Of a stretch of 64,000 bases of DNA, positions 1-64,000 are shown one piece after another. Origin of the DNA: Streptomyces sp. 840.1 (GTDB lineage: Bacteria; Actinomycetota; Actinomycetes; Streptomycetales; Streptomycetaceae). The stretch lies in assembly GCF_003751445.1 (NCBI RefSeq), contig NZ_RJUU01000003.1:1178001-1242000 (forward strand), in the 5' to 3' direction. Position 1 is the first letter of the stretch, and every line of letters begins with the position of its first letter. The notes under the pieces were generated by a model. It did no database searches. It was not told where the DNA came from and was given only the letters and a program-made list of their open reading frames with translations. A program made the translations under genes and the position numbers.

Positions 1-2196
1 GACATGGCGGATCGTTCCGGTGCCGCCGAGCGAGACGGTCACCATGCTCTGGAACCGCACGTTCGGGTTGTTCGGGGCCTCGAAGGCGTGCTCGGCCGTC
101 ACGCCCGGGTTGGAGCTGAAGAAGCAGTAGCTGCCGAGCCCGTAGGCCTGATGGCTGGTGACCGAGTCGGCGACCTTGTAGGCGGCGTAGCCCTGGGTGG
201 AGCCGTTCATCCAGGACGCCTGGTCCGGCACGTCGTACGGCATCTCGTTCTGGTAGAAGTACGTGCGCCCGCCGTTTCCGTTCCAGATCGTCTGGTGCTT
301 CTGGTAGTGCTCGACGAAGAGTCCGTACATCGTCACGTCGTCGCCGTTGACGACGAGTCCGGTGTCCGCCTTGTTGCTGTTCCAGCCGATGCCGCTGCCG
401 TGGTCGCCGCGCCAGATCCACATGTGGTCGCCGATGACGTTGTCACTGTTGACCACCAGGCTGGTGGTCGCCCGGCCCACGGCGGCGCCGCCGACCCGGA
501 AGAAGACGTCGTGCAGCGAGGTCGGGTTCGCCGCGTGGGATGCCGACGAGCCGGCCGGGCCGACCTCCATCAGGGTCGAGGAGTTCGTCGTGCCCGCGTC
601 GAAGAGGACGCCCGCGACCTTGACCCCGTCGACGTCGGCCACCGTCATCGCGGTGACCCCGTTGTCCGGGATGAACGTGGCGAGGCCGAGCCCGAGCACG
701 ACGGTGTCGGGCCTGGTCACCTTCAGGGTCTGGTCGAGGTGGTAGACGCCCGGGGTGACCAGCAGGTTCTTCCCCTCGGCCAGTGCGGCGTTGATCTGCG
801 CGGCCGTGGCTCCCGCCTTCACGACGAAGAACTTGTCCATGCCGATCGAGGTGCCCGCTGCGTTGCCGCCGGCCCAGGTGGTGCCCGAGGCGTTGTTGCG
901 GACCGCCGGTACGAACACCTGGTAGGCGCCGTTGCCGTCCACGTACAGGAAGGGCTTCTCGCGGAGCACCGGGGCCTGGTTCACCGTCGTGTACGGCGGG
1001 TTGGGGAAGCTGGTGGCCGGGACGCCCTGGCTGCCGACGAAGACCATGTTCCAGTTGGAGCCGGTCCAGCTGCCGAGTGTGGAGTTGCGGGTGATCCACT
1101 GCTGCTGCGTGCCGGACCGCACCTGGCCGTCGATCTTGGTGTCGGCCATGAATCCGCCGCTGGCCCAGCCGCCGTCGTCCAGGGCCAGATTGCCCCGGAC
1201 GTGCATGCGCCGGTACGGGGCGGCCTGGGAGACGGCCCAGCGGTCGGTGCCGCCGGCCGGGTTCACCGAGAGGTTCTCGGCGCCGCGCCAGAAGTTCTGG
1301 GTGGCGTTCTGCGGCGGGAACCAGTCCGCCTCGGCGTGCACGGCGCCGTTGATCGTCACCGAGTCGGGCGACTGGCCCAGCCCGAGGACCTGGGTGTAGA
1401 AGCCCACGTTGACGTCGTTGCTGTACGTACCCGGCTTGAACATGACCGCGTAGCGCTGGTTGCCGAACTGGTTGGTCTCCTGCTGGCGGAAGATCGAGTC
1501 GAGCCGGCCCTGGATGGTGGCGGAGGGCATCGACGGGTCGAAGACCACCACGTTGGGGCCGAGGTCCGTATCGCCGGGCGCGGTGCTTACGGGGGTGACC
1601 TGGAAGCGCTGGGCGGCGGAGTTGTTGCAGGTGTACTGGACGAGCTGGACGCTGTCGGCCGTCGAGGCGGCGGGCACGTCGAGGCACTTCCCGCTGTTGC
1701 GGTTGACGAAGTGGTAGGCGCCGCCGCCCTCGTCGACCGGCTGCCACTGCTGATTGGCACCGTTGCTGTACGTCCAGAGCTGGACGGCGGCGCTGTCGGC
1801 GGTGGACACGTCGGTGACGTCCACCGCCTGGTTGGCGTCGTTGCGGTTGTTGATGCGCACATAGCCGCCGCTGGTCGCGGTCAGGCTCCACTGCTGGGCG
1901 GTGGAGCTGTTGCAGGTGTACTGCTGGACGGCGGTGCCGTTGACGGTCGCGGCGGCGCGGGCGTCCAGGCATTTGCCGCTGCCGCTGTTGACGACGGTGG
2001 CCCAGCCGGTGGGCAGTGCCGCGGCGGCGGCCGGTGCGGCGGGGGCGGCCCGGACGGCGGCCGGGGCGGGGGTTGCGGCCAGGACCGACCCGGCCAGCGC
2101 ACCGGCCACCAGCACGGAGGTCAGTGCCCGCCGTCTGCGGGTGGGCGAGGGGCCGGCCGGGCCGTTCCCGGTGGGCCTTCGGACAGATCTGAGCAC
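1..2196 (-). CDS. Secreted ricin-B lectin / right-handed beta-helix protein, 3' end outside window
   Basis: The minus-strand frame is open from a GTG at 2196 (GGAGA 5 nt upstream) to the window edge, 732 codons, with no stop seen. The N-terminus is a signal peptide: an Arg-rich stretch, a hydrophobic core and Ala-Pro-rich cleavage region. Residues about 45-180 are a ricin-B beta-trefoil (GKCLD, QQW and AQRF repeats). The remainder resembles the large Streptomyces family often mis-annotated as adenylyl cyclase, a parallel beta-helix related to GH55 glucanases (motifs FKPGTYSNDVNVGFYTQV and HYQKHQTIWNGNGGRTYF). I infer an extracellular glucan-binding or glucan-cleaving protein. It lies downstream of, and in the same orientation as, the GH16 and GH18 genes, which supports a polysaccharide role. 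Catalytic residues cannot be assigned by eye. Confidence 0.8.
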   Translation of the reverse strand, partial: MLRSVRRPTGNGPAGPSPTRRRRALTSVLVAGALAGSVLAATPAPAAVRAAPAAPAAAAALPTGWATVVNSGSGKCLDARAAATVNGTAVQQYTCNSSTAQQWSLTATSGGYVRINNRNDANQAVDVTDVSTADSAAVQLWTYSNGANQQWQPVDEGGGAYHFVNRNSGKCLDVPAASTADSVQLVQYTCNNSAAQRFQVTPVSTAPGDTDLGPNVVVFDPSMPSATIQGRLDSIFRQQETNQFGNQRYAVMFKPGTYSNDVNVGFYTQVLGLGQSPDSVTINGAVHAEADWFPPQNATQNFWRGAENLSVNPAGGTDRWAVSQAAPYRRMHVRGNLALDDGGWASGGFMADTKIDGQVRSGTQQQWITRNSTLGSWTGSNWNMVFVGSQGVPATSFPNPPYTTVNQAPVLREKPFLYVDGNGAYQVFVPAVRNNASGTTWAGGNAAGTSIGMDKFFVVKAGATAAQINAALAEGKNLLVTPGVYHLDQTLKVTRPDTVVLGLGLATFIPDNGVTAMTVADVDGVKVAGVLFDAGTTNSSTLMEVGPAGSSASHAANPTSLHDVFFRVGGAAVGRATTSLVVNSDNVIGDHMWIWRGDHGSGIGWNSNKADTGLVVNGDDVTMYGLFVEHYQKHQTIWNGNGGRTYFYQNEMPYDVPDQASWMNGSTQGYAAYKVADSVTSHQAYGLGSYCFFSSNPGVTAEHAFEAPNNPNVRFQSMVTVSLGGTGTIRHV

Positions 2197-2236
2197 GGTT
2201 GTCTCCTGTGCGGGTGGACGACGCGTCGGGCAGGGC

Positions 2237-2314
2237 GGTCAGCCGGTGTACCGGGCGGTGACCTGGTACACCGGACGGTCAGCACGTGTACTGGCGGGTC
2301 AGCCCGCGTACTGG
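2237..2314. repeat. Three imperfect 18-bp direct repeats at the end of the GH18 gene
   Basis: Copies at 2237-2254, 2277-2294 and 2297-2314 share the pattern GGTCAGCxCGxGTACTGG and are spaced 40 and 20 bp. The last copy contains the GH18 stop codon, so the upstream copies look like micro-duplications of the gene's 3' end in the spacer before the next gene. Confidence 0.6.
2243..2274. terminator. 10-bp inverted repeat between GH18 and beta-helix genes
   Basis: CCGGTGTACC (2243-2252) and GGTACACCGG (2265-2274) are perfect arms around a 12-nt loop in the 102-bp spacer. It could be a terminator for the GH18 gene or an operator for the next gene. There is no T-run, which is normal for Streptomyces. 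Confidence 0.4.
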
Positions 2315-3699
2315 GCGAAGACCTTCGTGAAGTCCCAGGGCTGCTGGGAGACGCCCGAGCAGGTGTCGGCGCCGCCGCCGGTGCAGGGGCGGTCCCGGTT
2401 GACGGACCAGAAGGTGAGCCGGGCCAGGTGGCGCTGCTGGGCGTAGGCCAGGATGGTGCGGAAGTCCGCGACCGTCACCGTCTCGTTGTCGTCGGTGATG
2501 CCGTTCATCGAGGAGATCCCGGTGTGCCGGTAGGCCTGGTCGTCCGTGTACCCGTAGGCGTTCTTGACCACGTTCTTCAGACCCTCGGCGGCGCTGACGG
2601 TGAGGTTGCCCATGTTCTGGCCCGCCCCGCCGAAGTCGAACGGCATGATCGTCCAGCTGTCCACGGTCAGCCCGGAGGCCGACGCCTTGCGGATCATGCT
2701 GTCGTCGGGCCCGTTCTGGCCGGTGCCGAAGGTGACGTACACCTTGATGCCCGGGTTGGCGGCCTTCACCGTCTTCAGCGCGTCGACCGTGCGCTGCTGC
2801 ACCGTGGCGCTGGCGTACGCGTCGGCCTCGATGTCGATGTCGATCGCCTTGAGCCCGTAGGCGTTGATCACCTTCTGGTACGCGGCCGCCAGCTCACCGG
2901 CGCTGGAGCAGGAGCTCTCCAGCTTGTTGCCGCTCCAGCCGCCGAACGAAGGGATGACGTCGCCGCCCGCCGCCCGGACGGTGTTCACCGTCTGCTGGTC
3001 GACCCCGCCGGTCAGCGGCCTGCCGCCGTCCCACTGCGGGTTGCAGTAGCCGTTGCTGAGGACGAAGGCGAGGGTGAACCACTTGACACCGGTGGCGTTC
3101 ATGACGGTGGTCGGGCTGGGCGGGCTGCCCCAGCCGTTGTAGAGGTACGGTGCGACCGCCATCGATCCGGGCGTTCCCGGGTCTCCGCCGCCTCCGTCCA
3201 CGGCGGGCGCGGTCCACTTCTGGTTGGCGGCGCCGGTGCAGGTCCAGATCTGCAGCCGGGTTCCGTTGGCGGAGCTGTTCCCGGTGGCGTCCAGGCACTT
3301 GTCCGCCTGCGGGTTCACGATGTCGCGCGCACCGCTCACGCTCCAGCGCTGGGCGGCGGAGCCGTTGCAGTCCCACAGCTGGACGACGGACCCGTTGGCC
3401 GTGCCACCTGACGCGACGTCAAGGCACTTGCCCAGCGCCTTGACCGTCCCATCACTGCCCAGGCTCCACTGCTGAGCGGTACTGCCGTTGCAGTCGTAGA
3501 GCTGGACGGGGGTGCCGTTGGCCGTGGCCCCCGCGGCGACGTCGACGCATTTCCCGCCGACCCCCGTGATCCGTCCGGTGGCCTGGGCGGCGCCCAGTGC
3601 GGGCGAGCCGGTCAGCCCGGCGAGAAGCGCCGCGGCGGCCACCACCCCCAGCGCACTCCGTACGGCGGGCGCGTGCCCCCGCATCAGGTATCGGCGCAT
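2299..3699 (-). CDS. Secreted ricin-B lectin + GH18-type chitinase-like protein
   Basis: 466 aa. A signal peptide (residues 1-35, ending near ALGAAQA) is followed by a ricin-B beta-trefoil (about 36-165) with three sugar-binding repeats (KCVDVAAG, KCLDVASG, KCLDATGN). A GH18-like barrel follows (about 180-460). The barrel shows the chitinase signature as AIDIDIEAD near residue 285, keeping the DxDxE pattern, and ends with WSVNRDRPC. It presumably binds and cleaves chitin or another beta-linked glycan outside the cell. The start is the ATG at 3699, which shares a TGATG overlap with the stop of the upstream GH16 gene, so the two are probably translationally coupled. An alternative ATG is at 3684. 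The lectin part is nearly the same DNA sequence as the GH16 lectin. Confidence 0.88.
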   Translation of the reverse strand: MRRYLMRGHAPAVRSALGVVAAAALLAGLTGSPALGAAQATGRITGVGGKCVDVAAGATANGTPVQLYDCNGSTAQQWSLGSDGTVKALGKCLDVASGGTANGSVVQLWDCNGSAAQRWSVSGARDIVNPQADKCLDATGNSSANGTRLQIWTCTGAANQKWTAPAVDGGGGDPGTPGSMAVAPYLYNGWGSPPSPTTVMNATGVKWFTLAFVLSNGYCNPQWDGGRPLTGGVDQQTVNTVRAAGGDVIPSFGGWSGNKLESSCSSAGELAAAYQKVINAYGLKAIDIDIEADAYASATVQQRTVDALKTVKAANPGIKVYVTFGTGQNGPDDSMIRKASASGLTVDSWTIMPFDFGGAGQNMGNLTVSAAEGLKNVVKNAYGYTDDQAYRHTGISSMNGITDDNETVTVADFRTILAYAQQRHLARLTFWSVNRDRPCTGGGADTCSGVSQQPWDFTKVFAQYAG

Positions 3700-4075
3700 C
3701 AGCTGTTCACCGTCCACTTCTGATTGGCGGCGCCGGTGCAGGTCCAGATCTGGAGGCGGGCACCGTTGGCCGAACTGTTCCCCGTGACGTCCAGGCACTT
3801 GTCCGCCTGCGGGTTCACGATGTCGCGCGCACCACTGACCGCCCAGCGCTGGGCGGCTGAGCCGTTGCAGTCCCACAGCTGGACGACGGAACCATTGGCC
3901 GTACCACCTGACGCGACGTCAAGACACTTGCCGAGGGCCCTGATCGTCCCGTCGCCCCCGACACTCCACTTCTGGGCGGCGGAGCCGTTGCAGTCGTAGA
4001 GCTGGACGGGAGTGCCGTTGGCGCTGTTCGCCGCGGCCACGTCGACACACTTGCCGGCCAGGCCGGTGATGGTGC
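3213..4075. repeat. 500-bp-offset direct duplication of ricin-B lectin coding DNA
   Basis: Bases 3213-3575 (GH18 lectin) align without gaps to 3713-4075 (GH16 lectin) at an exact 500-bp offset. By eye, 3301-3420 differs from 3801-3920 at only about nine positions, and similarity falls toward the far end. This indicates a recent duplication or gene conversion between the two lectin modules. Confidence 0.8.
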
Positions 4076-4973
4076 CCGAACCGGCCGGGGGCTGGGTGTC
4101 GCTGGTGGTGACGCGGACGTGGTCGACGACGAGTTGCTGGGGGAAGGTGGTGTTGCCGTCGGGGTCGCCGGGCCAGTAGCCGCCGACGGCGAGGTTGAGG
4201 ATGAGGAAGAAGGGCTTGTTGAAGGCCCAGGTGTTGCCGTTGGTGTCGGCGGGGGTGCGGTGCTGGTAGACGTTGCCGTCGACGGACCAGGTGACTGAAT
4301 TGGGGGCCCAGTCGATGGCGAAGGTGTGGAAGCCGTCGGCGAAGGCCTGGCCGCCGGGGAGGCTGTAGCCGGCGCCGATGCCGGCGGAGCCGGAGTAGCC
4401 GGGGCCGTGCAGGGTGCCGTGGACGGTGTTGGGTTCGAAGCCGACGTTCTCCATGATGTCGATCTCGCCGGAGTTGGGCCAGCCGACCTGTCCGATGTCG
4501 TCGCCGAGCATCCAGAAGGCGGGCCACATGCCCTGGCCGCGCGGGATCTTCATCCGGGCCTCGACGTGGCCGTAGGTCTGGGTGAACTTGCCCGAGGTGT
4601 TCAGCCGCGCCGAGGTGTACTGACACGTGCCGTACCAGCACTGGTAGTTGTTCGGGTTCTCCTTGCGCGCGGTGATGACCAGATGGCCCTGGCCGTCCAG
4701 CGCCGCGTTGCTGTTCCCGGCCGTGTAGTACTGCCGCTCGTGGTTGTTGACGTTGTCACCGGTCTCGATCTGCCATCGGGAGCCGTTGACCGCCGAGCCG
4801 GCGGAGCCGTCGAACTCCTCGTCGAACGTCATGGCGGCCGAGGCCGCCGCGTCCGAGAGGGCGGGTGACCGCTCGTGAGCGCCACCGCCCACGAGGGCGG
4901 TCGTGACCAGCGCAAGGGTCAGGGCCGAAAGTGCGGAGCGCAGCAAACGCCGCGACAAGCGGGGGGAGTCCAT
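3699..4973 (-). CDS. Secreted GH16 endo-beta-1,3-glucanase with C-terminal ricin-B lectin
   Basis: 424 aa. The start is the ATG at 4973, preceded by GGAAGGGAGAG. An Arg-rich signal peptide covers about residues 1-45. The GH16 jelly-roll spans about 55-290, with the catalytic ExDxxE signature GEIDIMENVG and the acceptor-site motif GMWPAFWMLG. A ricin-B beta-trefoil (about 300-424) has three repeats and the terminal NQKW motif. The family hydrolyses laminarin-type beta-1,3-glucans, and the lectin would anchor the enzyme to substrate. It is first in an apparent operon with the GH18 gene and probably the beta-helix protein, a combination suited to fungal cell walls. The ORF could extend upstream to 5132, but that segment lacks a signal peptide at its front and crosses likely promoter DNA. 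Confidence 0.93.
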   Translation of the reverse strand: MDSPRLSRRLLRSALSALTLALVTTALVGGGAHERSPALSDAAASAAMTFDEEFDGSAGSAVNGSRWQIETGDNVNNHERQYYTAGNSNAALDGQGHLVITARKENPNNYQCWYGTCQYTSARLNTSGKFTQTYGHVEARMKIPRGQGMWPAFWMLGDDIGQVGWPNSGEIDIMENVGFEPNTVHGTLHGPGYSGSAGIGAGYSLPGGQAFADGFHTFAIDWAPNSVTWSVDGNVYQHRTPADTNGNTWAFNKPFFLILNLAVGGYWPGDPDGNTTFPQQLVVDHVRVTTSDTQPPAGSGTITGLAGKCVDVAAANSANGTPVQLYDCNGSAAQKWSVGGDGTIRALGKCLDVASGGTANGSVVQLWDCNGSAAQRWAVSGARDIVNPQADKCLDVTGNSSANGARLQIWTCTGAANQKWTVNS

Positions 4974-5009
4974 GACTCTCCCTTCCGGTGCATGAGGGGA
5001 ATAGGGGCC

Positions 5010-5025
5010 TGTCATGCATATGACA
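5010..5025. promoter_or_regulatory. Inverted repeat TGTCAT-N4-ATGACA, candidate operator
   Basis: Perfect 6-bp arms flank GCAT, 37 bp upstream of the GH16 start codon and just above its ribosome-binding site. The position suits a repressor operator overlapping the transcription start. The regulator is unknown. Confidence 0.45.
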
Positions 5026-5181
5026 TGAAAGGCGCAGGGCGCGTTGGGGCATGCCGAAGCTGCGCCGACCGGGGCGGGGTGCCGTTCAAGAGGTGGGGCG
5101 AGAACCGGGGTGCGAGTGGGGGCGGCAGGCACGTGCTGTGGGGTCGATGTGGGGGCACTGTGGGACTGCTGTGCACGCGGC

Positions 5182-5202
5182 TTAATTCACTACGTGATTT
5201 AA
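5182..5202. promoter_or_regulatory. 9-3-9 inverted repeat, candidate operator
   Basis: TTAATTCAC-TAC-GTGATTTAA is symmetric at 8 of 9 arm positions and AT-rich, about 210 bp upstream of the GH16 start. It resembles a dimeric regulator site; which family binds it cannot be told from sequence. Confidence 0.45.
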
Positions 5203-5432
5203 GAAGTGAACCAATGGCCTGTCAAGGCCTTGGTCTGTACCAGTGCACGTTCGCACGCCCACCCCGTCCGGCTTGGGCGGACATGCCTCGGGTGTCCGGG
5301 CCGTCACTCGCGGCGATCCGGTGAAATGACGCCGCGTGAACAAGAGTCAAAGACTGCAAGCCCTGTCCATGGCCGCGACCGTCGGCCTCATGACGCCGGA
5401 ACCGTCGCGGCCCGCCCATCGGACACCCGGGA

Positions 5433-5999
5433 TCAGACCACGTCGACGGCCCACCGCACATGCAGGTGGCCCGGCATCGGGAAGGAGGGCGGCAGGGCCG
5501 GGAGGATCCGGCGAAACCCGTACCCGGCCTTCTCCGCGACCCGGCACGAGGCCGGATTGTCCACCTGGTGCAGCAGCTCGACGCACTCCAGACCGTCACC
5601 CCGGAAGCTCTCGAAGGCCCAGCGGGTGACGGCCTCCAGGGCACGGGGAGCCACTCCGCGGCCCCGGGCATGCGCCGCCGTCCAGTAGCCGGCCTCCGCG
5701 GACTCCTGGCCGGCATCCCCCCGCTTGATGGCCACACTGCCCGCCAACGCGCCTCCACCGGGGCCCGGCCGGTCCTCCTGCACGGCGAAGCCCAGCCGCT
5801 CGCCGGTGACCCAGCCGCTCCGCTGGGCCTCCAGCCACTCCCGGACGTCCTCGGCGCTCTCCATGGGGCCGCGCGCCCCGCGGCGCAACGCGGGATCCCG
5901 GAACGCCTCGACCAGCGGCCCGATGTCCGCCTCGCCCCAGGGGCGCAGCAGGAGCGCGGGGGCGGACGGTGTCGCGTCCACCCGCAGGGTGATGTTCAT
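5433..5999 (-). CDS. GNAT (RimJ/RimL-like) N-acetyltransferase beside an iron box
   Basis: 188 aa. Start ATG at 5999 with GGGGAGGA 5 nt upstream. The GNAT fold reads LRPWGEADIGPLVEAFRDP at the N-terminus, then the acetyl-CoA loop in ARGRGVAPRALEAVTRWAFE and the terminal motif HQVDNPASCRVAEKAGY, all typical of RimJ/RimL-type acyltransferases. It is divergent from the DUF2470 gene, and an iron box at 6108-6126 lies 109 bp upstream, so it may be iron-regulated. Members of the related product family carry an alpha-N-acetyl group, so this enzyme is a candidate for acetylating the siderophore. That is inference; the substrate is unknown. Confidence 0.75.
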   Translation of the reverse strand: MNITLRVDATPSAPALLLRPWGEADIGPLVEAFRDPALRRGARGPMESAEDVREWLEAQRSGWVTGERLGFAVQEDRPGPGGGALAGSVAIKRGDAGQESAEAGYWTAAHARGRGVAPRALEAVTRWAFESFRGDGLECVELLHQVDNPASCRVAEKAGYGFRRILPALPPSFPMPGHLHVRWAVDVV

Positions 6000-6107
6000 C
6001 GAAGTCCTCCCCGGACGGTCCACCCGATCGTCCCCCATCCGGTGAACCGTGGTGCGAACGGCCACGGAACCGCCAGTCCGGCGGAACACCACGCACCACC
6101 AGAACGA

Positions 6108-6126
6108 TAAGGTTAGGCTTACCTAA
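6108..6126. promoter_or_regulatory. Iron box 1 (DmdR1/IdeR type)
   Basis: TAAGGTTAGGCTTACCTAA is close to the actinobacterial iron box as I recall it (TTAGGTTAGGCTCACCTAA). It lies 39 bp before the DUF2470 start and 109 bp before the divergent GNAT start, so it could repress both under iron sufficiency. Confidence 0.85.
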
Positions 6127-6165
6127 CTTTCCTACCTACTCGCATTCGTCCCGCAGGGAGTCCCC

Positions 6166-6879
6166 TTGAACACCGACGCCGACACCGTCCCAGCCGGACC
6201 CACCGACGCGGAGCAGGTCCGCACGGTGCTGTCCCGCGCGACCTCACTCTCCCTCACCACCACGGGGCAGGCCTACGACCTGATCGGGCTCCACTCGGTC
6301 AGCAGCAGCGGGCAGGTCATCCTCCACCCCCGCCCCGACAGCCCGTTGGCGCGAGAGGCCGCCGGAGCCTCCTTGGGCGCCCTCGCCGCCCTCCTGCAGT
6401 TCACCGACATCGCCCCCACCCCGCTGCGCGACCGCGTCCGCGCCAGGGTGACGGTCTCCGGCCGGCTGACCCCGGAGGCGGGCGGCGCGCTGCGGCTGGA
6501 CCCGGTCCGGGTCTCGCTTCGCACCCCGGCGGGCGCGAGGGATGTCGGGCTGGACGAGATCACGCTCGCCGAGCCCGATCCGCTGGCCGCGGACGAGGCC
6601 GACATGCTGACCCATCTCGCGGACTCGCACGAGGAGTTGATGGCCGACCTGCTCGGACTCGCGGGCTCCCGGCTGCCGCGCGGCATGGTCCGCGCACTCC
6701 CTCTCGCGCTGGACCGGCACGGCATCACCCTGCGCTGCGAGTACGAATCCGGCCACTGCGACCTCCAGTTGCTCTTCCCGGCCCTCGCGCACGACGCCAC
6801 GGACGCCGGTGAGCAGATCCGGCGAATCCTCACCGCACCACGGAGTTGCGCACACCAGCAGCACCACTCCCACCCCTGA
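6166..6879 (+). CDS. DUF2470 domain protein (haem/iron-utilisation type)
   Basis: 237 aa. Start TTG at 6166 with GCAGGGAG just upstream; no ATG fits. The N-terminal part resembles a split-barrel flavin-binding-like domain of the HugZ/HutZ superfamily. The C-terminal part has the DUF2470 pattern (DEADMLTHLADSHEELMADL, then LDRHGITLRCEY). DUF2470 proteins are linked to haem or iron utilisation. Iron box 1 sits 39 bp upstream. The C-terminus carries a His-rich tail (HQQHHSHP) that could bind metal. It may help release iron inside the cell, but no catalytic residue can be pointed to. Confidence 0.75.
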   Translation: MNTDADTVPAGPTDAEQVRTVLSRATSLSLTTTGQAYDLIGLHSVSSSGQVILHPRPDSPLAREAAGASLGALAALLQFTDIAPTPLRDRVRARVTVSGRLTPEAGGALRLDPVRVSLRTPAGARDVGLDEITLAEPDPLAADEADMLTHLADSHEELMADLLGLAGSRLPRGMVRALPLALDRHGITLRCEYESGHCDLQLLFPALAHDATDAGEQIRRILTAPRSCAHQQHHSHP

Positions 6880-6899
6880 CCCCTCTCAGCACAGGTAAC

Positions 6900-6918
6900 T
6901 TAGGTTAGGCTTCACTAA
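6900..6918. promoter_or_regulatory. Iron box 2
   Basis: TTAGGTTAGGCTTCACTAA lies 59 bp upstream of the isochorismatase-like gene, which is followed closely by argB. The argB paralogue is therefore probably under iron control. Confidence 0.85.
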
Positions 6919-6977
6919 GTCGAAATGAATCCTCGCGCCACGGCCGGATCGCCGGTTCATCAGGGGAGGGGCCGGTC

Positions 6978-7634
6978 ATGGGCCTGCCAGTCATCGAGTC
7001 CTACGACATGCCCGACGGTACGGCCCTCCCCCGCTCCTGGCCCTCCTGGACCATCGACCCCGACCGGGCCGCCCTGCTCGTCCACGACATGCAGAACCAC
7101 TTCGTCCGGGCGTTCCCGCCGGGGCGCTCGCCGGTCGTTCAACTGGTCGAGAACATCGCCGCGTTGCGGGAGCTCGCCGGAACGCTCGGCATGCCGGTCG
7201 TCTTCAGCGCCGAACCTGCCGCCCAGTCACCGGGCAGGCGGGGGCTCGTCGCGGACGTCTGGGGACCCGGCATCGGCAGCGGGCCCGGCGACTCCGCCGT
7301 CATCGAGGCGCTGGCACCCCGGCCGGGCGAGCACGTGCTGCCCAATGTGCGCCCCAACGCCTTCCTGCACAGCCATCTCGGCCGGCTGCTGCGCTCGACG
7401 GGGCGCGATCAGCTGATCGTGTGCGGCGTGCACGCCCACCTGGGCGTGCTGCTGACCGCCGCAGACGCCTTCATGAACGATATTCAGCCCTTTGTCGTCG
7501 CCGACGCCGTGGCCGACTTCTCCGCCGAGGAGCACTCCATGGCGCTTCGCTGGGCGGCTCGCAGCGCGGTGGTCCGCACGACGGACGGCCTGCTGCGCGA
7601 CCTGCTGCTCGGCCGGGTCCGCCACGACGCGTGA
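6978..7634 (+). CDS. Isochorismatase-family protein, key lysine replaced
   Basis: 218 aa, single domain, with no C-terminal carrier domain as in EntB. Start ATG at 6978 with GGGGAGGGG upstream. The family is clear: [12 protein letters not shown] with the catalytic Asp, [41 protein letters not shown] and [10 protein letters not shown]. In EntB and PhzD the segment before SAF holds a catalytic Lys (TKWRYSAF); here it reads PNVRPNAF, so the Lys is absent. No isochorismate synthase, DHB dehydrogenase or DHB ligase gene is in the window. I infer that this protein does not make 2,3-dihydroxybenzoate here. It may act on another substrate or be a remnant retained with argB, 34 bp downstream. Confidence 0.82.
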
Positions 7635-7668
7635 CGGCGTCCCCCACCCTCACAAGAGACGGAAGAAG

Positions 7669-8589
7669 ATGACCGTACGGGTCGCGACGGCCGAAACCGG
7701 CCTCCACGAACAGTCACCACGGCGCGGCGACGGGATACGGACGGACCTCCGTCCGGGCCCCGCCCTGCCCAAGGAGACGCGGGGCCGGGTGGTGGTGGTC
7801 AAGTTCGGCGGCAACGCCATGGTGGACGAATCCCTCCAGGAGGCGTTCGCACGCGATGTCGTGGAGCTGTGGCACTCCGGGCTGCACCCGGTGGTGGTTC
7901 ATGGCGGCGGGCCGCAGATCAGTGCGATGCTCGACCGCCTCGGCCTGGAGGTCCGCTTCGAGGCGGGTCTGCGGGTGACCACCGAGGAGACCCTCGACGT
8001 GGTGCGCATGGTGCTGACGGGGCGGGTCCAGCGTGAGCTGGTCGGTGCGATCAACGCGCACGGGCCGTTCGCCGTGGGCCTGTCGGGCGAGGACGCGCAC
8101 ACCATGACGGCCGTACGCCGCTCCGGGTTGGTGAACGGACTGCCGGTCGACATCGGCCTGGTCGGCGACATCGTCGACGTGGCCCCGGACACCGTCCGTT
8201 CGCTGCTGGAGCTGGGCCGCATCCCGGTGGTGTCACCCCTCGCGCGCGGCACCGAAGGGGAGGTCTACAACGTCAACGCAGATCTCGCGGCATCGGCCCT
8301 GGCCGTCGCCCTCGGTGCCGAACGGCTCGTGATGCTCACCGATGTCGAGGGGCTGTACGCGGACTGGCCGCACAGCACGCGGGTCATCGAGCGCCTGACG
8401 GCGGCCGAACTGTCCGGCCTGCTCCCGGGGCTGGCGAGCGGGATGCTCCCGAAGATGGAGGGCTGCCTGCGGGCGGTCCGCGCCGGGGTGGGGCGGGCGC
8501 AGGTGCTGGACGGCCGGGTCCCGCACGCCGTGCTGCGCGGCGTCCTGGACGAGCGGAGCCCAGGAACCACGGTCCTCCCGGACGCGTGA
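7669..8589 (+). CDS. argB: Acetylglutamate kinase, siderophore-locus paralogue
   Basis: 306 aa. Start ATG at 7669, 34 bp after the isochorismatase-like gene and co-directional, so probably one transcript from iron box 2. The amino-acid kinase fold is complete: [12 protein letters not shown] (phosphate-binding), [14 protein letters not shown] (substrate loop), [19 protein letters not shown] and [11 protein letters not shown]. It phosphorylates N-acetylglutamate, the committed step to ornithine. No other arginine-biosynthesis gene sits beside it. The context therefore suggests a dedicated copy that raises ornithine supply for N5-hydroxyornithine, three equivalents of which the NRPS appears to need. 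The first about 35 residues are an unusual hydrophilic extension. Confidence 0.93.
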
Positions 8590-8612
8590 CGCGTCGTACG
8601 TGACGTGCGCGT

Positions 8613-8645
8613 GGTGGCGTGCCCCGGTCTCCGGGGCACGCCACC
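8613..8645. terminator. Bidirectional terminator hairpin
   Basis: A perfect 15-bp stem (8613-8627 with 8631-8645) and a TCT loop sit between the convergent argB and GNAT genes. It is a strong intrinsic-type hairpin without a T-run. Confidence 0.85.
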
Positions 8646-8649
8646 GCTG

Positions 8650-9180
8650 TCACAGCGCGCGGGCGAGGACGCGCGCACCTCGCCGGGGATCCAGCGTGCG
8701 CGCCCAGGCACGCGGTGCCAGCCCCTGAGGGACCGGCGCGAATCCGTGGCGGAGGAAGAGCCGCCCGCTGCCGGTCGTCGCGGTGAACAGCGCCGCCAGC
8801 GACTGCGCCCGCGCCCCGGTGAGTGCCGCGCCCAGCAGCCGTGCGCCCAGGCCGCTGCCCTGCCGCTGCCTGGCGACACAGAAGTTGTAGAGGACGCCCG
8901 CAGCGGCCGCACCGGGTTCCGCGTCGGGGTGGACCCGCAGCGCGAGGCAGCCGTGCAGGAGGCCGCCCGGCTCCTCGGCCACCAGGAAGTCGGCCGCTCG
9001 GGCCGCGTAGACGTCGAACGGCCGCCGGCGCAGCGCTCCCGCGCGGACGAACGGCTCGGAGAGCGCGACGAGGGCGGCGGCGTCGCCGGGGCCCGCCCGG
9101 CGCACCCGGAGCGGGTCGACGAGTGATGCGTCCCGCAGGTGCGCCGGCGTGGCCGATGGGCGCGGTGTGGCCGTGATCAA
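8650..9180 (-). CDS. GNAT resembling short N-acetylglutamate synthase
   Basis: 176 aa from a TTG at 9180 with GAGGAAGGA 5 nt upstream. The in-frame ATGs at 9249 and 9252 abut the iron box and are likely untranslated. The sequence follows the short actinobacterial N-acetylglutamate synthase pattern: PFVRAGALRRRPFDVYAARA, DFLVAEEPGG, then the acetyl-CoA loop RQGSGLGARLLGAALTGARA and FLRHGF. It would make N-acetylglutamate, the substrate of the kinase encoded convergently next door. It has its own iron box (9256-9274). Family assignment as GNAT is firm; the N-acetylglutamate synthase role is inferred from the pattern and the argB neighbour. Another acceptor, such as the siderophore, is possible. 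Confidence 0.72.
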   Translation of the reverse strand: MITATPRPSATPAHLRDASLVDPLRVRRAGPGDAAALVALSEPFVRAGALRRRPFDVYAARAADFLVAEEPGGLLHGCLALRVHPDAEPGAAAAGVLYNFCVARQRQGSGLGARLLGAALTGARAQSLAALFTATTGSGRLFLRHGFAPVPQGLAPRAWARTLDPRRGARVLARAL

Positions 9181-9255
9181 GGCGTTCCTTCCTCGGGTTC
9201 CACCGTGCACGAAGAGCGGCCGGATCGCCGCGTACCCCCGGTGAACCATCAAAAG

Positions 9256-9274
9256 TTAGGTTAGCCTTACCTAA
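9256..9274. promoter_or_regulatory. Iron box 3
   Basis: TTAGGTTAGCCTTACCTAA is a nearly symmetric 19-mer, 75 bp upstream of the TTG start of the GNAT gene and downstream of the importer ATPase gene, so it serves the GNAT gene. Confidence 0.88.
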
Positions 9275-9355
9275 GTGCATTGGCCAAGTCGGCGCTCCGG
9301 GGACGGCGTTGCTCCGCGCCGGGACCGCGAGCGGCCGCACCGGGCAGTGCAGCCC

Positions 9356-10237
9356 TCAGCGCACGCCCCGGCCGGTCTCGGCCATGGCGGGGCCGCCGGA
9401 GCCCGCCCGGACGTCCTCGGGGACGTAGCGCCGGGGTGCGGCCGGCACCATCAGGGGCGTGCCGGTCTCCGGGTCGGAGATGATCCGGCAGGGCAGCCCG
9501 AACACGTCCTCGACCAGTTCGGCGGTCATGACGGTGGCCGGATCGCCCTCGGCGGCGATCGTGCCGCCGGGCCGCATGACGATGAGGTGGGTGGCGTAAC
9601 GGCATGCCTGGTTGAGGTCGTGCAGCACCGCGACGACGGTGTGCCCCTTGCGGGCGTGCAGGTCGGCGCAGAGATCGAGCACCTCGACCTGGTGGGCGAT
9701 GTCGAGGAAGGTGGTGGGCTCGTCCAGGAGCAGGATCGAGGTCTGCTGCGCCAGCACCATGGAGAGCCAGACCCGCTGGCGCTGGCCGCCGGAGAGGTCG
9801 TCGACCGGGCGGTCGGCGAGGTCCAGCACACCGGTCTGCCGCATGGCGTCCAGCACGGCCGTCTCGTCGTCGGCCGACCACTGCTTCAGCATGCCCTGGT
9901 GCGGGTAGCGGCCCCGCGCCACCAGGTCCCCCACGGTGATGCCGCCGGGCGCGGTCGAGGACTGCGGGAGCAGGCCCAGCCGGCGGGCGACCTCGCGCGA
10001 GCGGTAGGAGGCGATGCCGGCGCCGTCCAGATACACCTGCCCGGAACGGGGTTTGAGCATCCGGGCCAGCGCCTTGAGGAGGGTGGACTTCCCACAGGCG
10101 TTCGGTCCGATGATCACGGTGAAGGAGCGGTCGGGGATCTCGACGCCGAGCGAACTGACCACGGTCCGCTGCTCGTAGGAGAGCGTCAGGTCCTCGGCCC
10201 GCAGCCGCGCGCCCCGCACCGGGGGTGTCCCGTTCAT
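9356..10237 (-). CDS. Ferric-siderophore ABC importer ATPase (FecE/FepC type)
   Basis: 293 aa from the ATG at 10237, preceded by GGAAGGGA. All ATPase motifs are present: Walker A GPNACGKST, Q-loop LLPQSS, signature LSGGQRQRVWLS, Walker B ILLLDEPTTFLD and switch HDLNQACRYA. It powers uptake of ferric siderophore through the two permeases encoded upstream. An earlier in-frame ATG at 10348 overlaps the permease stop (ATGA). It would add a low-complexity Thr/Arg/Ser leader encoded by an 18-bp tandem repeat, so the start is uncertain. It is last in the importer operon, reading from iron box 4. Confidence 0.93.
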   Translation of the reverse strand: MNGTPPVRGARLRAEDLTLSYEQRTVVSSLGVEIPDRSFTVIIGPNACGKSTLLKALARMLKPRSGQVYLDGAGIASYRSREVARRLGLLPQSSTAPGGITVGDLVARGRYPHQGMLKQWSADDETAVLDAMRQTGVLDLADRPVDDLSGGQRQRVWLSMVLAQQTSILLLDEPTTFLDIAHQVEVLDLCADLHARKGHTVVAVLHDLNQACRYATHLIVMRPGGTIAAEGDPATVMTAELVEDVFGLPCRIISDPETGTPLMVPAAPRRYVPEDVRAGSGGPAMAETGRGVR

Positions 10238-10288
10238 GTGAGTCCCTTCCGCCGTCGCCCAGTCCGCGCCGGGGCCGGTCGCATCGGA

Positions 10289-10336
10289 CGTACGTGACGT
10301 GCCCGCCGTACGCGACGTGCCCGCCGTACGTGTCGT
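10289..10336. repeat. 18-bp tandem repeat at the permease-ATPase junction
   Basis: Units at 10289-10306 and 10307-10324 differ at one position, and a partial third unit runs to 10336 (CGTACG-GACGTGCCCGC pattern). If the ATPase starts at 10348, the repeat encodes a six-residue Thr/Ser/Arg/Ala/Gly period in its leader. Confidence 0.7.
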
Positions 10337-10344
10337 CTTTCGGG

Positions 10345-11457
10345 TCATGCGCGGCTCTTTCGCGACTCGGTGATCAGCAGCCAGATGAGGTACAGCCCGC
10401 CGATGGTCCCGGTCGCCGTACCCACCGGCAGCAGCGAGGGGGAGAACAGCCGTTGCGCCAGCAGGTCGCTCGCGGCGAGCAGCAGAGCGCCCATGAGTGC
10501 GGCGGGGACCAGCGCGGGACCCGATGCCCGGGTCAGCCGGCGGGCGAGCTGGGGCGCCGCCAGCGCGATGAACCAGATGGGCCCGGTGACCGCCGTGGCG
10601 AAGGCGGCGAGCGCGACACTGATGACGAGCAGAAGCGCCCGGGTGCGTGCCACGTCGACGCCGAGCGCCATGGCGGTGACGTCGCCCATCTCCACCATGG
10701 AGAGCCGGCGGGCGAGGAAGAACGCGGGCGGGAGCAGGACGAGGACGGCGATGCCGATGGTGTTGGCCTGCTGCCAGCCCCGGTTGGTCAGGCTGCCGAT
10801 CAGCCAGGCCTGCGCCTCCAGCGCCTCCTGCCAGGTCGCCCGGGTGATCAGGTACGAGTTGACGGCGAGCAGCAGCGCGCTGACGCCGATGCCGACGACG
10901 ACCAGGCGGAAGCCCTGGAGTCCTCTGCCCAGCATGAGCAGGTACATCGCGGCGGCGGTGGCGAGGCCGCCGATCAGCGCGCCCACCGCGATCTGGGTCA
11001 TGCTGCCGTGCAGCACGATGATGACGAGGAGCGCCCCGACGGCCGAGCCGTTGGTGAAGCCGATGATGTCCGGGCTGCCGAGGGAGTTGCCGGTCAGGCT
11101 CTGCAGGATGGCCCCGCTGACCGCGAGGGCCGCGCCCACGCACATCGCGGTCAGCAGGCGCGGCATGCGCAGGGTGTTGACGATGAAGTCGGCGCCGCCG
11201 GAGCCGTGGCCCAGTACGGCCCGCAGTACCTCGCCGACGGAGAGTTCGAAGTCGCCGGTGGTGAGGGTGACGAGCGCGACGGCGACGAGCGCGGCGAGCA
11301 TCGCGCCCGTGACCACGAGGACGCGGCCCTGGATCCGTACGGACAGCCCGCCCGGCCGGGTGCGCAGCACCAGTCCGCCGATGGCCTTCGGCTGCGCTGT
11401 CTCCGTTCCGGCTCCGGCTCCGGCTCCGGCAGGGCGCTCGACCCGTACGGCGCTCAC
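10345..11457 (-). CDS. FecCD-family ferric-siderophore permease
   Basis: 370 aa from a GTG at 11457 overlapping the stop of the upstream permease (GTGA). FecCD features: LRMPRLLTAMCVGAALAVSG, SLTGNSLGSPDIIGFTNGSA, the cytoplasmic coupling segment ALGVDVARTRALLL and about nine to ten hydrophobic segments. It forms the membrane channel with the other FecCD protein for the ferric siderophore delivered by the binding lipoprotein encoded at 32497-33540. Translational coupling on both sides argues for strict co-expression of the importer. Confidence 0.92.
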   Translation of the reverse strand: MSAVRVERPAGAGAGAGTETAQPKAIGGLVLRTRPGGLSVRIQGRVLVVTGAMLAALVAVALVTLTTGDFELSVGEVLRAVLGHGSGGADFIVNTLRMPRLLTAMCVGAALAVSGAILQSLTGNSLGSPDIIGFTNGSAVGALLVIIVLHGSMTQIAVGALIGGLATAAAMYLLMLGRGLQGFRLVVVGIGVSALLLAVNSYLITRATWQEALEAQAWLIGSLTNRGWQQANTIGIAVLVLLPPAFFLARRLSMVEMGDVTAMALGVDVARTRALLLVISVALAAFATAVTGPIWFIALAAPQLARRLTRASGPALVPAALMGALLLAASDLLAQRLFSPSLLPVGTATGTIGGLYLIWLLITESRKSRA

Positions 11458-12521
11458 AGCATGACCAGCTTTCGGCGGCGGCACAGCGCGATGAAGAGCG
11501 GCGCCCCGAGGAACGCGGTGATGATCCCCACCTGGACCTCGCCCGGCGAGCCGAGCACCCGCCCCAGGACGTCCGCGCCGATCAGCAGGACCGGGGCGAG
11601 CAGCATCGAGTACGTCAGCACCCAGCGCTGGTCGGGGCCGACGACGAAGCGGGCGACGTGCGGTACGGCGAGCCCGACGAAGCCGATCGGCCCGGCGGCG
11701 GCGGTGGCCGCGCCGCACAGCAGCATGACGGCGACGGCGCCCAGCACCCGGGTGCGGCCGACGTTCAGGCCGAGGGCGCGGCCCAGCTGGTCGCCCATCG
11801 CGAGGGCGTTGAGCGAGGGCGCGAGGCCGAGGGCGATCAGGAGGCCCACCACGATGAACGGCAGGATGACGTGGATGACGTCGTAGTACCGGCCGGACAG
11901 GGAACCCACCGTCCAGAAGCGGTACTGGTCGAAGGCGCGCGGATTGAGCAGCAGTACCGCCGAGTTGAAGGCGTACAGCACCGCGGTCATCGCCGCCCCT
12001 GCCACCACCAGCCGGTCGGGTGTGGCCAGCGTGCGGCCCGAGGAGCCCAGCAGGTAGACGGCGACGGAGGCGACGGCCGCGCCGATGAAGGCGAACCACA
12101 CGTAGCCGAGCACCGAGCCGACCCCGAGGAAGGCGATGGCCACGACGACCCCGGCGGAGGCGCCGAGGCTGATGCCGAGGATGCCCGGGTCGGCGAGCGG
12201 GTTGCGGGTCAGTGCCTGCATCAGCGCGCCGGACAGGCCGAGTGCCATGCCCACGAGCAGTCCCAGGAGCGTCCTGGGGATGCGGTAGTCATGGATGATG
12301 ATCGAGGTCTCGGAGCCGTCGGGGTGCCAGAGCGCACTCCAGGTGGCGGTGAACGGGATGCCCCGGGTGCCCACCCACACGCTGAGCAGCCCGACCAGGA
12401 CGAGGGCGGCCAGCGCCGCGACCAGCCCCAGGGCCCGCAGGGTGTTCGCGGTCCGGGCCGGCGGCGGGGATTCGGGGGCGGCGGCCCGGTCCTCCGGAGC
12501 CGTCCGGGTTTCGACCGACAA
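11454..12521 (-). CDS. FecCD-family ferric-siderophore permease, first gene of importer operon
   Basis: About 355 aa. The start is best placed at a TTG at 12521, six nt after AGGGGGAG; an ATG at 12554 would begin upstream of that ribosome-binding site. Family features: YRIPRTLLGLLVGMALGLSG, LTRNPLADPGILGISLGASA, the coupling segment GLNVGRTRVLGAVAV and about nine to ten membrane segments. It pairs with the next gene to make the permease heterodimer. Iron box 4 lies about 80 bp upstream. The downstream gene overlaps its stop. Confidence 0.92.
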   Translation of the reverse strand: MSVETRTAPEDRAAAPESPPPARTANTLRALGLVAALAALVLVGLLSVWVGTRGIPFTATWSALWHPDGSETSIIIHDYRIPRTLLGLLVGMALGLSGALMQALTRNPLADPGILGISLGASAGVVVAIAFLGVGSVLGYVWFAFIGAAVASVAVYLLGSSGRTLATPDRLVVAGAAMTAVLYAFNSAVLLLNPRAFDQYRFWTVGSLSGRYYDVIHVILPFIVVGLLIALGLAPSLNALAMGDQLGRALGLNVGRTRVLGAVAVMLLCGAATAAAGPIGFVGLAVPHVARFVVGPDQRWVLTYSMLLAPVLLIGADVLGRVLGSPGEVQVGIITAFLGAPLFIALCRRRKLVML

Positions 12522-12601
12522 CGACAACTCCCCCTGACAGCGGTTCGGGTGCACCGCGAGCTGTAGGGCGCCGGAACGCGACGCAGGGACCCGGATAGAA
12601 C

Positions 12602-12620
12602 TTAGGTGAGGCTAACCGAA
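12602..12620. promoter_or_regulatory. Iron box 4 (importer operon)
   Basis: TTAGGTGAGGCTAACCGAA matches the iron box with about two to three departures, directly upstream of the permease-permease-ATPase operon on the minus strand. Confidence 0.85.
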
Positions 12621-12717
12621 CAGCGTCGCGTGGTCAACGAGCGCCCCCCGTACGCGAAATGACGTGCGCCGCCGTGACCGGGGGCATAGCGGCCGGCGTA
12701 CCCCCTCGGCCACCCGT

Positions 12718-12736
12718 TTAGAGTAGCCTTACCTAA
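12718..12736. promoter_or_regulatory. Iron box 5 (exporter operon)
   Basis: TTAGAGTAGCCTTACCTAA lies 28 bp before the first exporter gene. With iron box 4 it makes a divergent control region for import and export. Confidence 0.82.
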
Positions 12737-12764
12737 CTTTTCCAGACTCTTCGCGGAGGCCCGC

Positions 12765-14462
12765 ATGCCAGGTGGAGGACCGACCGGGGGGCACGTCCTC
12801 CGCAGGGCGATCAGGGGGCAACGGCGACGCGTCGCCACCGCCTCCGTACTCGGAGCGGTGCATCAGGGGTGCGAGGCCCTGGTGCCCGTCGTCATCGGCG
12901 CGGCCATCGACACGGCGGTGGCCACCGGCTCCTCCCCGTCGCTGCTGCGCTGGCTCCTGGTGCTCGCCGGGCTGTTCCTGGTGCTGTCGAACTGCTACCG
13001 CACCAGCGCCCGGCTCGCCGAAGGGGCGGGGGAACGGGCCGCGCACCGGCTCCGGATGGAGCTCGGAGCCCGGGTGCTCGACCCGCGCGGCGGCGCCGAC
13101 GCGAACCGGCTGCCCGGCGCGCTCACCAGCATCGCCACCAACGATGCCAGGCGGGTGGGCTCGGTCGCCACGGTCCTGGCCTACGGGGTCGCCGCGACCT
13201 CGGCGCTGGTGATCAGCGCGGTGGCACTGCTCAGGATCTCCGTCCCGCTCGGACTCCTCGTCCTGCTGGGCATCCCGCCGCTGCTGTGGCTCGGCCACCG
13301 CATCAGCCGTCCGCTCGAACGCCGCAGCGAGACCGAGCAGGAACGGGCCGCGCACGCCTCGGGCGTCGCCGCCGACCTGGTCGCCGGACTCCGCGTCCTC
13401 AAGGGCATGGGCGCCGAGTCGGCCGCCGTGGCCCGCTACCGCACCACCAGCCAGGACTCGCTGGCCGCCGCCCTGCGGGCGGCCCGCAGCCGGGCCGGCC
13501 ACGAGGGCGCCGTCCTCTCGCTCACCGGCGTCTTCATCGCGGTCATCGGCATCGTGGGCGCCTACCTCGCGATGCGCGGCAGCATCAGCATCGGTGACCT
13601 GGTGGCGGCGGTGGGCCTGGCGCAGTTCCTCCTCGGCCCGTTCCAGCTGCTCACCTACGTCAACGCCGAGTTCGCCCAGGGCCGCGCCTCCGCCCGCCGG
13701 ATCGCCGAGGTGCTGGACTCGCCCGCCGCCGTCGAGGGCGGCGAGTCCGTGGTCTCTGACGACGCGCCGGGACGGCTGCGCCTGAGCGGGGTACGGCTCG
13801 GCTCGCTGCACGGGATCGACCTGGACATCCGCTCCGGCGAACTGATCGGAGTGGTCACCGGCGATCCGGCCGCCGCGACCGATCTGCTGCTCTGCCTGGC
13901 CAGGGAGCGGGACCCCGCCGACGGGCTGATCGAGCTCGACGGCGTACCGCTGACCGAACTCGCCCCCGACGCGCTGCGCCGCGCCGTCCTGGTCGCCCAC
14001 CACGACGCCGACCTCTTCGAGACCAGCCTGCTGGACAACGTACGGGCCGGTGCCCGCGACGACACCGCCCCGGTCGACGAAGCCCTCGCCGCATCGGCGG
14101 CCGACGAGGTCGCCCGGCTGCTGCCCGACGGCGGCGACACCGTGCTCGCCGAACGCGGCCGGTCCCTCTCAGGCGGCCAGCGACAGCGCGTCGCTCTCGC
14201 CAGGGCGCTGGCAGCCGACAGCTCCGTACTGGTGCTGCACGACCCGACCACCGCCGTGGACACCGTCACCGAGTCCCGGATCGCCGCCCGGCTGCGGGAG
14301 ATCCGCGACGGGCGCACCACCGTGCTGATCACCACCAGCCCGGCCCTCCTCGCCGTCACCGACCGGGTGGTCGTCCTCGACGGGGGCACCGTCTCCACGA
14401 CCGGCCACCACACCGAACTCGTCGCCGGGGACGAGCGCTACCGGGCGGCGGTGCTCGCATGA
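12765..14462 (+). CDS. ABC exporter half-transporter with degenerate Walker A
   Basis: 565 aa. Start ATG at 12765 with GGAGG 5 nt upstream. A type-I exporter membrane domain (about residues 20-320) is followed by an ATPase domain (about 340-565). The Walker A position reads VTGDPAAATDLLL, with no Gly-Lys-Ser/Thr, and Walker B reads VLVLHDPTTAVD, with Pro in place of the catalytic Glu. The signature LSGGQRQRVALARAL is intact. It can therefore supply the signature half of one good ATP site but cannot itself bind ATP normally. The partner encoded next has the reverse pattern, so the two form a heterodimer. Expected role: export of the finished siderophore. It is controlled by iron box 5. Confidence 0.9.
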   Translation: MPGGGPTGGHVLRRAIRGQRRRVATASVLGAVHQGCEALVPVVIGAAIDTAVATGSSPSLLRWLLVLAGLFLVLSNCYRTSARLAEGAGERAAHRLRMELGARVLDPRGGADANRLPGALTSIATNDARRVGSVATVLAYGVAATSALVISAVALLRISVPLGLLVLLGIPPLLWLGHRISRPLERRSETEQERAAHASGVAADLVAGLRVLKGMGAESAAVARYRTTSQDSLAAALRAARSRAGHEGAVLSLTGVFIAVIGIVGAYLAMRGSISIGDLVAAVGLAQFLLGPFQLLTYVNAEFAQGRASARRIAEVLDSPAAVEGGESVVSDDAPGRLRLSGVRLGSLHGIDLDIRSGELIGVVTGDPAAATDLLLCLARERDPADGLIELDGVPLTELAPDALRRAVLVAHHDADLFETSLLDNVRAGARDDTAPVDEALAASAADEVARLLPDGGDTVLAERGRSLSGGQRQRVALARALAADSSVLVLHDPTTAVDTVTESRIAARLREIRDGRTTVLITTSPALLAVTDRVVVLDGGTVSTTGHHTELVAGDERYRAAVLA

Positions 14463-16354
14463 CATCCACGTACGAGGAACGCGCGCAAGACACGGAAACG
14501 CACGCGGAAGAAGAGGGGAAAGCGGTCATGAGCACACCCGGCGCGGACCGCGCGCTGCTGCCGACGGCGAGCGGCGCGGAGAGCGTCGCGGCGCTGCGCA
14601 CCATGCTGCGCGGCCACCGGCGGCTGACGGCGGCCGCCGTCGGCGTACTGGTCGCCGGGACCGCGATCGGTCTGCTGACCGCTCCCCTGCTCGGCCACAT
14701 CGTGGACCTGGTGGTGGAGCGGCGCGGTTCACGGGCGCTGACGGTGCCCCTGGTGCTGCTCATCGTGGTGGCCCTGGTACGCGGCGCCGCGGCCTCGGTC
14801 GGCAGCACGCTCGTGGCGCGGCTCGGCGAGACCGTACTCGCCGCCGTGCGCGAGCAGTTCATCGAACGGGCGCTGCGGCTGCCGCTGGAGCGCATCGAGG
14901 CGGCCGGTTCGGGCGACCTGGTCTCCCGGGTCACCAGCGATGTCTCCATGATCGCGAAGTCGGTGCGCCAGGCGCTGCCCGAGTTCACCCGCTCCGCGCT
15001 GACCATCGTGCTGACGTTCGTCGGACTCGCCGTACTGGACTGGCGGTTCCTGGTCGCGGCCCTGCTGGCGATGCCGGTCCAGGTGCTGTCGGTGCGCTGG
15101 TACCTGCGCCGGGCCGCTCCGGTGTACGCCGAGCACCGCGTCGCGACCGGCGCGCTCCAGCACCAGCTGCTCGACAGCGTCGGCGGGGTGCGCACCGTAC
15201 GGGCGTTCCGGCTGAACGGTGCGCACACCGCCCTGCTGGAGCAGCGCTCCGCCTCGGCGCGGGACCTCGCGCTGGGCGGCATCCACATCGTGACGGGGTT
15301 CTTCTCCCGGCTGAACCTGGCCGAGTACATCGGTCTGGCGGGCGTGCTGGGCGCGGGCTTCCTGCTGGTGGACAGCGGTTCGGTGAGCATCGGTACGGCC
15401 ACCGCCGCCGCGCTCTACTTCCACAGCCTCTTCAACCCGGTCAACGCGACGCTGTTCCTCATCGACGACGCGCAGTCGGCGGGTGCCAGCTTCGCCCGGC
15501 TGGTCGGGCTGTCCAAGCTGCCGGCCGAGCAGAGCGCCCCGGGCGCCACCGCTCCGGCGGACGGTTCGGTGAAGGTGAGTGCGGTCAGTTACGCCTACGG
15601 CTCCGGGGCCCCCGTGCTGCGGAAGGTCGATCTGGAGGTGCGCAGCGGCGAGCGGGTGGCGCTGGTGGGTGCCAGCGGCGCCGGAAAGACGACGCTGGCC
15701 AAGGTCATCGCGGGCGTCCACGAACCGCACGGCGGGACCATCTCGCTGGGCGGGGTCGACGCGGCCGAGCTGGGCGCCGCCGGGGTGCGGCGCGCGGTGA
15801 CACTGATCAGCCAGGAGGTGCACGTGTTCGCGGGCCCGCTGGCCGAGGACCTGCGCCTCGCCCGCCCGGAGGCCGGCGACGAGGAGGTGCGCGCGGCCCT
15901 TGACCGGGTCGGCGCCCTGGAGTGGGCACAGGCGCTGGCCGACGGCCTGGACACGGTCGTGGGCGAGGGCGGTCACCGGCTGACGGTGACGCAGGCGCAG
16001 CATCTCGCGCTGGCCCGGCTGGTGCTGGCGGACCCGCCGGTCGCGATCCTCGACGAGGCGACCGCGGATGCGGGCAGCGCGGGCGCGCGGGTCCTGGAGG
16101 AGGCGGCGCTGCGCGCACTGGAGGGGCGCACCGGGCTGGTGGTCGCGCACCGGCTCCCCCAGGCGGCGACCGCCGACCGCGTCGTCGTCCTGGACGAGGG
16201 CCGGGTCGTGGAGACCGGCAGCCATGACGAACTCGTCGCGGCCGGCGGCCGGTACGCGGCGCTGTGGGAGGCGTGGTCCGACAGCCGCCGGGAGCCGGCG
16301 GACGACGCACCGGCTCAGGCCGGCCGCGCGGCAGTGGCGGCGGACGCGCCGTAG
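14459..16354 (+). CDS. ABC exporter half-transporter, partner with intact Walker A
   Basis: 631 aa from the ATG at 14459, which overlaps the partner's stop (ATGA). An alternative ATG at 14528 has AGAGGGGAAAG in front and would remove an acidic leader. The membrane domain spans about residues 45-330 and the ATPase about 360-610. Walker A GASGAGKTT, Walker B VAILDEATAD and the switch His (VVAHRL) are intact, but the signature is degenerate: LTVTQAQHLALARLVL instead of LSGGQ. This complements the first subunit exactly, giving one competent and one dead ATP site. The C-terminal 30 residues are Ala/Asp-rich and disordered. It exports siderophore or a related peptide. Confidence 0.9.
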   Translation: MTSTYEERAQDTETHAEEEGKAVMSTPGADRALLPTASGAESVAALRTMLRGHRRLTAAAVGVLVAGTAIGLLTAPLLGHIVDLVVERRGSRALTVPLVLLIVVALVRGAAASVGSTLVARLGETVLAAVREQFIERALRLPLERIEAAGSGDLVSRVTSDVSMIAKSVRQALPEFTRSALTIVLTFVGLAVLDWRFLVAALLAMPVQVLSVRWYLRRAAPVYAEHRVATGALQHQLLDSVGGVRTVRAFRLNGAHTALLEQRSASARDLALGGIHIVTGFFSRLNLAEYIGLAGVLGAGFLLVDSGSVSIGTATAAALYFHSLFNPVNATLFLIDDAQSAGASFARLVGLSKLPAEQSAPGATAPADGSVKVSAVSYAYGSGAPVLRKVDLEVRSGERVALVGASGAGKTTLAKVIAGVHEPHGGTISLGGVDAAELGAAGVRRAVTLISQEVHVFAGPLAEDLRLARPEAGDEEVRAALDRVGALEWAQALADGLDTVVGEGGHRLTVTQAQHLALARLVLADPPVAILDEATADAGSAGARVLEEAALRALEGRTGLVVAHRLPQAATADRVVVLDEGRVVETGSHDELVAAGGRYAALWEAWSDSRREPADDAPAQAGRAAVAADAP

Positions 16355-16388
16355 CCGCGCGGACGTTCGGGGTGCTCCGTGCGGTCGC

Positions 16389-16402
16389 GAGCGGCGCCGC
16401 TC
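16389..16402. terminator. Weak palindrome between convergent genes
   Basis: GAGCGGCGCCGCTC is a perfect 14-bp palindrome between the convergent exporter and esterase genes. It has no loop of its own, so terminator function is tentative. Confidence 0.3.
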
Positions 16403-16405
16403 TCC

Positions 16406-17626
16406 TCAGGGGATGAACGCGATGTCGGGGTAGCGCGGGGACGGCCCGGACAGCAGGTGGTCGTCCCTGCCGCGCAGGTGGAGGTCGAAGAACGCGCGCA
16501 GATAGGCGCGTTGGGCGGCGACGGCCCGGCCGGCGTCGATCGTCCCGATGGAGTCGGTGAGGGCCGCGACCGCCTCCGGCGGCAGCGGGAGCGCCTTTTC
16601 CAGCTGCTGCCCCAGCGGGGACATGTCCGTGTAGGTCTGGTGGGCGGAGTCGTGCAGCCGCAGTTCGAGCCGCCAGCCGCGCAGGTGCGACCAGAAGGTC
16701 GCCCAGGACGGGTCGTTGTGGCGTCCGTGGGTGGAATTGCTCATCAGCAGGAACGGGCGGTCGAGCCCGGTGTCCTTGACCGTCCCGTTGACGCTGCCGT
16801 CCAGATCGGCGCCGGCGAGGATGCGGCGGTCCCGCGCCATGGCTCCCGCCGCCGTGTCGCCGCCGATCGAATGCCCGAACATGCCGATCCTGGACAGATC
16901 GAGGGAGCCGCGCAGGCCGTGGGGCAGCCGGCGGCCCCCGGCGTCGGGGTTCCTTCCGGCGTTCAGCCGTTCCAGTTCGTTCAGGACGAACCGGGTGTCG
17001 GTCTCGCGGACCCGCAGCGCCTTGAGCGGGTCAGGGTCCGGGCCCACCTCCACCCTGCCGCCGGGGAACTCCACGATCGAGGCCTCATGGGTGTGGTCGA
17101 TCGTCACCACCACGTACCCGTGAGCGGCCAGGTCCTCGACCAGCGCGGTGCCCATGGCGCGCATCGTGTTGAGCCCCGGGGAGAAGAGCACCACGGGAGC
17201 GCCGCGGCGACGCACCGCCACGGGGGCGCCCTGCCACGCGTGCGTCACCGGGAAGTCGACGTCGTCCATCGACGTCATGAGCTTCTGGGCGACCTGCCGG
17301 CCGTACAGGGCCGTCGACACCGACGGGAGCCAGGGGGCGCGCCTGCGGCCGTGGGTGTCCGACGCCGGGTACCACACGCTGATCATGAGTTCGCGGGGCG
17401 AGGCGGGTGAGACCCACGGGTCCCGGCGCGAGCGGTCGATCAGATGGAGCGAGGTGGTTCCGATCCGCCGCGGACCGGTCGGCGCCGGCAGTGTGAGCCG
17501 CACCCGGCCGGGACCGGTCTCCTCGGCCGGAGCGGCGCCTGCCGCCCGTACCGTCCCCGTGGTGGCGAGCACCAGCCCCGCCGTCCCGGCCGCGGCGAGC
17601 ACCGACCGACGCGTTATGTCCCTCAT
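16406..17626 (-). CDS. Tat-exported alpha/beta-hydrolase, probable siderophore-locus esterase
   Basis: 406 aa. Start ATG at 17626 behind GTGAGGG. The N-terminus is a twin-arginine signal (TRRSVLAAAGTAG and a hydrophobic stretch ending near VRAAGA). The body resembles platelet-activating-factor acetylhydrolase-type hydrolases: VVLFSPGLNTMRAMG (oxyanion region), VVVTIDHTHEAS, nucleophile elbow GMFGHSIGGDTAA and a late His in HDSAHQTYTD. Coelichelin-type loci also carry an esterase next to the MbtH gene, so it may hydrolyse the siderophore or its ester or lactone forms. The Tat signal would place it outside the membrane. It follows mbtH on the same strand, but a strong terminator (17790-17828) separates them, so it probably has its own promoter. 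Confidence 0.82.
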   Translation of the reverse strand: MRDITRRSVLAAAGTAGLVLATTGTVRAAGAAPAEETGPGRVRLTLPAPTGPRRIGTTSLHLIDRSRRDPWVSPASPRELMISVWYPASDTHGRRRAPWLPSVSTALYGRQVAQKLMTSMDDVDFPVTHAWQGAPVAVRRRGAPVVLFSPGLNTMRAMGTALVEDLAAHGYVVVTIDHTHEASIVEFPGGRVEVGPDPDPLKALRVRETDTRFVLNELERLNAGRNPDAGGRRLPHGLRGSLDLSRIGMFGHSIGGDTAAGAMARDRRILAGADLDGSVNGTVKDTGLDRPFLLMSNSTHGRHNDPSWATFWSHLRGWRLELRLHDSAHQTYTDMSPLGQQLEKALPLPPEAVAALTDSIGTIDAGRAVAAQRAYLRAFFDLHLRGRDDHLLSGPSPRYPDIAFIP

Positions 17627-17789
17627 CCGGATCCCTCACCTGCGCTCGACGACTGATTGACCGCCCAGCGAGAATGACACCCCCCGCCGCGACGGCGACA
17701 GGCCTCGGGCGCGACGTCAGGGTGAGTACAGGGTCATCCCCGACCCGGCCTCCGGGCCAGGACCACCACCGCACCGGACGCGCACACGC

Positions 17790-17828
17790 CGCCGCCCCTC
17801 GATGAGAAGGTCTCGGCGAGGGGCGGCG
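17790..17828. terminator. Terminator after the MbtH gene
   Basis: Perfect 12-bp arms CGCCGCCCCTCG (17790-17801) and CGAGGGGCGGCG (17817-17828) around a 15-nt loop, starting 13 bp after the MbtH stop on the minus strand. It ends the monooxygenase-binding protein-NRPS-mbtH transcript. Confidence 0.85.
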
Positions 17829-17840
17829 TCGTACTGCCGG

Positions 17841-18050
17841 TCAGCCCTGGAGGGCGACCAGGCTCGCGGGTCGCAGGTCCGTCCAGTTCGCCTCCACGTG
17901 GGCGAGGCAGGCTTCGCGGGTGTCCGCGCCGAATGCGGTCCGCCAGCCGGCGGGGACCTCGGCGAAGGCGGGCCACAGCGAGTGCTGGTTCTCGTCGTTG
18001 ACCAGGACCAGGAAGGTGCCCTGCGGGTCCTCGAACGGGTTGGTCGTCAT
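17841..18050 (-). CDS. MbtH-family NRPS chaperone
   Basis: 69 aa, the usual family length. It has both signature blocks: [19 protein letters not shown] and [15 protein letters not shown]. MbtH proteins bind the N-terminal part of adenylation domains and are needed for their solubility or activity. The start ATG overlaps the NRPS stop as ATGA, so translation is coupled and the partner is almost certainly this NRPS. Confidence 0.96.
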
Positions 18051-21000
18051 GCGTTGTCACTCCTCTTGGACAGTGCGGTGAACAGCTCGGACAGCGGCTG
18101 CTCCGGATGGGCCGCCGCACGGTGCAGCAGCTCCAGGTAGGCGTCGGCCAGGCGCCGGGCCTCTGCGGTGCCCAGCAGATCGGTGGCGTGGATCAGCGCG
18201 CAGTGCACCGGTCCGTCGCCGCGCGGCTCGTAGAAACTGAGGGTCAGGTCGGCCCGGGTGACGCCGGTCGGTACGGCCGAGAGCGAGCCGATGCCGCCCT
18301 CCAGCTGTTCCGGGTCGGCCTGTTCGTGGTGGATGACCATGACCTGCGGGCCCCGGGGCGGGAGTCCGGCGGCCCGGACGACGGCGTCGAACGGGACGTC
18401 CTGCCGGTCCAGGGCGCTCAGCGTCGTCTCCCGTACCCGGGTCAGCAGTTCCGTGAAGGTGGGGTCGCCCGCCGTGCCGGTGCGCAGCACCACGGTGTTG
18501 AAGAAGCAGCCGACCAGATCGGCGAGCTGGTCGTCGGTGCGTCCGGCGACCATCGTGCCGATCGGCAGGTCGGTGCCCGCGCCGTGCCCGGTGAGCAGTG
18601 CGGCGAGCGCCGAGTGGAGCACCATGAACATGCTGGTGCCGGTGGCCCGCGCGAGGCGGTCCACGGCGGCGTGCAGCTCCTCGTCGAGGACGAAGCCGAC
18701 GTGGGCCCCGGGCCTGACGCTGCTGTCCGGTCCTGCCCGGTGCGGGCCGTCGGCGGGCAGGGCGAGCCGGTCCGGGAGCCCATCGAGTGTCCGGCGCCAG
18801 TAGGCGAGCTGCTGCCCGCCCCGGCTGTCCGGGTCCGCGGGGTCGCCCAGGACCTCGTGGGCCCAGTGCGCGTAGTCCGCGTAGCCGACCGGCAGCGGCT
18901 GCCAGCCGGGGGCGAGGCCCTGGGCACGGGCCGCGTGGGCGGTGACCAGGTCGCGCAGGAGCGGCACGACCGACCACTCGTCGACGGCGAGGTAGTGCAT
19001 GGTCAGCAGCAGCGCCTGGGCGCCGTCGGGTCCGGTGAGCAGATGCGCCCTGAGCGGCGCCTCGGCGCCCGGATCGGGTGCCGTGCCCGCGAGTTCGGCC
19101 AGCCGGGCGTCCAGGTCGGCGCACGGCTCCTCGGTCAGTACGGGCGCTGCGGCGGGCCGCTGGTACAGGACGCCGTCGCGTTCGGCGAAGGCGGTGCGCA
19201 GCGGCTCGTGCCGGGCCACCACATCGGCCAGGGCGGCGGCCAGCACCTCGGCGTCGAGCCCGCCTGCGGAGCGCAGCGTCAGCGCGTGGTCGACGCCCCG
19301 CGCGTCGCGGGAGGCCTGCCACTGCCAGTCCTGGACGGGCGCCGCCGGCGGTTCCCCGGCGCGCTGTACGGCCGGGCGCAGTGCGGGCCGCTCCGTGCCC
19401 GCACCCTCATGGGCGGTGGCCGCGCCCTCCAGCGCGCCGGCGATGCCGGCGACGGTGAGCGCGTCGAAGACGTCCCTGATGCTCAGCTCGACGCCGAACT
19501 CGGCGCGGATGCGGCCGAGCAGCCGCATCGAGGCCATGGAATGGCCGCCGAGCGCGAAGAAGCTGTCGTGCACGCCGACGTCGTCCAGCTTGAGGATCTC
19601 GCAGAACAGTGCGGCGATCCTGGCCTGGGCCGGGGTGGCCGGGCGGGCGTCGGTCGTCATCGCGGACCAGTCGGGCGCGGGCAGCGCCGCACGGTCCAGC
19701 TTGCCGTTGGGCGTGAGCGGCAGCGGGCCGTCCAGCGGCACCACCAGGGCCGGGACCATGTACTCGGGGAGCAGCCCGGCCATGTGGGCGCGCAGTTCCT
19801 GCGGGTCGGGTTCGCCGGACTCGGGCACCGCGTAGGCGATCAGCCGGACGATGTCGCCGTCCCGGTCGGGGACCACCGCGGCCTGGGCGACGCCGGGGTG
19901 TCCGGCGAGCGCCGCCTCGATCTCGCCCAGCTCGATGCGGAAGCCGCGCACCTTCACCTGGGTGTCGGCCCGGCCGAGGAAGTCGAGGTTGCCGTCGCGG
20001 CGCCGTCGGGCGCGGTCGCCGGTGCGGTACATCCGGCTGCCGGGCGCCCCGAAGGGATCGGCGACGAACCGCTCCGAGGTGAGGGCCTGCTTGCCGAGGT
20101 AGCCCCGGGCGAGCCCGCGCCCGGCGACGTACAGCTCGCCCACCACACCCGGCGGTACGGGCCGCAGCCGCTCGTCGAGCACGTAGGCCCGGGTGTTGGG
20201 GTCGGGGCGGCCGATGGGCACCCGGCCGGCGGGGGCGCCGCCGTGCTCGCGGGCGCTCCACAACGTCGAGTTGACCGTCGCCTCGGTGAGCCCGTAGGCG
20301 CAGATCAGGTCGGCGGTGGCGCCGAAGCGGTCGAAGAGGTCCGGCGGCACCGTCTCGGTGCCGACCAGCACGGTCGATCCTGCGGGCAGTTCGCAGCCGG
20401 GCGGGAGGGCCGATACCAGGGACGGCGGCAGGATCATGTGGGTGATCCGCCGGTCCGCGAGGAAGTCGGTCAGCGCCGGTCCCGCGACCCGGGCCTCGTC
20501 GGTGATGAGGACGAGGCTGCCGCCGTGGCACAGCGCCATGGCGAGTTCGAAGACGAAGACGTCGAAGCCGGTGGAGGCGAACTGGAGCACCCGGCTGTCG
20601 CGCCGCAGGTTCATCCGGTCGACGGCGGTGGCCACGAGGGAGGAGATCCCCTCGTGGGGAACGATCACGCCCTTGGGGCGGCCGGTCGAGCCGGAGGTGT
20701 AGATCACGTACGCGGCCTGGTCCAGGCCTGCGGGCCCGCCGGGTCCGGCGGCCGGGGCCGGCTCCCGCAGTGCCTCGGCGGTGTCCGGCGCGTCCAGCAG
20801 GACGACCGGGACGCCCGCCGCGTCGGGGATCTTCCCCGCGACGGTCTCGGTGCCGACGACCAGGGCCGCCCCCGAGTCCTCGATCATGTAGGAGAGCCGG
20901 TCCCCCGGGTGGATCAGGTCGAGCGGCAGGAAGGCCGCGCCCAGCTTCATCGCGGCGAGCACGGTGGCGATCATGTCCACGGACCGGGGAACGGCGACGC

Positions 21001-24000
21001 CGACCACGCTCTCGGCGCCGACGCCGTGCGCGGCGAGCAGCCGGGCGATGCGGCGGGCCCGGTCGTCGAGCTCGGCGTACGTCACCGAGCGGGACCGGTC
21101 CACCACGGCCACGGCGTCGGGCCGTTCGGTGAGCCTGCGGGCGAACAGTGCGGGCAGGGACTCCTCCTCGACCTCGCGCGCGGTGTCGTTGAAGCCCTCC
21201 AGGACGGTGTGCCGCTCCTGGCCGGAGAGGATCTCCGCCCGGGACAGCGGCTGTCCGGGCTCGGCGACGAGCGCGGCGACCAGGGTGCGCAGCCGCTCAC
21301 CGATGGCCTCGGCGGTCTCCCGGTCGAACAGCTCGGTGGCGAATTCGAGCCGGCAGCCGAGCGATCCGGGGCCGCCGTCCCGCGCGGTGTGCTCGGTGAA
21401 GCTGAACACCAGGTCGAACTTGGCGGAGCGGATCCGGAACGGCACGAACTCCACGTCCAGGCCCGGCAGTCCGAGTTCGTCGCCGGTGCGGGCGTGGTAG
21501 CCGACCATCACCTGGAAGAGCGGGTTGCGGGAGAGCGAGCGGGTCGGGTTGAGGGCCTCCACGACCGATTCGAAGGGCACGTCGGCGTGCGAGAACGCCG
21601 CCAGGTCGGTGTCACGGACCCGGGTGAGGAGTTCGGTGAAGCTGGGGTCGCCGCCGAGGTCGGTGCGCAGTACCAGGGTGTTGACGAAGAAGCCGACCAG
21701 TTCGTCCAGTGCCTCGTCACCGCGCCCCGCGATGGGCGAGCCGAGCGGGATGTCCGTCCCGGCGCCCATGCGGTGCAGCAGCGCGGCCACGGCCGCGTGC
21801 ACCACCATGAACATGCTGGCGCCGGTCTCCCGGGCGAGCCACTTCAGTCCGGCGTGCACCGGGGCGTCGAAGGCGATGTCGAGTTCGGCGCCGGAGAACG
21901 CCGGGCGGGCGGGCCTGGCCCGGTCGGTGGGCAGTTCGAGCTCTTCCGGGGCACCGGCCAGGGCCGTACGCCAGTGGTCCAGCTGCCGGGCGGCCAGGCT
22001 GGTCCCGTCGGCGGGGTCGCCCAGCAGCCGGTCCTGCCACAGCGCGTAGTCGGCGTACTGGACGGGCAGCGGCTCCCAGTCGGGCGCCCCGCCTGCGAGG
22101 CGGGCCGCGTAGGCGGTGGCCAGGTCCCGCAGGAACGGCCGGTCGGACCATTCGTCGGTGGTGATGTGGTGCAGCAGCAGCACGACGACGTGGTCCTCGG
22201 GCGAGAGCTCCACGACCGTGACGCGCAGCAGCAGTTCGGCGGCGAGGTCGAAGGGCCGGTTGACGACCGTGTCGATGATGCCGGGTACCTCGTCCTCGGT
22301 GGCCCGCAGGCACTCCACCACCGGGTGCGCCTCGTCGGCGGGCAGCACCCGCTGGAACACCTGGCCGTCGGAGGCCGTGAAGAAGACCGTACGCAGGGCC
22401 TCATGACGTGCCGTCACATCGGCGAGCGCGGTGCGCCAGGCGGCCAGGTCCAGCGGGCCGCGCAGCCGCATGGCCAGCGAGAAGTTGTACGCGGCCGAGG
22501 TGCACTCGATCTGCTGGATGACCCACAGCCGCTGCTGGGCGTGGGACAGCGGCAGCCGGTCGGGCCGGTCGCCTGCGGTCAGCGCCGGTCGGGCGGCGCC
22601 GTCGGTACGGGCGGCGCGGGCCACCAGTTCCGCGACGGTCGGTGCCTCGAAGAGGTCGCGGATCGCCAGTTCGGCGTCGAGCGCGGTACGGGCCCGGCTG
22701 ACCAGCCGGGTGGCCAGCAGCGAGTGCCCGCCCAGGTCGAAGAAGTCGCTGTCGATGTCCACACTACCGGCCGGCAGTCCGAGCACCTCCGCGAACAGGG
22801 CGCAGAGCGTCTCCTCGCGCGGGTCGCGCGGGGCGCGGCCGTTGCCCGTACCGGCGAGGTCGGGTGCGGGCAGCGCCCGGACGTCCAGCTTGCCGTTGAC
22901 GGTCAGGGGCAGCGTGCCCAGGGTGACGAGGGCTGCGGGGACCATGTAGTCCGGCAGCCGCGTCTTCAGGTGCTCGCGCAGCCGGCGGATCAGCGTGCTG
23001 TCGGCCCCGGGACCGTCCTCGGAGCGCGCGCCCTCCTCCGGCACCACGTAGCCGACCAGGCGCTTGGTGCCCGATCGCTCCGACACGACGACCGCCGCGT
23101 GCGCGACCTCGGGGTGCGTGGACAGGGCCGTGGAGATCTCGCCCAGCTCGATGCGGTAGCCGCGGATCTTCACCTGGTCGTCGGTGCGGCCGAGGAAGTC
23201 GATGAGCCCGTCGGGGCGTTGGCGCACCAGGTCGCCGGTGCGGTACATGCGCTCACCCGGTGCGCCGAACGGGTCGGCGACGAACCGCTCGGCCGTCAGC
23301 GCGGTCCGGTCGTGGTAGCCGCGGGCCAGGCCCGTGCCGGCGATGTACAGCTCGCCGGGGCTGCCCGGCGGGACGGGGCGCAGCATCGGGTCCAGGATGT
23401 GGGCGCGGGTGCCCCGGATCGGTACCCCGACCGTGGAGGTCGTGCTGTCGGCGGTGGAGGCGCCGAGCGTGTTGATCGTGTACTCGGTCGGCCCGTAGAG
23501 GTTGTAGCCGTAGACGCCCTCGGTGCGGCGCAGCCGGGTCCAGACGGTGTCGGGGACGGCTTCGCCGCCGAGCAGGACCAGTGCGGGCCGGTGCTTGCCG
23601 GCGGCCTCGTCGCGGTCGAGGAGGCCCTCCTCGATGAGGAGCTGGGCGTAGGTGGGGGTCACGTTGACCACGTCGATGCGGTGGCTGTCGCAGTACGCGA
23701 CCAGCGCCTCGGCGTCGCGGCGCAGTTCCTCGTCGCAGACGTGGACCTCATGGCCCTCGACCAGCCACAGCAGTTCCTCCCAGGACATGTCGAAGGCGAA
23801 GGACACGGTGTGCGCGATGCGCAGCCGCCGTCCGCCCGCCGAGGCGATGGCCGGGTCGAAGATCTCCTTCTGGTGGTTGAACTGCATGTTCGTCAGCCCG
23901 CGGTACGGGGTGACGACGCCCTTGGGGCGGCCGGTGGAGCCCGAGGTGTAGATGACGTACGCGGGGTGGTCGAGGCGGCCCGGCACCCCGTGCGCGAACG

Positions 24001-27000
24001 CGGGCCGCTCGGCGTCGGTGACCTCGCCTCCCGGCAGCGCGGCCAGTTCGGCGGCCACGGCCGCCTCGTCCAGCAGGAGTTCGGGTGCGGCGGGTCCGTC
24101 CGCGTCGCGCAATGACGGGGCGACGGCGGTGGTGGACAGCAGGCACAGCGGTCCGCTGTCACGCGCCATCAGGCGCAGCCGGTCGGCGGGGTGGTCCAGG
24201 TCGAGGGGAAGGTAGGCGGCGCCGGTGCGCAGTACGGCGAAGAGCGCGGCCACCATCTCGGTGGAGCGCGGCAGCGCGAGCGCCACGACCTTCTCCGGTC
24301 CGGCGCCCCGGGCGAGCAGCAGCCGGGCGAGCCGGTTGACGCGGGCGTCCAGCTCGGCGTACGTGAGGGTCTGCTCGCCGAAGACGAGCGCCACCGCGTC
24401 CGGGGTGCGGGCGACCTGGGCGGCCAGCAGATCGGCGACCGTCTCGTCGGGCACCGGCTCGCGGCCGGTGAGCTGTGCGGCGGCGATGGCGGCCCGCTCG
24501 GCGGGCAGCAGCAGGTCGACACCCGCGGTGCGGGCCGGGGCCCCGGCGTCGAGGGCCTCGGTGAGCCGGCCGAGCACCTCGGTGAACCGGTCGAGGATGG
24601 TGGTCGCGGCCTCGGCGCCGAACAGGTCCGGCCGGGCGGCCAGGGTGATCCGCAGCCGGCTGCCGGGGGTGACGATCAGCGTGAGCGGGAAGTGCGTGCC
24701 GTCCACGTTGGACATGGCGGTGATGCCGTGGAGCCGCCGCAGTTCGGCCGCGCGGTCCTCGCCGTCGGCCGAGCGCAGGACGAACAGGGTGTCGAACAGC
24801 CGGCGGTGTCCGGTCTCCTGCTGGAGGGCGCCGAGCCCGACGTACTCGTACGGCATGACGGCGGCGCGCTCGGACTGCATCCGGCGCAGCAGGCCGAGGA
24901 GCGGCTCGTCCGGGGTGAAGGCGACGCGGGCCGGGATGGTGTTGAGGAACATCCCGATGATTCCGGCCGCGTCCGGTACGTCCGCGGGCCGTCCGGCGAC
25001 GGCGGTGCCGAAGGCGACGTCGGCGCGGCCGGTCATCGCGGAGAGCACCAGGGCCCAGGCCGCGTTCAGCACGGTGTTCAGGGTGAGCCCGTGGCGGCGG
25101 GCCGCGGTCCGCAGCAGTTCGCTGGTCTCCGGGCCGAGCACGGTGTCGTAATCGGCCGGGATGACCGGGCCGGTGTCGCGCCCGGACGGGGCGAGCAGCG
25201 TCGGCTCGTCGAAGCCGGAGAGCGACCGGCGCCAGGCCTCCAGCGCGGCGCCTGTGTCCTGCTCGTCCAGCCAGCCGAGGTAGTCGCGGTAGGAGCCGGG
25301 CAACGGGAGCCCGGTGGCGTCGCCGGCCCGCTCGTAGAGCGTGAACAGCTCCTCCAGGAACAGCCACGCGGACCAGCCGTCCCACAGGATGAGGTGGTGG
25401 GTGATCACGAGCCGGTCCCGGCCGTCCCCGAGCCGGATGAGGAGCAGCCGGCACAGCGGGGGCGCGGACAGGTCGAAGCGCTGCCGCCGGTCGGCGGCCA
25501 GCAGCTCCCGGACCCGGCTGTGCTGCTGCGCTGCGGGCAGCCCGGAGAGGTCCGCCTCGACGAGCGGGACCTCGGCGCCGTCCACGATGAACTGGACGGG
25601 GCGGGGCAGCCCGTCGGCGGTGAACCCGGCCCGCAGGCCGGTGTTGCGGGCCAGCAGCGCCCGGCAGGCGGCGCGCAGCCGGTCGGGGTCGACGCGGCGG
25701 TCGAAGTCCAGGGTCTCCTGGGAGAGGTAGACGTCGAGCGCCTCGCCCGCGTCGTAGGTGGCGTGGAAGTACATGCCCTCCTGGAGCGGGGAGAGCGGCC
25801 AGATGTCGTCGACCGGGAACCCGGCGGTGGCGGCGACGCGGTCGGTCTCCTGCCCCGAGAGCACCAGGCCGCCCAGCGGCGCGGGCCGGTCCGGCTCCGG
25901 CTCGGGGCCGGCTGCGGAGGTCAGCTGGGCGAGCAGGGCCCGCAGGGCGGGGTCCACGTCGGCGCCGGACTGCTCCTGGAGGGCCAGTACGGCCTGGAGT
26001 GCGGCGGCGGCCTGTCCGGCCTCGGCCGCGGGCACGGTCACGGCTTCGGCGGGGGCGGGGGCGGCCGGTTCGGCGGCGGAGGGGGCGGAGGGCTCGGACG
26101 GAGCGGAGGGGCCGGGTGCCGCGGTGCGCGCGACGGCGGCCAGGGCGGCCGGGGTCCGGCTCTCGAACACGTCGCGGGGGCCGATCACCAGACCCCGGGC
26201 GCGGGCCCGGGTGGCGACGGCGATCGAGCTGAGGCTGTCGCCGCCGATGACGAAGAAGTCGTCGTCCACGCCGATCCCGGGCATGCCGAGCACCTCGGTG
26301 AAGATCTCGCACAGGGCGCTCTCGCGCTCGTCGCGCGGGGCCCGGCCGCCGCTACGGGGGGCGGGCGCGGCGGCCGGCAGGGCGTTCCGGTCGAGCTTGC
26401 CGTTGGGCGTCAGCGGCAGGGTGTCCAGGGCCAAGACGGTGCCCGGCACCATGGGCGCGGGCAGCGCGTCGGCCAGCGCCGCGCGCAGGGCGTCGGTGTC
26501 CAGGACCGTGCCGGGTACGGGCACGGCGTAGCCGGCCAGCGCGCCGTCCCGGACGGTCACCGCCGCACGGGCGACGCCCGCCAGGGCGGTCAGGGCGGCC
26601 TCGATCTCGCCGAGTTCGATGCGGTTGCCCCGGATCTTGACCTGCCGGTCGGTGCGGCCGAGGTACTCGACGGCACCGTCGGCGCGGCGCCGCACCAGGT
26701 CTCCGGTGCGGTACATGCGCTCGCCCGGTCCGCCGAAGGGGTCGGCCACGAAGCGTTCGGCGGTGGTGCCCGGCCGGTCGTGGTACCCCCGCGCCAGTTG
26801 CACTCCGGCGAGGTAGAGCTCTCCCGGTACCCCGTCGGGGACCTGGCGCAGGTACGGGTCCAGTACGTGCAGCCGGGTGTTCCACACCGGGCGGCCGATG
26901 GGCACGGCCGGCCCCGGGCCGCCGTCGTGGACGTAGGCGAAGGAGGTCACGTCCACCGCCGCCTCGGTGGGTCCGTAGAGGTTGTGCAGCGGGACGGGGG

Positions 27001-28130
27001 CCCGCCCGGAGCGGGCCGTCAGCTCCGACCAGTGCGCGGCCTGGGCCCCGGTGAGGGCCTCGCCGCTGCAGAACACCCGCCGCAGGCTCGCCGCCCAGTC
27101 CGGGTGGTCGGCGGCGGAGTCCAGGGCCTGGGTGAAGGCGGCCAGCATGGACGGCACGAAGTGGAGCGTGGTGATCCGCCGGGTCCGGATCAGCCCGGCG
27201 AGGTAGCCGGGGTCGCGGTGCCCGCCGGGGCGGGCGAGTACGACGGTCGCGCCCTCCAGCAGGGGCCAGAAGAACTCCCACACGGAGACGTCGAAGGCGG
27301 CCGGGGTCTTCTGCAGGACCCGGTCGTCCGCGCCGAGCCCGTACTCCCCCTGCATCCACGCGAGCCGGTTGACGACGGCCCGGTGTGTGACGGCGACGCC
27401 CTTGGGGCGGCCGGTGGAGCCGGAGGTGTAGATCAGATAGGCCGGGTGGTCGGGTCCTGCGTGCCGCACGGGGGCCTCGGTGGCGGCCGCGACACCGTCG
27501 GGGTCCTTCCCGTCGTCGTCGTTCCCGTCGTCGATGAGCAGCAGGTCGGCGTCCGGTACGGCGGGCAGCCGTCCGGCCGCCCGCGCCGTGGTCACGACGG
27601 TGCGTGTGCCGGAGTCGGCGAGCACGAAGGCGACCCGCTCGGCGGGGTAGTCGAGGTCGACCGGCAGATAGCCGGCGCCGGTCTTCAGGACGCCCAGCAG
27701 CGCCACCATCAGTTCGGCCGAGCGGGGCACGGCCACCGCGATGTACTGCTCCGGCCCTGCCCCGCGCGACCGCAGCCGCCGGGCCAGCGCCTCGGCGCGC
27801 CGGTCGAGTTCGGCATAGGTCAGCGTGGTGTCCTCGAAGACCACGGCGGGGGCGTCCGGGGTACGGGCCGCCCGGTCGGCGAACAGCGAGGCGAGGGTGG
27901 CCCCGGGGACGGGCCGTGCGGTGGCGTTCAGCTCCGCGAGGTGCGCGTGCTCGCGCTCGGACAGCAGGCCGGTCCGGGCGACGGTGCGGCCGGGTTCGCA
28001 GACCAGGGTGCGCAGCAGTGCGGTGAACCGGTTGGCGAGGACGGCGACGGTGACCGGGTCGAAGCGGGCCGCGTCGTGCTTGAACCGCAGCAGCAGTGCG
28101 CCGTCGCCCGGCTCGACGACGAGCGCGAGG
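18047..28130 (-). CDS. Siderophore NRPS, downstream part (end of C2 to terminal C5)
   Basis: About 3,360 codons continuing the NRPS after a one-base frame break; the first in-frame start codon (GTG 27844) lies inside an adenylation domain, so it is not an independent gene. Order: end of C2, A2, T2, an Ala/Pro-rich linker, C3, A3, T3, C4, A4, T4 and a terminal C5. A3 core motifs [11 protein letters not shown] lie near 27425, 23950 and 20700; carrier serines (GGDSL, GGHSL, GGHSM) near 26240, 22730 and 19545. Specificity codes read by eye are A2 DVWHFSLVDK (serine), A3 DMENLGLINK (the code known for hydroxyornithine-type substrates) and A4 DVFILGAVNK (hydroxyornithine-like). There is no epimerase and no thioesterase. 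C3 has HHLILWDG (one extra residue), C4 HHITTDE, and C5 HYLAVDE without a normal N-terminal motif. The product is presumably released by C5. Confidence 0.93.
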
Positions 28131-31100
28131 GGTAGTGCACGGCGTCGGTGATGTCGTTGCCGGTGATGCGCAGCGCCTCGGGGCCGTGGCCGGCGGGCGT
28201 CTGCGGGGTGGGGTGGTTCTCGAACACCACGAGGGTGTCGAAGAGTTCACCTCCGCCGGCGATCCGCTGGATGTCGGCCAGGCCGAGGTGCTGGTGGTCC
28301 AGGAGCGCGGTGTGCTCGGCCTGGACGCGGCGCAGCAGTTCGGTGAGGGACTCCTCGGGCCGCAGGACCACCCGGGCGGGGACGGTGTTGATGAACAGGC
28401 CGACCGCCGAGTCCAGGCCCGCGACCTCGGTGGTCCGGCCGGACACGGTGGTGCCGAAGACGAGGTCGCCGCTGCCGGTGAGCGCGCCGAGCAGCAGCGC
28501 CCACGCGCCGTGCATGACGGTGCTCAGGGTGAGGCCGTGGGTGCGCGCGTACGCGGTGAGCGCGGCGGTGAGCTCCTCGGGCAGCCGGGTGTCCACCTGT
28601 TCCGGCCTGGCCGGGGCCCGCTCGCCGTCCGCCGCGTCGGGGGCGGCCAGCCGGGTCGGCCCGTCCAGCGCGCGGAGCGCCTGGCGCCACGCCTCCCGTG
28701 CGGCGTCCCGGTCCCGGCCGGCCAGCCATGCGAGGTAGGGGCGGGGGTCGGCCGGTGCGGGGAGTTCGTCGCCCCGGTAGGCGGCCATGAGTTCGCGCAG
28801 CAGCACGGAGACGGACCAGCCGTCGGCGACGATGTGGTGCAGGGTGAGCAGCAGCCGGTGGCGGTGGCCGTCGCGGACGAGGGTGGCGCGCAGCAGCGGC
28901 GGCCGGGCCAGGTCGAAGGGCCGGGCGCGGTCGGCCCGCAGGACGTCGTCGAGGGCGGTCTCGGCGGTGTCGGCCTCCTGCCAGGGCAGGGTGACGTGGT
29001 CCGCGAGGCGCTGGACGACCTCGCCGCCGGGCAGCTGGCGGTACGAGGCACGCAGCAAGGGGTGCCGGTCCAGGAGCAGTTGGAGCGCCGCACGCAGCCG
29101 GTCCGGGTCGACGAGCCCGTCGAGTTCCAGCAGTTCCTGGACGCGGTAGAGGTCGGCGGTGCCCTCGTCGAGGGCGGCGTGGAAGAAGAAGCCCTCCTGG
29201 AGCGGCGAGACGGGCAGCGCGTCCTCGTCCAGAACGGCCGCCGGTGCCTGCGGGGCGCTCGTCGTCCCGGCGGCGCGGGCCAGGGCAGCCACGGTGCGGA
29301 GCCGGAAGACGTCGCGCGGGCTGATCGTGAGACCGGCCTCACGGGCGCGGTTCACCAGCTGGATCGCGATGATGCTGTCGCCGCCGAGCTCGAAGAAGCT
29401 GCTCCGGACGCCCACGGCGGGCAGGTCGAGCAGCTGGGCGAACAGGGCGGCGAGCGTGGTCTCGGCCGGCCCGGTGGGCGCGTCGGTGCCGCTGACCTCG
29501 GTCCACCGGGGCTCGGGCAGGGCGCGGGTGTCGAGCTTGCCGTTGGGCGTGAGCGGGAGGGGGCCGTCCAGGACGACGACGGCGGTCGGCACCATGTGGT
29601 CCGGCAGGGCCGCGGCCACCTGGGCGCGTGCGGCGGTGACGGCGGCCTCGGTGGCGGCGGCGTCGTGGCCGTCCCCGACCAGGTAGGCGACGAGGCGCTT
29701 GACGCCCCGGTGGTCGTCGCGGACCAGGACGGCGGCCTGGGCGATCCCGGGGGCGGCCATGAAGGCGCTCTCGATCTCGCCCGGTTCGATCCGGTGACCC
29801 CGGATCTTGATCTGGCCGTCGGCCCGGCCCAGGAACTCCAGATTGCCGTCGCTCCCCCAGCGGACCCGGTCGCCGGTGCGGTACATCCGGGTGCCGGGCT
29901 CGCCGTACGGGTCGGCGACGAAGCGTTCCGAGGTCAGGGCGGAGCGGCCGAGGTAGCCGCGGGCGAGGCCGCGCCCGGCGACGTACAGCTCGCCCTCGAC
30001 GCCCACCGGCACCGGCCGCAGTGCGGCGTCCAGGACGTAGGTGCGGGTGTTGGGGTCGGGCCGCCCGATGGGGGTGGGGCCCGGCCTGCCGGAACGGGCG
30101 AGCCACAGGGTGGAGTTGACGGTGGCCTCGGTCAGCCCGTACGCGACGACGACCTGGAGCCGCCCGGACCAGCGGGCGATCAGCTCGCCGGGGACCGCCT
30201 CGGTGCCGACGACGAGGACTGCGCCCTCGGGCAGTTCGCACTCCGGCGGCAGCGCCGAGACGAGTGAGGGGGGCAGGATCATGTGGGTGGCACGGTGGTG
30301 TGCGATGTAGTCGGTGAGGGCGGATCCGGCGACCCGCCGTTCGGCGGGGACGACGATGATCCGGCCGCCGGCGCACAGCGACATGATCAGGTCCCAGACC
30401 GTCACGTCGAAGCCGGCGGAGGCGAACTGCACGACGCGGCTGTCGGAGGTGACGCCGATCCGGTCGGTGGCCGTGGCGATGAGGCTGCCGACGCCGTCGT
30501 GGGTGACGATCACGCCCTTGGGGCGTCCGGTGGAGCCGGAGGTGTAGATGACGTAGGCGGCCTGGTCCAGGACGACCGGGACGCCGGGGTCGGCGGGCTC
30601 CTGGGCGGCGAGGGCGGCGGCGGTCTCCGGGTCGTCGAGCAGCAGGTGGCGGGCGCCGGACTCCGGAAGGTGGGGCGCCAGGTCCCGGACGGTGAGTACG
30701 GCGGTGGCCCCCGCGTCGGACAGCATGTAGGCGGTCCGGTCCCGGGGGTGGTCGGCGTCCAGCGGGAGGTAGGCGGCGCCGGCCTTCATCACGGCGAGCA
30801 GCGCCACCACGAGTTCCGGGGAGCGCGGAAGGGCCACGGCGACGACGTCGGCGGCGCCCACACCGCGCGAGACCAGCAGCCGGGCGAGCCGGTTGGCGTC
30901 GGCGTTGAGTCCGGCGTAGCTGAGCTCGCGGTCCTCGCAGACGAGCGCGACGGAGTCGGGCGTGCGCCGGACCTGCGCCTCGAACGCGGCGGGCCAGGAG
31001 AGTTCGGCCACCTCGCGTGGGGAGACGGCCAGTTCGCCCAGCAGCCGTTCGCGTTCGGCGCCGGAGGTGAGCTCGATCCGGCCCACGGGCCGGCCGGGGT

Positions 31101-32373
31101 GGTCGCTGAGGGCGCTCAGTACGGTGCGGAAGCGGCGCTCGTGATCGCGGAGGGTCTCCTCGTCGCAGAGGTCGGCGTCCGCGTCGAGGTGGACGAAGCC
31201 CCGGCCGTCCCGGGTCTCGGTGAGGGCGAAGGCGAGGTCGCTGACCGGGCCGAGCCACTCGGGCCGCAGTTCGGCGTCCAGCCCGTCGAAGCCGTATCCG
31301 TCGTTCCCGGGCAGGATGTTGACGGTGGGGCCGACGAGTTCCCGGACGCCGTCGACCAGGCCGAGGTCCCTGGCCAGGTGCTCGGCGCGGTGGCGTCCGT
31401 GCGCGGCCGCTTCGGAGACCTCCCGGCGCACGTCCGCGACGAGCTCCGCGCCCGTGGTGCCGGGGCGGACGGTCAGCCGCAGCGGGACGAGGTTGGAGAC
31501 CATGCCGGGGACGACGGCCGACACCGCGTCCTGGCGGGCGGCGACCGGCAGCCCGAGGACCAGGTCCTGTTCGCCGGTGACCCGGTGCAGGTAGGCGGCG
31601 ACGGCCGCGACCAGCAGCCGGGAGGGCCGGACGGCGGCGTTCACGGCCGCGGTGTGCAGCCGCCCGGCTTCCTGCGGGGTGAGTTCGAGGGTGCGGCGCA
31701 GCCGCCGCGCCGTCAGGGAGTGGCCGCGCTCGACGAGCCGTACGGGCTCGGGCCGGCCGGCCAGGCGCTCGTGCCACCAGGCGCGGTCCGCCTCGTGCCG
31801 GGCGGAGTCGCGGTACTCCCGGTCGGCGTCGACCAGCCGGCCGAGGGACCAGTCGGCGCCAGGGGCTGCCGCCGCGCCCAGCGTGTAGAGCTCACCGGCG
31901 CGGCGGGTGATCAGGGTGACGCCCATGCCGTCGAGGACGATGTGGTGGTAGCGCTGGTACCAGCGGACCCGGTCGTCCGCGAGCCGCAGCAGGGCCTGGG
32001 CGTAGAGCGGTGCCCGGTCCAGGGGTGCGGGCCGTTCGCGTTCGGCCGCCGCCCAGTGGTCGGCGGCCGCCTCGGGGTCGGGGGCGTCGCGCAGGTCCAC
32101 GACGGGGACCTCGACGCCGGCGGTGACGGCGCTCTGGCGCGGTCCGCCCTCCCCCGGGGTGAACTCGACGTGCAGGCAGCCGGCTTCCGTTACGGCCTGG
32201 CGGACGGCGGCGGCGAGCCGGCCGAGATCCGTGGCGCCGTGCAGGTCCAGGGCGAAGACGATGTTGTAGGCGGAGCTGGCTGGCTCGATCTGCTGGGCCG
32301 GCCAGATCCCGGCCTGCCCACCGGTCATGGGGGTCCCGGCGGTGGTTGTCCGGTCCGGCTCGGCGTCAAACAT
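27928..32373 (-). CDS. Siderophore NRPS, upstream part (C1-A1-T1-C2)
   Basis: Start ATG at 32373 with AGGGAAAGG 12 nt upstream. The true coding part ends at the frame break near 28130; 27928-28128 is out-of-frame tail. Domains: a starter condensation domain C1 with intact HHIVLDG near residue 142, A1 with [11 protein letters not shown] near residue 609, carrier T1 with GGDSI near residue 1000, and C2 with HHIVADG near residue 1180. The by-eye A1 code is DVWIVGAVNK, close to A4, and both share [13 protein letters not shown] around the pocket, so both probably load an N5-modified hydroxyornithine. A condensation domain before the first module suggests acylation of the first residue. With the downstream part this gives a 4,775-residue, four-module enzyme. 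It assembles the hydroxamate peptide from products of the monooxygenase and formyltransferase encoded upstream. Confidence 0.93.
28129..28132 (-). other. Single-base frame break in the NRPS condensation domain C2
   Basis: The plus strand reads GGGG here. Upstream of it the frame gives C2 sequence ending DITDAVHY; the next frame resumes [17 protein letters not shown]. One added G (five instead of four) restores a continuous C2 and the whole NRPS. This is either a homopolymer sequencing error or a real one-base deletion. No slippery-sequence signal typical of programmed frameshifting is apparent. Confidence 0.92.
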
Positions 32374-32419
32374 CGTACGAAATGGCCTTTCCCTGATGAT
32401 GTGGGCAAGGAGAGGACGT

Positions 32420-32460
32420 CCCGTCCGATGGCGTGCCGGGCCGGCACGCCATCGGACGGG
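32420..32460. terminator. 20-bp perfect hairpin between binding-protein and NRPS genes
   Basis: Arms 32420-32439 and 32441-32460 are perfectly complementary around a single G, inside the 123-bp spacer after the binding-protein stop and 47 bp before the NRPS start. No iron box lies between the genes, so the NRPS must be read through it. I read it as an attenuator or mRNA-end stabiliser that would give more binding protein than NRPS. Confidence 0.82.
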
Positions 32461-32496
32461 CACCCCTGTTCGGTCCTGCTGAGGTGGGGCGGCGGG

Positions 32497-33540
32497 CTAC
32501 TTGACCGAGGTCAGCAGCGGCACGATCTCGTCGATCGCGTAGGGGATCGAGAGGACCGTGTTGAAGGAGAACGCGGCGCCGATGTCCGGGTCCTGGTAGG
32601 GCACGAACAGATCGCGCTTGTCCTTGCTGACCTCGAGGTTCTTGTAGAGCGGCTCGGCCTTGATCCGGTCGTTGGCGTCGGTGCTGGAGGTCACCCAGAC
32701 CAGCCGGTCGACGTCGAGCACGTTCAGCTTCTCGGAGCTGAGTTCGGCGGCGTTCCAGCCCGGCTTGGCCAGCTTGTCGATCTCCGGCTTCAGCTTGAAG
32801 CCCAGCTCGGAGAAGAAGATCGACTTGGGGTCGGTCTTCGTGAACGCCGAGTACTTGCCCGCCTCGAAGCTGTCGGCCACGGCGAGGGTCTTGGCGGCGA
32901 ACTCGGGGTGCTCGTCGCGGACCTTCTTGAAGTCGGCGTCGATGCCGGTGATCAGCTTCTCGGCCTGCGCCTTCTTGCCGAGCGACGCGCCGATCTGCCG
33001 GGTCATCACCTGCCAGGAGGCCCCGTAGTCGGGCAGGTCCTTGGGCTGGGCGACGACCTTGGTGAACTTGGAGAGCGTGTCGTACTGCTCCTTCTTCATC
33101 CCCGAGTACTGGGCGATGACCAGGTCCGGCTTGAGTGCGGCGATCTTCTCCATGTTGTACTCGTCGCGCTCACCGACGATGTCAGGTGTGTCGGAGCCCC
33201 ACTTGGCCTTGGTCCAGGGCCACTTGCCGTACGGCTTCTCCTTGAACCAGTCCACCGAGCCGACGGGCTTGGTGCCGAGCGCGAGGACCGCGTCCTGGTC
33301 CGAGAGGCCCAGGGTGACGATCCGCTTGGGCTCCGACTCGATCGTCGTGCTGCCGTACTTGTGCTGGACCGTCACCGGGAAGGCACCGGACTTCGCGCCC
33401 GACCCGGCCGAGGCGCTGGACGAGGCCTTGTCGTTGCCGCCCCCACAGGCGGCCAGAGCGACGGCGGCGACCGCCGCGACCGCCACTCGGGGTGCGAATC
33501 TCACGAGCCGCGTCGGAGCGGGGCGTGTACCAGTGGACAC
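32497..33540 (-). CDS. Ferric-siderophore-binding lipoprotein
   Basis: 347 aa from a GTG at 33540 with AAAGGAAC upstream. A lipoprotein signal ends in the lipobox LAAC followed by GGGNDKASSS. The mature protein is a FecB/FepB-type (cluster A-II) binding protein: RIVTLGLSDQDAVLALGTKP, KIAALKPDLVIAQYSG and a C-terminal VLSIPYAIDEIVPLL. It captures the ferric siderophore outside the membrane for the FecCD permeases encoded at 10345-12521. It lies between the monooxygenase and NRPS genes, and a strong hairpin follows it, so it is probably the most abundant product of the transcript. Confidence 0.93.
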   Translation of the reverse strand: MSTGTRPAPTRLVRFAPRVAVAAVAAVALAACGGGNDKASSSASAGSGAKSGAFPVTVQHKYGSTTIESEPKRIVTLGLSDQDAVLALGTKPVGSVDWFKEKPYGKWPWTKAKWGSDTPDIVGERDEYNMEKIAALKPDLVIAQYSGMKKEQYDTLSKFTKVVAQPKDLPDYGASWQVMTRQIGASLGKKAQAEKLITGIDADFKKVRDEHPEFAAKTLAVADSFEAGKYSAFTKTDPKSIFFSELGFKLKPEIDKLAKPGWNAAELSSEKLNVLDVDRLVWVTSSTDANDRIKAEPLYKNLEVSKDKRDLFVPYQDPDIGAAFSFNTVLSIPYAIDEIVPLLTSVK

Positions 33541-33653
33541 GGATGTTCCTTTCAGGGGGTTTTCACTGTGCGTGCCGGGCCCGCCGCGTACGGGCGGCGG
33601 GCCTGGCGAGATGTGGGGGGGCGGGCCGATGGCGGACCGGGAACAGGGGCGCG

Positions 33654-35003
33654 TCAGGGCGCGGCGAGGTCCCCGGCGAGCGGGCGGGGCGCGTCCGAGG
33701 CGTTCTTCAGGCCGCGCTCGACGATCGAGTCGAGGATCTCGCCGACCCTGATCGCGGTGTTGGACAGCAGCGAGGAGGTGATGCCGTGGGTGTGCTCGGT
33801 GCCGCCCTGGAGGTAGATCCCGCAGCGCAGTTCGTCGTCGGTCGCGATGCGGTAGTCGCGCTCGACCCGGACGCGGCCCGCCTCGTCGCGGTGGCAGTGC
33901 CGTGCGACGTCACCGAGGAGGCTCAGGGGCTCGACGGGGCTGTACCCGGTGGCGAGGACCACGACGTCGGCCTCCAGCGTGCTCTCCTCGCCGGTGACCA
34001 GGGAGGTGACGGTGGCGCGGACCTTGTCCCCGTCCTCCTCGACGCCGGTCAGCCGGGAGATGTTGATGAAGTGCAGCCGCTCGGTGCCGAGCACCTTCTC
34101 CTGGTACGCCTGGCGGTACAGGTCGTCGATCAGGTCGATGTCCACCACGGAGTAGTTGGTGTTGCCGTGGTAGCCCATCAGCTTGCGCTTGACGTCGTCC
34201 GGGGCGGCGAAGTACTCGTCGACCGCTTCCGGGTCGAAGATCCGGTTGGCGAAGCTGCTGTCGTCGGCCGGGCTGTAGCCGTAGCGGGAGAAGACCGCGC
34301 AGACCTCGGCCTGCGGGAAGCGGCGGTGCAGGTAGGCCACGTTCTCGGCGGCGCTCTGGCCGGCGCCCACCACCACGAACCGGGCCGGGTCGGTGCCCTC
34401 CAGGGAGTCGACCTTGGCCAGCAGGTCGGAGTTGTGCCAGACCCGGTCGGTGCGCTCGACGCCCTCCGGCATCAGCGGGCGCAGCCCGGTGCCGACGACG
34501 AGGTTGCGGGCACGGTGGACCACCGTCTCGTCGCCCGAGCGGGCCGTGACGTCGACGTACTCCACCACCCCGTCGACCAGGACGGGTTCGACCGAGACCA
34601 CCTCGTGGCCGTACGACACCATGTCGTCGACCTTCGCCGCGGCCCACTCGAAGTAGTCGTGGAACTCCACGCGCAGCGGGAAGAGGTTCTTGCCGTTGAC
34701 GAAGTCGATCAGCCGCCCCCTGCTCTGCAGGTAGCGCAGGAACGTGTACTCGCTGGACGGGTCCCGCAGCGTCACCAGATCCTTGAGGAACGACACCTGC
34801 ATCGTCGCGTCGTCGATCAGCATGCCGCGGTGCCAGCCGAAGGCCGGCTGGCGCTCGAAGAACTGCGCCGTGACCGCCTCCTGCCTCCCCACTCGCGCGT
34901 TGTGCTCGCTGAGCGCGATCGCCAGGGCCACATTGGACGGCCCGAAGCCGATTCCTATGAGGTCGTGGATCAGAGGTGCGTCGCCAGGATCAACCTGTGA
35001 CAT
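33654..35003 (-). CDS. L-ornithine N5-monooxygenase (SidA/PvdA/CchB type)
   Basis: 449 aa. Motifs in order: FAD-binding GIGFGPSNVALAIAL (about residues 17-31), substrate/FAD region ATMQVSFLKDLVTLRDPSS, NADPH-binding VVGAGQSAAENVAYL and the C-terminal ATGYSPVEPLSLL. The enzyme hydroxylates the side-chain amine of free L-ornithine with NADPH and oxygen, giving N5-hydroxyornithine, the hydroxamate precursor. It is the first gene of the minus-strand biosynthetic transcript; iron box 6 lies 89 bp upstream. The divergent formyltransferase acts next. Family and role are well supported. Confidence 0.96.
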   Translation of the reverse strand: MSQVDPGDAPLIHDLIGIGFGPSNVALAIALSEHNARVGRQEAVTAQFFERQPAFGWHRGMLIDDATMQVSFLKDLVTLRDPSSEYTFLRYLQSRGRLIDFVNGKNLFPLRVEFHDYFEWAAAKVDDMVSYGHEVVSVEPVLVDGVVEYVDVTARSGDETVVHRARNLVVGTGLRPLMPEGVERTDRVWHNSDLLAKVDSLEGTDPARFVVVGAGQSAAENVAYLHRRFPQAEVCAVFSRYGYSPADDSSFANRIFDPEAVDEYFAAPDDVKRKLMGYHGNTNYSVVDIDLIDDLYRQAYQEKVLGTERLHFINISRLTGVEEDGDKVRATVTSLVTGEESTLEADVVVLATGYSPVEPLSLLGDVARHCHRDEAGRVRVERDYRIATDDELRCGIYLQGGTEHTHGITSSLLSNTAIRVGEILDSIVERGLKNASDAPRPLAGDLAAP

Positions 35004-35091
35004 GTCACTCCCATCGTGCGGGACAGCCGCCTGTCAGGCGTGGACGAAAAGAACGGGACGCGGGCACACCGAGAGCGGCAGCCAGTCGAAC

Positions 35092-35110
35092 TTAGGTAAA
35101 GCTAACCTGA
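35092..35110. promoter_or_regulatory. Iron box 6 (biosynthetic operon)
   Basis: TTAGGTAAAGCTAACCTGA, 89 bp before the monooxygenase start on the minus strand. It probably controls the monooxygenase-binding protein-NRPS-mbtH unit. Confidence 0.85.
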
Positions 35111-35196
35111 CTTCGACGAGTCTGTCGACCAGACAAAAGCGGACTAATCACCAGGTGCCCTACCTAACGCGCCGCAAATCAGGGCCCGTTGCGTCA

Positions 35197-35215
35197 TTAG
35201 GTAAGGCTTGCTTTA
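35197..35215. promoter_or_regulatory. Iron box 7 (formyltransferase)
   Basis: TTAGGTAAGGCTTGCTTTA, with a well-conserved left half and weaker right half, 37 bp before the formyltransferase start. Together with box 6 it forms a divergent iron-controlled promoter pair. Confidence 0.75.
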
Positions 35216-35252
35216 CTTGGCGTCGATCATTCGCTCACCTGAGGAGGAACCC

Positions 35253-36200
35253 ATGCGGGTCGCCATGTTCGGTTACCAGACCTGGGGCCACCGCACCCTG
35301 CGAGCCCTCCTGGAGTCCGAGCACGACGTGGTGACGGTCGTGACGCATCCCAAGAGTGAGCACGCGTACGAGAAGATCTGGAGCGATTCCGTAGCGGACC
35401 TGGCCGAGGAGCACGGCGTCCCGGTGATCATCCGCAACCGGCCCGACGACGAGGAGCTGTTCCAGCTGCTCCAGGAAGCCGCTCCGGACATCATCGTCGC
35501 CAACAACTGGCGCACCTGGATCCCGCCGCGCATCTACGACCTGCCCCCGCACGGCACGCTGAACGTCCATGACTCGCTGCTGCCGAAGTACGCCGGGTTC
35601 TCGCCGCTGATCTGGGCGCTCATCAACGGGGAGACCGAAGTCGGCGTCACGGCCCACATGATGGACGAGGTGCTCGACGCCGGCGACATCGTGGACCAGC
35701 GCGCGGTGAAGGTCGAGCCCGCCGACACCTCCGTGGACCTGTTCCACAAGACGGTCGACCTGATCGCACCGGTCACCATCGGCGCGCTGGACCTGATCGC
35801 CTCCGGGCAGACGGAGTTCACCCGGCAGGACCGCTCGCAGGCGACGTTCTTCCACAAGCGGGCCGAGGAGGACATCCGCATCAACTGGGACTGGCCCGCC
35901 GAGGTGCTGGACCGCCTCGTCCGCGCCCAGACCTCGCCCTACCCGAACGCCTTCACCTTCCACCGGGGCAAGCGGCTCGAGGTGATGTCCGCCGTCGTGT
36001 CCGACGGCAGGTACGGCGGCACGCCCGGCCGCATCTTCTACCGCGAGGGCGAGGGCGTGGTGGTCGTCGCCGGCGCCGACGCGCGCACGGGCCTCAACCA
36101 CGGCCTCGCCATCACCCGGGTGCGGACGGAGGACGGCCGGGAGCTGCCCGCGACCGAGTACTTCACCGCCATGGGCGGATACCTCACCAGCCGCCCCTGA
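35253..36200 (+). CDS. N5-hydroxyornithine formyltransferase (CchA type)
   Basis: 315 aa. Start ATG at 35253 with GAGGAGG 5 nt upstream. A methionyl-tRNA-formyltransferase-like fold: MRVAMFGYQTWGHRTLRAL, the catalytic region NVHDSLLPKYAGFSPLIWAL with its His, and the Asp region MMDEVLDAGDIVDQ. It has a C-terminal Fmt-type domain (VSDGRYGGTPGRIF). In coelichelin and related loci this family transfers formyl from 10-formyl-tetrahydrofolate to N5-hydroxyornithine. The divergent position from the ornithine monooxygenase supports the same substrate, and the iron box supports the siderophore role. It is too far from any def gene to be the housekeeping tRNA enzyme. Confidence 0.94.
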   Translation: MRVAMFGYQTWGHRTLRALLESEHDVVTVVTHPKSEHAYEKIWSDSVADLAEEHGVPVIIRNRPDDEELFQLLQEAAPDIIVANNWRTWIPPRIYDLPPHGTLNVHDSLLPKYAGFSPLIWALINGETEVGVTAHMMDEVLDAGDIVDQRAVKVEPADTSVDLFHKTVDLIAPVTIGALDLIASGQTEFTRQDRSQATFFHKRAEEDIRINWDWPAEVLDRLVRAQTSPYPNAFTFHRGKRLEVMSAVVSDGRYGGTPGRIFYREGEGVVVVAGADARTGLNHGLAITRVRTEDGRELPATEYFTAMGGYLTSRP

Positions 36201-36207
36201 GCACCGC

Positions 36208-36249
36208 GGAGCCCGGCCGCCGGCCCGCACCGCACCGGCGGCGGGCTCC
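36208..36249. terminator. Terminator hairpin after the formyltransferase gene
   Basis: Arms 36208-36223 and 36235-36249 pair over 15 positions with one bulged base and an 11-nt loop, starting 8 bp after the stop. Confidence 0.75.
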
Positions 36250-36373
36250 GGCGTGCCGCCGCGCGCCGGTGCCCGCCCCGGGGGCGGCCGACGCGGGATG
36301 ATGTGGACCCAGAAGCGCGTTTACCGGTGCGTGCGTCCGGCTCACCCCGCGAGCCGTTCCCCGAGGTGGAGGC

Positions 36374-37444
36374 ATGACTGTGCACGGTGAGTACAAGGTC
36401 CCCGGCGGCAAGCTCGTCGTGGTGGACCTGGACGTCGAGGGCGGCGCGCTGCGCGACGTACGGGTGGCCGGGGACTTCTTCCTGGAACCGGACGAGGCGA
36501 TCCTCGCGATCGACGCGGCGCTGGAGGGGACCCCGGCCAACGCCGGCACCGCCGACCTCACCGCCCGGATCGACGCGGCGCTGCCCGCCTCGACCGTGAT
36601 GTTCGGCCTCACCTCGGAGGGCGTCGCCGTCGCCGTGCGCCGGGCGCTGGCGCACGCCACCGAGTGGAGCGACTACGACTGGCAGCTCATCCACGAGCAG
36701 CCGCAGTCCCCGGCCCTGCACATGGCCCTCGACGAGGTGATCACCGCCGAGGTCGCGGCCGGGCGCCGCCCGCCCACCCTGCGGGTCTGGGAGTGGGACT
36801 CGCCCGCCGTGATCATCGGAAGCTTCCAGTCGCTGCGCAACGAGGTCGACACCGAGGCCGCCGCCCGGCACGGGGTGACGGTGGTGCGCCGGGTCTCCGG
36901 CGGCGGGGCGATGTTCGTGGAGCCGGGCAACACCATCACGTACTCCCTCTCCGTCCCCGACTCGCTCGTCTCCGGGCTCTCCTTCGCCGACAGCTACGCC
37001 TACCTGGACGACTGGGTGCTCGAAGCCCTCGGCGACATGGGCATCAAGGCCTGGTACCAGCCGCTCAACGACATCGCGACCGAGGTCGGGAAGATCGCCG
37101 GAGCGGCCCAGAAGCGCGTCGTGGGCCACGACGGCGGGCCGGGCGCGGTCCTGCACCACGTGACGATGTCCTACGACATCGACGCCGACAAGATGCTCGA
37201 CGTGCTGCGGATCGGCCGCGAGAAGATGTCCGACAAGGGCACCAAGAGCGCGAAGAAGCGCGTCGACCCCCTCCGCCGCCAGACCGGCCTCGCCCGGGGC
37301 GTCGTCATCGACAACATGATCGAGTCCTTCCGCACCCGCCACGGGCTCACCGTCGGCAAGGTGAGCCCGGAGGAGCAGGACCGGGCCGAGGAACTCGTCC
37401 GCACCAAGTTCGGCACGGCCGGGTGGACGGCCCGGGTGCCGTAG
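36374..37444 (+). CDS. lplA: Lipoate-protein ligase with accessory domain at the N-terminus
   Basis: 356 aa. Start ATG at 36374 with GGTGGAGGC. Residues about 5-95 (YKVPGGKLVVVDLDV, DVRVAGDFFLEPDEAI) match the small accessory domain that follows the catalytic domain in E. coli LplA. Here it precedes the catalytic domain (about 105-350), which shows HMALDEVI, RRVSGGGAMFVEPGN and KIAGAAQKR. The enzyme activates lipoate with ATP and attaches it to E2 and GcvH proteins. Nothing ties it to the siderophore genes; the hairpin at 36208-36249 separates them. Confidence 0.9.
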   Translation: MTVHGEYKVPGGKLVVVDLDVEGGALRDVRVAGDFFLEPDEAILAIDAALEGTPANAGTADLTARIDAALPASTVMFGLTSEGVAVAVRRALAHATEWSDYDWQLIHEQPQSPALHMALDEVITAEVAAGRRPPTLRVWEWDSPAVIIGSFQSLRNEVDTEAAARHGVTVVRRVSGGGAMFVEPGNTITYSLSVPDSLVSGLSFADSYAYLDDWVLEALGDMGIKAWYQPLNDIATEVGKIAGAAQKRVVGHDGGPGAVLHHVTMSYDIDADKMLDVLRIGREKMSDKGTKSAKKRVDPLRRQTGLARGVVIDNMIESFRTRHGLTVGKVSPEEQDRAEELVRTKFGTAGWTARVP

Positions 37445-37489
37445 GTCCGCCGGCCGGGGACGGTCCGCGCCGGGCGGCGGACGCCCCGG

Positions 37490-38950
37490 TCAGGGCAACG
37501 GGAGCGCGGCCGGCGGGCGGTGTTCGTACCAGCGCCGGTCGGCCTCCAGCTGGGCGGCCAGCGAGATGAGCCGCTCCTCGCTGCGGGAAGGCCCGAGCAG
37601 CTGGGCGCCGACGGGGAGCCCGTCCGAGGTGAACCCGGCGGGGACGTTGATGCCGGGCCAGCCCAGTACGTTCCAGGGCCAGGCGTACGGGCACGCCTCC
37701 GTGATCGCCACATCGGTGCGCCAGGCGCTCAGCCCGTCGAAGCTGCCGATCCGGGGCGGCGGGAGGGCGGTCGTCGGGGTGAGCAGCACGTCGAAGCCCG
37801 ATCCGGCCCGGCCGCGCGCGGGGTGGAACAGCGCCCCGATCCGGCGGTGCTGGCGCAGTTCGCGCTCCCTGGCCGCCCGCACCACCCGGCCGCCGAGCCG
37901 GGTGCCGGTGCGCAGGGCGCTGCGGGTGCGTGCGTCCAGGAGCGCGGGGTCGGGGTGCAGTGCGGCCAGTTCGGCGATCCCCGCCGTGGCGCGGGGCACG
38001 AAGCCGAGGCCGATCAGCCCGTAGCGGGGGCGGGCCTCCTCGACGTGGTGGCCGAGCGCGGCCAGGGCCTCCGCGAGCTCGGCGACGGCGCGCCGTACCT
38101 CCGGGTGGGGCGCGGTCCTGGTCAGGGTGAGCGGCGGCCGCCAGGCGACGGCGATGCGCAGCCGGCCCGGGTCGCGGCGGGCGGCGGCGCGGGCCTCGAC
38201 GGGCGGCGGGCGGTGCGGGTCGTCGGGGTGCGCACCCGCGACGGCGTCCAGGAGGAGCGCGGCGTCCGCGACGGTCCTGGCCAGCGGCCCGTTGACGGTG
38301 AGGCCCTGGAAGGCGTCGCTGTGGGGGTGGACGGAGATCCGGCCGCGCTGCGGTTTGATGCCGACGAGGTGGGTCCAGGCCGCCGGGATGCGGACGGACC
38401 CGGCGCCGTCGGAGCCGAGCGCGGCGGGCACCAGGCCGGCGGCGACGGCGGCCGCCGATCCGCCGGACGATCCGCCGGGGGTGTGGTCGGTGTTCCAGGG
38501 GTTGCGGGTGGCACCGAAGGCCGGGCCCTCGGTGAAGGGCCACTGGCCCAGTTCGCAGGAGTTGGTCTTCCCGACGATCACGGCCCCGGCGGCCCGCAGT
38601 CTGCGTACGGCCTCGCTGTCGGCGGTGGCGGCGGGCAGCTCCCCCGCACAGCCGAAGTAGGTGGGCATCCCGGCGACATCGGTGTCGTCCTTGACCGCGA
38701 CGGGCACCCCGAGGAGCGGCAGCCGCTCGCCCGCCGCCAGCCGGCGGTCGGCCTCGGCCGCCTCGGTGAGTGCGGCCTCGGCGCGCAGGTGCCGGAAGGC
38801 GTTGAGGGTGCCCTGGCTCGCCTCGATCCGGGCGAGGGCCTCGGAGACCAGCCGCGTAGCGGTGGCGCGCCCGTCCGCCAGGGCCCGTGCGCTGTCGGCC
38901 AGCCCGGCCGGGGCCGCCGTATCCGTCTCGATGGACTCCGCTGAGGACAT
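37490..38950 (-). CDS. Amidase-signature-family hydrolase
   Basis: 486 aa. Start ATG at 38950 with GGAGGCGGG upstream. The Ser-cisSer-Lys triad is readable: Lys in VPVAVKDDTD (about residue 88), cis-Ser in TPGGSSGGSAAAVAAG and the nucleophile Ser in LGSDGAGSVRIPA. Family members hydrolyse linear amides; the substrate cannot be told. It is convergent with the lipoate ligase gene, 45 bp apart. Some GatA-like family members act with GatC/GatB, but neither is present here. Confidence 0.9.
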   Translation of the reverse strand: MSSAESIETDTAAPAGLADSARALADGRATATRLVSEALARIEASQGTLNAFRHLRAEAALTEAAEADRRLAAGERLPLLGVPVAVKDDTDVAGMPTYFGCAGELPAATADSEAVRRLRAAGAVIVGKTNSCELGQWPFTEGPAFGATRNPWNTDHTPGGSSGGSAAAVAAGLVPAALGSDGAGSVRIPAAWTHLVGIKPQRGRISVHPHSDAFQGLTVNGPLARTVADAALLLDAVAGAHPDDPHRPPPVEARAAARRDPGRLRIAVAWRPPLTLTRTAPHPEVRRAVAELAEALAALGHHVEEARPRYGLIGLGFVPRATAGIAELAALHPDPALLDARTRSALRTGTRLGGRVVRAARERELRQHRRIGALFHPARGRAGSGFDVLLTPTTALPPPRIGSFDGLSAWRTDVAITEACPYAWPWNVLGWPGINVPAGFTSDGLPVGAQLLGPSRSEERLISLAAQLEADRRWYEHRPPAALPLP

Positions 38951-39156
38951 GTGCTGCCCGCCTCCCTCGTGCCGTCAGGTGAGCGCACCTGTCCGCCCGG
39001 TCGCTACTGGAGGGTAACGAGTCGGGGCGGTCCGCTCAACCGTTCGGCGGACAGTGTCCGCAGCGCTTGCTAGGTTCGCTGCCGGAATCTATGGGCCGCG
39101 TACGGGGCGACAGCGCCGTGGACGGTCATGAACGACGAAGGCACAGGTGGGGACGC

Positions 39157-39825
39157 GTGGGGGCGGAGTTCGCGGGCGAGTTCGAGACGCATCTGACGGT
39201 GTGCCCGGTCCCCGGGCGCGGCACGGGTGATGCCGAGGAGTCCGCCCGGCTCGGGCGCTGGGCGGCGGAGCACGGTCTGAAGTTCACCCGCATACTCCTG
39301 GACCGGGGCGCCGTCCGCGACCAGCCGATGCTGACCGAACGGGGCCGTGGCTCCCTCAGCGGGCGGCGAGCCTCGGCGCAGGTCCGCTCGGACGCGCTGC
39401 GTGCGGCGGGATTCACCGTCGTACGGGTGAAGATCGAGGCCGCTCCGTGGAACGAGGACGTACCGAGGACGGCCGGGGAGGCCGTCGCGCTCGATCCCCT
39501 CTGCCACTTCGAGCACCACATCAAGCTGCTGCTCGGCGGCGAGGCAGAGGTCACCGCCGCCCGCTCGGTGGCCGTCCGGCACGGCGCACACCTCTCGCGA
39601 AACGCCCGGCGCGCCGTCGGCGGGGGCCGTCACGAACGGTTCGTCACCCAGCGCTGCCACGCGGTCGGCCGGGCGGGGGCCCGCGCCAAGCTCGACGCGC
39701 TCCTCGCCGCGCTGGGCGCCGCCGGCCTCCAAGTGCTGGAGTGCGAGGAGGAGTTCGTGGTGCACGACGACCGTCCGGCACTGGACGCGGGGTGGATCGA
39801 GGAGCGGCCAGGATCGCGGGCGTGA
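39157..39825 (+). CDS. Conserved-looking hypothetical protein with internal duplication
   Basis: 222 aa from a GTG at 39157 with AGGTGGGG upstream; an ATG at 39067 is possible but has no good ribosome-binding site. I do not recognise the family. Two halves echo each other: FETHLTV ... AAEHGLKFTR ... RGAVRDQPM in the first, and FEHHIKL ... AVRHGAHLSR ... RHERFVTQRC in the second. Each has an acidic-His motif followed by a basic segment. There is no signal peptide or membrane segment. The repeated layout suggests a pseudo-two-fold single domain binding a charged ligand, but this is inference only. Confidence 0.75.
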   Translation: MGAEFAGEFETHLTVCPVPGRGTGDAEESARLGRWAAEHGLKFTRILLDRGAVRDQPMLTERGRGSLSGRRASAQVRSDALRAAGFTVVRVKIEAAPWNEDVPRTAGEAVALDPLCHFEHHIKLLLGGEAEVTAARSVAVRHGAHLSRNARRAVGGGRHERFVTQRCHAVGRAGARAKLDALLAALGAAGLQVLECEEEFVVHDDRPALDAGWIEERPGSRA

Positions 39826-39859
39826 AGCCGGCCGTGCGCCGGCCCCACGCCCTACCGTC

Positions 39860-40222
39860 CTACGGCTGCACCGTGATCTCACCGATGCCGGTGCCGAGGC
39901 CGGCGCAGTGCGCGGTCGACTGGCCGGACTGGCCCGGGTTGAGCGTGACGTGTTCGCCGTCCACGTCCGGGGACCAGCCGCAGACCAGGTGCACCCAGAA
40001 GGTCTGCGTCGTGGAGCCGTTGTTCCGGCACAGCGCGTAGCCGGTGTAGTCGTCGACGGCGTGCTTGCCCGTGTCGCAGGACAGCCCCGGGGGCGTGGCC
40101 GCCGCAGCGGCGGCAGCGGCGGTCGTGGCCAGGCCGGTGGAGGCCGCGAGCGCCGCGGTGAGGCCCGCGACAGCGGCGCCCCGGAGCACGGTCGCGGACA
40201 GGTTCCGCATGGTCTTGTTCAT
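39860..40222 (-). CDS. Small secreted protein, unknown function
   Basis: 120 aa from the ATG at 40222 with GAGAGGAAACC in front. A signal peptide with a long Ala run ends around residue 42. The mature part of about 78 residues has three Cys (SCDTG, LCRNN, AHCAG, plus LVCGW, four in all), enough for two disulfides. It has a beta-rich pattern ending ITVQP. It resembles other small Streptomyces exported proteins of unknown role. Confidence 0.75.
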   Translation of the reverse strand: MNKTMRNLSATVLRGAAVAGLTAALAASTGLATTAAAAAAAATPPGLSCDTGKHAVDDYTGYALCRNNGSTTQTFWVHLVCGWSPDVDGEHVTLNPGQSGQSTAHCAGLGTGIGEITVQP

Positions 40223-40461
40223 GGTTTCCTCTCGGTCGTGACGAACCGGCCGCCCTCGTGGCCGCCCCTCGGGCGACGACGGCGGTCTGACGGCGGGCCC
40301 TGGCTCCCCTAACCGCAATCGCCGCAGGACGTCACGCCGGCTACCCGTCCGGGTGGCGTTCTCCCGTCGGGCGGCGGCCCCTGCCCCGGCGTACGCTCGA
40401 AAGACCGGACTGCGGACCTGAACGCCCGCACTACCCCGCCATGACCCTTCGAGGAGGCGAC

Positions 40462-41235
40462 GTGACCGGTCCACACCTCGGTACCCGCCCGGCCGCATGG
40501 ACCGCGGCGATCGTGCTCTCCGTCACCGGCGGCGGCCTCGTCGGCGGCGGCGTGGCACACGCGGACGACATCGGCACGCTCACCGCCCAGCAGATCGCGG
40601 ACCGCGCCCGCGACGCCCTGCTCGACGCGCACTCCATGCACCTGAGCACGCACGGTGACCTCGGCCGGGACAGTACGCCGATGTCCCTGGAGCTCACCCT
40701 GGACCGGAGCGGCAACTGCGACGGCTCGGTGGACCTCGGCAACAGCCAGGGCTCGGTGGAGATCGTCAAGCGCGGCAACGACGTCTGGGTCAAACCCGAC
40801 GCGGACTTCTGGAAGAACCAGGTCCCCGACGGCGGGCAGGCCTTCGCCGCGATCCTGAACGGCCGCTACATGAGGGCGTCGGCCACCGACTCCCGGCTGC
40901 TCCCGCTGACGAAGGCCTGCGATCTGGACACCTTCCAGAAGCTGGTCAGCGACAACGCGGACAACGAGACGGGCACCCTCAACAAGGGCCCGAGGACGAC
41001 GCTCGGCACGGAGCCGGTCATCCCGCTGACCAGGCTGCGGGACAACACGACGATGGTCCTCTACGTGGCGGCCACCGGAAAGCCCTACCCCCTGCGGCTC
41101 ACCCTCCAGGGCGACGGGGCGGACGCGACCGTGGACTTCTCCGCCTTCGACAAGCCGGTGCCCACCTCCACCCCGCCGCCGGACCAGACGTTCGACATCA
41201 ACGCCCTGCTGGGGCGTTCCACGGGGACGGCCTGA
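40462..41235 (+). CDS. Exported LppX/LprG-like protein
   Basis: 257 aa from a GTG at 40462 with GAGGAGG four nt upstream. A signal peptide ends near VAHADD. The mature part has the pattern of mycobacterial LppX/LprAFG-like proteins: DAHSMHLSTHG near the front, repeated beta-hairpins (GSVEIVKRGNDVWVKPDADFW) and LYVAATGKPYPLRLTLQG toward the end. There is no lipobox Cys, so it is predicted soluble or cell-wall-associated. The family holds lipid-like ligands in a half-barrel; the ligand here is unknown. Confidence 0.75.
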   Translation: MTGPHLGTRPAAWTAAIVLSVTGGGLVGGGVAHADDIGTLTAQQIADRARDALLDAHSMHLSTHGDLGRDSTPMSLELTLDRSGNCDGSVDLGNSQGSVEIVKRGNDVWVKPDADFWKNQVPDGGQAFAAILNGRYMRASATDSRLLPLTKACDLDTFQKLVSDNADNETGTLNKGPRTTLGTEPVIPLTRLRDNTTMVLYVAATGKPYPLRLTLQGDGADATVDFSAFDKPVPTSTPPPDQTFDINALLGRSTGTA

Positions 41236-41570
41236 AGCCCGTAGGTACCGCCCCACTCCGCACGGCACGCCGTGCGGCAGGCCGTGTCCACAGCAGGGAT
41301 TCACGGCACTGCGGGTCCGTTGGGGAATCGACGCATCAATTCGACGAATACCGTGGCCGGGACGACAGCAATACCTGCCGGACACCCCACCCGGGCATCG
41401 CACCGTCTCACGCGTCGCAGCGAAGAGGATCTCCTGCCATATACGTGTGTGGGGTCCAGGATGCAGGGCACCCGAAGTTCTGAGAGCGCGTCACCGCCTA
41501 TTCCGGAGACGCCGACCGACTCCACTGTTTCGACGGTGGAGCAGGAAGAATCTCAGTGAGGGAGCAATGT
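41236..41570. other. Intergenic stretch without a supported gene
   Basis: Apart from the hairpin at 41258-41277, this 335-bp stretch holds no ORF with family features. It is lower in GC than its surroundings and probably contains the promoter of the PRC-barrel gene. Confidence 0.5.
41258..41277. terminator. 9-bp hairpin after the LppX-like gene
   Basis: CCGCACGGC and GCCGTGCGG are perfect arms around AC, 23 bp past the stop codon. Confidence 0.65.
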
Positions 41571-41924
41571 ATGAGTGACAGCATCTGGGGCTACCAGCCG
41601 ACCACGGGCCACACGGCGGGAACCGACCTCATCGGATACAAGGTCGAGGCCACCGACGGCAGCATCGGCAAGGTCGACAAGCACTCGGACGACGTCAACT
41701 CCGCATATCTCGTCGTCGATACGGGCCTCTGGATCTTCGGCAAGCACGTTTTGCTGCCGGCCGGCACGGTACGCACCGTCGACCAGGCCGAGCGCAAGAT
41801 ATTCGTCGACCTGACGAAGGACCAGATCAAGGACTCCCCCGAGTTCGACAAGGACAAGCACGTCGGTGACGCCGGATACCACGAACAGATCGGCGGTTAC
41901 TACGACAGCTACCGCCGCCGCTGA
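41571..41924 (+). CDS. PRC-barrel domain protein
   Basis: 117 aa. Start ATG at 41571, seven nt after GAGGGAG; an upstream ATG at 41556 overlaps that site and is less likely. PRC-barrel features: TDLIGYKVEATDGSIGKVD, then AYLVVDTGLWIFGKHVLLP and VRTVDQAERKIFVDLTKDQI. The tail is rich in His, Tyr and Asp. Such proteins in Streptomyces are often stress-induced and their partner is usually unknown. A strong hairpin follows. Confidence 0.85.
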   Translation: MSDSIWGYQPTTGHTAGTDLIGYKVEATDGSIGKVDKHSDDVNSAYLVVDTGLWIFGKHVLLPAGTVRTVDQAERKIFVDLTKDQIKDSPEFDKDKHVGDAGYHEQIGGYYDSYRRR

Positions 41925-41939
41925 CATCGCGGCACCGTC

Positions 41940-41985
41940 CACAAGCCAGGGTCGGCCAGCAGTTTCTGGCCGGCCCTGGCTTGTG
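41940..41985. terminator. 20-bp terminator hairpin after the PRC-barrel gene
   Basis: Arms 41940-41959 and 41966-41985 pair at all 20 positions, one of them a T-G wobble, around CAGTTT. It starts 16 bp after the stop. Confidence 0.88.
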
Positions 41986-42208
41986 CGGGAACGGGTATCC
42001 CGCACTCCGCCACAGCCCCGACGTCAATGACGTTCCTGCTCTTCTCCCGATTCGATCCTCATCGTGCGCCCGGGACAATTCGATCTGGGCCGCCTTTCTT
42101 TATCGCCCCCTGTCCGCCGGGCTGCCGCTCCGACGGAATGAATTCCACCGGTCTCATGTGCGGGCGGGTGCGGGGAGGTTCCGCGACAACCGAAAGGAGC
42201 GGCCGGAC

Positions 42209-43477
42209 GTGGTAACCACCACCGGTGCCGTGTACGCCTGTCTCGGCATCGGCGTCCTGCTCGCCGCGGTGCTGCCCAGACTGCTGTTCCGGCTGCCGGT
42301 CTCCGTTCCGATGGTGTTCCTGGCGGCAGGTACGGCCACGTACTTGCTGCCGCTGCCTCTTCCCTCGGTCGACCCCGTCACGGACCGGATCTGGGTGGAG
42401 CATCTCACCGAGCTGTGCGTCATCATTTCGCTGATGGGCGCGGGGCTGGCCATCAACCGTCCGTTCGGGTGGCGCCAGTGGTCCACGACATGGCGGCTGC
42501 TCGGATTGGCCATGCCCCTGACGATCGGCGCCACCGCGCTCGCGGCCTGGTGGCTGCTCTCCTGGCCGCTGTCCGTCGCGCTTCTGCTGGCCGCCGTACT
42601 CGCACCCACGGACCCGGTACTCGCCTCCGAGGTGAGAGTCGGCGAACCCACGGACGCCGAGTACGACGAGGACGAGGTGCGCTTCGCGCTGACGAGCGAG
42701 GCCGGCCTCAATGACGGGCTCGCCTTCCCCTTCGTCCTCGCCGCCGTCGCGCTGGCGGAGGCCGGCGGAGGCCGGACTACGGGTTCGCTCGCGCACTGGG
42801 TCGTGAGCGACGTCCTCCTCAGGCTCGGCGTCGGCGTTGCGGTCGGCGTCGGCGCCGGCCTGCTGCTCGGACGGATGGCCTTCCGGTCCGGCACGCGATC
42901 CCTCCGGCTCTCCGAGAACGGAGGAGGCTTTGTGGCGCTGGGCGCGACGTTCGCCTCCTACGGCATCACCGAGTCCTTGCACGGCTACGGCTTCCTCGCC
43001 GTGTTCGTGACTGCCTGCACCGTGCGCAGGTTCGAACACGGCCACGGCTACCACAAGGTCCTGCACGAGTTCACCGACCAGATCGAGAGGCTGCTCATGG
43101 CGGTCCTGCTCTTCGGAGTGGGCGCCTTCGTGGCGACGGGCGCCCTGAGCCACCTCACCTGGCGGGGCGCCGCCGTGGGCCTGCTCCTGCACCTGCTGAT
43201 ACGCCCGGCGTCGGGGTGGCTCGCACAGTTCGGCGGGCGGGGCGGCCGGAAGGAGCGCCTGGTCACCGCGTTCTTCGGGATCCGCGGAATCGGATCCCTC
43301 TTCTACCTCGCCTACGCCTTCGGAGAGGGCGACTTCCGGACGTACGAGAACGAGATGTGGTCGGTGGTGGTCTTCACCATCCTGGTATCGGTCCTTCTCC
43401 ACGGCGCCTCGGCGCCTCCGGTGATCGCCCACGTCGACAGGCTGGGTGACAACGCACCGCGGACCCGCGCCGGGTGA
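42209..43477 (+). CDS. Cation/proton antiporter (CPA1/NhaP-like)
   Basis: 422 aa from a GTG at 42209 with AAAGGAGC eight nt upstream; longer ORF versions start inside non-coding DNA. It has about 11-12 hydrophobic segments. The transport core shows APTDPVLASEV (unwound TM4-type segment) and TSEAGLNDGLAFPF, carrying the Asn-Asp pair typical of electroneutral NhaP-type exchangers, plus FGIRGIGSLFYLAYA near the end. It exchanges Na+ or K+ for H+ at the plasma membrane. There is no C-terminal regulatory domain. Confidence 0.88.
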   Translation: MVTTTGAVYACLGIGVLLAAVLPRLLFRLPVSVPMVFLAAGTATYLLPLPLPSVDPVTDRIWVEHLTELCVIISLMGAGLAINRPFGWRQWSTTWRLLGLAMPLTIGATALAAWWLLSWPLSVALLLAAVLAPTDPVLASEVRVGEPTDAEYDEDEVRFALTSEAGLNDGLAFPFVLAAVALAEAGGGRTTGSLAHWVVSDVLLRLGVGVAVGVGAGLLLGRMAFRSGTRSLRLSENGGGFVALGATFASYGITESLHGYGFLAVFVTACTVRRFEHGHGYHKVLHEFTDQIERLLMAVLLFGVGAFVATGALSHLTWRGAAVGLLLHLLIRPASGWLAQFGGRGGRKERLVTAFFGIRGIGSLFYLAYAFGEGDFRTYENEMWSVVVFTILVSVLLHGASAPPVIAHVDRLGDNAPRTRAG

Positions 43478-43510
43478 CCAGCCGTCAGTTGTCGCCACGG
43501 TCCGGCCGGT

Positions 43511-43557
43511 GCACCCGGCCGCCGCCGTTCACGGCGGGGGCGCGGGGCGGCCGGTGG
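43511..43557. terminator. Possible bidirectional hairpin between convergent genes
   Basis: GC-rich arms CACCCGGCCGCC and GGCGGCCGGTG, imperfect, separated by about 20 nt, between the antiporter and LLM genes. Confidence 0.35.
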
Positions 43558-43571
43558 CCCGGTGGGGGCGG

Positions 43572-44573
43572 TCAGCCGGACAGGGCGGGGATGATCTCGG
43601 CGCCGTAGGCGTCGATGGTGGCCTCGCGGGCATCGTGCATGTTGTACACGGCGAACTGGTCGACGCCCAGATCGCGCAGGGCCCGGAGCTTCTCGATGTG
43701 TGCCGCCGGTGGCCCCAGCAGGCAGAACCGGTCGACGATCTCGTCCGGTACGAAGGTCGTGTCGGGGTTTCCGGCGCGGCCGTGGTGACTGTAGTCGTAG
43801 CCGGAGCGTCCCGCGATGTAGTCGGTCAGCGCCTCGGGGACGAGCCCGGAGTGCTCGCCGTAGCGGGTGACCAGGTCGGCCACGTGGTTGCCGACCATGC
43901 CGCCGAACCAGCGGCACTGATCACGGGCGTGGTCGAGGTCGTCGCCGACGTAGGCGGGTGCGGCGACGCAGATGGTGACGGAGTCCGGGTCACGGCCCGC
44001 CCCGGCCGCCGCGTCCCGGACCGCTTTGATCATCCATTCGGTGAGGAAGGGGTCCGCGAGCTGGAGGATGAAGCCGTCGGCCTTCTGCCCGGCCAGCGCG
44101 AGCGCCTTGGGCCCGTACGCGGCCATCCAGACGGGCAGCCGGCCGTCCTTGATCCAGGGGATCTGGATCGGCCGCCCGTCGACCAGGGCCTCACGCCCCT
44201 CCGCGAGGTCGCGGATGGCGTCCATCGCATCGCTCAGTCTGGCCAGCGTGTTGGGGCTGCGGCCCGCAACGCGCATCGCGGAGTCGCCGCGGCCGATGCC
44301 GCAGACGGTCCGGTTGCCGTACATGTCGTTGAGAGTGGCGAACGTGGAGGCGGTGACCTCCCAGGTGCGGGTGGAGGGGTTGGTGACCATCGGGCCGACG
44401 ATGAGGCGGTCGGTGTGTTCGAGGATGCGGCTGTAGATGACGAAGGGTTCCTGCCAGAGCACCGCCGAGTCGAAGGTCCAGCCGTAGCGGAAGCCGTTGC
44501 GTTCCGCGCGGCGCATCAGCCCGACGACGGCCGAGGCGGGCGGGTCGGTCTGCAGGACGAGTCCGAAGTCCAT
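43572..44573 (-). CDS. LLM-class (F420-dependent type) oxidoreductase
   Basis: 333 aa. Start ATG at 44573 with AGGAGAT upstream. Luciferase-like barrel: MDFGLVLQTDPPASAVVGLM, GWTFDSAVLWQEPFVIYS, GPMVTNPSTRTWEVTASTFA, RTVCGIGRGDSA and PVWMAAYGPKALALAG. In Streptomyces this subfamily often accompanies hydantoinase/dihydropyrimidinase genes; here it follows the truncated hydantoinase by 10 bp. With the upstream gene broken, its promoter may be lost, so it could be silent or read from the scar region. The substrate is unknown. Confidence 0.87.
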   Translation of the reverse strand: MDFGLVLQTDPPASAVVGLMRRAERNGFRYGWTFDSAVLWQEPFVIYSRILEHTDRLIVGPMVTNPSTRTWEVTASTFATLNDMYGNRTVCGIGRGDSAMRVAGRSPNTLARLSDAMDAIRDLAEGREALVDGRPIQIPWIKDGRLPVWMAAYGPKALALAGQKADGFILQLADPFLTEWMIKAVRDAAAGAGRDPDSVTICVAAPAYVGDDLDHARDQCRWFGGMVGNHVADLVTRYGEHSGLVPEALTDYIAGRSGYDYSHHGRAGNPDTTFVPDEIVDRFCLLGPPAAHIEKLRALRDLGVDQFAVYNMHDAREATIDAYGAEIIPALSG

Positions 44574-44583
44574 GCCAGATCTC

Positions 44584-45225
44584 CTAGTCCAGGTACTGAC
44601 ACGTGGCGCGCGGGGTGTACATGCCGTGTCCCGCGCGGCCGGTGATCGTGCGGCGGTCGATGACGACCTCACCGCGCGAGAGCACGGTCTCCACCTGCCC
44701 GGTGAGCCGCTTCCCCTCGTACGCCGAGTAGTCGACGTTCATGTGGTGGGTCCGGGCAGAGACGGTCTGCACGGCGGCCGGGTCGTAGACGACGAGGTCC
44801 GCGTCGGCGCCGGGGGCGATGGTGCCCTTCTTGGGGTAGAGGCCGAACATCCGGGCCGGTGAGGCGCAGGCGATCTCGATCCACCGGCGGCGGGAGATCC
44901 GGCCGTCGACGACCGCCTGGTGCAGGAGGTCCATCCGGTTCTCGACGCCCGGCATCCCGTTGGGGATCTTCGAGAAGTCGCCCCGTCCCATCTCCTTCTG
45001 CCCGGAGAAGCAGAACGGGCAGTGGTCGGTGGAGACGACCTGGAGCTCGTTGTTCCGCAGGCCCCGCCACAGCGCCTCCTGGACGTCGACGGCGATGCCG
45101 TTCTCCGCTTGCATCATGATCAGGTCGCCGTTGGACTCGGCCCGCTGCATGGCGCGCAGGATCTGGCCGTCGTCGCTGTAGAAGACGCCGGGGCAGGCCA
45201 TGAACAGCTTGAAATGTGTGCGGGC
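44584..45225 (-). pseudogene. Dihydropyrimidinase/hydantoinase, 5'-truncated
   Basis: Only the C-terminal half remains, from FKLFMACPGVFYSDDGQILR to the end (ATCQYLD). It keeps the metal-site Asp in STDHCPFCFSGQKEMGRGDF and MNVDYSAYEGKRLTGQV. The N-terminal part, with the HxH metal ligands and carboxylated Lys, is missing. Upstream of about 45225 the frame turns into unrelated sequence joined to the transposase remnant. The family cleaves cyclic ureides (dihydropyrimidines, hydantoins); this copy cannot be active. An ATG-led ORF of this frame runs to 45387, but its first 50 residues are not family sequence. Confidence 0.85.
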
Positions 45226-45331
45226 GCGCCCTCGAAGGTAGTGGCGTCTCTCCCGGCCGCATCGCAGTTCGCGGGGCCGCCCAGGCGCGGGTCGAAGATG
45301 CCCGTGATGTGGAGGTCGGGCAGCCCGTAAA

Positions 45332-45692
45332 ACGGTGGAACCGGTGTACCGCCGTAGTCGCCCAGTGCACATACCGCCCTCTCCCAAGCTCCGGTCTTCA
45401 GGTACTCAAGGGCACGCTGGTAGAGGCTCTGTGGGCGCTGCCCTTGAATGACGTGCTCCGGCAGATCTTTCCACATGAGGCCGTGCCGAACCTCGTGCAA
45501 CGACGCCTCAAACGCGAGTCGCGGGGGAACAATCCTGGACTGCCTCTTGGGTCTTGGGAAGAGGTCCTCCACAGATGTCCACTGCTCATCCGTGAGCGTC
45601 GGTGGCACCGTGCGCGTGTGCTTCTGGAACCAGGCTTCGAAGGGGCAGCCGGCGTTACGGAGGGCTCCGGGAACGCTACTGGTCACAAGCAC
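45332..45692 (-). pseudogene. IS5-family transposase N-terminal remnant (DUF4096-like)
   Basis: The ORF from 45692 contains LTDEQWTSVEDLFPRPKRQS, VRHGLMWKDLPEHVIQG and QRALEYLKTGAWERAV, the DNA-binding region of IS5/IS1182-type transposases. The catalytic DDE half is absent: after about 45332 the frame runs into other sequence and over the hydantoinase remnant. No terminal inverted repeats could be found. It marks an old insertion or rearrangement point. Confidence 0.72.
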
Positions 45693-45740
45693 TCGGACAT
45701 CGAGGAGTTCTAGGAGGGCGCGCTTCTTGTCAACTGGAAG

Positions 45741-46161
45741 CCGGCATGCACGTCGTAGCGGGTGAAGTCACCTGCGATACAAATCAGGCGCGGACCGCTC
45801 CACAGGACCTGGGACGCCTCCGAGACCCCGAGCTGGTCGCGGACAAGGGGCTCGAACTCGGCCCGGTGGCCCATCAGCCACGCCAGGTAGAACAAGCCCT
45901 GGTTGATGACGCAGGCGTCCGTACCGCGCTTGTACTCCACGAACACCGGCGACCCGTTCTCATCCAACCCGGGCGAATCGATCCGGCCCCCGTGCACCGG
46001 CCCAGTCCCGTACTCGCTCGCCAGGAACCGCACCCCAACAGCGTCTGCGTACGCAACTCGACGAGACCCTGCACATCAGCCTCGATCTCAGCGAGACGCG
46101 GCATGACCTCGGTCATACCGCTATTGGTCGTATCCGTACGGAACAGCCTCAGGCCCGGCAC
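45741..46161 (-). pseudogene. DUF91/NucS-like nuclease-family gene, frameshifted and truncated
   Basis: It begins at a GTG at 46161 with GGAGGGGAAG in front (PGLRLFRTDT, PRLAEIEADVQGLVE ... TLLG). The frame breaks at the CCCC run 46033-46036 and resumes with RFLASEYGTGPVHGGRIDS, then PVFVEYKRGTDACVINQGL and LICIAGDFTRYDVHA. One extra G/C base would restore the frame. The sequence is cut at about 45742, so the C-terminal third is lost. The EYK and RIDS motifs are the nuclease-like core of the family. The gene is not functional. Confidence 0.78.
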
Positions 46162-46577
46162 CTTCCCCTCCTCGGCTCGGAGATCATCAACGCCGGGGAA
46201 GGTGGAATTGTTGCCGCGAGAGGCTTCGGGGGGGAAGGCCATATGAGACCCTACGTACGACCCGACCGAAGAGCGCACGCGTCCCCCGTTCACCGGGAAA
46301 TCCAAGATCCCATGCGTCCCCCACGCCCCTGGGGACAGCACCCGGATGCTGCGTTTACACAGGTCAGCCCTCATAGCTCAGCGAATAGAGCACGTGCCTT
46401 CCAAGCATGTGCTCTGTCCACCCGACCGGCTGCAGAGAAAGGGCCGGCTCGCCTTCCAGAAGCAGGTAACCACACCGAGCGGTGACCTCTGCGCATGGTG
46501 GACCGCCCTCTACGTGGCCAACGGGGGCGAGGCCTTAGACAGCCCGCCTACGTCCCATCGGCGGACACCCGGGTGCG
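46162..46577. other. Non-coding scar region with tRNA fragment
   Basis: No supported gene lies here. It carries the 5' half of a tRNA (46367-46409) and short sequence of lower GC than the rest of the window. It links the decayed genes to the metallo-hydrolase gene. Confidence 0.5.
46367..46409 (+). pseudogene. 5' half of a tRNA gene (anticodon loop CTTCCAA)
   Basis: GCCCTCA (acceptor 5' strand, 46367-46373), TA, then a D-stem GCTC/GAGC (46376-46379, 46388-46391). An anticodon stem CGTGC/GCATG (46393-46397, 46405-46409) encloses the loop CTTCCAA, anticodon TCC. No T-arm and no complementary 3' acceptor strand follow. It is a broken tRNA, as left by recombination at a tRNA gene. Confidence 0.62.
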
Positions 46578-47669
46578 TCAGGGGTGGATGCCGAAGGGGC
46601 CGAGGAGAGCCGCGTTGATACGTAGTGACTCCAGCAGCGTGGCGGCATGGTCGGCGGTGTAGACGTCGGCACCGGCCAGTTTGCCGGTGTACTTCGCGGC
46701 GACAGGGTCAGCTGCACGACGGGCGACGGCGTCGAGGTAGGTCTTGAAGACTGCCCAGGAGTTGCCACTCGGACCATACTTGTCGACGTACGGGGAAGGA
46801 TCCACCGTTTCTATCGCATTGCGCACGGCTGTATCCAGGTCGGAGAGATACGTCTTTTGGATCTCGGCGTCGGTCCGGCTGCCGAGACGGCCGAGGTGGC
46901 CGCCGATCAAAGTTTGCCAGGGGTACTGCATCGCCACATCGTGAGCTTCCAACCAAGCAGGAACGCTTTCGGACATGGCCAAGTTCTTGAACGGCACCCA
47001 GCCCGGGAAGAAGACGTCCACGAGCATCAGTGCCTTATGGCCGGGCGCGTAGATGTAGATGTTGTCGGGCGAGTGATTAGGTCCGTGGTGGGCCAGTTCC
47101 AATCGTTCGCCTCCCACTTCGAGGACGAAGCGGTCGTCGAACGTCTGCGTCGGAAGCGGGCGGTTCGGGTCCCTGTCTCGCTTGAGCAGGGCGTGGGTCT
47201 CCGAGTGCCCGATGCGCAGCACGTGCTTGCCGAGGATGGCGGACGCGCCGATGTGGTCGGCGTGAGAATGCGAGTAGATCAAGTGTGTGATCTTGTTTGG
47301 CATGCCGTTCGCCTTCGTGACGTCTCTGACGGCTCGCAGCAGATTGTGGCCGAGCGTGGGGGGCGCGTCGACGAGCACAACCCCATCACGGGTCGTGAGG
47401 AACATGGCCTGATAGTTGGTATCGGTGATCCAGAAGAGGTTGCCTCGAATGCGGCCCACGTAGTAGCCCTGCGCGTTCGGAACAGGGCCGAGCGCGTGCG
47501 CGGGCACTGGCGCGTATTCCGGCAGAGTGTCCCCGTCGTCCGCGCGTGCCGGAGTCGTTATGGAGCCGCCGAACAGCCCCGCTGCCCCCGGAACAGCGGC
47601 AGCGATCGTCATTCCCTTGAGTAGGCCCCTGCGAGTGGTGGGGCTTGCTGACTTGGCCCTGATGGTCAT
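46578..47669 (-). CDS. Tat-exported metallo-beta-lactamase-fold hydrolase
   Basis: 363 aa. Start ATG at 47669 with GGAAGGAC upstream; a longer ORF start at 47846 is unlikely. A twin-arginine signal (TTRRGLLKGMTIAAAVPG ... ARADDG) leads to an MBL domain with metal motif YSHSHADHIGAS, a second His in ELAHHGPNHSPDN, Asp in MLVDVFFPGWVPF and a late His in IGGHLGRLG. It is a paralogue of the gene at 54778-55761, sharing the LVDVxxPGWVPF segment. The extracellular location and family suggest hydrolysis of a lactone, ester or beta-lactam-like bond; the substrate is unknown. Confidence 0.87.
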   Translation of the reverse strand: MTIRAKSASPTTRRGLLKGMTIAAAVPGAAGLFGGSITTPARADDGDTLPEYAPVPAHALGPVPNAQGYYVGRIRGNLFWITDTNYQAMFLTTRDGVVLVDAPPTLGHNLLRAVRDVTKANGMPNKITHLIYSHSHADHIGASAILGKHVLRIGHSETHALLKRDRDPNRPLPTQTFDDRFVLEVGGERLELAHHGPNHSPDNIYIYAPGHKALMLVDVFFPGWVPFKNLAMSESVPAWLEAHDVAMQYPWQTLIGGHLGRLGSRTDAEIQKTYLSDLDTAVRNAIETVDPSPYVDKYGPSGNSWAVFKTYLDAVARRAADPVAAKYTGKLAGADVYTADHAATLLESLRINAALLGPFGIHP

Positions 47670-48186
47670 GGCTGATGTCCTTCCGTGAAAAAGAGTTGTG
47701 TCGTTCTTCGCTGTGGGCGCTGATCGGTTCGTATGCCGGCGCGGATCTGACAGCGTGCAAGGCTGCGAGGCAGCACTATGGAGACGCGACAACCCTGGGG
47801 TCCTGGCAATGCCGGTAACGGTGTGGTCATGCTGAACCAAACACACAGGGGCGCGTCACACGTGATCGGCGGAGCTCTCAACGGCCCGGTCGGTTGCTGG
47901 GGCCTCCGCTCTTCCGGACAGCACCGCACCGCAGCAGCAGAGAGTCCGCCGCGAGCAACGCCTGGTCGACGGTGCGCGCCTCGATCGTGACGCACAACGT
48001 GTAGGCGCGTCCTTCACAGTCCGGCTCGTACGGCCCGTCGGGCAGACGTCATGCTCGGTACGGGCTGCCGCGAATCGGGTCCTCGCGAGGCGCACTTCCT
48101 TCTCCACCGCAACAATCGTGCGGTTTTCCTGTCTCCTGACTGAGGCACAGTTCCGCGACGCTGTTCCGGTGGCGAGGGGAACCGGG
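47670..48186. other. Intergenic stretch without a supported gene
   Basis: 517 bp between the metallo-hydrolase start and the ferritin-like gene end. Small ORFs exist on both strands but show Arg/Pro/Ser-rich shadow composition and no family motifs. GC is lower than in neighbouring genes. It presumably holds the hydrolase promoter. Confidence 0.45.
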
Positions 48187-49254
48187 TCAACCGCGATTTT
48201 CACGTGCGACGTACTCGAAGGTGGGACCCGCGACTTGCCCGTCGCCGTCCTGCAGGGCCATCAGGCTCGATGCCTGCCCCTTGATCGCGTACATGGTGCC
48301 CACCGACATACCAAGCATCGCCGGGTTGCCGTTGAACGCTTGCTCGAGCTGTTGCAGCATCTTGCAGTACGTCAGGTTGAATGCTTCCTGCGCGACGCGG
48401 ATCGCGCTGCCCTCGGAGTGTTCCTCGATCCGCGGGTTCGGGCGCACCGGGCGGACACCGGCAGGGTCCACGGTCACTATGTCGCCGGTGGGGCCGGAAT
48501 CAGGCGTGTCACCGGGTTGATAGCGCCGTCCCAGGGCGAGTTCCTTGAAACGGTAATAGTGGGACGCCGCCTTTGTTCCGGGGCGGAACAGGTCCGCGTC
48601 CTCGTCCCAGACGTCGGCCCTGGCCGCGCCTTCGCCCTGCTCCACGATTTCCTCCAACGCCGCGAGGGCGGAATCGAGACCGGTGACCGGATCGAGGCGC
48701 CCTGCCGTGTGGGCGAACGGACCACCAGCGACCTGACGGGCGGGATTCCCCGTGAAGACCGCCTCTTCACCCAGTTCGGCGCACAGGCGCCGTAGCCCCT
48801 TCTCAATCGCGTCGTAGAACTGGCCGATCGTCTCGTAGTTGTCGGCCTCGGCAGGATCTTCCGGAAGCGCCGGTCGTTCGATGCGGAGGAACATCTCCAA
48901 AGCCTCCTGCCCGAACGGCAGGAGGGACAACTCGATGGAGGGGTCGGCGTGGGGCATCGTCCGCGGGTGTGGAAGTAGCAAATGCGGCGCGTCGAGACAG
49001 GGCTGTCCGCCTACAGCATTGAGGAGGTTCGCCGCCAGGGCGAGATGAATCATCTCCTCGACGAAGACGCCACCGATGAGCTGTACGGCGTCGGGGTTTC
49101 GCTCCGGATCAAGGGAGTAGAGGGCCGTGAGATAGGGGGGCAACGTGGCGTGTTCAAGTTCAATGGCCCACTGCAGATGCCTGCGCAGGTCTTCCAGTGT
49201 CGCGATGTCTGTCGTCGAGGGAGCGTCGGAGGTGTCGGGCGGATTCTGCAGCAT
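48187..49254 (-). CDS. Ferritin-like-domain protein (VioB/iminophenylpyruvate-dimer-synthase-like)
   Basis: 355 aa. Start ATG at 49254. The N-terminal half is a ferritin-like four-helix domain: DLRRHLQWAIELEHATLPPYL with Glu and His, then GGVFVEEMIHLALAANLLNA with Glu-Glu and His, the metal-ligand layout of di-iron proteins. This domain (ferritin-like, PF12902 type) is the one in VioB, RebD and StaD, but here it stands alone, without the haem-containing half of about 600 residues. The C-terminal half (FNLTYCKMLQQLEQAFNG) is helical. I infer an iron-dependent oxidase or oxygenase of unknown substrate. Confidence 0.8.
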   Translation of the reverse strand: MLQNPPDTSDAPSTTDIATLEDLRRHLQWAIELEHATLPPYLTALYSLDPERNPDAVQLIGGVFVEEMIHLALAANLLNAVGGQPCLDAPHLLLPHPRTMPHADPSIELSLLPFGQEALEMFLRIERPALPEDPAEADNYETIGQFYDAIEKGLRRLCAELGEEAVFTGNPARQVAGGPFAHTAGRLDPVTGLDSALAALEEIVEQGEGAARADVWDEDADLFRPGTKAASHYYRFKELALGRRYQPGDTPDSGPTGDIVTVDPAGVRPVRPNPRIEEHSEGSAIRVAQEAFNLTYCKMLQQLEQAFNGNPAMLGMSVGTMYAIKGQASSLMALQDGDGQVAGPTFEYVARENRG

Positions 49255-49914
49255 GGGGACAGGCTCACCTTCAGTGTCGTAGGCGCCGGGGATCTGTGAC
49301 CGCCGTCGGCGGTGACTCGCGTCCCGGCCGGGACGGCGAAGGTGTCCGACCTCCGCCGGAGGGGCGCACCCCTCTGTTCACCTCGTTGACAAGGCAAGCG
49401 ACCCATCTGTGACACACGCTCAATGTGAGACAGTGTCACAGGTGCCTCTCGGCAGAGACCTCGCTGTTCATGCGCCTTCTGTGCCGCCCTGGCGTTGGGC
49501 TCTCCAGCCCCCGTCTTCGCTGTTCCCCTCCCCAATCCGCTGTCGGCGAGCATGCTGCGACGCCACCTTCGCCAAGAACTGGATGGCCGAGTACCACTGG
49601 CGGCCTGAAGAAGTACAACGAGTACAAGAGACGGCCGACAGCGAGCACCTGCTGGAGACAGCCGGCAAGGAGCTGCGCAAGCTCGCAAGCTGGGTGGACA
49701 GCGAGGAGGGGTAAGCCGCGTGACGACGGGCCGATGGCAACGCCGCCCGCACCTGGTGGGCGAGAGCCAGAGGTGGGCCACCGACTCGTACGAGGACAAG
49801 ACGCTGCCTCCGTCCGTGTATGACCGGACGGAGGCAGCGTGGTCGAGGAGAGGGCAGCGGGGACTTGGCCCGTCTCCCCGAGTCTCGGAAGCGCTGCGGC
49901 CCGGGGCACGGGCC
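49255..49914. other. Intergenic stretch, no convincing gene
   Basis: 660 bp. A plus-strand ORF at 49403-49714 has a plausible helical end (WRPEEVQRVQETADSEHLLE) but an implausible start and no ribosome-binding site, so it may be a decayed fragment. The hairpin at 49801-49840 is the only clear signal. Confidence 0.45.
49801..49840. terminator. 16-bp terminator hairpin after the sugar permease gene
   Basis: Perfect 16-bp arms (49801-49816 and 49825-49840) around an 8-nt loop, 75 bp beyond the permease stop on the minus strand. Confidence 0.85.
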
Positions 49915-51324
49915 TCAGCCCATCTCCTCCAGCGCCTTGCCCTTGGTCTCCTTCACGAACCTGAGCACGAAGGGGATCGAGAGCGCGGCGAAGACCGTGT
50001 AGATCACGTAGGTCGCGGAAAGGTTCCAGCCGGACAGCGACGGGAAGCTCGCGGTGATGGCCCAGTTCGCGACCCATTGGGCGCAGGCCGCCACACCGAG
50101 CGCGGCGGCGCGGATGCCGTTCGGGAACATCTCACCGAGGAAGACCCAGACGACGACACCCCAGGACAGGGCGAAGAAGAGGACGAAGAAGTGAGCGGCG
50201 ATCAGGGCGACCCAGCCCTGGGCGGCGGGCAGCTTGCCATCGACCAGGTCGAACGAGAAGGCCCATGCCTCCAGGGCGAGACCGATGACCATGCCCACGG
50301 AGCCGATGAGCGCCAGCGGCCGGCGGCCGATCCGGTCGACGAGGAGCACCGCGATCACGGTGCCGATGATGTTGATGATCGACGTGGTGAACGAATAGAA
50401 GAACGACTGTGAGGGGTCGACACCGACTGACTGCCACAGCGTCGAGGAGTAGTAGAACGCCACGTTGATGCCGACGAACTGTTGGAAGACCGACAGGCCG
50501 ATGCCGATCCAGACGATCGGCAGGAGAAGGTATCTGCCGCCGAGCAGGTCTTTGAAGACGGACGTGTGCTCGCGCCGCATGGCCAGCTCTATCTCGGCGA
50601 CACGGGCGTCGAGGTCGACGCCCTCACCCTCGACCTCGGCGAGCACCTTGCGGGCGCGCGCCTCCTTGCCGGCGGAGATCAGGTAGCGGGGCGATTCGGG
50701 GATCGCGAAGGAGAGCAGACCGTAGAGAACCGCCGGGACGACCATCACTCCGAGCATCACCTGCCAGGCTTCCACGCCCATCACCTTGCCGCGCTGGTCG
50801 CCGCCGGCGGCGTTCAGGATGCCCCAGTTGACGAGCTGCGAGAGCGCGATGCCGACGACGATCGCGGCCTGCTGGAAGGACCCGAGCCGACCGCGGTAGG
50901 CCGCCGGGGCGACCTCGGCGATGTAGGCCGGGCCGATGACGGAGGCCATGCCGATGGCGAAGCCGCCGACGACGCGCCAGAAGGCGAGGTCGTACAGGGC
51001 GAAGGGCAGCGCGGACCCGACGGCGCTGACGGTGAAGAGCGCGGCTGAGATCTGCATGCAGCGGATACGACCGATGCGGTCCGCCGTACGGCCCGCGGTC
51101 GCGGCGCCGATGGCACAGCCGATCAACGCGATCGCGATGACCTGGGCCAGGGCCGCGGAGCCGACGTCGTAGCGGCTCCGGATGGCTTCGACGGCGCCGT
51201 TGATCACGGCACTGTCGTAGCCGAACAGGAATCCGCCCATGGCGGCCGCCGCCGCGATGAAGATGACGTGCCCGAGACGGTCGGGGGGAGCCGTCCTGGC
51301 TCGTGGCTGCGCTGTGCTGGTCAC
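49915..51324 (-). CDS. MFS sugar/proton symporter (GlcP/XylE type)
   Basis: 469 aa from a GTG at 51324 with GAGGAGT upstream. Twelve hydrophobic segments and the sugar-porter signatures: GFLFGYDSAVINGAVEAI, GRTADRIGR (loop 2-3), PESPRYL (end of TM6), QQFVGINVAFYYS, DRIGRRPLALIG (loop 8-9) and a KETKGK ending. It resembles the Streptomyces glucose permease GlcP. It would import a hexose or pentose with protons. There is no adjacent sugar kinase or hydrolase, so the substrate is not defined by context. Confidence 0.92.
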   Translation of the reverse strand: MTSTAQPRARTAPPDRLGHVIFIAAAAAMGGFLFGYDSAVINGAVEAIRSRYDVGSAALAQVIAIALIGCAIGAATAGRTADRIGRIRCMQISAALFTVSAVGSALPFALYDLAFWRVVGGFAIGMASVIGPAYIAEVAPAAYRGRLGSFQQAAIVVGIALSQLVNWGILNAAGGDQRGKVMGVEAWQVMLGVMVVPAVLYGLLSFAIPESPRYLISAGKEARARKVLAEVEGEGVDLDARVAEIELAMRREHTSVFKDLLGGRYLLLPIVWIGIGLSVFQQFVGINVAFYYSSTLWQSVGVDPSQSFFYSFTTSIINIIGTVIAVLLVDRIGRRPLALIGSVGMVIGLALEAWAFSFDLVDGKLPAAQGWVALIAAHFFVLFFALSWGVVVWVFLGEMFPNGIRAAALGVAACAQWVANWAITASFPSLSGWNLSATYVIYTVFAALSIPFVLRFVKETKGKALEEMG

Positions 51325-51460
51325 ATGAACTCCTCGGTTGCCGGTGACGCTGCCCAGGTGAGTTCCCCTCGTGGTCCTGCTGAGGGGCGGTGCTTAGGGG
51401 CGTCTGTGCCCATTGACAGTCGGCGCCCGACCGATGTGACACCCGCACGCCGACGCGGTG

Positions 51461-52285
51461 TCAGTGCCAGTAGTCGGCCACACGATCGGCACGGGACAAC
51501 CCACGTTCTTCCTGCGGCGTCAGCGGGCGTGGGAATGCGGTCTCACTGATCGACTGGAGAGTACGCTCACTCAACACACCGTGGGAATGCAGCTCCGTCA
51601 GAAGTCCGGCCAGTGCCCGGGTGTTGGCGATGGCCCTTTCCGTGATTCTCACGAGTTGGGGCTGATTCACCAGTGCGAGAGCGTCCGGCGCTACTTCCGC
51701 TCTGTCCTCGTCGGCGACCAGAACCACGTGGTGACGGTGGGCACCGTCTTCGGTCCGCTGCCACACACAGCGCCCGAAGCGCATCCGCAGAGGGATGTCG
51801 GTGATGCCTCGGCGAACGACGTCGTGGAAGGCGCCCGGCGCGCTCAGAAGCCCTTCCAAGCGTTCGTTGTCCTCACCGATGACCTCCGTGACGAGCGTCG
51901 CCGTGACCACGCCCCCGTCGCTCTGTTCCCTGTACCTCATCGGGACAAGGCTGAGCTCTCCGATGTTCAGGACCGAGGCGTGCAGGGCCTCGATCTCCCG
52001 CACCTCCATCCGGTAGATGTAGATCTCGGGCCGACGTCCCTGGGAGGCAGCGGTCCAGCCCTCCGCGACGCGCCATGCGGCGTCCGTCCCCTTGAGGTGT
52101 TGTCCCTCGTTCGACGTGGCCGCTTCGAGTTCGGCATCCAGTTCCTGGTGCCGCTCATCGGGAACATGGAGTTCCAGGGCGAAACGGCGCAGAGCCCGGC
52201 CGCTGTGGGCGGAGGTGACGGGAGGCAGCCTCACGGCAGCCAGTTCGCGAGCCGCGCCCAGCAGAGTGATGTTCAGTGTCGTCAT
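51461..52285 (-). CDS. Hypothetical protein, family not recognised
   Basis: 274 aa. Start ATG at 52285 with AAGAGAG upstream. No signal peptide or membrane segment. It begins MTTLNITLLGAARELAAVRL and is rich in charged residues, with EIYIYRMEVREIEALHASVL mid-protein and an Arg/Glu-rich helical C-terminal half ending SRADRVADYWH. Codon use is normal for the genome, so it is probably real. It lies 71 bp downstream of the NmrA-type gene in the same orientation and may share its transcript. Confidence 0.65.
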   Translation of the reverse strand: MTTLNITLLGAARELAAVRLPPVTSAHSGRALRRFALELHVPDERHQELDAELEAATSNEGQHLKGTDAAWRVAEGWTAASQGRRPEIYIYRMEVREIEALHASVLNIGELSLVPMRYREQSDGGVVTATLVTEVIGEDNERLEGLLSAPGAFHDVVRRGITDIPLRMRFGRCVWQRTEDGAHRHHVVLVADEDRAEVAPDALALVNQPQLVRITERAIANTRALAGLLTELHSHGVLSERTLQSISETAFPRPLTPQEERGLSRADRVADYWH

Positions 52286-52356
52286 CAGCCACTCTCTTTC
52301 ATGCCATGGGGCAGATCTTCAGCGCCGCTCACAGCGCGGCGCACGAAACCGCGGTG

Positions 52357-53160
52357 TCAGGAAGTGATCTCAGGCGCGGAGCAACCGGCGAACCAATCCC
52401 GGAACCTCGTCTCCGTGATGAAGGCGCCGGCACCGGGCAGGAGGTCCGACGGCCGGAGATGCGCACCGAAGAACGGGCTGCGCACGTCCGTGAAGACACG
52501 GCGGCACTCATCCCCCACGGTCAGGGCTTCTCGGATGAAGACGTCCAGCCGGAATTCCTCGGGGCCGGCGATCTCCCGGACGCCGTTGAGCGGTCGGGAC
52601 ACGGCGCAGTGCGCGACCAGCATGGCCACGTCCCGCGACGATACGGGGCGTACGTCGACCGGCGGCACCCAGATGATCCAGTCCTCGGTGCCCGCGTCCG
52701 CGATGTCCTCGGCGGACTCGAACAACTGCGTGGCACGGACGATGGTGTGAGGGACACCGGACCGCCGAATCATGGCCTCATGGGCCTGGAGAGCCCGGAA
52801 GGCACCCGTGCTCGCCACGCGGTCCGCTCCCACGACGGACAGGACCACATGATGCGTGACGCCGGCCGCCGCCTCGGCCCGCATGAGGTCACTGGTGGAG
52901 CAGAGCCACGCTTCGACCAGTCTTTCCTCGTCCATGGCGAAGCCGCGTTCCTCGTCCAGGGCCCCCATGGCCAGGGAAGGCTGGTGGCACAAGTCGATCA
53001 CGACGGAACAGCCTTGTACGGCCTCGGCGATCTCGTCCCGTGTGAGGAGGTCGAGGCCCCCGGGCGCCGAGACCAGACCGACCTCGTGCCCGTGGTCCCG
53101 GACCCAGAGCGCGGTCTCGACGCCGATGAGCCCGCCGTCGTCGAGGACGACAACCTTCAT
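52357..53160 (-). CDS. NmrA/SDR-type NAD(P)-binding protein
   Basis: 267 aa from the ATG at 53160; a longer ORF to 53361 overlaps the upstream gene. Atypical short-chain-dehydrogenase fold: MKVVVLDDGGLIGVETALWV with a modified dinucleotide loop (DDGGLIG in place of GxTGxxG), VIDLCHQPSL, HHVVLSVVGADRV, IVRATQLFES and REIAGPEEFRLDVF. It resembles NmrA-type redox sensors or reductases. It follows the VOC gene by 40 bp, so the two are likely co-transcribed. Substrate unknown. Confidence 0.8.
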   Translation of the reverse strand: MKVVVLDDGGLIGVETALWVRDHGHEVGLVSAPGGLDLLTRDEIAEAVQGCSVVIDLCHQPSLAMGALDEERGFAMDEERLVEAWLCSTSDLMRAEAAAGVTHHVVLSVVGADRVASTGAFRALQAHEAMIRRSGVPHTIVRATQLFESAEDIADAGTEDWIIWVPPVDVRPVSSRDVAMLVAHCAVSRPLNGVREIAGPEEFRLDVFIREALTVGDECRRVFTDVRSPFFGAHLRPSDLLPGAGAFITETRFRDWFAGCSAPEITS

Positions 53161-53200
53161 TTCCGTACCCCGCCCGTGAGGCGGGGCCGCGACGGCGTGC

Positions 53201-53662
53201 TCAACGGGACTCCGCCGGCGCAGCCGCTTGGATCCCGGCGAGCAGGCCGGTCGACTGACCCACCTCGATGAGGTAGCCGTCGGGGTCGCGGAGGTAGCAG
53301 CGGAGCTCGGATCCGCGGTCGACGGGCTCGGTGAGGAAGCCGGCTCCGCGGGCCACGGCATGTGCGTAGAACGCGGTCAGGTCGGCCACCCGAACATTGA
53401 GGAAACTGGAAACACGGTCTCCGCTCCGGGGTGCCTCCAGTGTGATCCCCGGCTTGTCGGGCGTGGGGCCGCCGCCGGGATTCATGATGATCCAGCTGTT
53501 GGCCACCTTCACGATCGCGGGGTTTTCCGCCATCACGACCTCGCCGCCGAAGACGTCGGCGTAGAAGCGCCGCGACACCGGCACGTCGCGCACTGTGAGG
53601 AAGTGCGTGAGGAGAAGCCCCTGTTGCGGGGCGGGGAGGTCCTCGTGGGATGTCATCGTCAT
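53201..53662 (-). CDS. VOC-family protein (glyoxalase/bleomycin-resistance type)
   Basis: 153 aa. Two ATGs compete; the one at 53656 has the better spacing from AAAGGA, the one at 53662 is only 2 nt away. Paired beta-alpha-beta modules: LTHFLTVRDVPVSRRFYADV with the first metal His, FLNVRVADLTAFYAHAVARG, and CYLRDPDGYLIEVGQ with the closing Glu. It may be an isomerase, lyase or binding protein. It starts an apparent operon with the NmrA-type gene. Confidence 0.85.
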   Translation of the reverse strand: MTMTSHEDLPAPQQGLLLTHFLTVRDVPVSRRFYADVFGGEVVMAENPAIVKVANSWIIMNPGGGPTPDKPGITLEAPRSGDRVSSFLNVRVADLTAFYAHAVARGAGFLTEPVDRGSELRCYLRDPDGYLIEVGQSTGLLAGIQAAAPAESR

Positions 53663-53838
53663 CGTCCTTTCATGGGCCCGGGCTGTGGCGCGTCACGGCA
53701 GTTGTCTCCTGAACCGTCGCGCTCGCGGGCGCCCTGAGGCACCGGCGTACGCTGAGAAGTAGGACCGGGCAGCTCCGCGATGTGTGACATCGATCGCTGT
53801 CCCTGGAAACCACCGTTCAACCAGCGTCTACTACTGGC

Positions 53839-54678
53839 ATGGATGCGGCCAGGACGACCCACGTGGCACACGACGACGACGCGGAGGCCCGGATGCCCCG
53901 GGAGGACCCTGATCTGATGGAGTCGGTGTTCACCAACTTCCGTCGCTATCTGATGGGTTGGGACTCGACAAGCCGTCCGGGCCCCGTCGTCGACCAGTTC
54001 CGCAGTGGGCTGGCCACCCCGCAGTTCAACGGTGTGGTGCGCGCGACTTTCACTTCGTCGCCAGGTCCCACCGTGGCGGCCGTCCGCAAGGACCTGGCCG
54101 GTGTCCCCTGGTGGTGGTGGGTCGGCCCGGACAGTCCCGAGAACACGGCGAGCACCTTGCGGCGCCATGGGGGCAGGGAACTCACCGTTCTTCCTGTGAT
54201 GGTGAGACCCCTCGGCCACCAGGCGGGCCCGGGTGGGACGCCCGGTCCGGACGGTACCCGTACCGGCCTGCGGGTCGAGGCGGTGCGGCACGGCGAGCAG
54301 CTGGCGGAGCTGGTCCGGACGTACCGGTCGTCGATGGGTGTCGCGCCTGCTCTGGAGGCAGAGATGACACGCATCGAGTCACAACGCGAGGACAACGCCG
54401 GCATCGTCCGGCTCGGCGCGGTACTGGACGGCCGGCTGGTCGGGTCCACAGTGGTGACAACCGCCAACAGAGTGGCCGGGATCTTCCTCGTGCACGTGGC
54501 CGAAGCCCATCGCCGCCAGGGCGTCGGGGCGGCGCTGACGGTCGCCGCCCTACAGGTCGGGCGGGAAAGGGGGATGCACGCCGCCGCGCTCGTATCGAGC
54601 CCCATGGGCGAACCCCTCTACCGGCGCTTCGGCTTCACGACGCGAGCGGAGTACCGCCTGTTCGACTTCCCGGCCTGA
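53839..54678 (+). CDS. GNAT-family N-acetyltransferase with extended N-terminal domain
   Basis: 279 aa. The start at 53839 lacks a clear ribosome-binding site; ATGs at 53893 and 53917 are alternatives. The N-terminal 130 residues form a GNAT-like but degenerate half (WWWWVGPDSPENTASTLRRH). The C-terminal half has the acetyl-CoA loop EAHRRQGVGAALTVAALQVG and the closing YRRFGFTTRAEYRLFDFP. This two-lobed form is common in Streptomyces and its acceptors are mostly unknown. Confidence 0.8.
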   Translation: MDAARTTHVAHDDDAEARMPREDPDLMESVFTNFRRYLMGWDSTSRPGPVVDQFRSGLATPQFNGVVRATFTSSPGPTVAAVRKDLAGVPWWWWVGPDSPENTASTLRRHGGRELTVLPVMVRPLGHQAGPGGTPGPDGTRTGLRVEAVRHGEQLAELVRTYRSSMGVAPALEAEMTRIESQREDNAGIVRLGAVLDGRLVGSTVVTTANRVAGIFLVHVAEAHRRQGVGAALTVAALQVGRERGMHAAALVSSPMGEPLYRRFGFTTRAEYRLFDFPA

Positions 54679-54777
54679 ACGACGGTCCTGTCCGTCGACC
54701 TTGTGGCCCTGTCACCCGGTTCCGTGGCGCCTGCGGCGTCAAGCTCGACGCCCGTCCGGACCTTGGTTGGCCCGTTG

Positions 54778-55761
54778 TCAGTGATCGTGGCCGTGGTCGG
54801 CCTCGGCAGGCGGGAAGAACACGACGTGCGGCTCGGCGTTCTCGTCCAATCGGAGGCTGTGGTACATCGTGAGCGTGTGATTCACGCCCAGGGTCTCCAC
54901 ACCACCCAGCCGCCCGGACCACTTCTGGATGACAGGTTGGGCGGCCTCCGCCGCAGCCGCCTCGTACATCGTCTTGAAGTACAGGTAGATGTGGTCGGTT
55001 CCGACCGTCTCACGGGCGAGCCTGCGCTTCTCCGGCGTGATCTCCAAGGCGTGGCGTGCCGCGGTGCGTATGTCGTGCATGTACTCGCGCTGGATCTTGA
55101 CGTCCTGCCGCGTCCCCAGCCGGGTCAGATGGCCGGTGATCATGGTGTCGAAGTCGAAGGAGAGCGCGTGATCGTGATGCGCCATGAATCCGCGGATGTC
55201 CTTGGACTGGGCGATGTTGGTGAACGGGACCCACCCGGGATAGATGACGTCGACGAGCATCAGAATCCGCTGACGCGGCAGGTGAATGAAGCTGTTGCCC
55301 GGCGCGTGGTTGCTGCCCTTGTAGTGCATCTCGATCACCTGGCCACCCACCTCCAACCGATGCGAGTCCCGGAAGGTGACATCGGGCGGACGCCGCAGGG
55401 CATCGTCTGCCTCGCTCAGCAGGGTGTGGGTCTCCTGCTGCGCGATGCGGACCGCATCGTCCGGAAACTGGTTCACCGTGCCGATGTGGTCACCGTGGGA
55501 GTGCGTGTACAGGACGTGGCTGATCGGTTTACCGGTCACATCGCGGATGGCCCGGGTCACGAGCGGTCCGAGCGACGGCGGCGCGTCGATGGCGACGACC
55601 TGATCGTCGCAGACCACGAAGGCACATTGGTATCCACCGTCGGTGACCCAGTGCACGCCGTCGGCGATCTCCCGCACCAGATATCCGGAGGGCGGAACCG
55701 TCGGCCCGATCGCTTGTGCCGGAATCGAGGGGATCTCGATCCCGCCGGCGGTGTGCGTCAT
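54778..55761 (-). CDS. Metallo-beta-lactamase-fold hydrolase, cytoplasmic paralogue
   Basis: 327 aa from the ATG at 55761; the longer ORF to 55797 is less likely. Metal motif YTHSHGDHIGTV, second His in EMHYKGSNHAPGN, Asp in MLVDVIYPGWVPF and a late His in ITGHLTRLG. Colinear with the Tat-exported gene at 46578-47669 but with no signal peptide, so it acts in the cytoplasm. The C-terminal HDHDH-like ending could bind metal. It lies downstream of the SARP-type regulator; candidate SARP repeats at 55821-55839 precede it. Confidence 0.88.
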   Translation of the reverse strand: MTHTAGGIEIPSIPAQAIGPTVPPSGYLVREIADGVHWVTDGGYQCAFVVCDDQVVAIDAPPSLGPLVTRAIRDVTGKPISHVLYTHSHGDHIGTVNQFPDDAVRIAQQETHTLLSEADDALRRPPDVTFRDSHRLEVGGQVIEMHYKGSNHAPGNSFIHLPRQRILMLVDVIYPGWVPFTNIAQSKDIRGFMAHHDHALSFDFDTMITGHLTRLGTRQDVKIQREYMHDIRTAARHALEITPEKRRLARETVGTDHIYLYFKTMYEAAAAEAAQPVIQKWSGRLGGVETLGVNHTLTMYHSLRLDENAEPHVVFFPPAEADHGHDH

Positions 55762-55820
55762 CGTCTCTCGCTTTCGTGCGTACGGCGTCGAAGTCACGGC
55801 CCAAGCGTGATCCGGGGAGC

Positions 55821-55839
55821 GTTAATCGCCCCGAAATCG
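55821..55839. promoter_or_regulatory. Candidate weak SARP repeat pair
   Basis: GTTAATCG (55821) and CGAAATCG (55832) start 11 bp apart, in the 90-bp spacer before the metallo-hydrolase gene. The first copy resembles the GTTA-N-CCG units at 62949-62998; the second is weak. Confidence 0.35.
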
Positions 55840-55850
55840 CGGGCCGTTGC

Positions 55851-58800
55851 TCACTGCCGCAACCGGGCCACCAAGCGCCGCACCTCGACTGACGGCGCGA
55901 CTCCCATCTCCCGCATCGCCGCCGTGTACCGCCGGTACAGGGCCAGTACGGAGTCGTCGCTGCCGCTCGCATGGGCCAGTTGGATCGCGAGCTGCCACGC
56001 CTGCTCGCGGTACGGGCTCCGCCGGAGCACGCTGTCGACGAGTCGGCGCGCCTCGCGGTACCTGCTGAGCCGGAACGCCAGCCTGGCCGCTTCGACACGG
56101 CCGCCGTCGATCCGGTCGCCGATCTCGGTGCGGCGCAGCTCCACCCAGGTGCTGCCCAGCGTCGCGAGGTAGGGCCCCCGCTCGGCACGTGCCAGCGCGT
56201 CGGTCATGGTGCGTAATCGGATTTCGCCGTCCTGGCGCTCGGCCTGTACGAGGGTGTCGAGCAGGACCTGTGCCGAGCCACTGACGAGGTCAGGGCGGCC
56301 GAGGCGAAACCGGTCACCGTCCTGCTGGGGCATGAGCTCCTCGGGAAGTACCTCGCGCAGCCGGTAGAGCGCCTGGCGCAGGTAGCTCCGGCCGGCGGCG
56401 TCATTGCGGCTGTCGAACAGGGCGTCCAGCAGTTCCTGCCGGGGCACCTCACGCCGCTCCGCGAGCAGGTAGCTCAGCAGCTCCATGCTCTTGCTGAGCC
56501 GCAGCGGGGCTCGCTGTCCGTCGACAGTCAGGAAGGGTTCGCCGAACTCCTCCAGCAGCAGACGCGGAGCCCGGGACGCGACCCTCAGCGTGTCCTGGCC
56601 GGACAACGCGGCGGTGAGCTCGTGCCAGCGTGACATCCGGGTCGGAGAGGCGTCCGCCTCCCGCACCGCCACGGCGGGGACGTCGGCGAGCGCGGCCAGC
56701 AGCAGGTGCTGTGACCCCTGTGCCGCGGATTCGCTGAGGGCGAGCTCAGCCGCCGCGTCGGAAGCGTCCTCCTCACCGAGACGCCAGTACGCCTCCGCCA
56801 AATAGACCGCTCCCGTCGCCAGTTCGAGCCGCCGGTCGCCCCGCCGCATGCTGTCGACGCACGCCTCCAGTTCCCCGCGTGCCTCGGCGTCACGATCTCG
56901 GAAGAGCAGGGAGAGCCCGTGCCACAGCTGGTGCAGCTCGCGGCTGAACGCGTAGTCGGTGGCACCGCGTTCCTTGGCTTCAGCGAGGGCGTGGTCGGCT
57001 GCGGCGGTGTCGTGGCGCAGCCGCAGACACAGCTTCGCCTCGTTCAGCCATCCCAGGATGTGGTACAGCCGGGAACCGGTGTCCGCGATCAGGCGGCGGC
57101 CGCGTTCCAGGGCGGCCGATGCCTCGTCCCCGTACCCGAGGTCACTCATGAGGTCGACCGCGTCCACCGCGTGCAGCCAGGGCGGCTGCCACGATTCCCG
57201 GCGTACTTCATACATCTCCATGGCTTCTTCCAGGCGTCCTGTCGCCCGTAGTCCGGCGATGATCCAGGGCACGCCGAGGACGGGGCGCGCAGGCTCGCCT
57301 CCGGCCGGGCGGTCCAGCCCGCGTAATCTGCCGCGGAAGTAGCCGATGCGCATGTGCATCCCGTCGACGGCGCTCGCGGGCGCCGGAGCGTAGTCGGGGA
57401 ACGGGGGCGAGGTGCCGTCGGCCAGGGCCAGGAGGCTCTGGCCGACTTCCCGGGCCCGCCCGGCGGGCAGCCGCTCCGCGATGGCCCGGGCCTCGCCCAG
57501 CCGGCCGGAATGCCACAGGCACCAGGCCGCCAGGAGGACCACTTCCTCGAAGTGGGGCGAGTCGGGCCCCGGCAGCCACTCATCGCCGTGCCGGTCCAGG
57601 AGTTCGATGCCGCGCCGGCTCTGTTCGAGCGCGAACGACACCCGAAGCACGACAGAGCCGATCTCGGGGGTGGGCACCCTCGCGGGGTCGTGCAGCGCGT
57701 CCAGCCATCGGGCAGCGGAGGTGAAGTCCATACGGGCGACCAGGCGGGGCAGGGCGATCGCTGCCTGCCGCCAGGCATCCTCCGTGTCGCCCAGTTCCAG
57801 CAGCTCTTCGACGGCCTCCTCCAGGGCTCCTCGCCGTACCAGCAGGCCGGCGTGGAGCCGGTGCAGCCGGTCCACGGTCTCCGGATCCGCGGTGCGGACC
57901 AGTTCAGCGGCCAGGAACTCCCGAAACTGGGGACGTGTGGTGAGCCTGCCGCCGTTCTTGGACCAGTACACCGGCAGGTGTTTGTGGCGCAGGCCGGCCA
58001 TGAGACGGACGGCGTCGCTCTGTCCGAGCGCCATGGCGTCGTCGACCGAGATCTCTGGCAGGAGGCTGGTGTGCAGCAGAAAGGTCCGTTCCTCGGCGGA
58101 CAGGGGGCGCAGGATGTTGGCCGCGAGGTAGCCGCGCAGAGCGTCGGCCTTGTGGTCCGCGGGACCGCCGGTCGGCGCTACCTCGAGCAGCACTCCTGCC
58201 ACCCAGCCGCCCGTGGCCGCCAGGATGTCCTGGCCGTCGGCAGCGGGGCGGCCCATGAGTCGCAGGGCGGCCGCCGTCTCGTCGATGTCGAAGGCGAGGT
58301 CCTCGTCGAGTTCGCCGACACGGGAGACGGCGCCGGCCGAATCGACGTCCAGTGCGACGCCGGTACGGGAGATCAACACCAGGTTGACGTCCGCGGGCAG
58401 GTATCGCGCGAGCGCCGACAGGACGACGAGCGCGTCCTCGTCCGCCGTGATCCGCTCGACGTTGTCGCAGACCAGCACCGTGCGGCTGCCCTCGAGGCTC
58501 TCCGCGAGGAGTCCCGCTGCCTCACCGATGTGCATGCCCTGGCGCAGCGCGTCAGAGGCGACGCGGCGTGCCCGGGGAACCTGCGGCTCGACCGCCGCTT
58601 CGAGATAGGCCAGCAATCGCCCGGCAGTCCGCTCGGAGCCGTCGAGCACCAGCCAGGCGACTGGGCGGTCCACATCGCGCAGGGCCAGCGCGACGGCCGT
58701 GGTCTTGCCGCCGCCGGCGGGCGCGCACACCGTGGCCACGGTGTGACGTTCGAGGAGAGACCGGAGCGACAGTGTCAGCCGGTCCCGCCGGACGATGTCG

Positions 58801-58880
58801 TCACCGGGTTCGGGCGCCACGAACTTCCGTCGGATCAGCGTGCGTCGGTCGCCCTCGTCAGTGTCGTGATGATCTTCCAC
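55851..58880 (-). CDS. MalT-like ATPase regulator with C-terminal SARP (wHTH-BTAD) domain
   Basis: 1009 aa from a GTG at 58880. The N-terminus is a STAND ATPase: VCAPAGGGKTTAVALAL (Walker A), TVLVCDNVERI (Walker B) and LVLISRTG (sensor). A long helical TPR-like middle covers about residues 330-760. The C-terminal 230 residues are SARP-like: FLTVDGQRAPLRLSKSMELL and RRSPYREQAWQLAIQLAHAS, ending in a BTAD-type helical bundle. Usual SARPs carry this domain at the N-terminus, so the order is reversed. It probably senses a ligand through the ATPase-TPR part and activates the flanking operons. GTTA-type direct repeats with 11-bp spacing in the metF-SDR promoter are candidate targets. Confidence 0.9.
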   Translation of the reverse strand: MEDHHDTDEGDRRTLIRRKFVAPEPGDDIVRRDRLTLSLRSLLERHTVATVCAPAGGGKTTAVALALRDVDRPVAWLVLDGSERTAGRLLAYLEAAVEPQVPRARRVASDALRQGMHIGEAAGLLAESLEGSRTVLVCDNVERITADEDALVVLSALARYLPADVNLVLISRTGVALDVDSAGAVSRVGELDEDLAFDIDETAAALRLMGRPAADGQDILAATGGWVAGVLLEVAPTGGPADHKADALRGYLAANILRPLSAEERTFLLHTSLLPEISVDDAMALGQSDAVRLMAGLRHKHLPVYWSKNGGRLTTRPQFREFLAAELVRTADPETVDRLHRLHAGLLVRRGALEEAVEELLELGDTEDAWRQAAIALPRLVARMDFTSAARWLDALHDPARVPTPEIGSVVLRVSFALEQSRRGIELLDRHGDEWLPGPDSPHFEEVVLLAAWCLWHSGRLGEARAIAERLPAGRAREVGQSLLALADGTSPPFPDYAPAPASAVDGMHMRIGYFRGRLRGLDRPAGGEPARPVLGVPWIIAGLRATGRLEEAMEMYEVRRESWQPPWLHAVDAVDLMSDLGYGDEASAALERGRRLIADTGSRLYHILGWLNEAKLCLRLRHDTAAADHALAEAKERGATDYAFSRELHQLWHGLSLLFRDRDAEARGELEACVDSMRRGDRRLELATGAVYLAEAYWRLGEEDASDAAAELALSESAAQGSQHLLLAALADVPAVAVREADASPTRMSRWHELTAALSGQDTLRVASRAPRLLLEEFGEPFLTVDGQRAPLRLSKSMELLSYLLAERREVPRQELLDALFDSRNDAAGRSYLRQALYRLREVLPEELMPQQDGDRFRLGRPDLVSGSAQVLLDTLVQAERQDGEIRLRTMTDALARAERGPYLATLGSTWVELRRTEIGDRIDGGRVEAARLAFRLSRYREARRLVDSVLRRSPYREQAWQLAIQLAHASGSDDSVLALYRRYTAAMREMGVAPSVEVRRLVARLRQ

Positions 58881-59114
58881 GGTGACCCGCCTAACTCAGA
58901 GGTCGGCACCACTCGATATCCGGTCGATAGTTGGCTGTCGTCAGGCAGAGCCTTCGCGGCACGTCCAAGGCCCCGCGACATCCGTGGTCGAGCGGGCTGT
59001 GCCGACGGCCAAGCACGCTTCCTCGGCGGCTGACAGCCCGTCAACCTACATATCATGGCAGGGAGATGGCCGCCCGGATCGGGCGAGGGGCGACTGTCGG
59101 ACTCGGACCGGCGC

Positions 59115-59618
59115 TCAGTCGAAGGCCGCCGGGTTACGGAGATACGCCTTGCCGTCGGGGTAGGACACCAGCTCGCACTGCAGACCCCACGGCGACAGGA
59201 AGTAGACCCACCGCTGGCCCTCGTGCGGGCCCCGGCTCCGCGTCGGCTCCGCGAGGACGCGCAGACCTCGTCGCCGCAGGTCGTCTGTCGCGGCGTCGAT
59301 GTCATCGACGTACAGGGCCAGGTGGTGGCCGCCGACATCGCTGTTGAGCGGTGGTTCCAGCCGTTGCCCCGGGGCCCGGTACTCGAAGACCTCCAGGATC
59401 GCCTGTCCGCCGATGCCGAAGAAGTAGATGCGCGGCGACACCGCCCGGTCATGGACGTTGAGGTGCTCACTCATCCAGTGTCCTGTGTCGTCGCGAAGGG
59501 GGCCGAGCCGGTACAGGTACTCGAAACCGAGCACGTCCTCGAAGAACTCGCGCGCCTGGTCGAGGTCGGGAACCGTGATTCCGAAGTGGTCGACTCGTGT
59601 GAGACCGGGGATGGGCAT
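59115..59618 (-). CDS. VOC-family protein, extradiol-dioxygenase-like ligand set
   Basis: 167 aa. Start ATG at 59618 with GGAGG six nt upstream, the strongest ribosome-binding site in the operon. A single pair of beta-alpha-beta modules: TRVDHFGITVPDLDQAREFF, GGHHLALYVDDIDAATDDL and LQCELVSYPDG. The His-His-Glu set matches metal ligands of type-I extradiol dioxygenases in order, but the usual extra N-terminal domain is missing. It is last in the metF-LigM-purU operon, so it may act on the demethylated (catecholic) product. A lyase or binding role is equally possible. Confidence 0.85.
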   Translation of the reverse strand: MPIPGLTRVDHFGITVPDLDQAREFFEDVLGFEYLYRLGPLRDDTGHWMSEHLNVHDRAVSPRIYFFGIGGQAILEVFEYRAPGQRLEPPLNSDVGGHHLALYVDDIDAATDDLRRRGLRVLAEPTRSRGPHEGQRWVYFLSPWGLQCELVSYPDGKAYLRNPAAFD

Positions 59619-59675
59619 GGAACCTCCGTGTGGTGTGATCGCTGTCGGTTGTGCGGGCCGGCGAACGCGTGGGGA

Positions 59676-60533
59676 TCACCGGAACACGATGGTCCGGTTC
59701 CCGTGCAGAAGTACGCGGTTCTCGCAGTGCCAGCGGACCGCGCGTGACAGGGCCAGGCACTCGGCGTCCCGGCCGAGGGTGGTGGCCTCGTCGGCTGTCA
59801 GGGAGTGGTCGATGCGTGCCATCTCCTGCTCGATGATGGGCCCCTCGTCGAGGTCCGGTGTCACATAGTGCGCGGTGGCGCCCACGAGTTTCACTCCCTT
59901 GGCATGGGCCTGGTAATAGGGGCGGGCGCCCTTGAAGCTGGGAAGCATGGAGTGGTGAATGTTGATGGCGCGCCCGTCCAGCTTCTTGCACAGGTCGGGC
60001 GACAGGATCTGCATGTAGCGGGCGAGCACCACGAGATCGATCTCCAGGTCCTCGACGAGGCCGGACAGCTCTGTTTCCGCGGCCGTCCTGGTCTCCGGCG
60101 TGACCGGTATGTGACGGAACGGGATATCGTAGGCCTCGGCCAGATACCGCAGGTTCGCGTGATTGGACACCACTGCGGCGACCTTCGCGTTCAGCGCGCC
60201 GCTGTGCGCGCGGAACAGCAGGTCGTTCAGGCAGTGCCCGAAACGGCTCACCATGATGAGGACGCGTTGCGGTGCACCGGCCTCCAACAGCCGCCATTCC
60301 GGGGAGAACCGTTGCGGTAGACCGGCGAAACCCGCGCGCAGGGTGTCGGCCGTGACGTGCGGGTCCAGCGCCTCGAACTCGACCCGCATGAAGAATCTGC
60401 CGGCCTCGCGCTCGACGAACTGCTGGCTCTCCACGATGGTGCAGTCGTGTTCGAGGAGCAACGTCGAAACGGCCTGGACGATCCCGGGCTGGTCGGGACA
60501 GGTAAGGGTGAAAACCCAACGGATAGCACTCAT
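59676..60533 (-). CDS. purU: Formyltetrahydrofolate deformylase
   Basis: 285 aa. Start ATG at 60533 with GGAGGA upstream. An N-terminal ACT domain (FTLTCPDQPGIVQAVSTLLL, about residues 8-80) is followed by a formyltransferase-like hydrolase domain with INIHHSMLPSFKGARPYYQA and KLVGATAHYVTPDLDEGPII, including the family's catalytic His and Asp. It hydrolyses 10-formyl-tetrahydrofolate to formate and tetrahydrofolate. Next to a LigM-type methyltransferase and MetF it would regenerate free tetrahydrofolate, so the O-demethylase does not run out of acceptor. Confidence 0.94.
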   Translation of the reverse strand: MSAIRWVFTLTCPDQPGIVQAVSTLLLEHDCTIVESQQFVEREAGRFFMRVEFEALDPHVTADTLRAGFAGLPQRFSPEWRLLEAGAPQRVLIMVSRFGHCLNDLLFRAHSGALNAKVAAVVSNHANLRYLAEAYDIPFRHIPVTPETRTAAETELSGLVEDLEIDLVVLARYMQILSPDLCKKLDGRAINIHHSMLPSFKGARPYYQAHAKGVKLVGATAHYVTPDLDEGPIIEQEMARIDHSLTADEATTLGRDAECLALSRAVRWHCENRVLLHGNRTIVFR

Positions 60534-60592
60534 CCCGATTCACGTCCTCCGCGGTGCAGGGAATGCCTTGCAGCACTTGGTCGGGACAACGG

Positions 60593-61939
60593 TCAGACCA
60601 GCGGGCGTGTATGCAGCGTGGCGCGGATGTATCGCTGGACATGCGGTTCGACGGTGGGTTTCGCCGAACCGCCGTTCTCCTCACCGATGACGATCTCGAC
60701 CTCCCGGCCGTCGGTCGCCTCCGCCTCGTCCACCATGCCCAGGGAGGACCAGCCTCCGACATTGACGGTATAGCCGTTGTTGGCGGACACGCCCACCAGC
60801 CGGCCGTCGACAAGGACCTTGTCGTAGGTGCCGGTGGCGTAGTGAGAGACCGGCATCTCCAGATACTTCGCTCGTGGTCCGGTGCCGAACAGGCTGTCTG
60901 CGACCAAGTCCGCGGTGTCCCGGTCGCTCCAGCGCAGCCACACCTTCCTCCGGTGCGGTTGATCCGCCATCCGCTCGAGCGCCGCGCGTCCGACGAAGTC
61001 ATGGTCGAACTTGATGACGCGTCCGTAGCCGAGGTCCCATGGCGTGACGTAGTAGTCCTCGATGTCCTGCGACACGAAGCTGCCGCCGATGGAGGCGTTC
61101 GCCTCGAAACCCTCGGCGGAGAGCCATTCCCGAAAGGGTTTCATCGAGGCGCCTGTGTAGAGAGCGGGTACCGGCGCGGGAATCCAGCCGGACTCGATGG
61201 CGGTGGAAGGGTAGGCCCGTGCGCCGCCCTGACGCAGCCCGAAGTCCTCGCCGGCCACGAGCAGTGCATCCAGGACCCGTTCGCCGTGCTCTGACGGGCC
61301 GATCAGTTCCAGGCCAGTGAATTCCTGCCCGGGTATGCCGACCATGGTGTGGTTGAGCGCGCGGATCGGAACACCCGCGATCTCGATCTCACCCATGCCG
61401 AAGAACCTGATCCGCGGGAGCGGTGCACCCGCCGCCTTTTCGACGATCCTGTGCGTGGCCGGACCGTTGAGCTGGAAACGGAAGGTGAGGCGCCGGCCGT
61501 CGTTGGCGATGGACCGTTCGTCACGCGTGACCGTGACGCGGTATTGACCCGTTTCGGCTTGGAAAGCGACCCAGTTGGGCGCGACCGGCCGTCCCACCAG
61601 GCTGAACTCGTCATCCTCGAAGCCGAACAGGATGGCGTCACCGACGAAGTATCCGTCGTGGTTGCACGCCACGAACTGTTTCGCCTTGTTCCGTCCGAAG
61701 TTCCGGAAGCCGTTCACGCCGAGGTCGGACATGAGCCGCAGCGCGTCCGGGCCTTTGAAGTAGATGTCCGTCATGTGGTGCGACTGGTCGAAGAGCACCG
61801 CGGTCGCATGCCATGCCCGCTGTTCGTCCCGCCAATTCGTGTATTCCGCACGCATCGGGTACACGTACGGGCCCTGAGGGACGTTGCGCAGCATGTCCGC
61901 GACGTTTCCGGCCTGCTGGATCTTCTCTTCGAGATTCAT
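60593..61939 (-). CDS. Tetrahydrofolate-dependent aryl O-demethylase (LigM/DesA/GcvT family)
   Basis: 448 aa. Start ATG at 61939; the ribosome-binding site is poor. GcvT-like fold with tetrahydrofolate-binding features: TAVLFDQSHHMTDIYFKGPD, ALNHTMVGIPGQEFTGLEL, and the LigM-like TPWDLGYGRVIKFDHDFVGR plus NGYTVNVGGWSSLGMVDEAE. Size and pattern fit vanillate/syringate O-demethylases of the LigM type rather than glycine-cleavage T protein, and no gcvH or gcvP is near. It moves a methyl group from an O-methyl aromatic (or similar) to tetrahydrofolate. The flanking metF and purU genes handle the resulting one-carbon unit. The aromatic substrate is not known. Confidence 0.88.
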   Translation of the reverse strand: MNLEEKIQQAGNVADMLRNVPQGPYVYPMRAEYTNWRDEQRAWHATAVLFDQSHHMTDIYFKGPDALRLMSDLGVNGFRNFGRNKAKQFVACNHDGYFVGDAILFGFEDDEFSLVGRPVAPNWVAFQAETGQYRVTVTRDERSIANDGRRLTFRFQLNGPATHRIVEKAAGAPLPRIRFFGMGEIEIAGVPIRALNHTMVGIPGQEFTGLELIGPSEHGERVLDALLVAGEDFGLRQGGARAYPSTAIESGWIPAPVPALYTGASMKPFREWLSAEGFEANASIGGSFVSQDIEDYYVTPWDLGYGRVIKFDHDFVGRAALERMADQPHRRKVWLRWSDRDTADLVADSLFGTGPRAKYLEMPVSHYATGTYDKVLVDGRLVGVSANNGYTVNVGGWSSLGMVDEAEATDGREVEIVIGEENGGSAKPTVEPHVQRYIRATLHTRPLV

Positions 61940-62004
61940 GAGAAATGCACACTCAACCTTCTGTCGGCGGGCGGAGTTTCGGTGAGGACATCAGAATCCG
62001 CCGG

Positions 62005-62865
62005 TCATCCGGCCTTGTCGGCCTGTTCCGTGCCGGTGGCGCGGGAAATCCATTCGAGTGCGGCGTCGACCTGATTGAAGGAGAACAGGTGCAGACCCTC
62101 GACCGACATTTCAGCGAAGGAGATCTCCTGCTGTACGGCGCGCAGCAGGTCCATGGGTTCATAGGAACGTCCCAGCAGAAGACTGCCGACCATGCCGTGC
62201 TGTCCGGACAAATACCGTACGGACTGTCCGACACCGATTCTGACTGACAGTTCGATCAGTTTCCTGGCCTGCAGCGGAGCCGCGACACCGATCCGAAGCG
62301 GCAGGGTGATGCCGCGGTCACGAGCGGACCGCACCCACGAGGTCAGGGCGGAGGCGTCGAAACAGAGCTGGCTCACCATGTAGTCGGCGTAGTGCTGCTT
62401 GAGCGCCAGAGCCTCCGACAGCTCGTCCTCGCCGATTTTCGGGTGACCCTCCGGGTAACAGCCGACCCCGAGCCGGGTCAGCCCGTGGTCGAACTCGCGC
62501 AGTTCCCGCAGCACGTCCAGGGCCTCGCTGTATGGTCCGACGGGCTCCTCTCCGTCGCCGCCGACCACGAACAGTTCGTCGACCCCGAGGTCGGTCACCC
62601 CGCTTACGAACTCGCGCAGTTGTGCCCGCCCCGCGACCATGCGGGCAGCCAGATGGGGCACGACCCGGAGCCCTGACCGACGGGCGGCCGCCACGTGGTC
62701 GAGGGTCCGTGACAGCCCGAACTTCGGCGAGCACGTGATGCTTATCGTCGTTCCCGCCGGCACTGCGGCCGCCTTCCCTTCCGCGCCCTTCAACGGAATG
62801 ATTTCGATGCTGGAAGCACGGACGATCTCTTCGATCGTCGGCTTCCGGCCAGCAGATCGCACCAT
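62005..62865 (-). CDS. metF: Methylenetetrahydrofolate reductase
   Basis: 286 aa. Start ATG at 62865 with AAGGCGGG upstream. MTHFR barrel: SIEIIPLKGAEGK in place of the usual FEFFPPK block (catalytic Glu kept), DELFVVGGDGEEPVGPYS around the flavin-site Asp, and VSQLCFDASALTSWV. In the housekeeping direction it makes 5-methyl-tetrahydrofolate. Here, next to a methyltransferase that produces 5-methyl-tetrahydrofolate, it probably oxidises it back to the methylene form, as in lignin-aromatic O-demethylation clusters. It is the first gene of the operon, divergent from the SDR. Confidence 0.9.
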   Translation of the reverse strand: MVRSAGRKPTIEEIVRASSIEIIPLKGAEGKAAAVPAGTTISITCSPKFGLSRTLDHVAAARRSGLRVVPHLAARMVAGRAQLREFVSGVTDLGVDELFVVGGDGEEPVGPYSEALDVLRELREFDHGLTRLGVGCYPEGHPKIGEDELSEALALKQHYADYMVSQLCFDASALTSWVRSARDRGITLPLRIGVAAPLQARKLIELSVRIGVGQSVRYLSGQHGMVGSLLLGRSYEPMDLLRAVQQEISFAEMSVEGLHLFSFNQVDAALEWISRATGTEQADKAG

Positions 62866-62948
62866 CGCTGTTTCCCGCCTTCTTGAGCTGGAGCACGTTG
62901 GATCGGGCGTGTGGCCTCGAATTTCGGCAAGAGCGTACGACGGTGATC

Positions 62949-62998
62949 GTTAGACGCTTGTTAACCGCGACTTCGCCGCGTTATCCGCCCGTTAGCCG
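62949..62998. promoter_or_regulatory. Four GTTA-N-CG direct repeats, 11-bp pairs (candidate SARP operator)
   Basis: GTTAGACG (62949), GTTAACCG (62960), GTTATCCG (62980) and GTTAGCCG (62991): two pairs with exactly 11-bp start-to-start spacing, 20 bp between pairs. Eleven-bp direct repeats are the hallmark of SARP binding. They lie in the 211-bp divergent promoter between metF and the SDR gene and are the most likely target of the SARP-type regulator encoded at 55851-58880. Confidence 0.7.
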
Positions 62999-63076
62999 TC
63001 GTTGCTCCTCGGCCGCCCGTGTTCCAGGCTCGGTGTGGCGGTACGGCGCCGCCGGGCATGGACGGAGAAGACAGCA

Positions 63077-63883
63077 ATGACTCTTGATATTCGACTCGAC
63101 GGACGCACCGCTCTGATCACAGGAGGCGGGAGCGGCCTCGGTCTCGCGGTGGCGCGGCTGCTGCACCAACAGGGCGCCGCTGTCGCCCTCGTCGGCCGAA
63201 CCCGGGCGAAACTGGAGGAAGCCGCGGAGAGGGTCGCCGAAGGCGGTGACAGCCCGGTGCTGACCGTGGTGGCCGACGTCACCGACGATGACGCCGTCAC
63301 CCGTGCGGTGCGTAACGTGCACGAGTGGCAGGGCCGGCTGGACATCGTGGTCAACTCCGCGGCGCCCCTGCTGGCGGTCAGCCCCCTGGCCGATGTCGAC
63401 GAGGCCGTCGTGAGTGACGCGCTGAGCGCCAAGACCGTCGGCTATCTCCGGGTCGCCCGCACCGCCCTTCCTCTCATCGAGAAGGGGGGTACCGGACGCA
63501 TCATCAACATCGCGGGCATGGCGGCGCACGTGCTGGTTCCCAACATCGGGGTCGCCGCCGCGGTGAACGCCGCCGTCGTCGCCCTGACCAGCTATCTGGC
63601 GGCCGAGGCAGCACCACAAGGTGTGCTGGTGAACGGCATCTCACCGGGCATGACACTGACGCAGGTCTGGCAGGACCGGCACGCGGCCACCGCCGAGGAG
63701 AAAAACGTCACGCCGGAGCAGGTGCGCGACGTCATGGTCGACAACCTCGGCATTCGCCTCGGTCGCTGGGGCCGCCCCGAAGAGATCGCCGCCGCGGCTC
63801 TCTTCCTCGCCTCCGACCTGTCGACCTACGTGACAGGGCAGACCCTGCAGGTCGACGGCGGGCTCGGCAAGTCCGTCATCTGA
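63077..63883 (+). CDS. Short-chain dehydrogenase-fold protein lacking the catalytic residues
   Basis: 268 aa. Start ATG at 63077 with GGAGAAG upstream. Rossmann motifs are intact: ALITGGGSGLGLAVARLL, DIVVNSAAPLL and the SDR end VTGQTLQVDGGLGK. The active site is not: the Ser position is IINIAGMAA, and the YxxxK segment reads VAAAVNAAVVALT, with Ala for Tyr and Asn for Lys. The cofactor may still bind, but classical reduction or oxidation is unlikely. It could be a sensor, a lyase-like enzyme or a partner subunit. It shares the repeat-bearing promoter with the O-demethylase operon. The 117 bp after it to the window end show no gene. Confidence 0.87.
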   Translation: MTLDIRLDGRTALITGGGSGLGLAVARLLHQQGAAVALVGRTRAKLEEAAERVAEGGDSPVLTVVADVTDDDAVTRAVRNVHEWQGRLDIVVNSAAPLLAVSPLADVDEAVVSDALSAKTVGYLRVARTALPLIEKGGTGRIINIAGMAAHVLVPNIGVAAAVNAAVVALTSYLAAEAAPQGVLVNGISPGMTLTQVWQDRHAATAEEKNVTPEQVRDVMVDNLGIRLGRWGRPEEIAAAALFLASDLSTYVTGQTLQVDGGLGKSVI

Positions 63884-64000
63884 CGAACGGAGAGGAACAT
63901 ACGCGGCGATCGCAGAGGCGGTCCGCGAAGCCTGAGCGGCGCGCTCGCCGGGCGGAGATGCGACTGTGCTACGGCCGCGTCCGAGGACGGCTACGGAGAC

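Follow-up and report, generated by a model that had tools for sequence, protein, structure and literature searches.

The enzymes of tetrahydrofolate (THF)-dependent O-demethylation characterised in the literature cited here (LigM, DesA and S6MTHFR) come from sphingomonads. This reaction opens methoxylated lignin monomers without oxygen. In the ligM-metF-ligH operon of Sphingobium SYK-6, encoding LigM, S6MTHFR and LigH, a LigM-type demethylase adjoins a divergent, oxidatively working MetF, an arrangement that the locus described here resembles (PMC6888825, PMC12585457). S6MTHFR oxidises 5-methyl-THF in this organism (PMC12585457). The underlying chemistry of the Streptomyces locus is already known from other bacteria.

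In Streptomyces sp. 840.1, metF, a LigM/DesA-like demethylase gene, purU and a gene for a VOC-superfamily protein form a run of four minus-strand ORFs at 59115-62865 of the window, i.e. the whole 64,000-nucleotide stretch that was analysed. The gene set and the 57-65 bp spacing given in the earlier note were borne out, the intergenic gaps being 65, 59 and 57 bp. The order SDR<>metF-ligM-purU-VOC-regulator was found again in three other Streptomyces records (72-90% protein identity) and, given this recurrence, the grouping exceeds chance. The genes metF, ligM and purU also cluster on two Rhodococcus opacus plasmids and in Actinacidiphila, Nocardia and Actinomadura. We interpret the operon as a dedicated THF-dependent O-demethylation and C1-disposal unit, with a probability of roughly 0.7. 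As predicted from sequence, it most likely shifts the methyl group of a methoxylated aromatic acid to folate, from which it would be released as formate. The LigM/DesA-like enzyme would transfer the methyl group of a vanillate-, syringate- or methoxybenzoate-like acid to THF, the S6MTHFR-like MetF would oxidise 5-methyl-THF to methylene-THF, FolD encoded elsewhere on the chromosome would convert this to 10-formyl-THF, and PurU would yield formate and THF. Family, residue and synteny data support this sequence of LigM-type demethylation, oxidation by a dedicated MetF and formate release by PurU, which had been proposed beforehand. The SDR and VOC proteins would be accessory, probably acting on the carbon skeleton rather than the methyl group. 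The operon yields candidate O-demethylases together with a prediction of the methyl carbon's destination.

The predicted O-demethylase (448 aa, 60593..61939, minus strand) was assigned using profiles, PDB matches, residue comparison and a tree. It matched GCV_T (PF01571) at 114.4 bits and scored 560.1 bits against the DesA model NF047633 and 499.6 bits against the LigM model NF047885 (vanillate/3-O-methylgallate O-demethylase), under the curated NCBIfam cut-offs of 800 and 580, respectively. Scores against the GcvT models NF001567 (62.2 bits, cut-off 300) and TIGR00528 (33.3 bits, cut-off 235.85) were far lower. Among PDB entries, LigM aligned over the full length (E = 1.2e-126), whereas dimethylglycine oxidase reached E = 2.8e-6. 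Fifteen of 16 compared LigM positions were identical, including the catalytic Tyr247 and Arg122, with LigM T58 replaced by S53; the roles of these active-site residues are those we presume for LigM. Fragments from tblastn of <380 residues were dropped from the residue comparison, and the homologue tree held 85/87 rows, two L022 rows also being dropped. Membership of the broad LigM/DesA-type THF-dependent family is well supported by these data, and aryl-ether methyl transfer is predicted.

Two other activities of this fold were weighed. N- or S-demethylases acting on sarcosine, dimethylglycine or DMSP have the GCV_T fold in common and would feed the same C1 steps, and the protein gave low-scoring hits to models of sarcosine oxidase, TMAO demethylase and DMSP demethylase. 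However, these models scored ≤36.6 bits versus 560 for DesA, and retention of the LigM tyrosine and arginine also makes such an enzyme very improbable. Action on sarcosine or dimethylglycine, the outcome that the earlier note had set against its aryl-ether reading, is likewise disfavoured by the sequence comparisons. A sarcosine or dimethylglycine enzyme was rejected on profile and PDB scores together with the residues. Methylenedioxy-ring opening by a demethylenase like SesA or BrdA is the least probable activity. Although these enzymes are THF-dependent and share the fold, SesA being from Sinomonas, the available portion of PMC5547118 places LigM/DesA in a separate clan with ~27% identity to SesA and BrdA. 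The entire length of the operon enzyme aligns to LigM, and a dedicated MetF should be needless for a demethylenase.

The operon MetF (286 aa, 62005..62865, minus strand) was classified from its PDB match, profiles and a tree. It exceeded the cut-off of the MTHFR family PF02219 (41.6 bits, cut-off 24) and scored 56.3 bits against TIGR00676 (cut-off 293.7). Its PDB match to 7xg9, which we take to be the SYK-6 enzyme S6MTHFR, reached 117.4 bits, with the next MTHFR at 42.3. The protein was set far apart from the genome's two housekeeping-like MetFs in a tree that contained these two housekeeping rows only, had long branches with warnings and placed the operon MetF and 7xg9 in different sub-clades. 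By sequence it is S6MTHFR-like and predicted to oxidise 5-methyl-THF. PurU (285 aa, 59676..60533, minus strand) scored 339.6 bits against the equivalog model TIGR00655, above its curated cut-off of 285.95, and matched PDB PurU structures at E = 1.4e-83, consistent with a 10-formyl-THF deformylase. This is a second purU copy in the genome. FolD is missing from the operon and encoded by two copies elsewhere in the genome, so the description of the operon as self-contained had to be given up; some relatives have folD within the same cluster.

The operon is flanked by two further genes kept beside it in the three relatives. A large regulator (1009 aa, 55851..58880, minus strand), with a MalT-like N-terminal part and a C-terminal BTAD, starts 234 bp past the VOC gene; a PDB search with this protein matched only helical-repeat designs. 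The SDR dehydrogenase (268 aa, 63077..63883, plus strand) is divergently oriented. Two operator-like direct repeats, TAAC-N7-TAAC, sit in the divergent promoter as an upstream (62980..62994, minus strand) and a downstream pair (62949..62963, minus strand), the pattern having been chosen after viewing the alignment. The BTAD regulator may control the operon through these putative operators. No riboswitch or other known RNA was detected at gathering threshold in window positions 54000-64000.

A synteny search in actinobacteria, as proposed in the earlier note, revealed metF and purU beside LigM homologues in 32/56 stretches, with folD as well in 22, and none of the three genes in 18. Loci were gathered by similarity to the window proteins; some end at contig edges, several share one genome, and a named and an unnamed record may represent a single species. 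L004 and G336 denote one contig, whose second copy, L141, was excluded from the context count, and three LigM places (G014:C285, G721:C1 and G488:C75) were not extended. Eleven non-actinobacterial named LigM loci contained metF in three cases, purU in two and folD in three, with none of the three in five. LigM homologues (E ≤ 1e-60) occurred in 22/392 Streptomyces genomes and 14/396 genomes of the phylum, the source genome (G000) being counted in both. Given the 32 actinobacterial stretches with metF and purU, the module is therefore not mainly sphingomonad, contrary to what had been supposed. In some relatives, genes for ring cleavage, folate synthesis and formate dehydrogenase lay in the neighbourhood. 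3-hydroxyisobutyrate-dehydrogenase-like and CMD-VOC genes were further present among the genes of relatives.

The fate of the demethylated ring was considered through the VOC protein (167 aa, 59115..59618, minus strand), assessed using profiles, PDB matches, a homologue alignment and gene context. It matched Glyoxalase PF00903 at 56.9 bits. The His-His-Glu set described in the earlier note is present but incomplete, since H11, E76, H98, H99 and E149 all showed no alternative residue in 150-151 homologue rows. An extradiol dioxygenase that cleaves a catecholic product, thereby completing an aryl-ether catabolic operon, could be envisaged from the VOC fold with its two-His-one-carboxylate ligands, from the source name 'catechol 2,3-dioxygenase-like' on some homologues, and from a genome lacking a good intradiol or LigB-type enzyme. 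Matches to catechol 2,3-dioxygenase (26.7 bits, cut-off 320.2) and the homoprotocatechuate enzyme HpaD (23.6, cut-off 321.4) were weak, these models describing two-domain enzymes, and methylmalonyl-CoA epimerase and glyoxalase-type models matched better. The additional E76, invariant in 151 rows, coincides with a presumed metal-binding residue of epimerases/glyoxalases. Furthermore, a fused 2-oxoacid dehydrogenase E1 gene neighboured the VOC gene in 26 of 28 loci outside the clade and LigM in none (24 genome loci plus 4 of 26 matching plasmid records; G000 and G336 left out). The protein is thus probably not a catechol dioxygenase; its handling of a catecholic product, as once suggested, is disfavoured and ring cleavage by it unlikely.

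Searches of the source genome with PF00775 and LigB detected no convincing ring-cleavage gene of the intradiol or LigB type, which makes full aryl-ether catabolism, implied by the earlier term 'catabolic module', doubtful in this strain. The single PF00775 match was weak (59.5 bits), far below catechol/protocatechuate dioxygenase cut-offs, and both LigB matches resembled DOPA dioxygenase. An E1 gene lies beside the operon in relatives L003 and L004, and a search for this partner of the VOC family in the source genome gave seven matches on separate E1 alpha/beta genes, with 37% identity at best. These data would fit C1 recovery or detoxification, in which the methyl group is kept or lost as formate and the ring is left undegraded. 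We hold this only tentatively, as the search spans intradiol and LigB types rather than class I extradiol enzymes, and a strong PF00775 match occurs in G336, which bears this operon as well. A strong match is also absent in 44/101 Streptomyces (the other 57/101 hand-counted from the same table) and its lack therefore says little about the operon. Equally speculative is a wider scenario in which, within this Streptomyces clade, the demethylation operon and a distinct VOC/2-oxoacid-dehydrogenase module of actinobacteria were joined and now share a single BTAD regulator and a single divergent promoter. One arm would perform O-demethylation, while the other would use SDR and E1-E2 to oxidise a side chain that is already oxidised. 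The source strain, in which neither an E1 fusion gene nor a good intradiol dioxygenase was found, might then retain the operon for harvesting C1 units or for detoxification, with methoxy carbon ending up as formate and the ring untouched.

A literature search of partial coverage, including dicamba and deformylase/O-demethylation angles, found no published metF-ligM-purU operon; a genome survey by Yu et al. 2025, as mentioned in the available part of PMC12585457, may cover such gene sets. Compared to the SYK-6 operon, the Streptomyces operon has PurU (formate release) instead of LigH (10-formyl-THF synthetase), and adds VOC, SDR and a BTAD regulator, whereas the SYK-6 operon is controlled by the MarR-type DesR. 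The R. opacus plasmids pR1CP1 and pRop44186_a likewise carry metF, purU and a LigM homologue in one run (56.9% and 49.1% identical to the window protein, respectively). They differ in having folP and pabB nearby, and pRop44186_a, in which the gene order is another one, additionally has an FdhF-like gene, folD and genes for ring cleavage close by; neither the VOC protein nor the regulator of the window was detected in the two plasmid stretches. The dicamba demethylases Dmt, Dmt50 and Dmt06 are alike by their description in the accessible text as THF-dependent O-demethylases of 466-475 aa, but act on a herbicide of the 2-methoxybenzoate type; Dmt06 matches an Actinomadura protein exactly (PMC9404685). 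DesA-like aminomethyltransferases of thermophilic actinobacterial MAGs share the DesA branch, the methyl-transfer tyrosine and, in one MAG, metF, but are reported with ligH and a predicted function, 'purU' being absent from the available portion of that text (PMC9296663). Among these systems, the operon and its relatives define a broad branch in actinobacteria whose outlet, PurU, releases formate; in some cases its genes are grouped on plasmids with those for folate synthesis.

The operon is real and conserved. As the earlier note described, metF (62005–62865), a gene for a LigM/DesA-like demethylase (60593–61939), purU (59676–60533) and a VOC gene (59115–59618) lie consecutively on the minus strand, separated by 65, 59 and 57 bp. 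A 1009-aa regulator (55851–58880), which shows similarity to MalT and has a BTAD domain at its C-terminus, is encoded past the VOC gene, and an SDR gene (start 63077) diverges from the operon. The window corresponds to C3:1178001–1242000 of the strain's 8.84-Mb genome (G000). The full arrangement, from divergent SDR gene to regulator, also occurs in S. plumbidurans, S. spinosisporus and Streptomyces strain MH60 (loci L003–L005), at 72–90% protein identity. A metallo-beta-lactamase-fold protein adjoining the regulator (54778–55797), 81–83% identical to the operon-side protein in these three closest relatives, may also belong to the operon's pathway. Elsewhere in the window, 18047–36200 looks like a candidate peptide-synthetase cluster for a hydroxamate siderophore: it contains two long genes (3265 and 1511 aa) together with genes for a formyltransferase (35208–36200), a siderophore-type periplasmic binding protein and an ornithine/lysine N-monooxygenase.

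The demethylase is predicted to act as LigM or DesA do, yet it falls outside both curated equivalogs. Its top NCBIfam matches, DesA (560.1 bits, cut-off 800) and LigM (499.6 bits, cut-off 580), were both below cut-off, and the GcvT, TMAO, sarcosine oxidase and DMSP models gave at most 62.2 bits. The top PDB matches were LigM (E = 1.2e−126, residues 2–443), with identity at 15 of 16 compared positions, including Y29, Y31, Q57, H60, M61, R122, E215, Y247 and W256; the LigM T58 position is serine. In LigM, Tyr247 is catalytic, and Arg122 and His60 lie close to the substrate carboxylate. Across an 87-row alignment, the Tyr247 position was Tyr in 82 rows and the Arg122 position Arg in 48; a methyl-transferring tyrosine and aromatic-binding residues are discussed in PMC9296663. 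A quick tree of 85 rows placed the demethylase inside a 12-row actinobacterial clade (SH-aLRT 99), separate from SYK-6 LigM.

The operon MetF scored 56.3 bits on TIGR00676 (cut-off 293.7), compared with 321.4 and 322.4 for the two housekeeping-like MetFs of the same genome. Its top PDB match was 7xg9 (117.4 bits; second match, 42.3), presumably the SYK-6 enzyme S6MTHFR. A 41-row tree set the two housekeeping-like MetFs apart by a very long branch (100/100 support). The remaining 39 rows comprised 36 MetFs from LigM loci, one unlinked G000 copy, 7xg9 and the window MetF, the last two in different sub-clades. In SYK-6, S6MTHFR oxidises 5-methyl-THF (PMC12585457). The unlinked copy, a further divergent-type MetF of this genome (C2:808729–809301; L082:1294–2247; 35.2 bits on TIGR00676), grouped with LigM-linked Streptomyces MetFs in the tree; its neighbours include MFS and ABC transporter genes, and the search showed no LigM homologue close to it. 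The operon PurU exceeded its curated cut-off, and a second PurU is encoded at C1:1521409. The operon had been called self-contained, which does not hold for FolD: folD lies outside it, with two copies, both on C1. Judged from the LigM match, the nearest MetF structure and the PurU score, the core function is most likely the one proposed earlier, LigM-type demethylation with MetF, in which PurU would be the outlet of the C1 steps.

The earlier note regarded such modules as known mainly from sphingomonads and asked for a search of metF-ligM-purU synteny in actinobacteria. LigM homologues (E ≤ 1e−60) occurred in 22/392 genus and 14/396 phylum genomes, G000 included in both counts. The 56 actinobacterial stretches with a LigM homologue (45 unnamed, 9 named, 2 plasmid) included 32 with both metF and purU, of which 22 also had folD, and 18 with none of the three; in 31 of the 33 stretches that have metF, it is a same-strand neighbour of a LigM gene, at most 2.5 kb away. 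Gene order varied from metF-ligM-folD-purU in Actinomadura meyerae to metF-cyclodeaminase-folD-purU-ligM-folP, plus a GTP cyclohydrolase I gene, in Actinacidiphila oryziradicis. A Rhodococcus opacus 1CP plasmid carries metF-ligM-purU-folP, with a chlorocatechol dioxygenase gene ~4.5 kb past folP and transposase genes between. That of R. opacus DSM 44186 carries pabB-ligM-metF-purU-folD; the genes after folD are a small one annotated as protocatechuate 3,4-dioxygenase and one for a class III extradiol dioxygenase, and close by are fdhD, folP and an FdhF-like gene. These gene sets therefore constitute a recurrent actinobacterial module, and a mainly sphingomonad distribution is not borne out. 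Folate-synthesis genes also cluster with LigM homologues (folP in 14/56 stretches, pabB in 9/56, folC or folE in places; loci L006, L118 and L120, also e.g. L144, L145, L154 and L163), as if THF supply were possibly part of the module.

It had also been proposed that the VOC protein handles the catecholic product. The family is large (3455 matches at E ≤ 0.001). Of 28 loci that carry it outside the clade of the window (24 genome and 4 plasmid loci), 26 also have a gene for a fused E1 alpha/beta 2-oxoacid dehydrogenase (≤700 bp away at 25 loci), 23 have an E2 gene, 4 have folD and none has LigM. VOC, fused E1 and E2 form a widespread actinobacterial gene set (L115–L117, L121–L140, L187–L190), some loci having M24 peptidase, SDR or folD genes close by. 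H11, E76, H98, H99 and E149 were without substitution in 150–151 homologue rows. At the E76 position, methylmalonyl-CoA epimerase has a Gln that is a metal ligand, as a Glu is in glyoxalase I. Because of this neighbourhood and residue pattern, with E76 an additional invariant residue, catechol cleavage by the VOC protein is unlikely, and the invariant residues and metal-ligand position of E76 favour a lyase- or epimerase-type reaction. Past the SDR gene, L003 and L004 encode E1, E2, a 3-hydroxyisobutyrate-dehydrogenase-like protein and a CMD-VOC fusion. The stretch examined for L005 encodes the 3-hydroxyisobutyrate-dehydrogenase-like protein and the fusion, and gave no match to E1 or E2. No E1 fusion was found in G000 (top match 37%). 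VOC and LigM matches on contigs of equal length, 161407 for Mycolicibacterium chlorophenolicum and 331611 for Nocardioides, suggest that the two genes lie on one contig there, at a spacing the lengths do not give.

Ring-cleavage genes were searched for in G000 with PF00775 and LigB. The single PF00775 match was weak (59.5 bits), far below the catechol and protocatechuate dioxygenase cut-offs, and both LigB matches were 4,5-DOPA dioxygenase-like, under that model's cut-off. By hand count, 57/101 genus genomes had a PF00775 match at E = 3e−50 or better and 44, including G000, did not; the S. spinosisporus genome (G336) matched at 2.5e−64. The phenol product may take another route; alternatively, the role of the operon may be C1 recovery or detoxification.

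In the 211-bp divergent promoter, TAAC half-sites occur four times, at spacings of 11, 20 and 11 bp. They form two TAAC-N7-TAAC pairs, a number reached in 0/100 shuffles; neither the rest of the 64-kb window nor the adjoining 20 kb has another such pair. The L003 and L004 promoters have one perfect pair each, and L005 has one plus another with a 12-bp period. TAAC counts at least as high as observed arose in 6 (window), 10 (L003), 84 (L004) and 1 (L005) of 2000 resamples, figures to be read in light of the pattern having been selected after inspection of the alignment. Since SARP-type activators use direct repeats with an 11-bp period, these repeats, albeit chosen post hoc, fit a candidate operator of the BTAD regulator.

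A literature search of partial coverage found no published account of metF-ligM-purU. Related papers describe DesA-like proteins in actinobacterial MAGs, one with metF and ligH (PMC9296663), Dmt06, identical to an Actinomadura protein (PMC9404685), methylenedioxy openers of the same fold (PMC5547118), differing preferences of Novosphingobium LigM, DesA and DmtS (PMC8091115), and Rhodococcus ruber R1 as lacking SYK-6-type enzymes (PMC9867520); similar gene sets in many other bacteria are mentioned in PMC12585457, citing Yu et al. 2025. In SYK-6, according to PMC6888825, the DesR-controlled cluster is ligM-metF-ligH, whereas the operon described here has purU.
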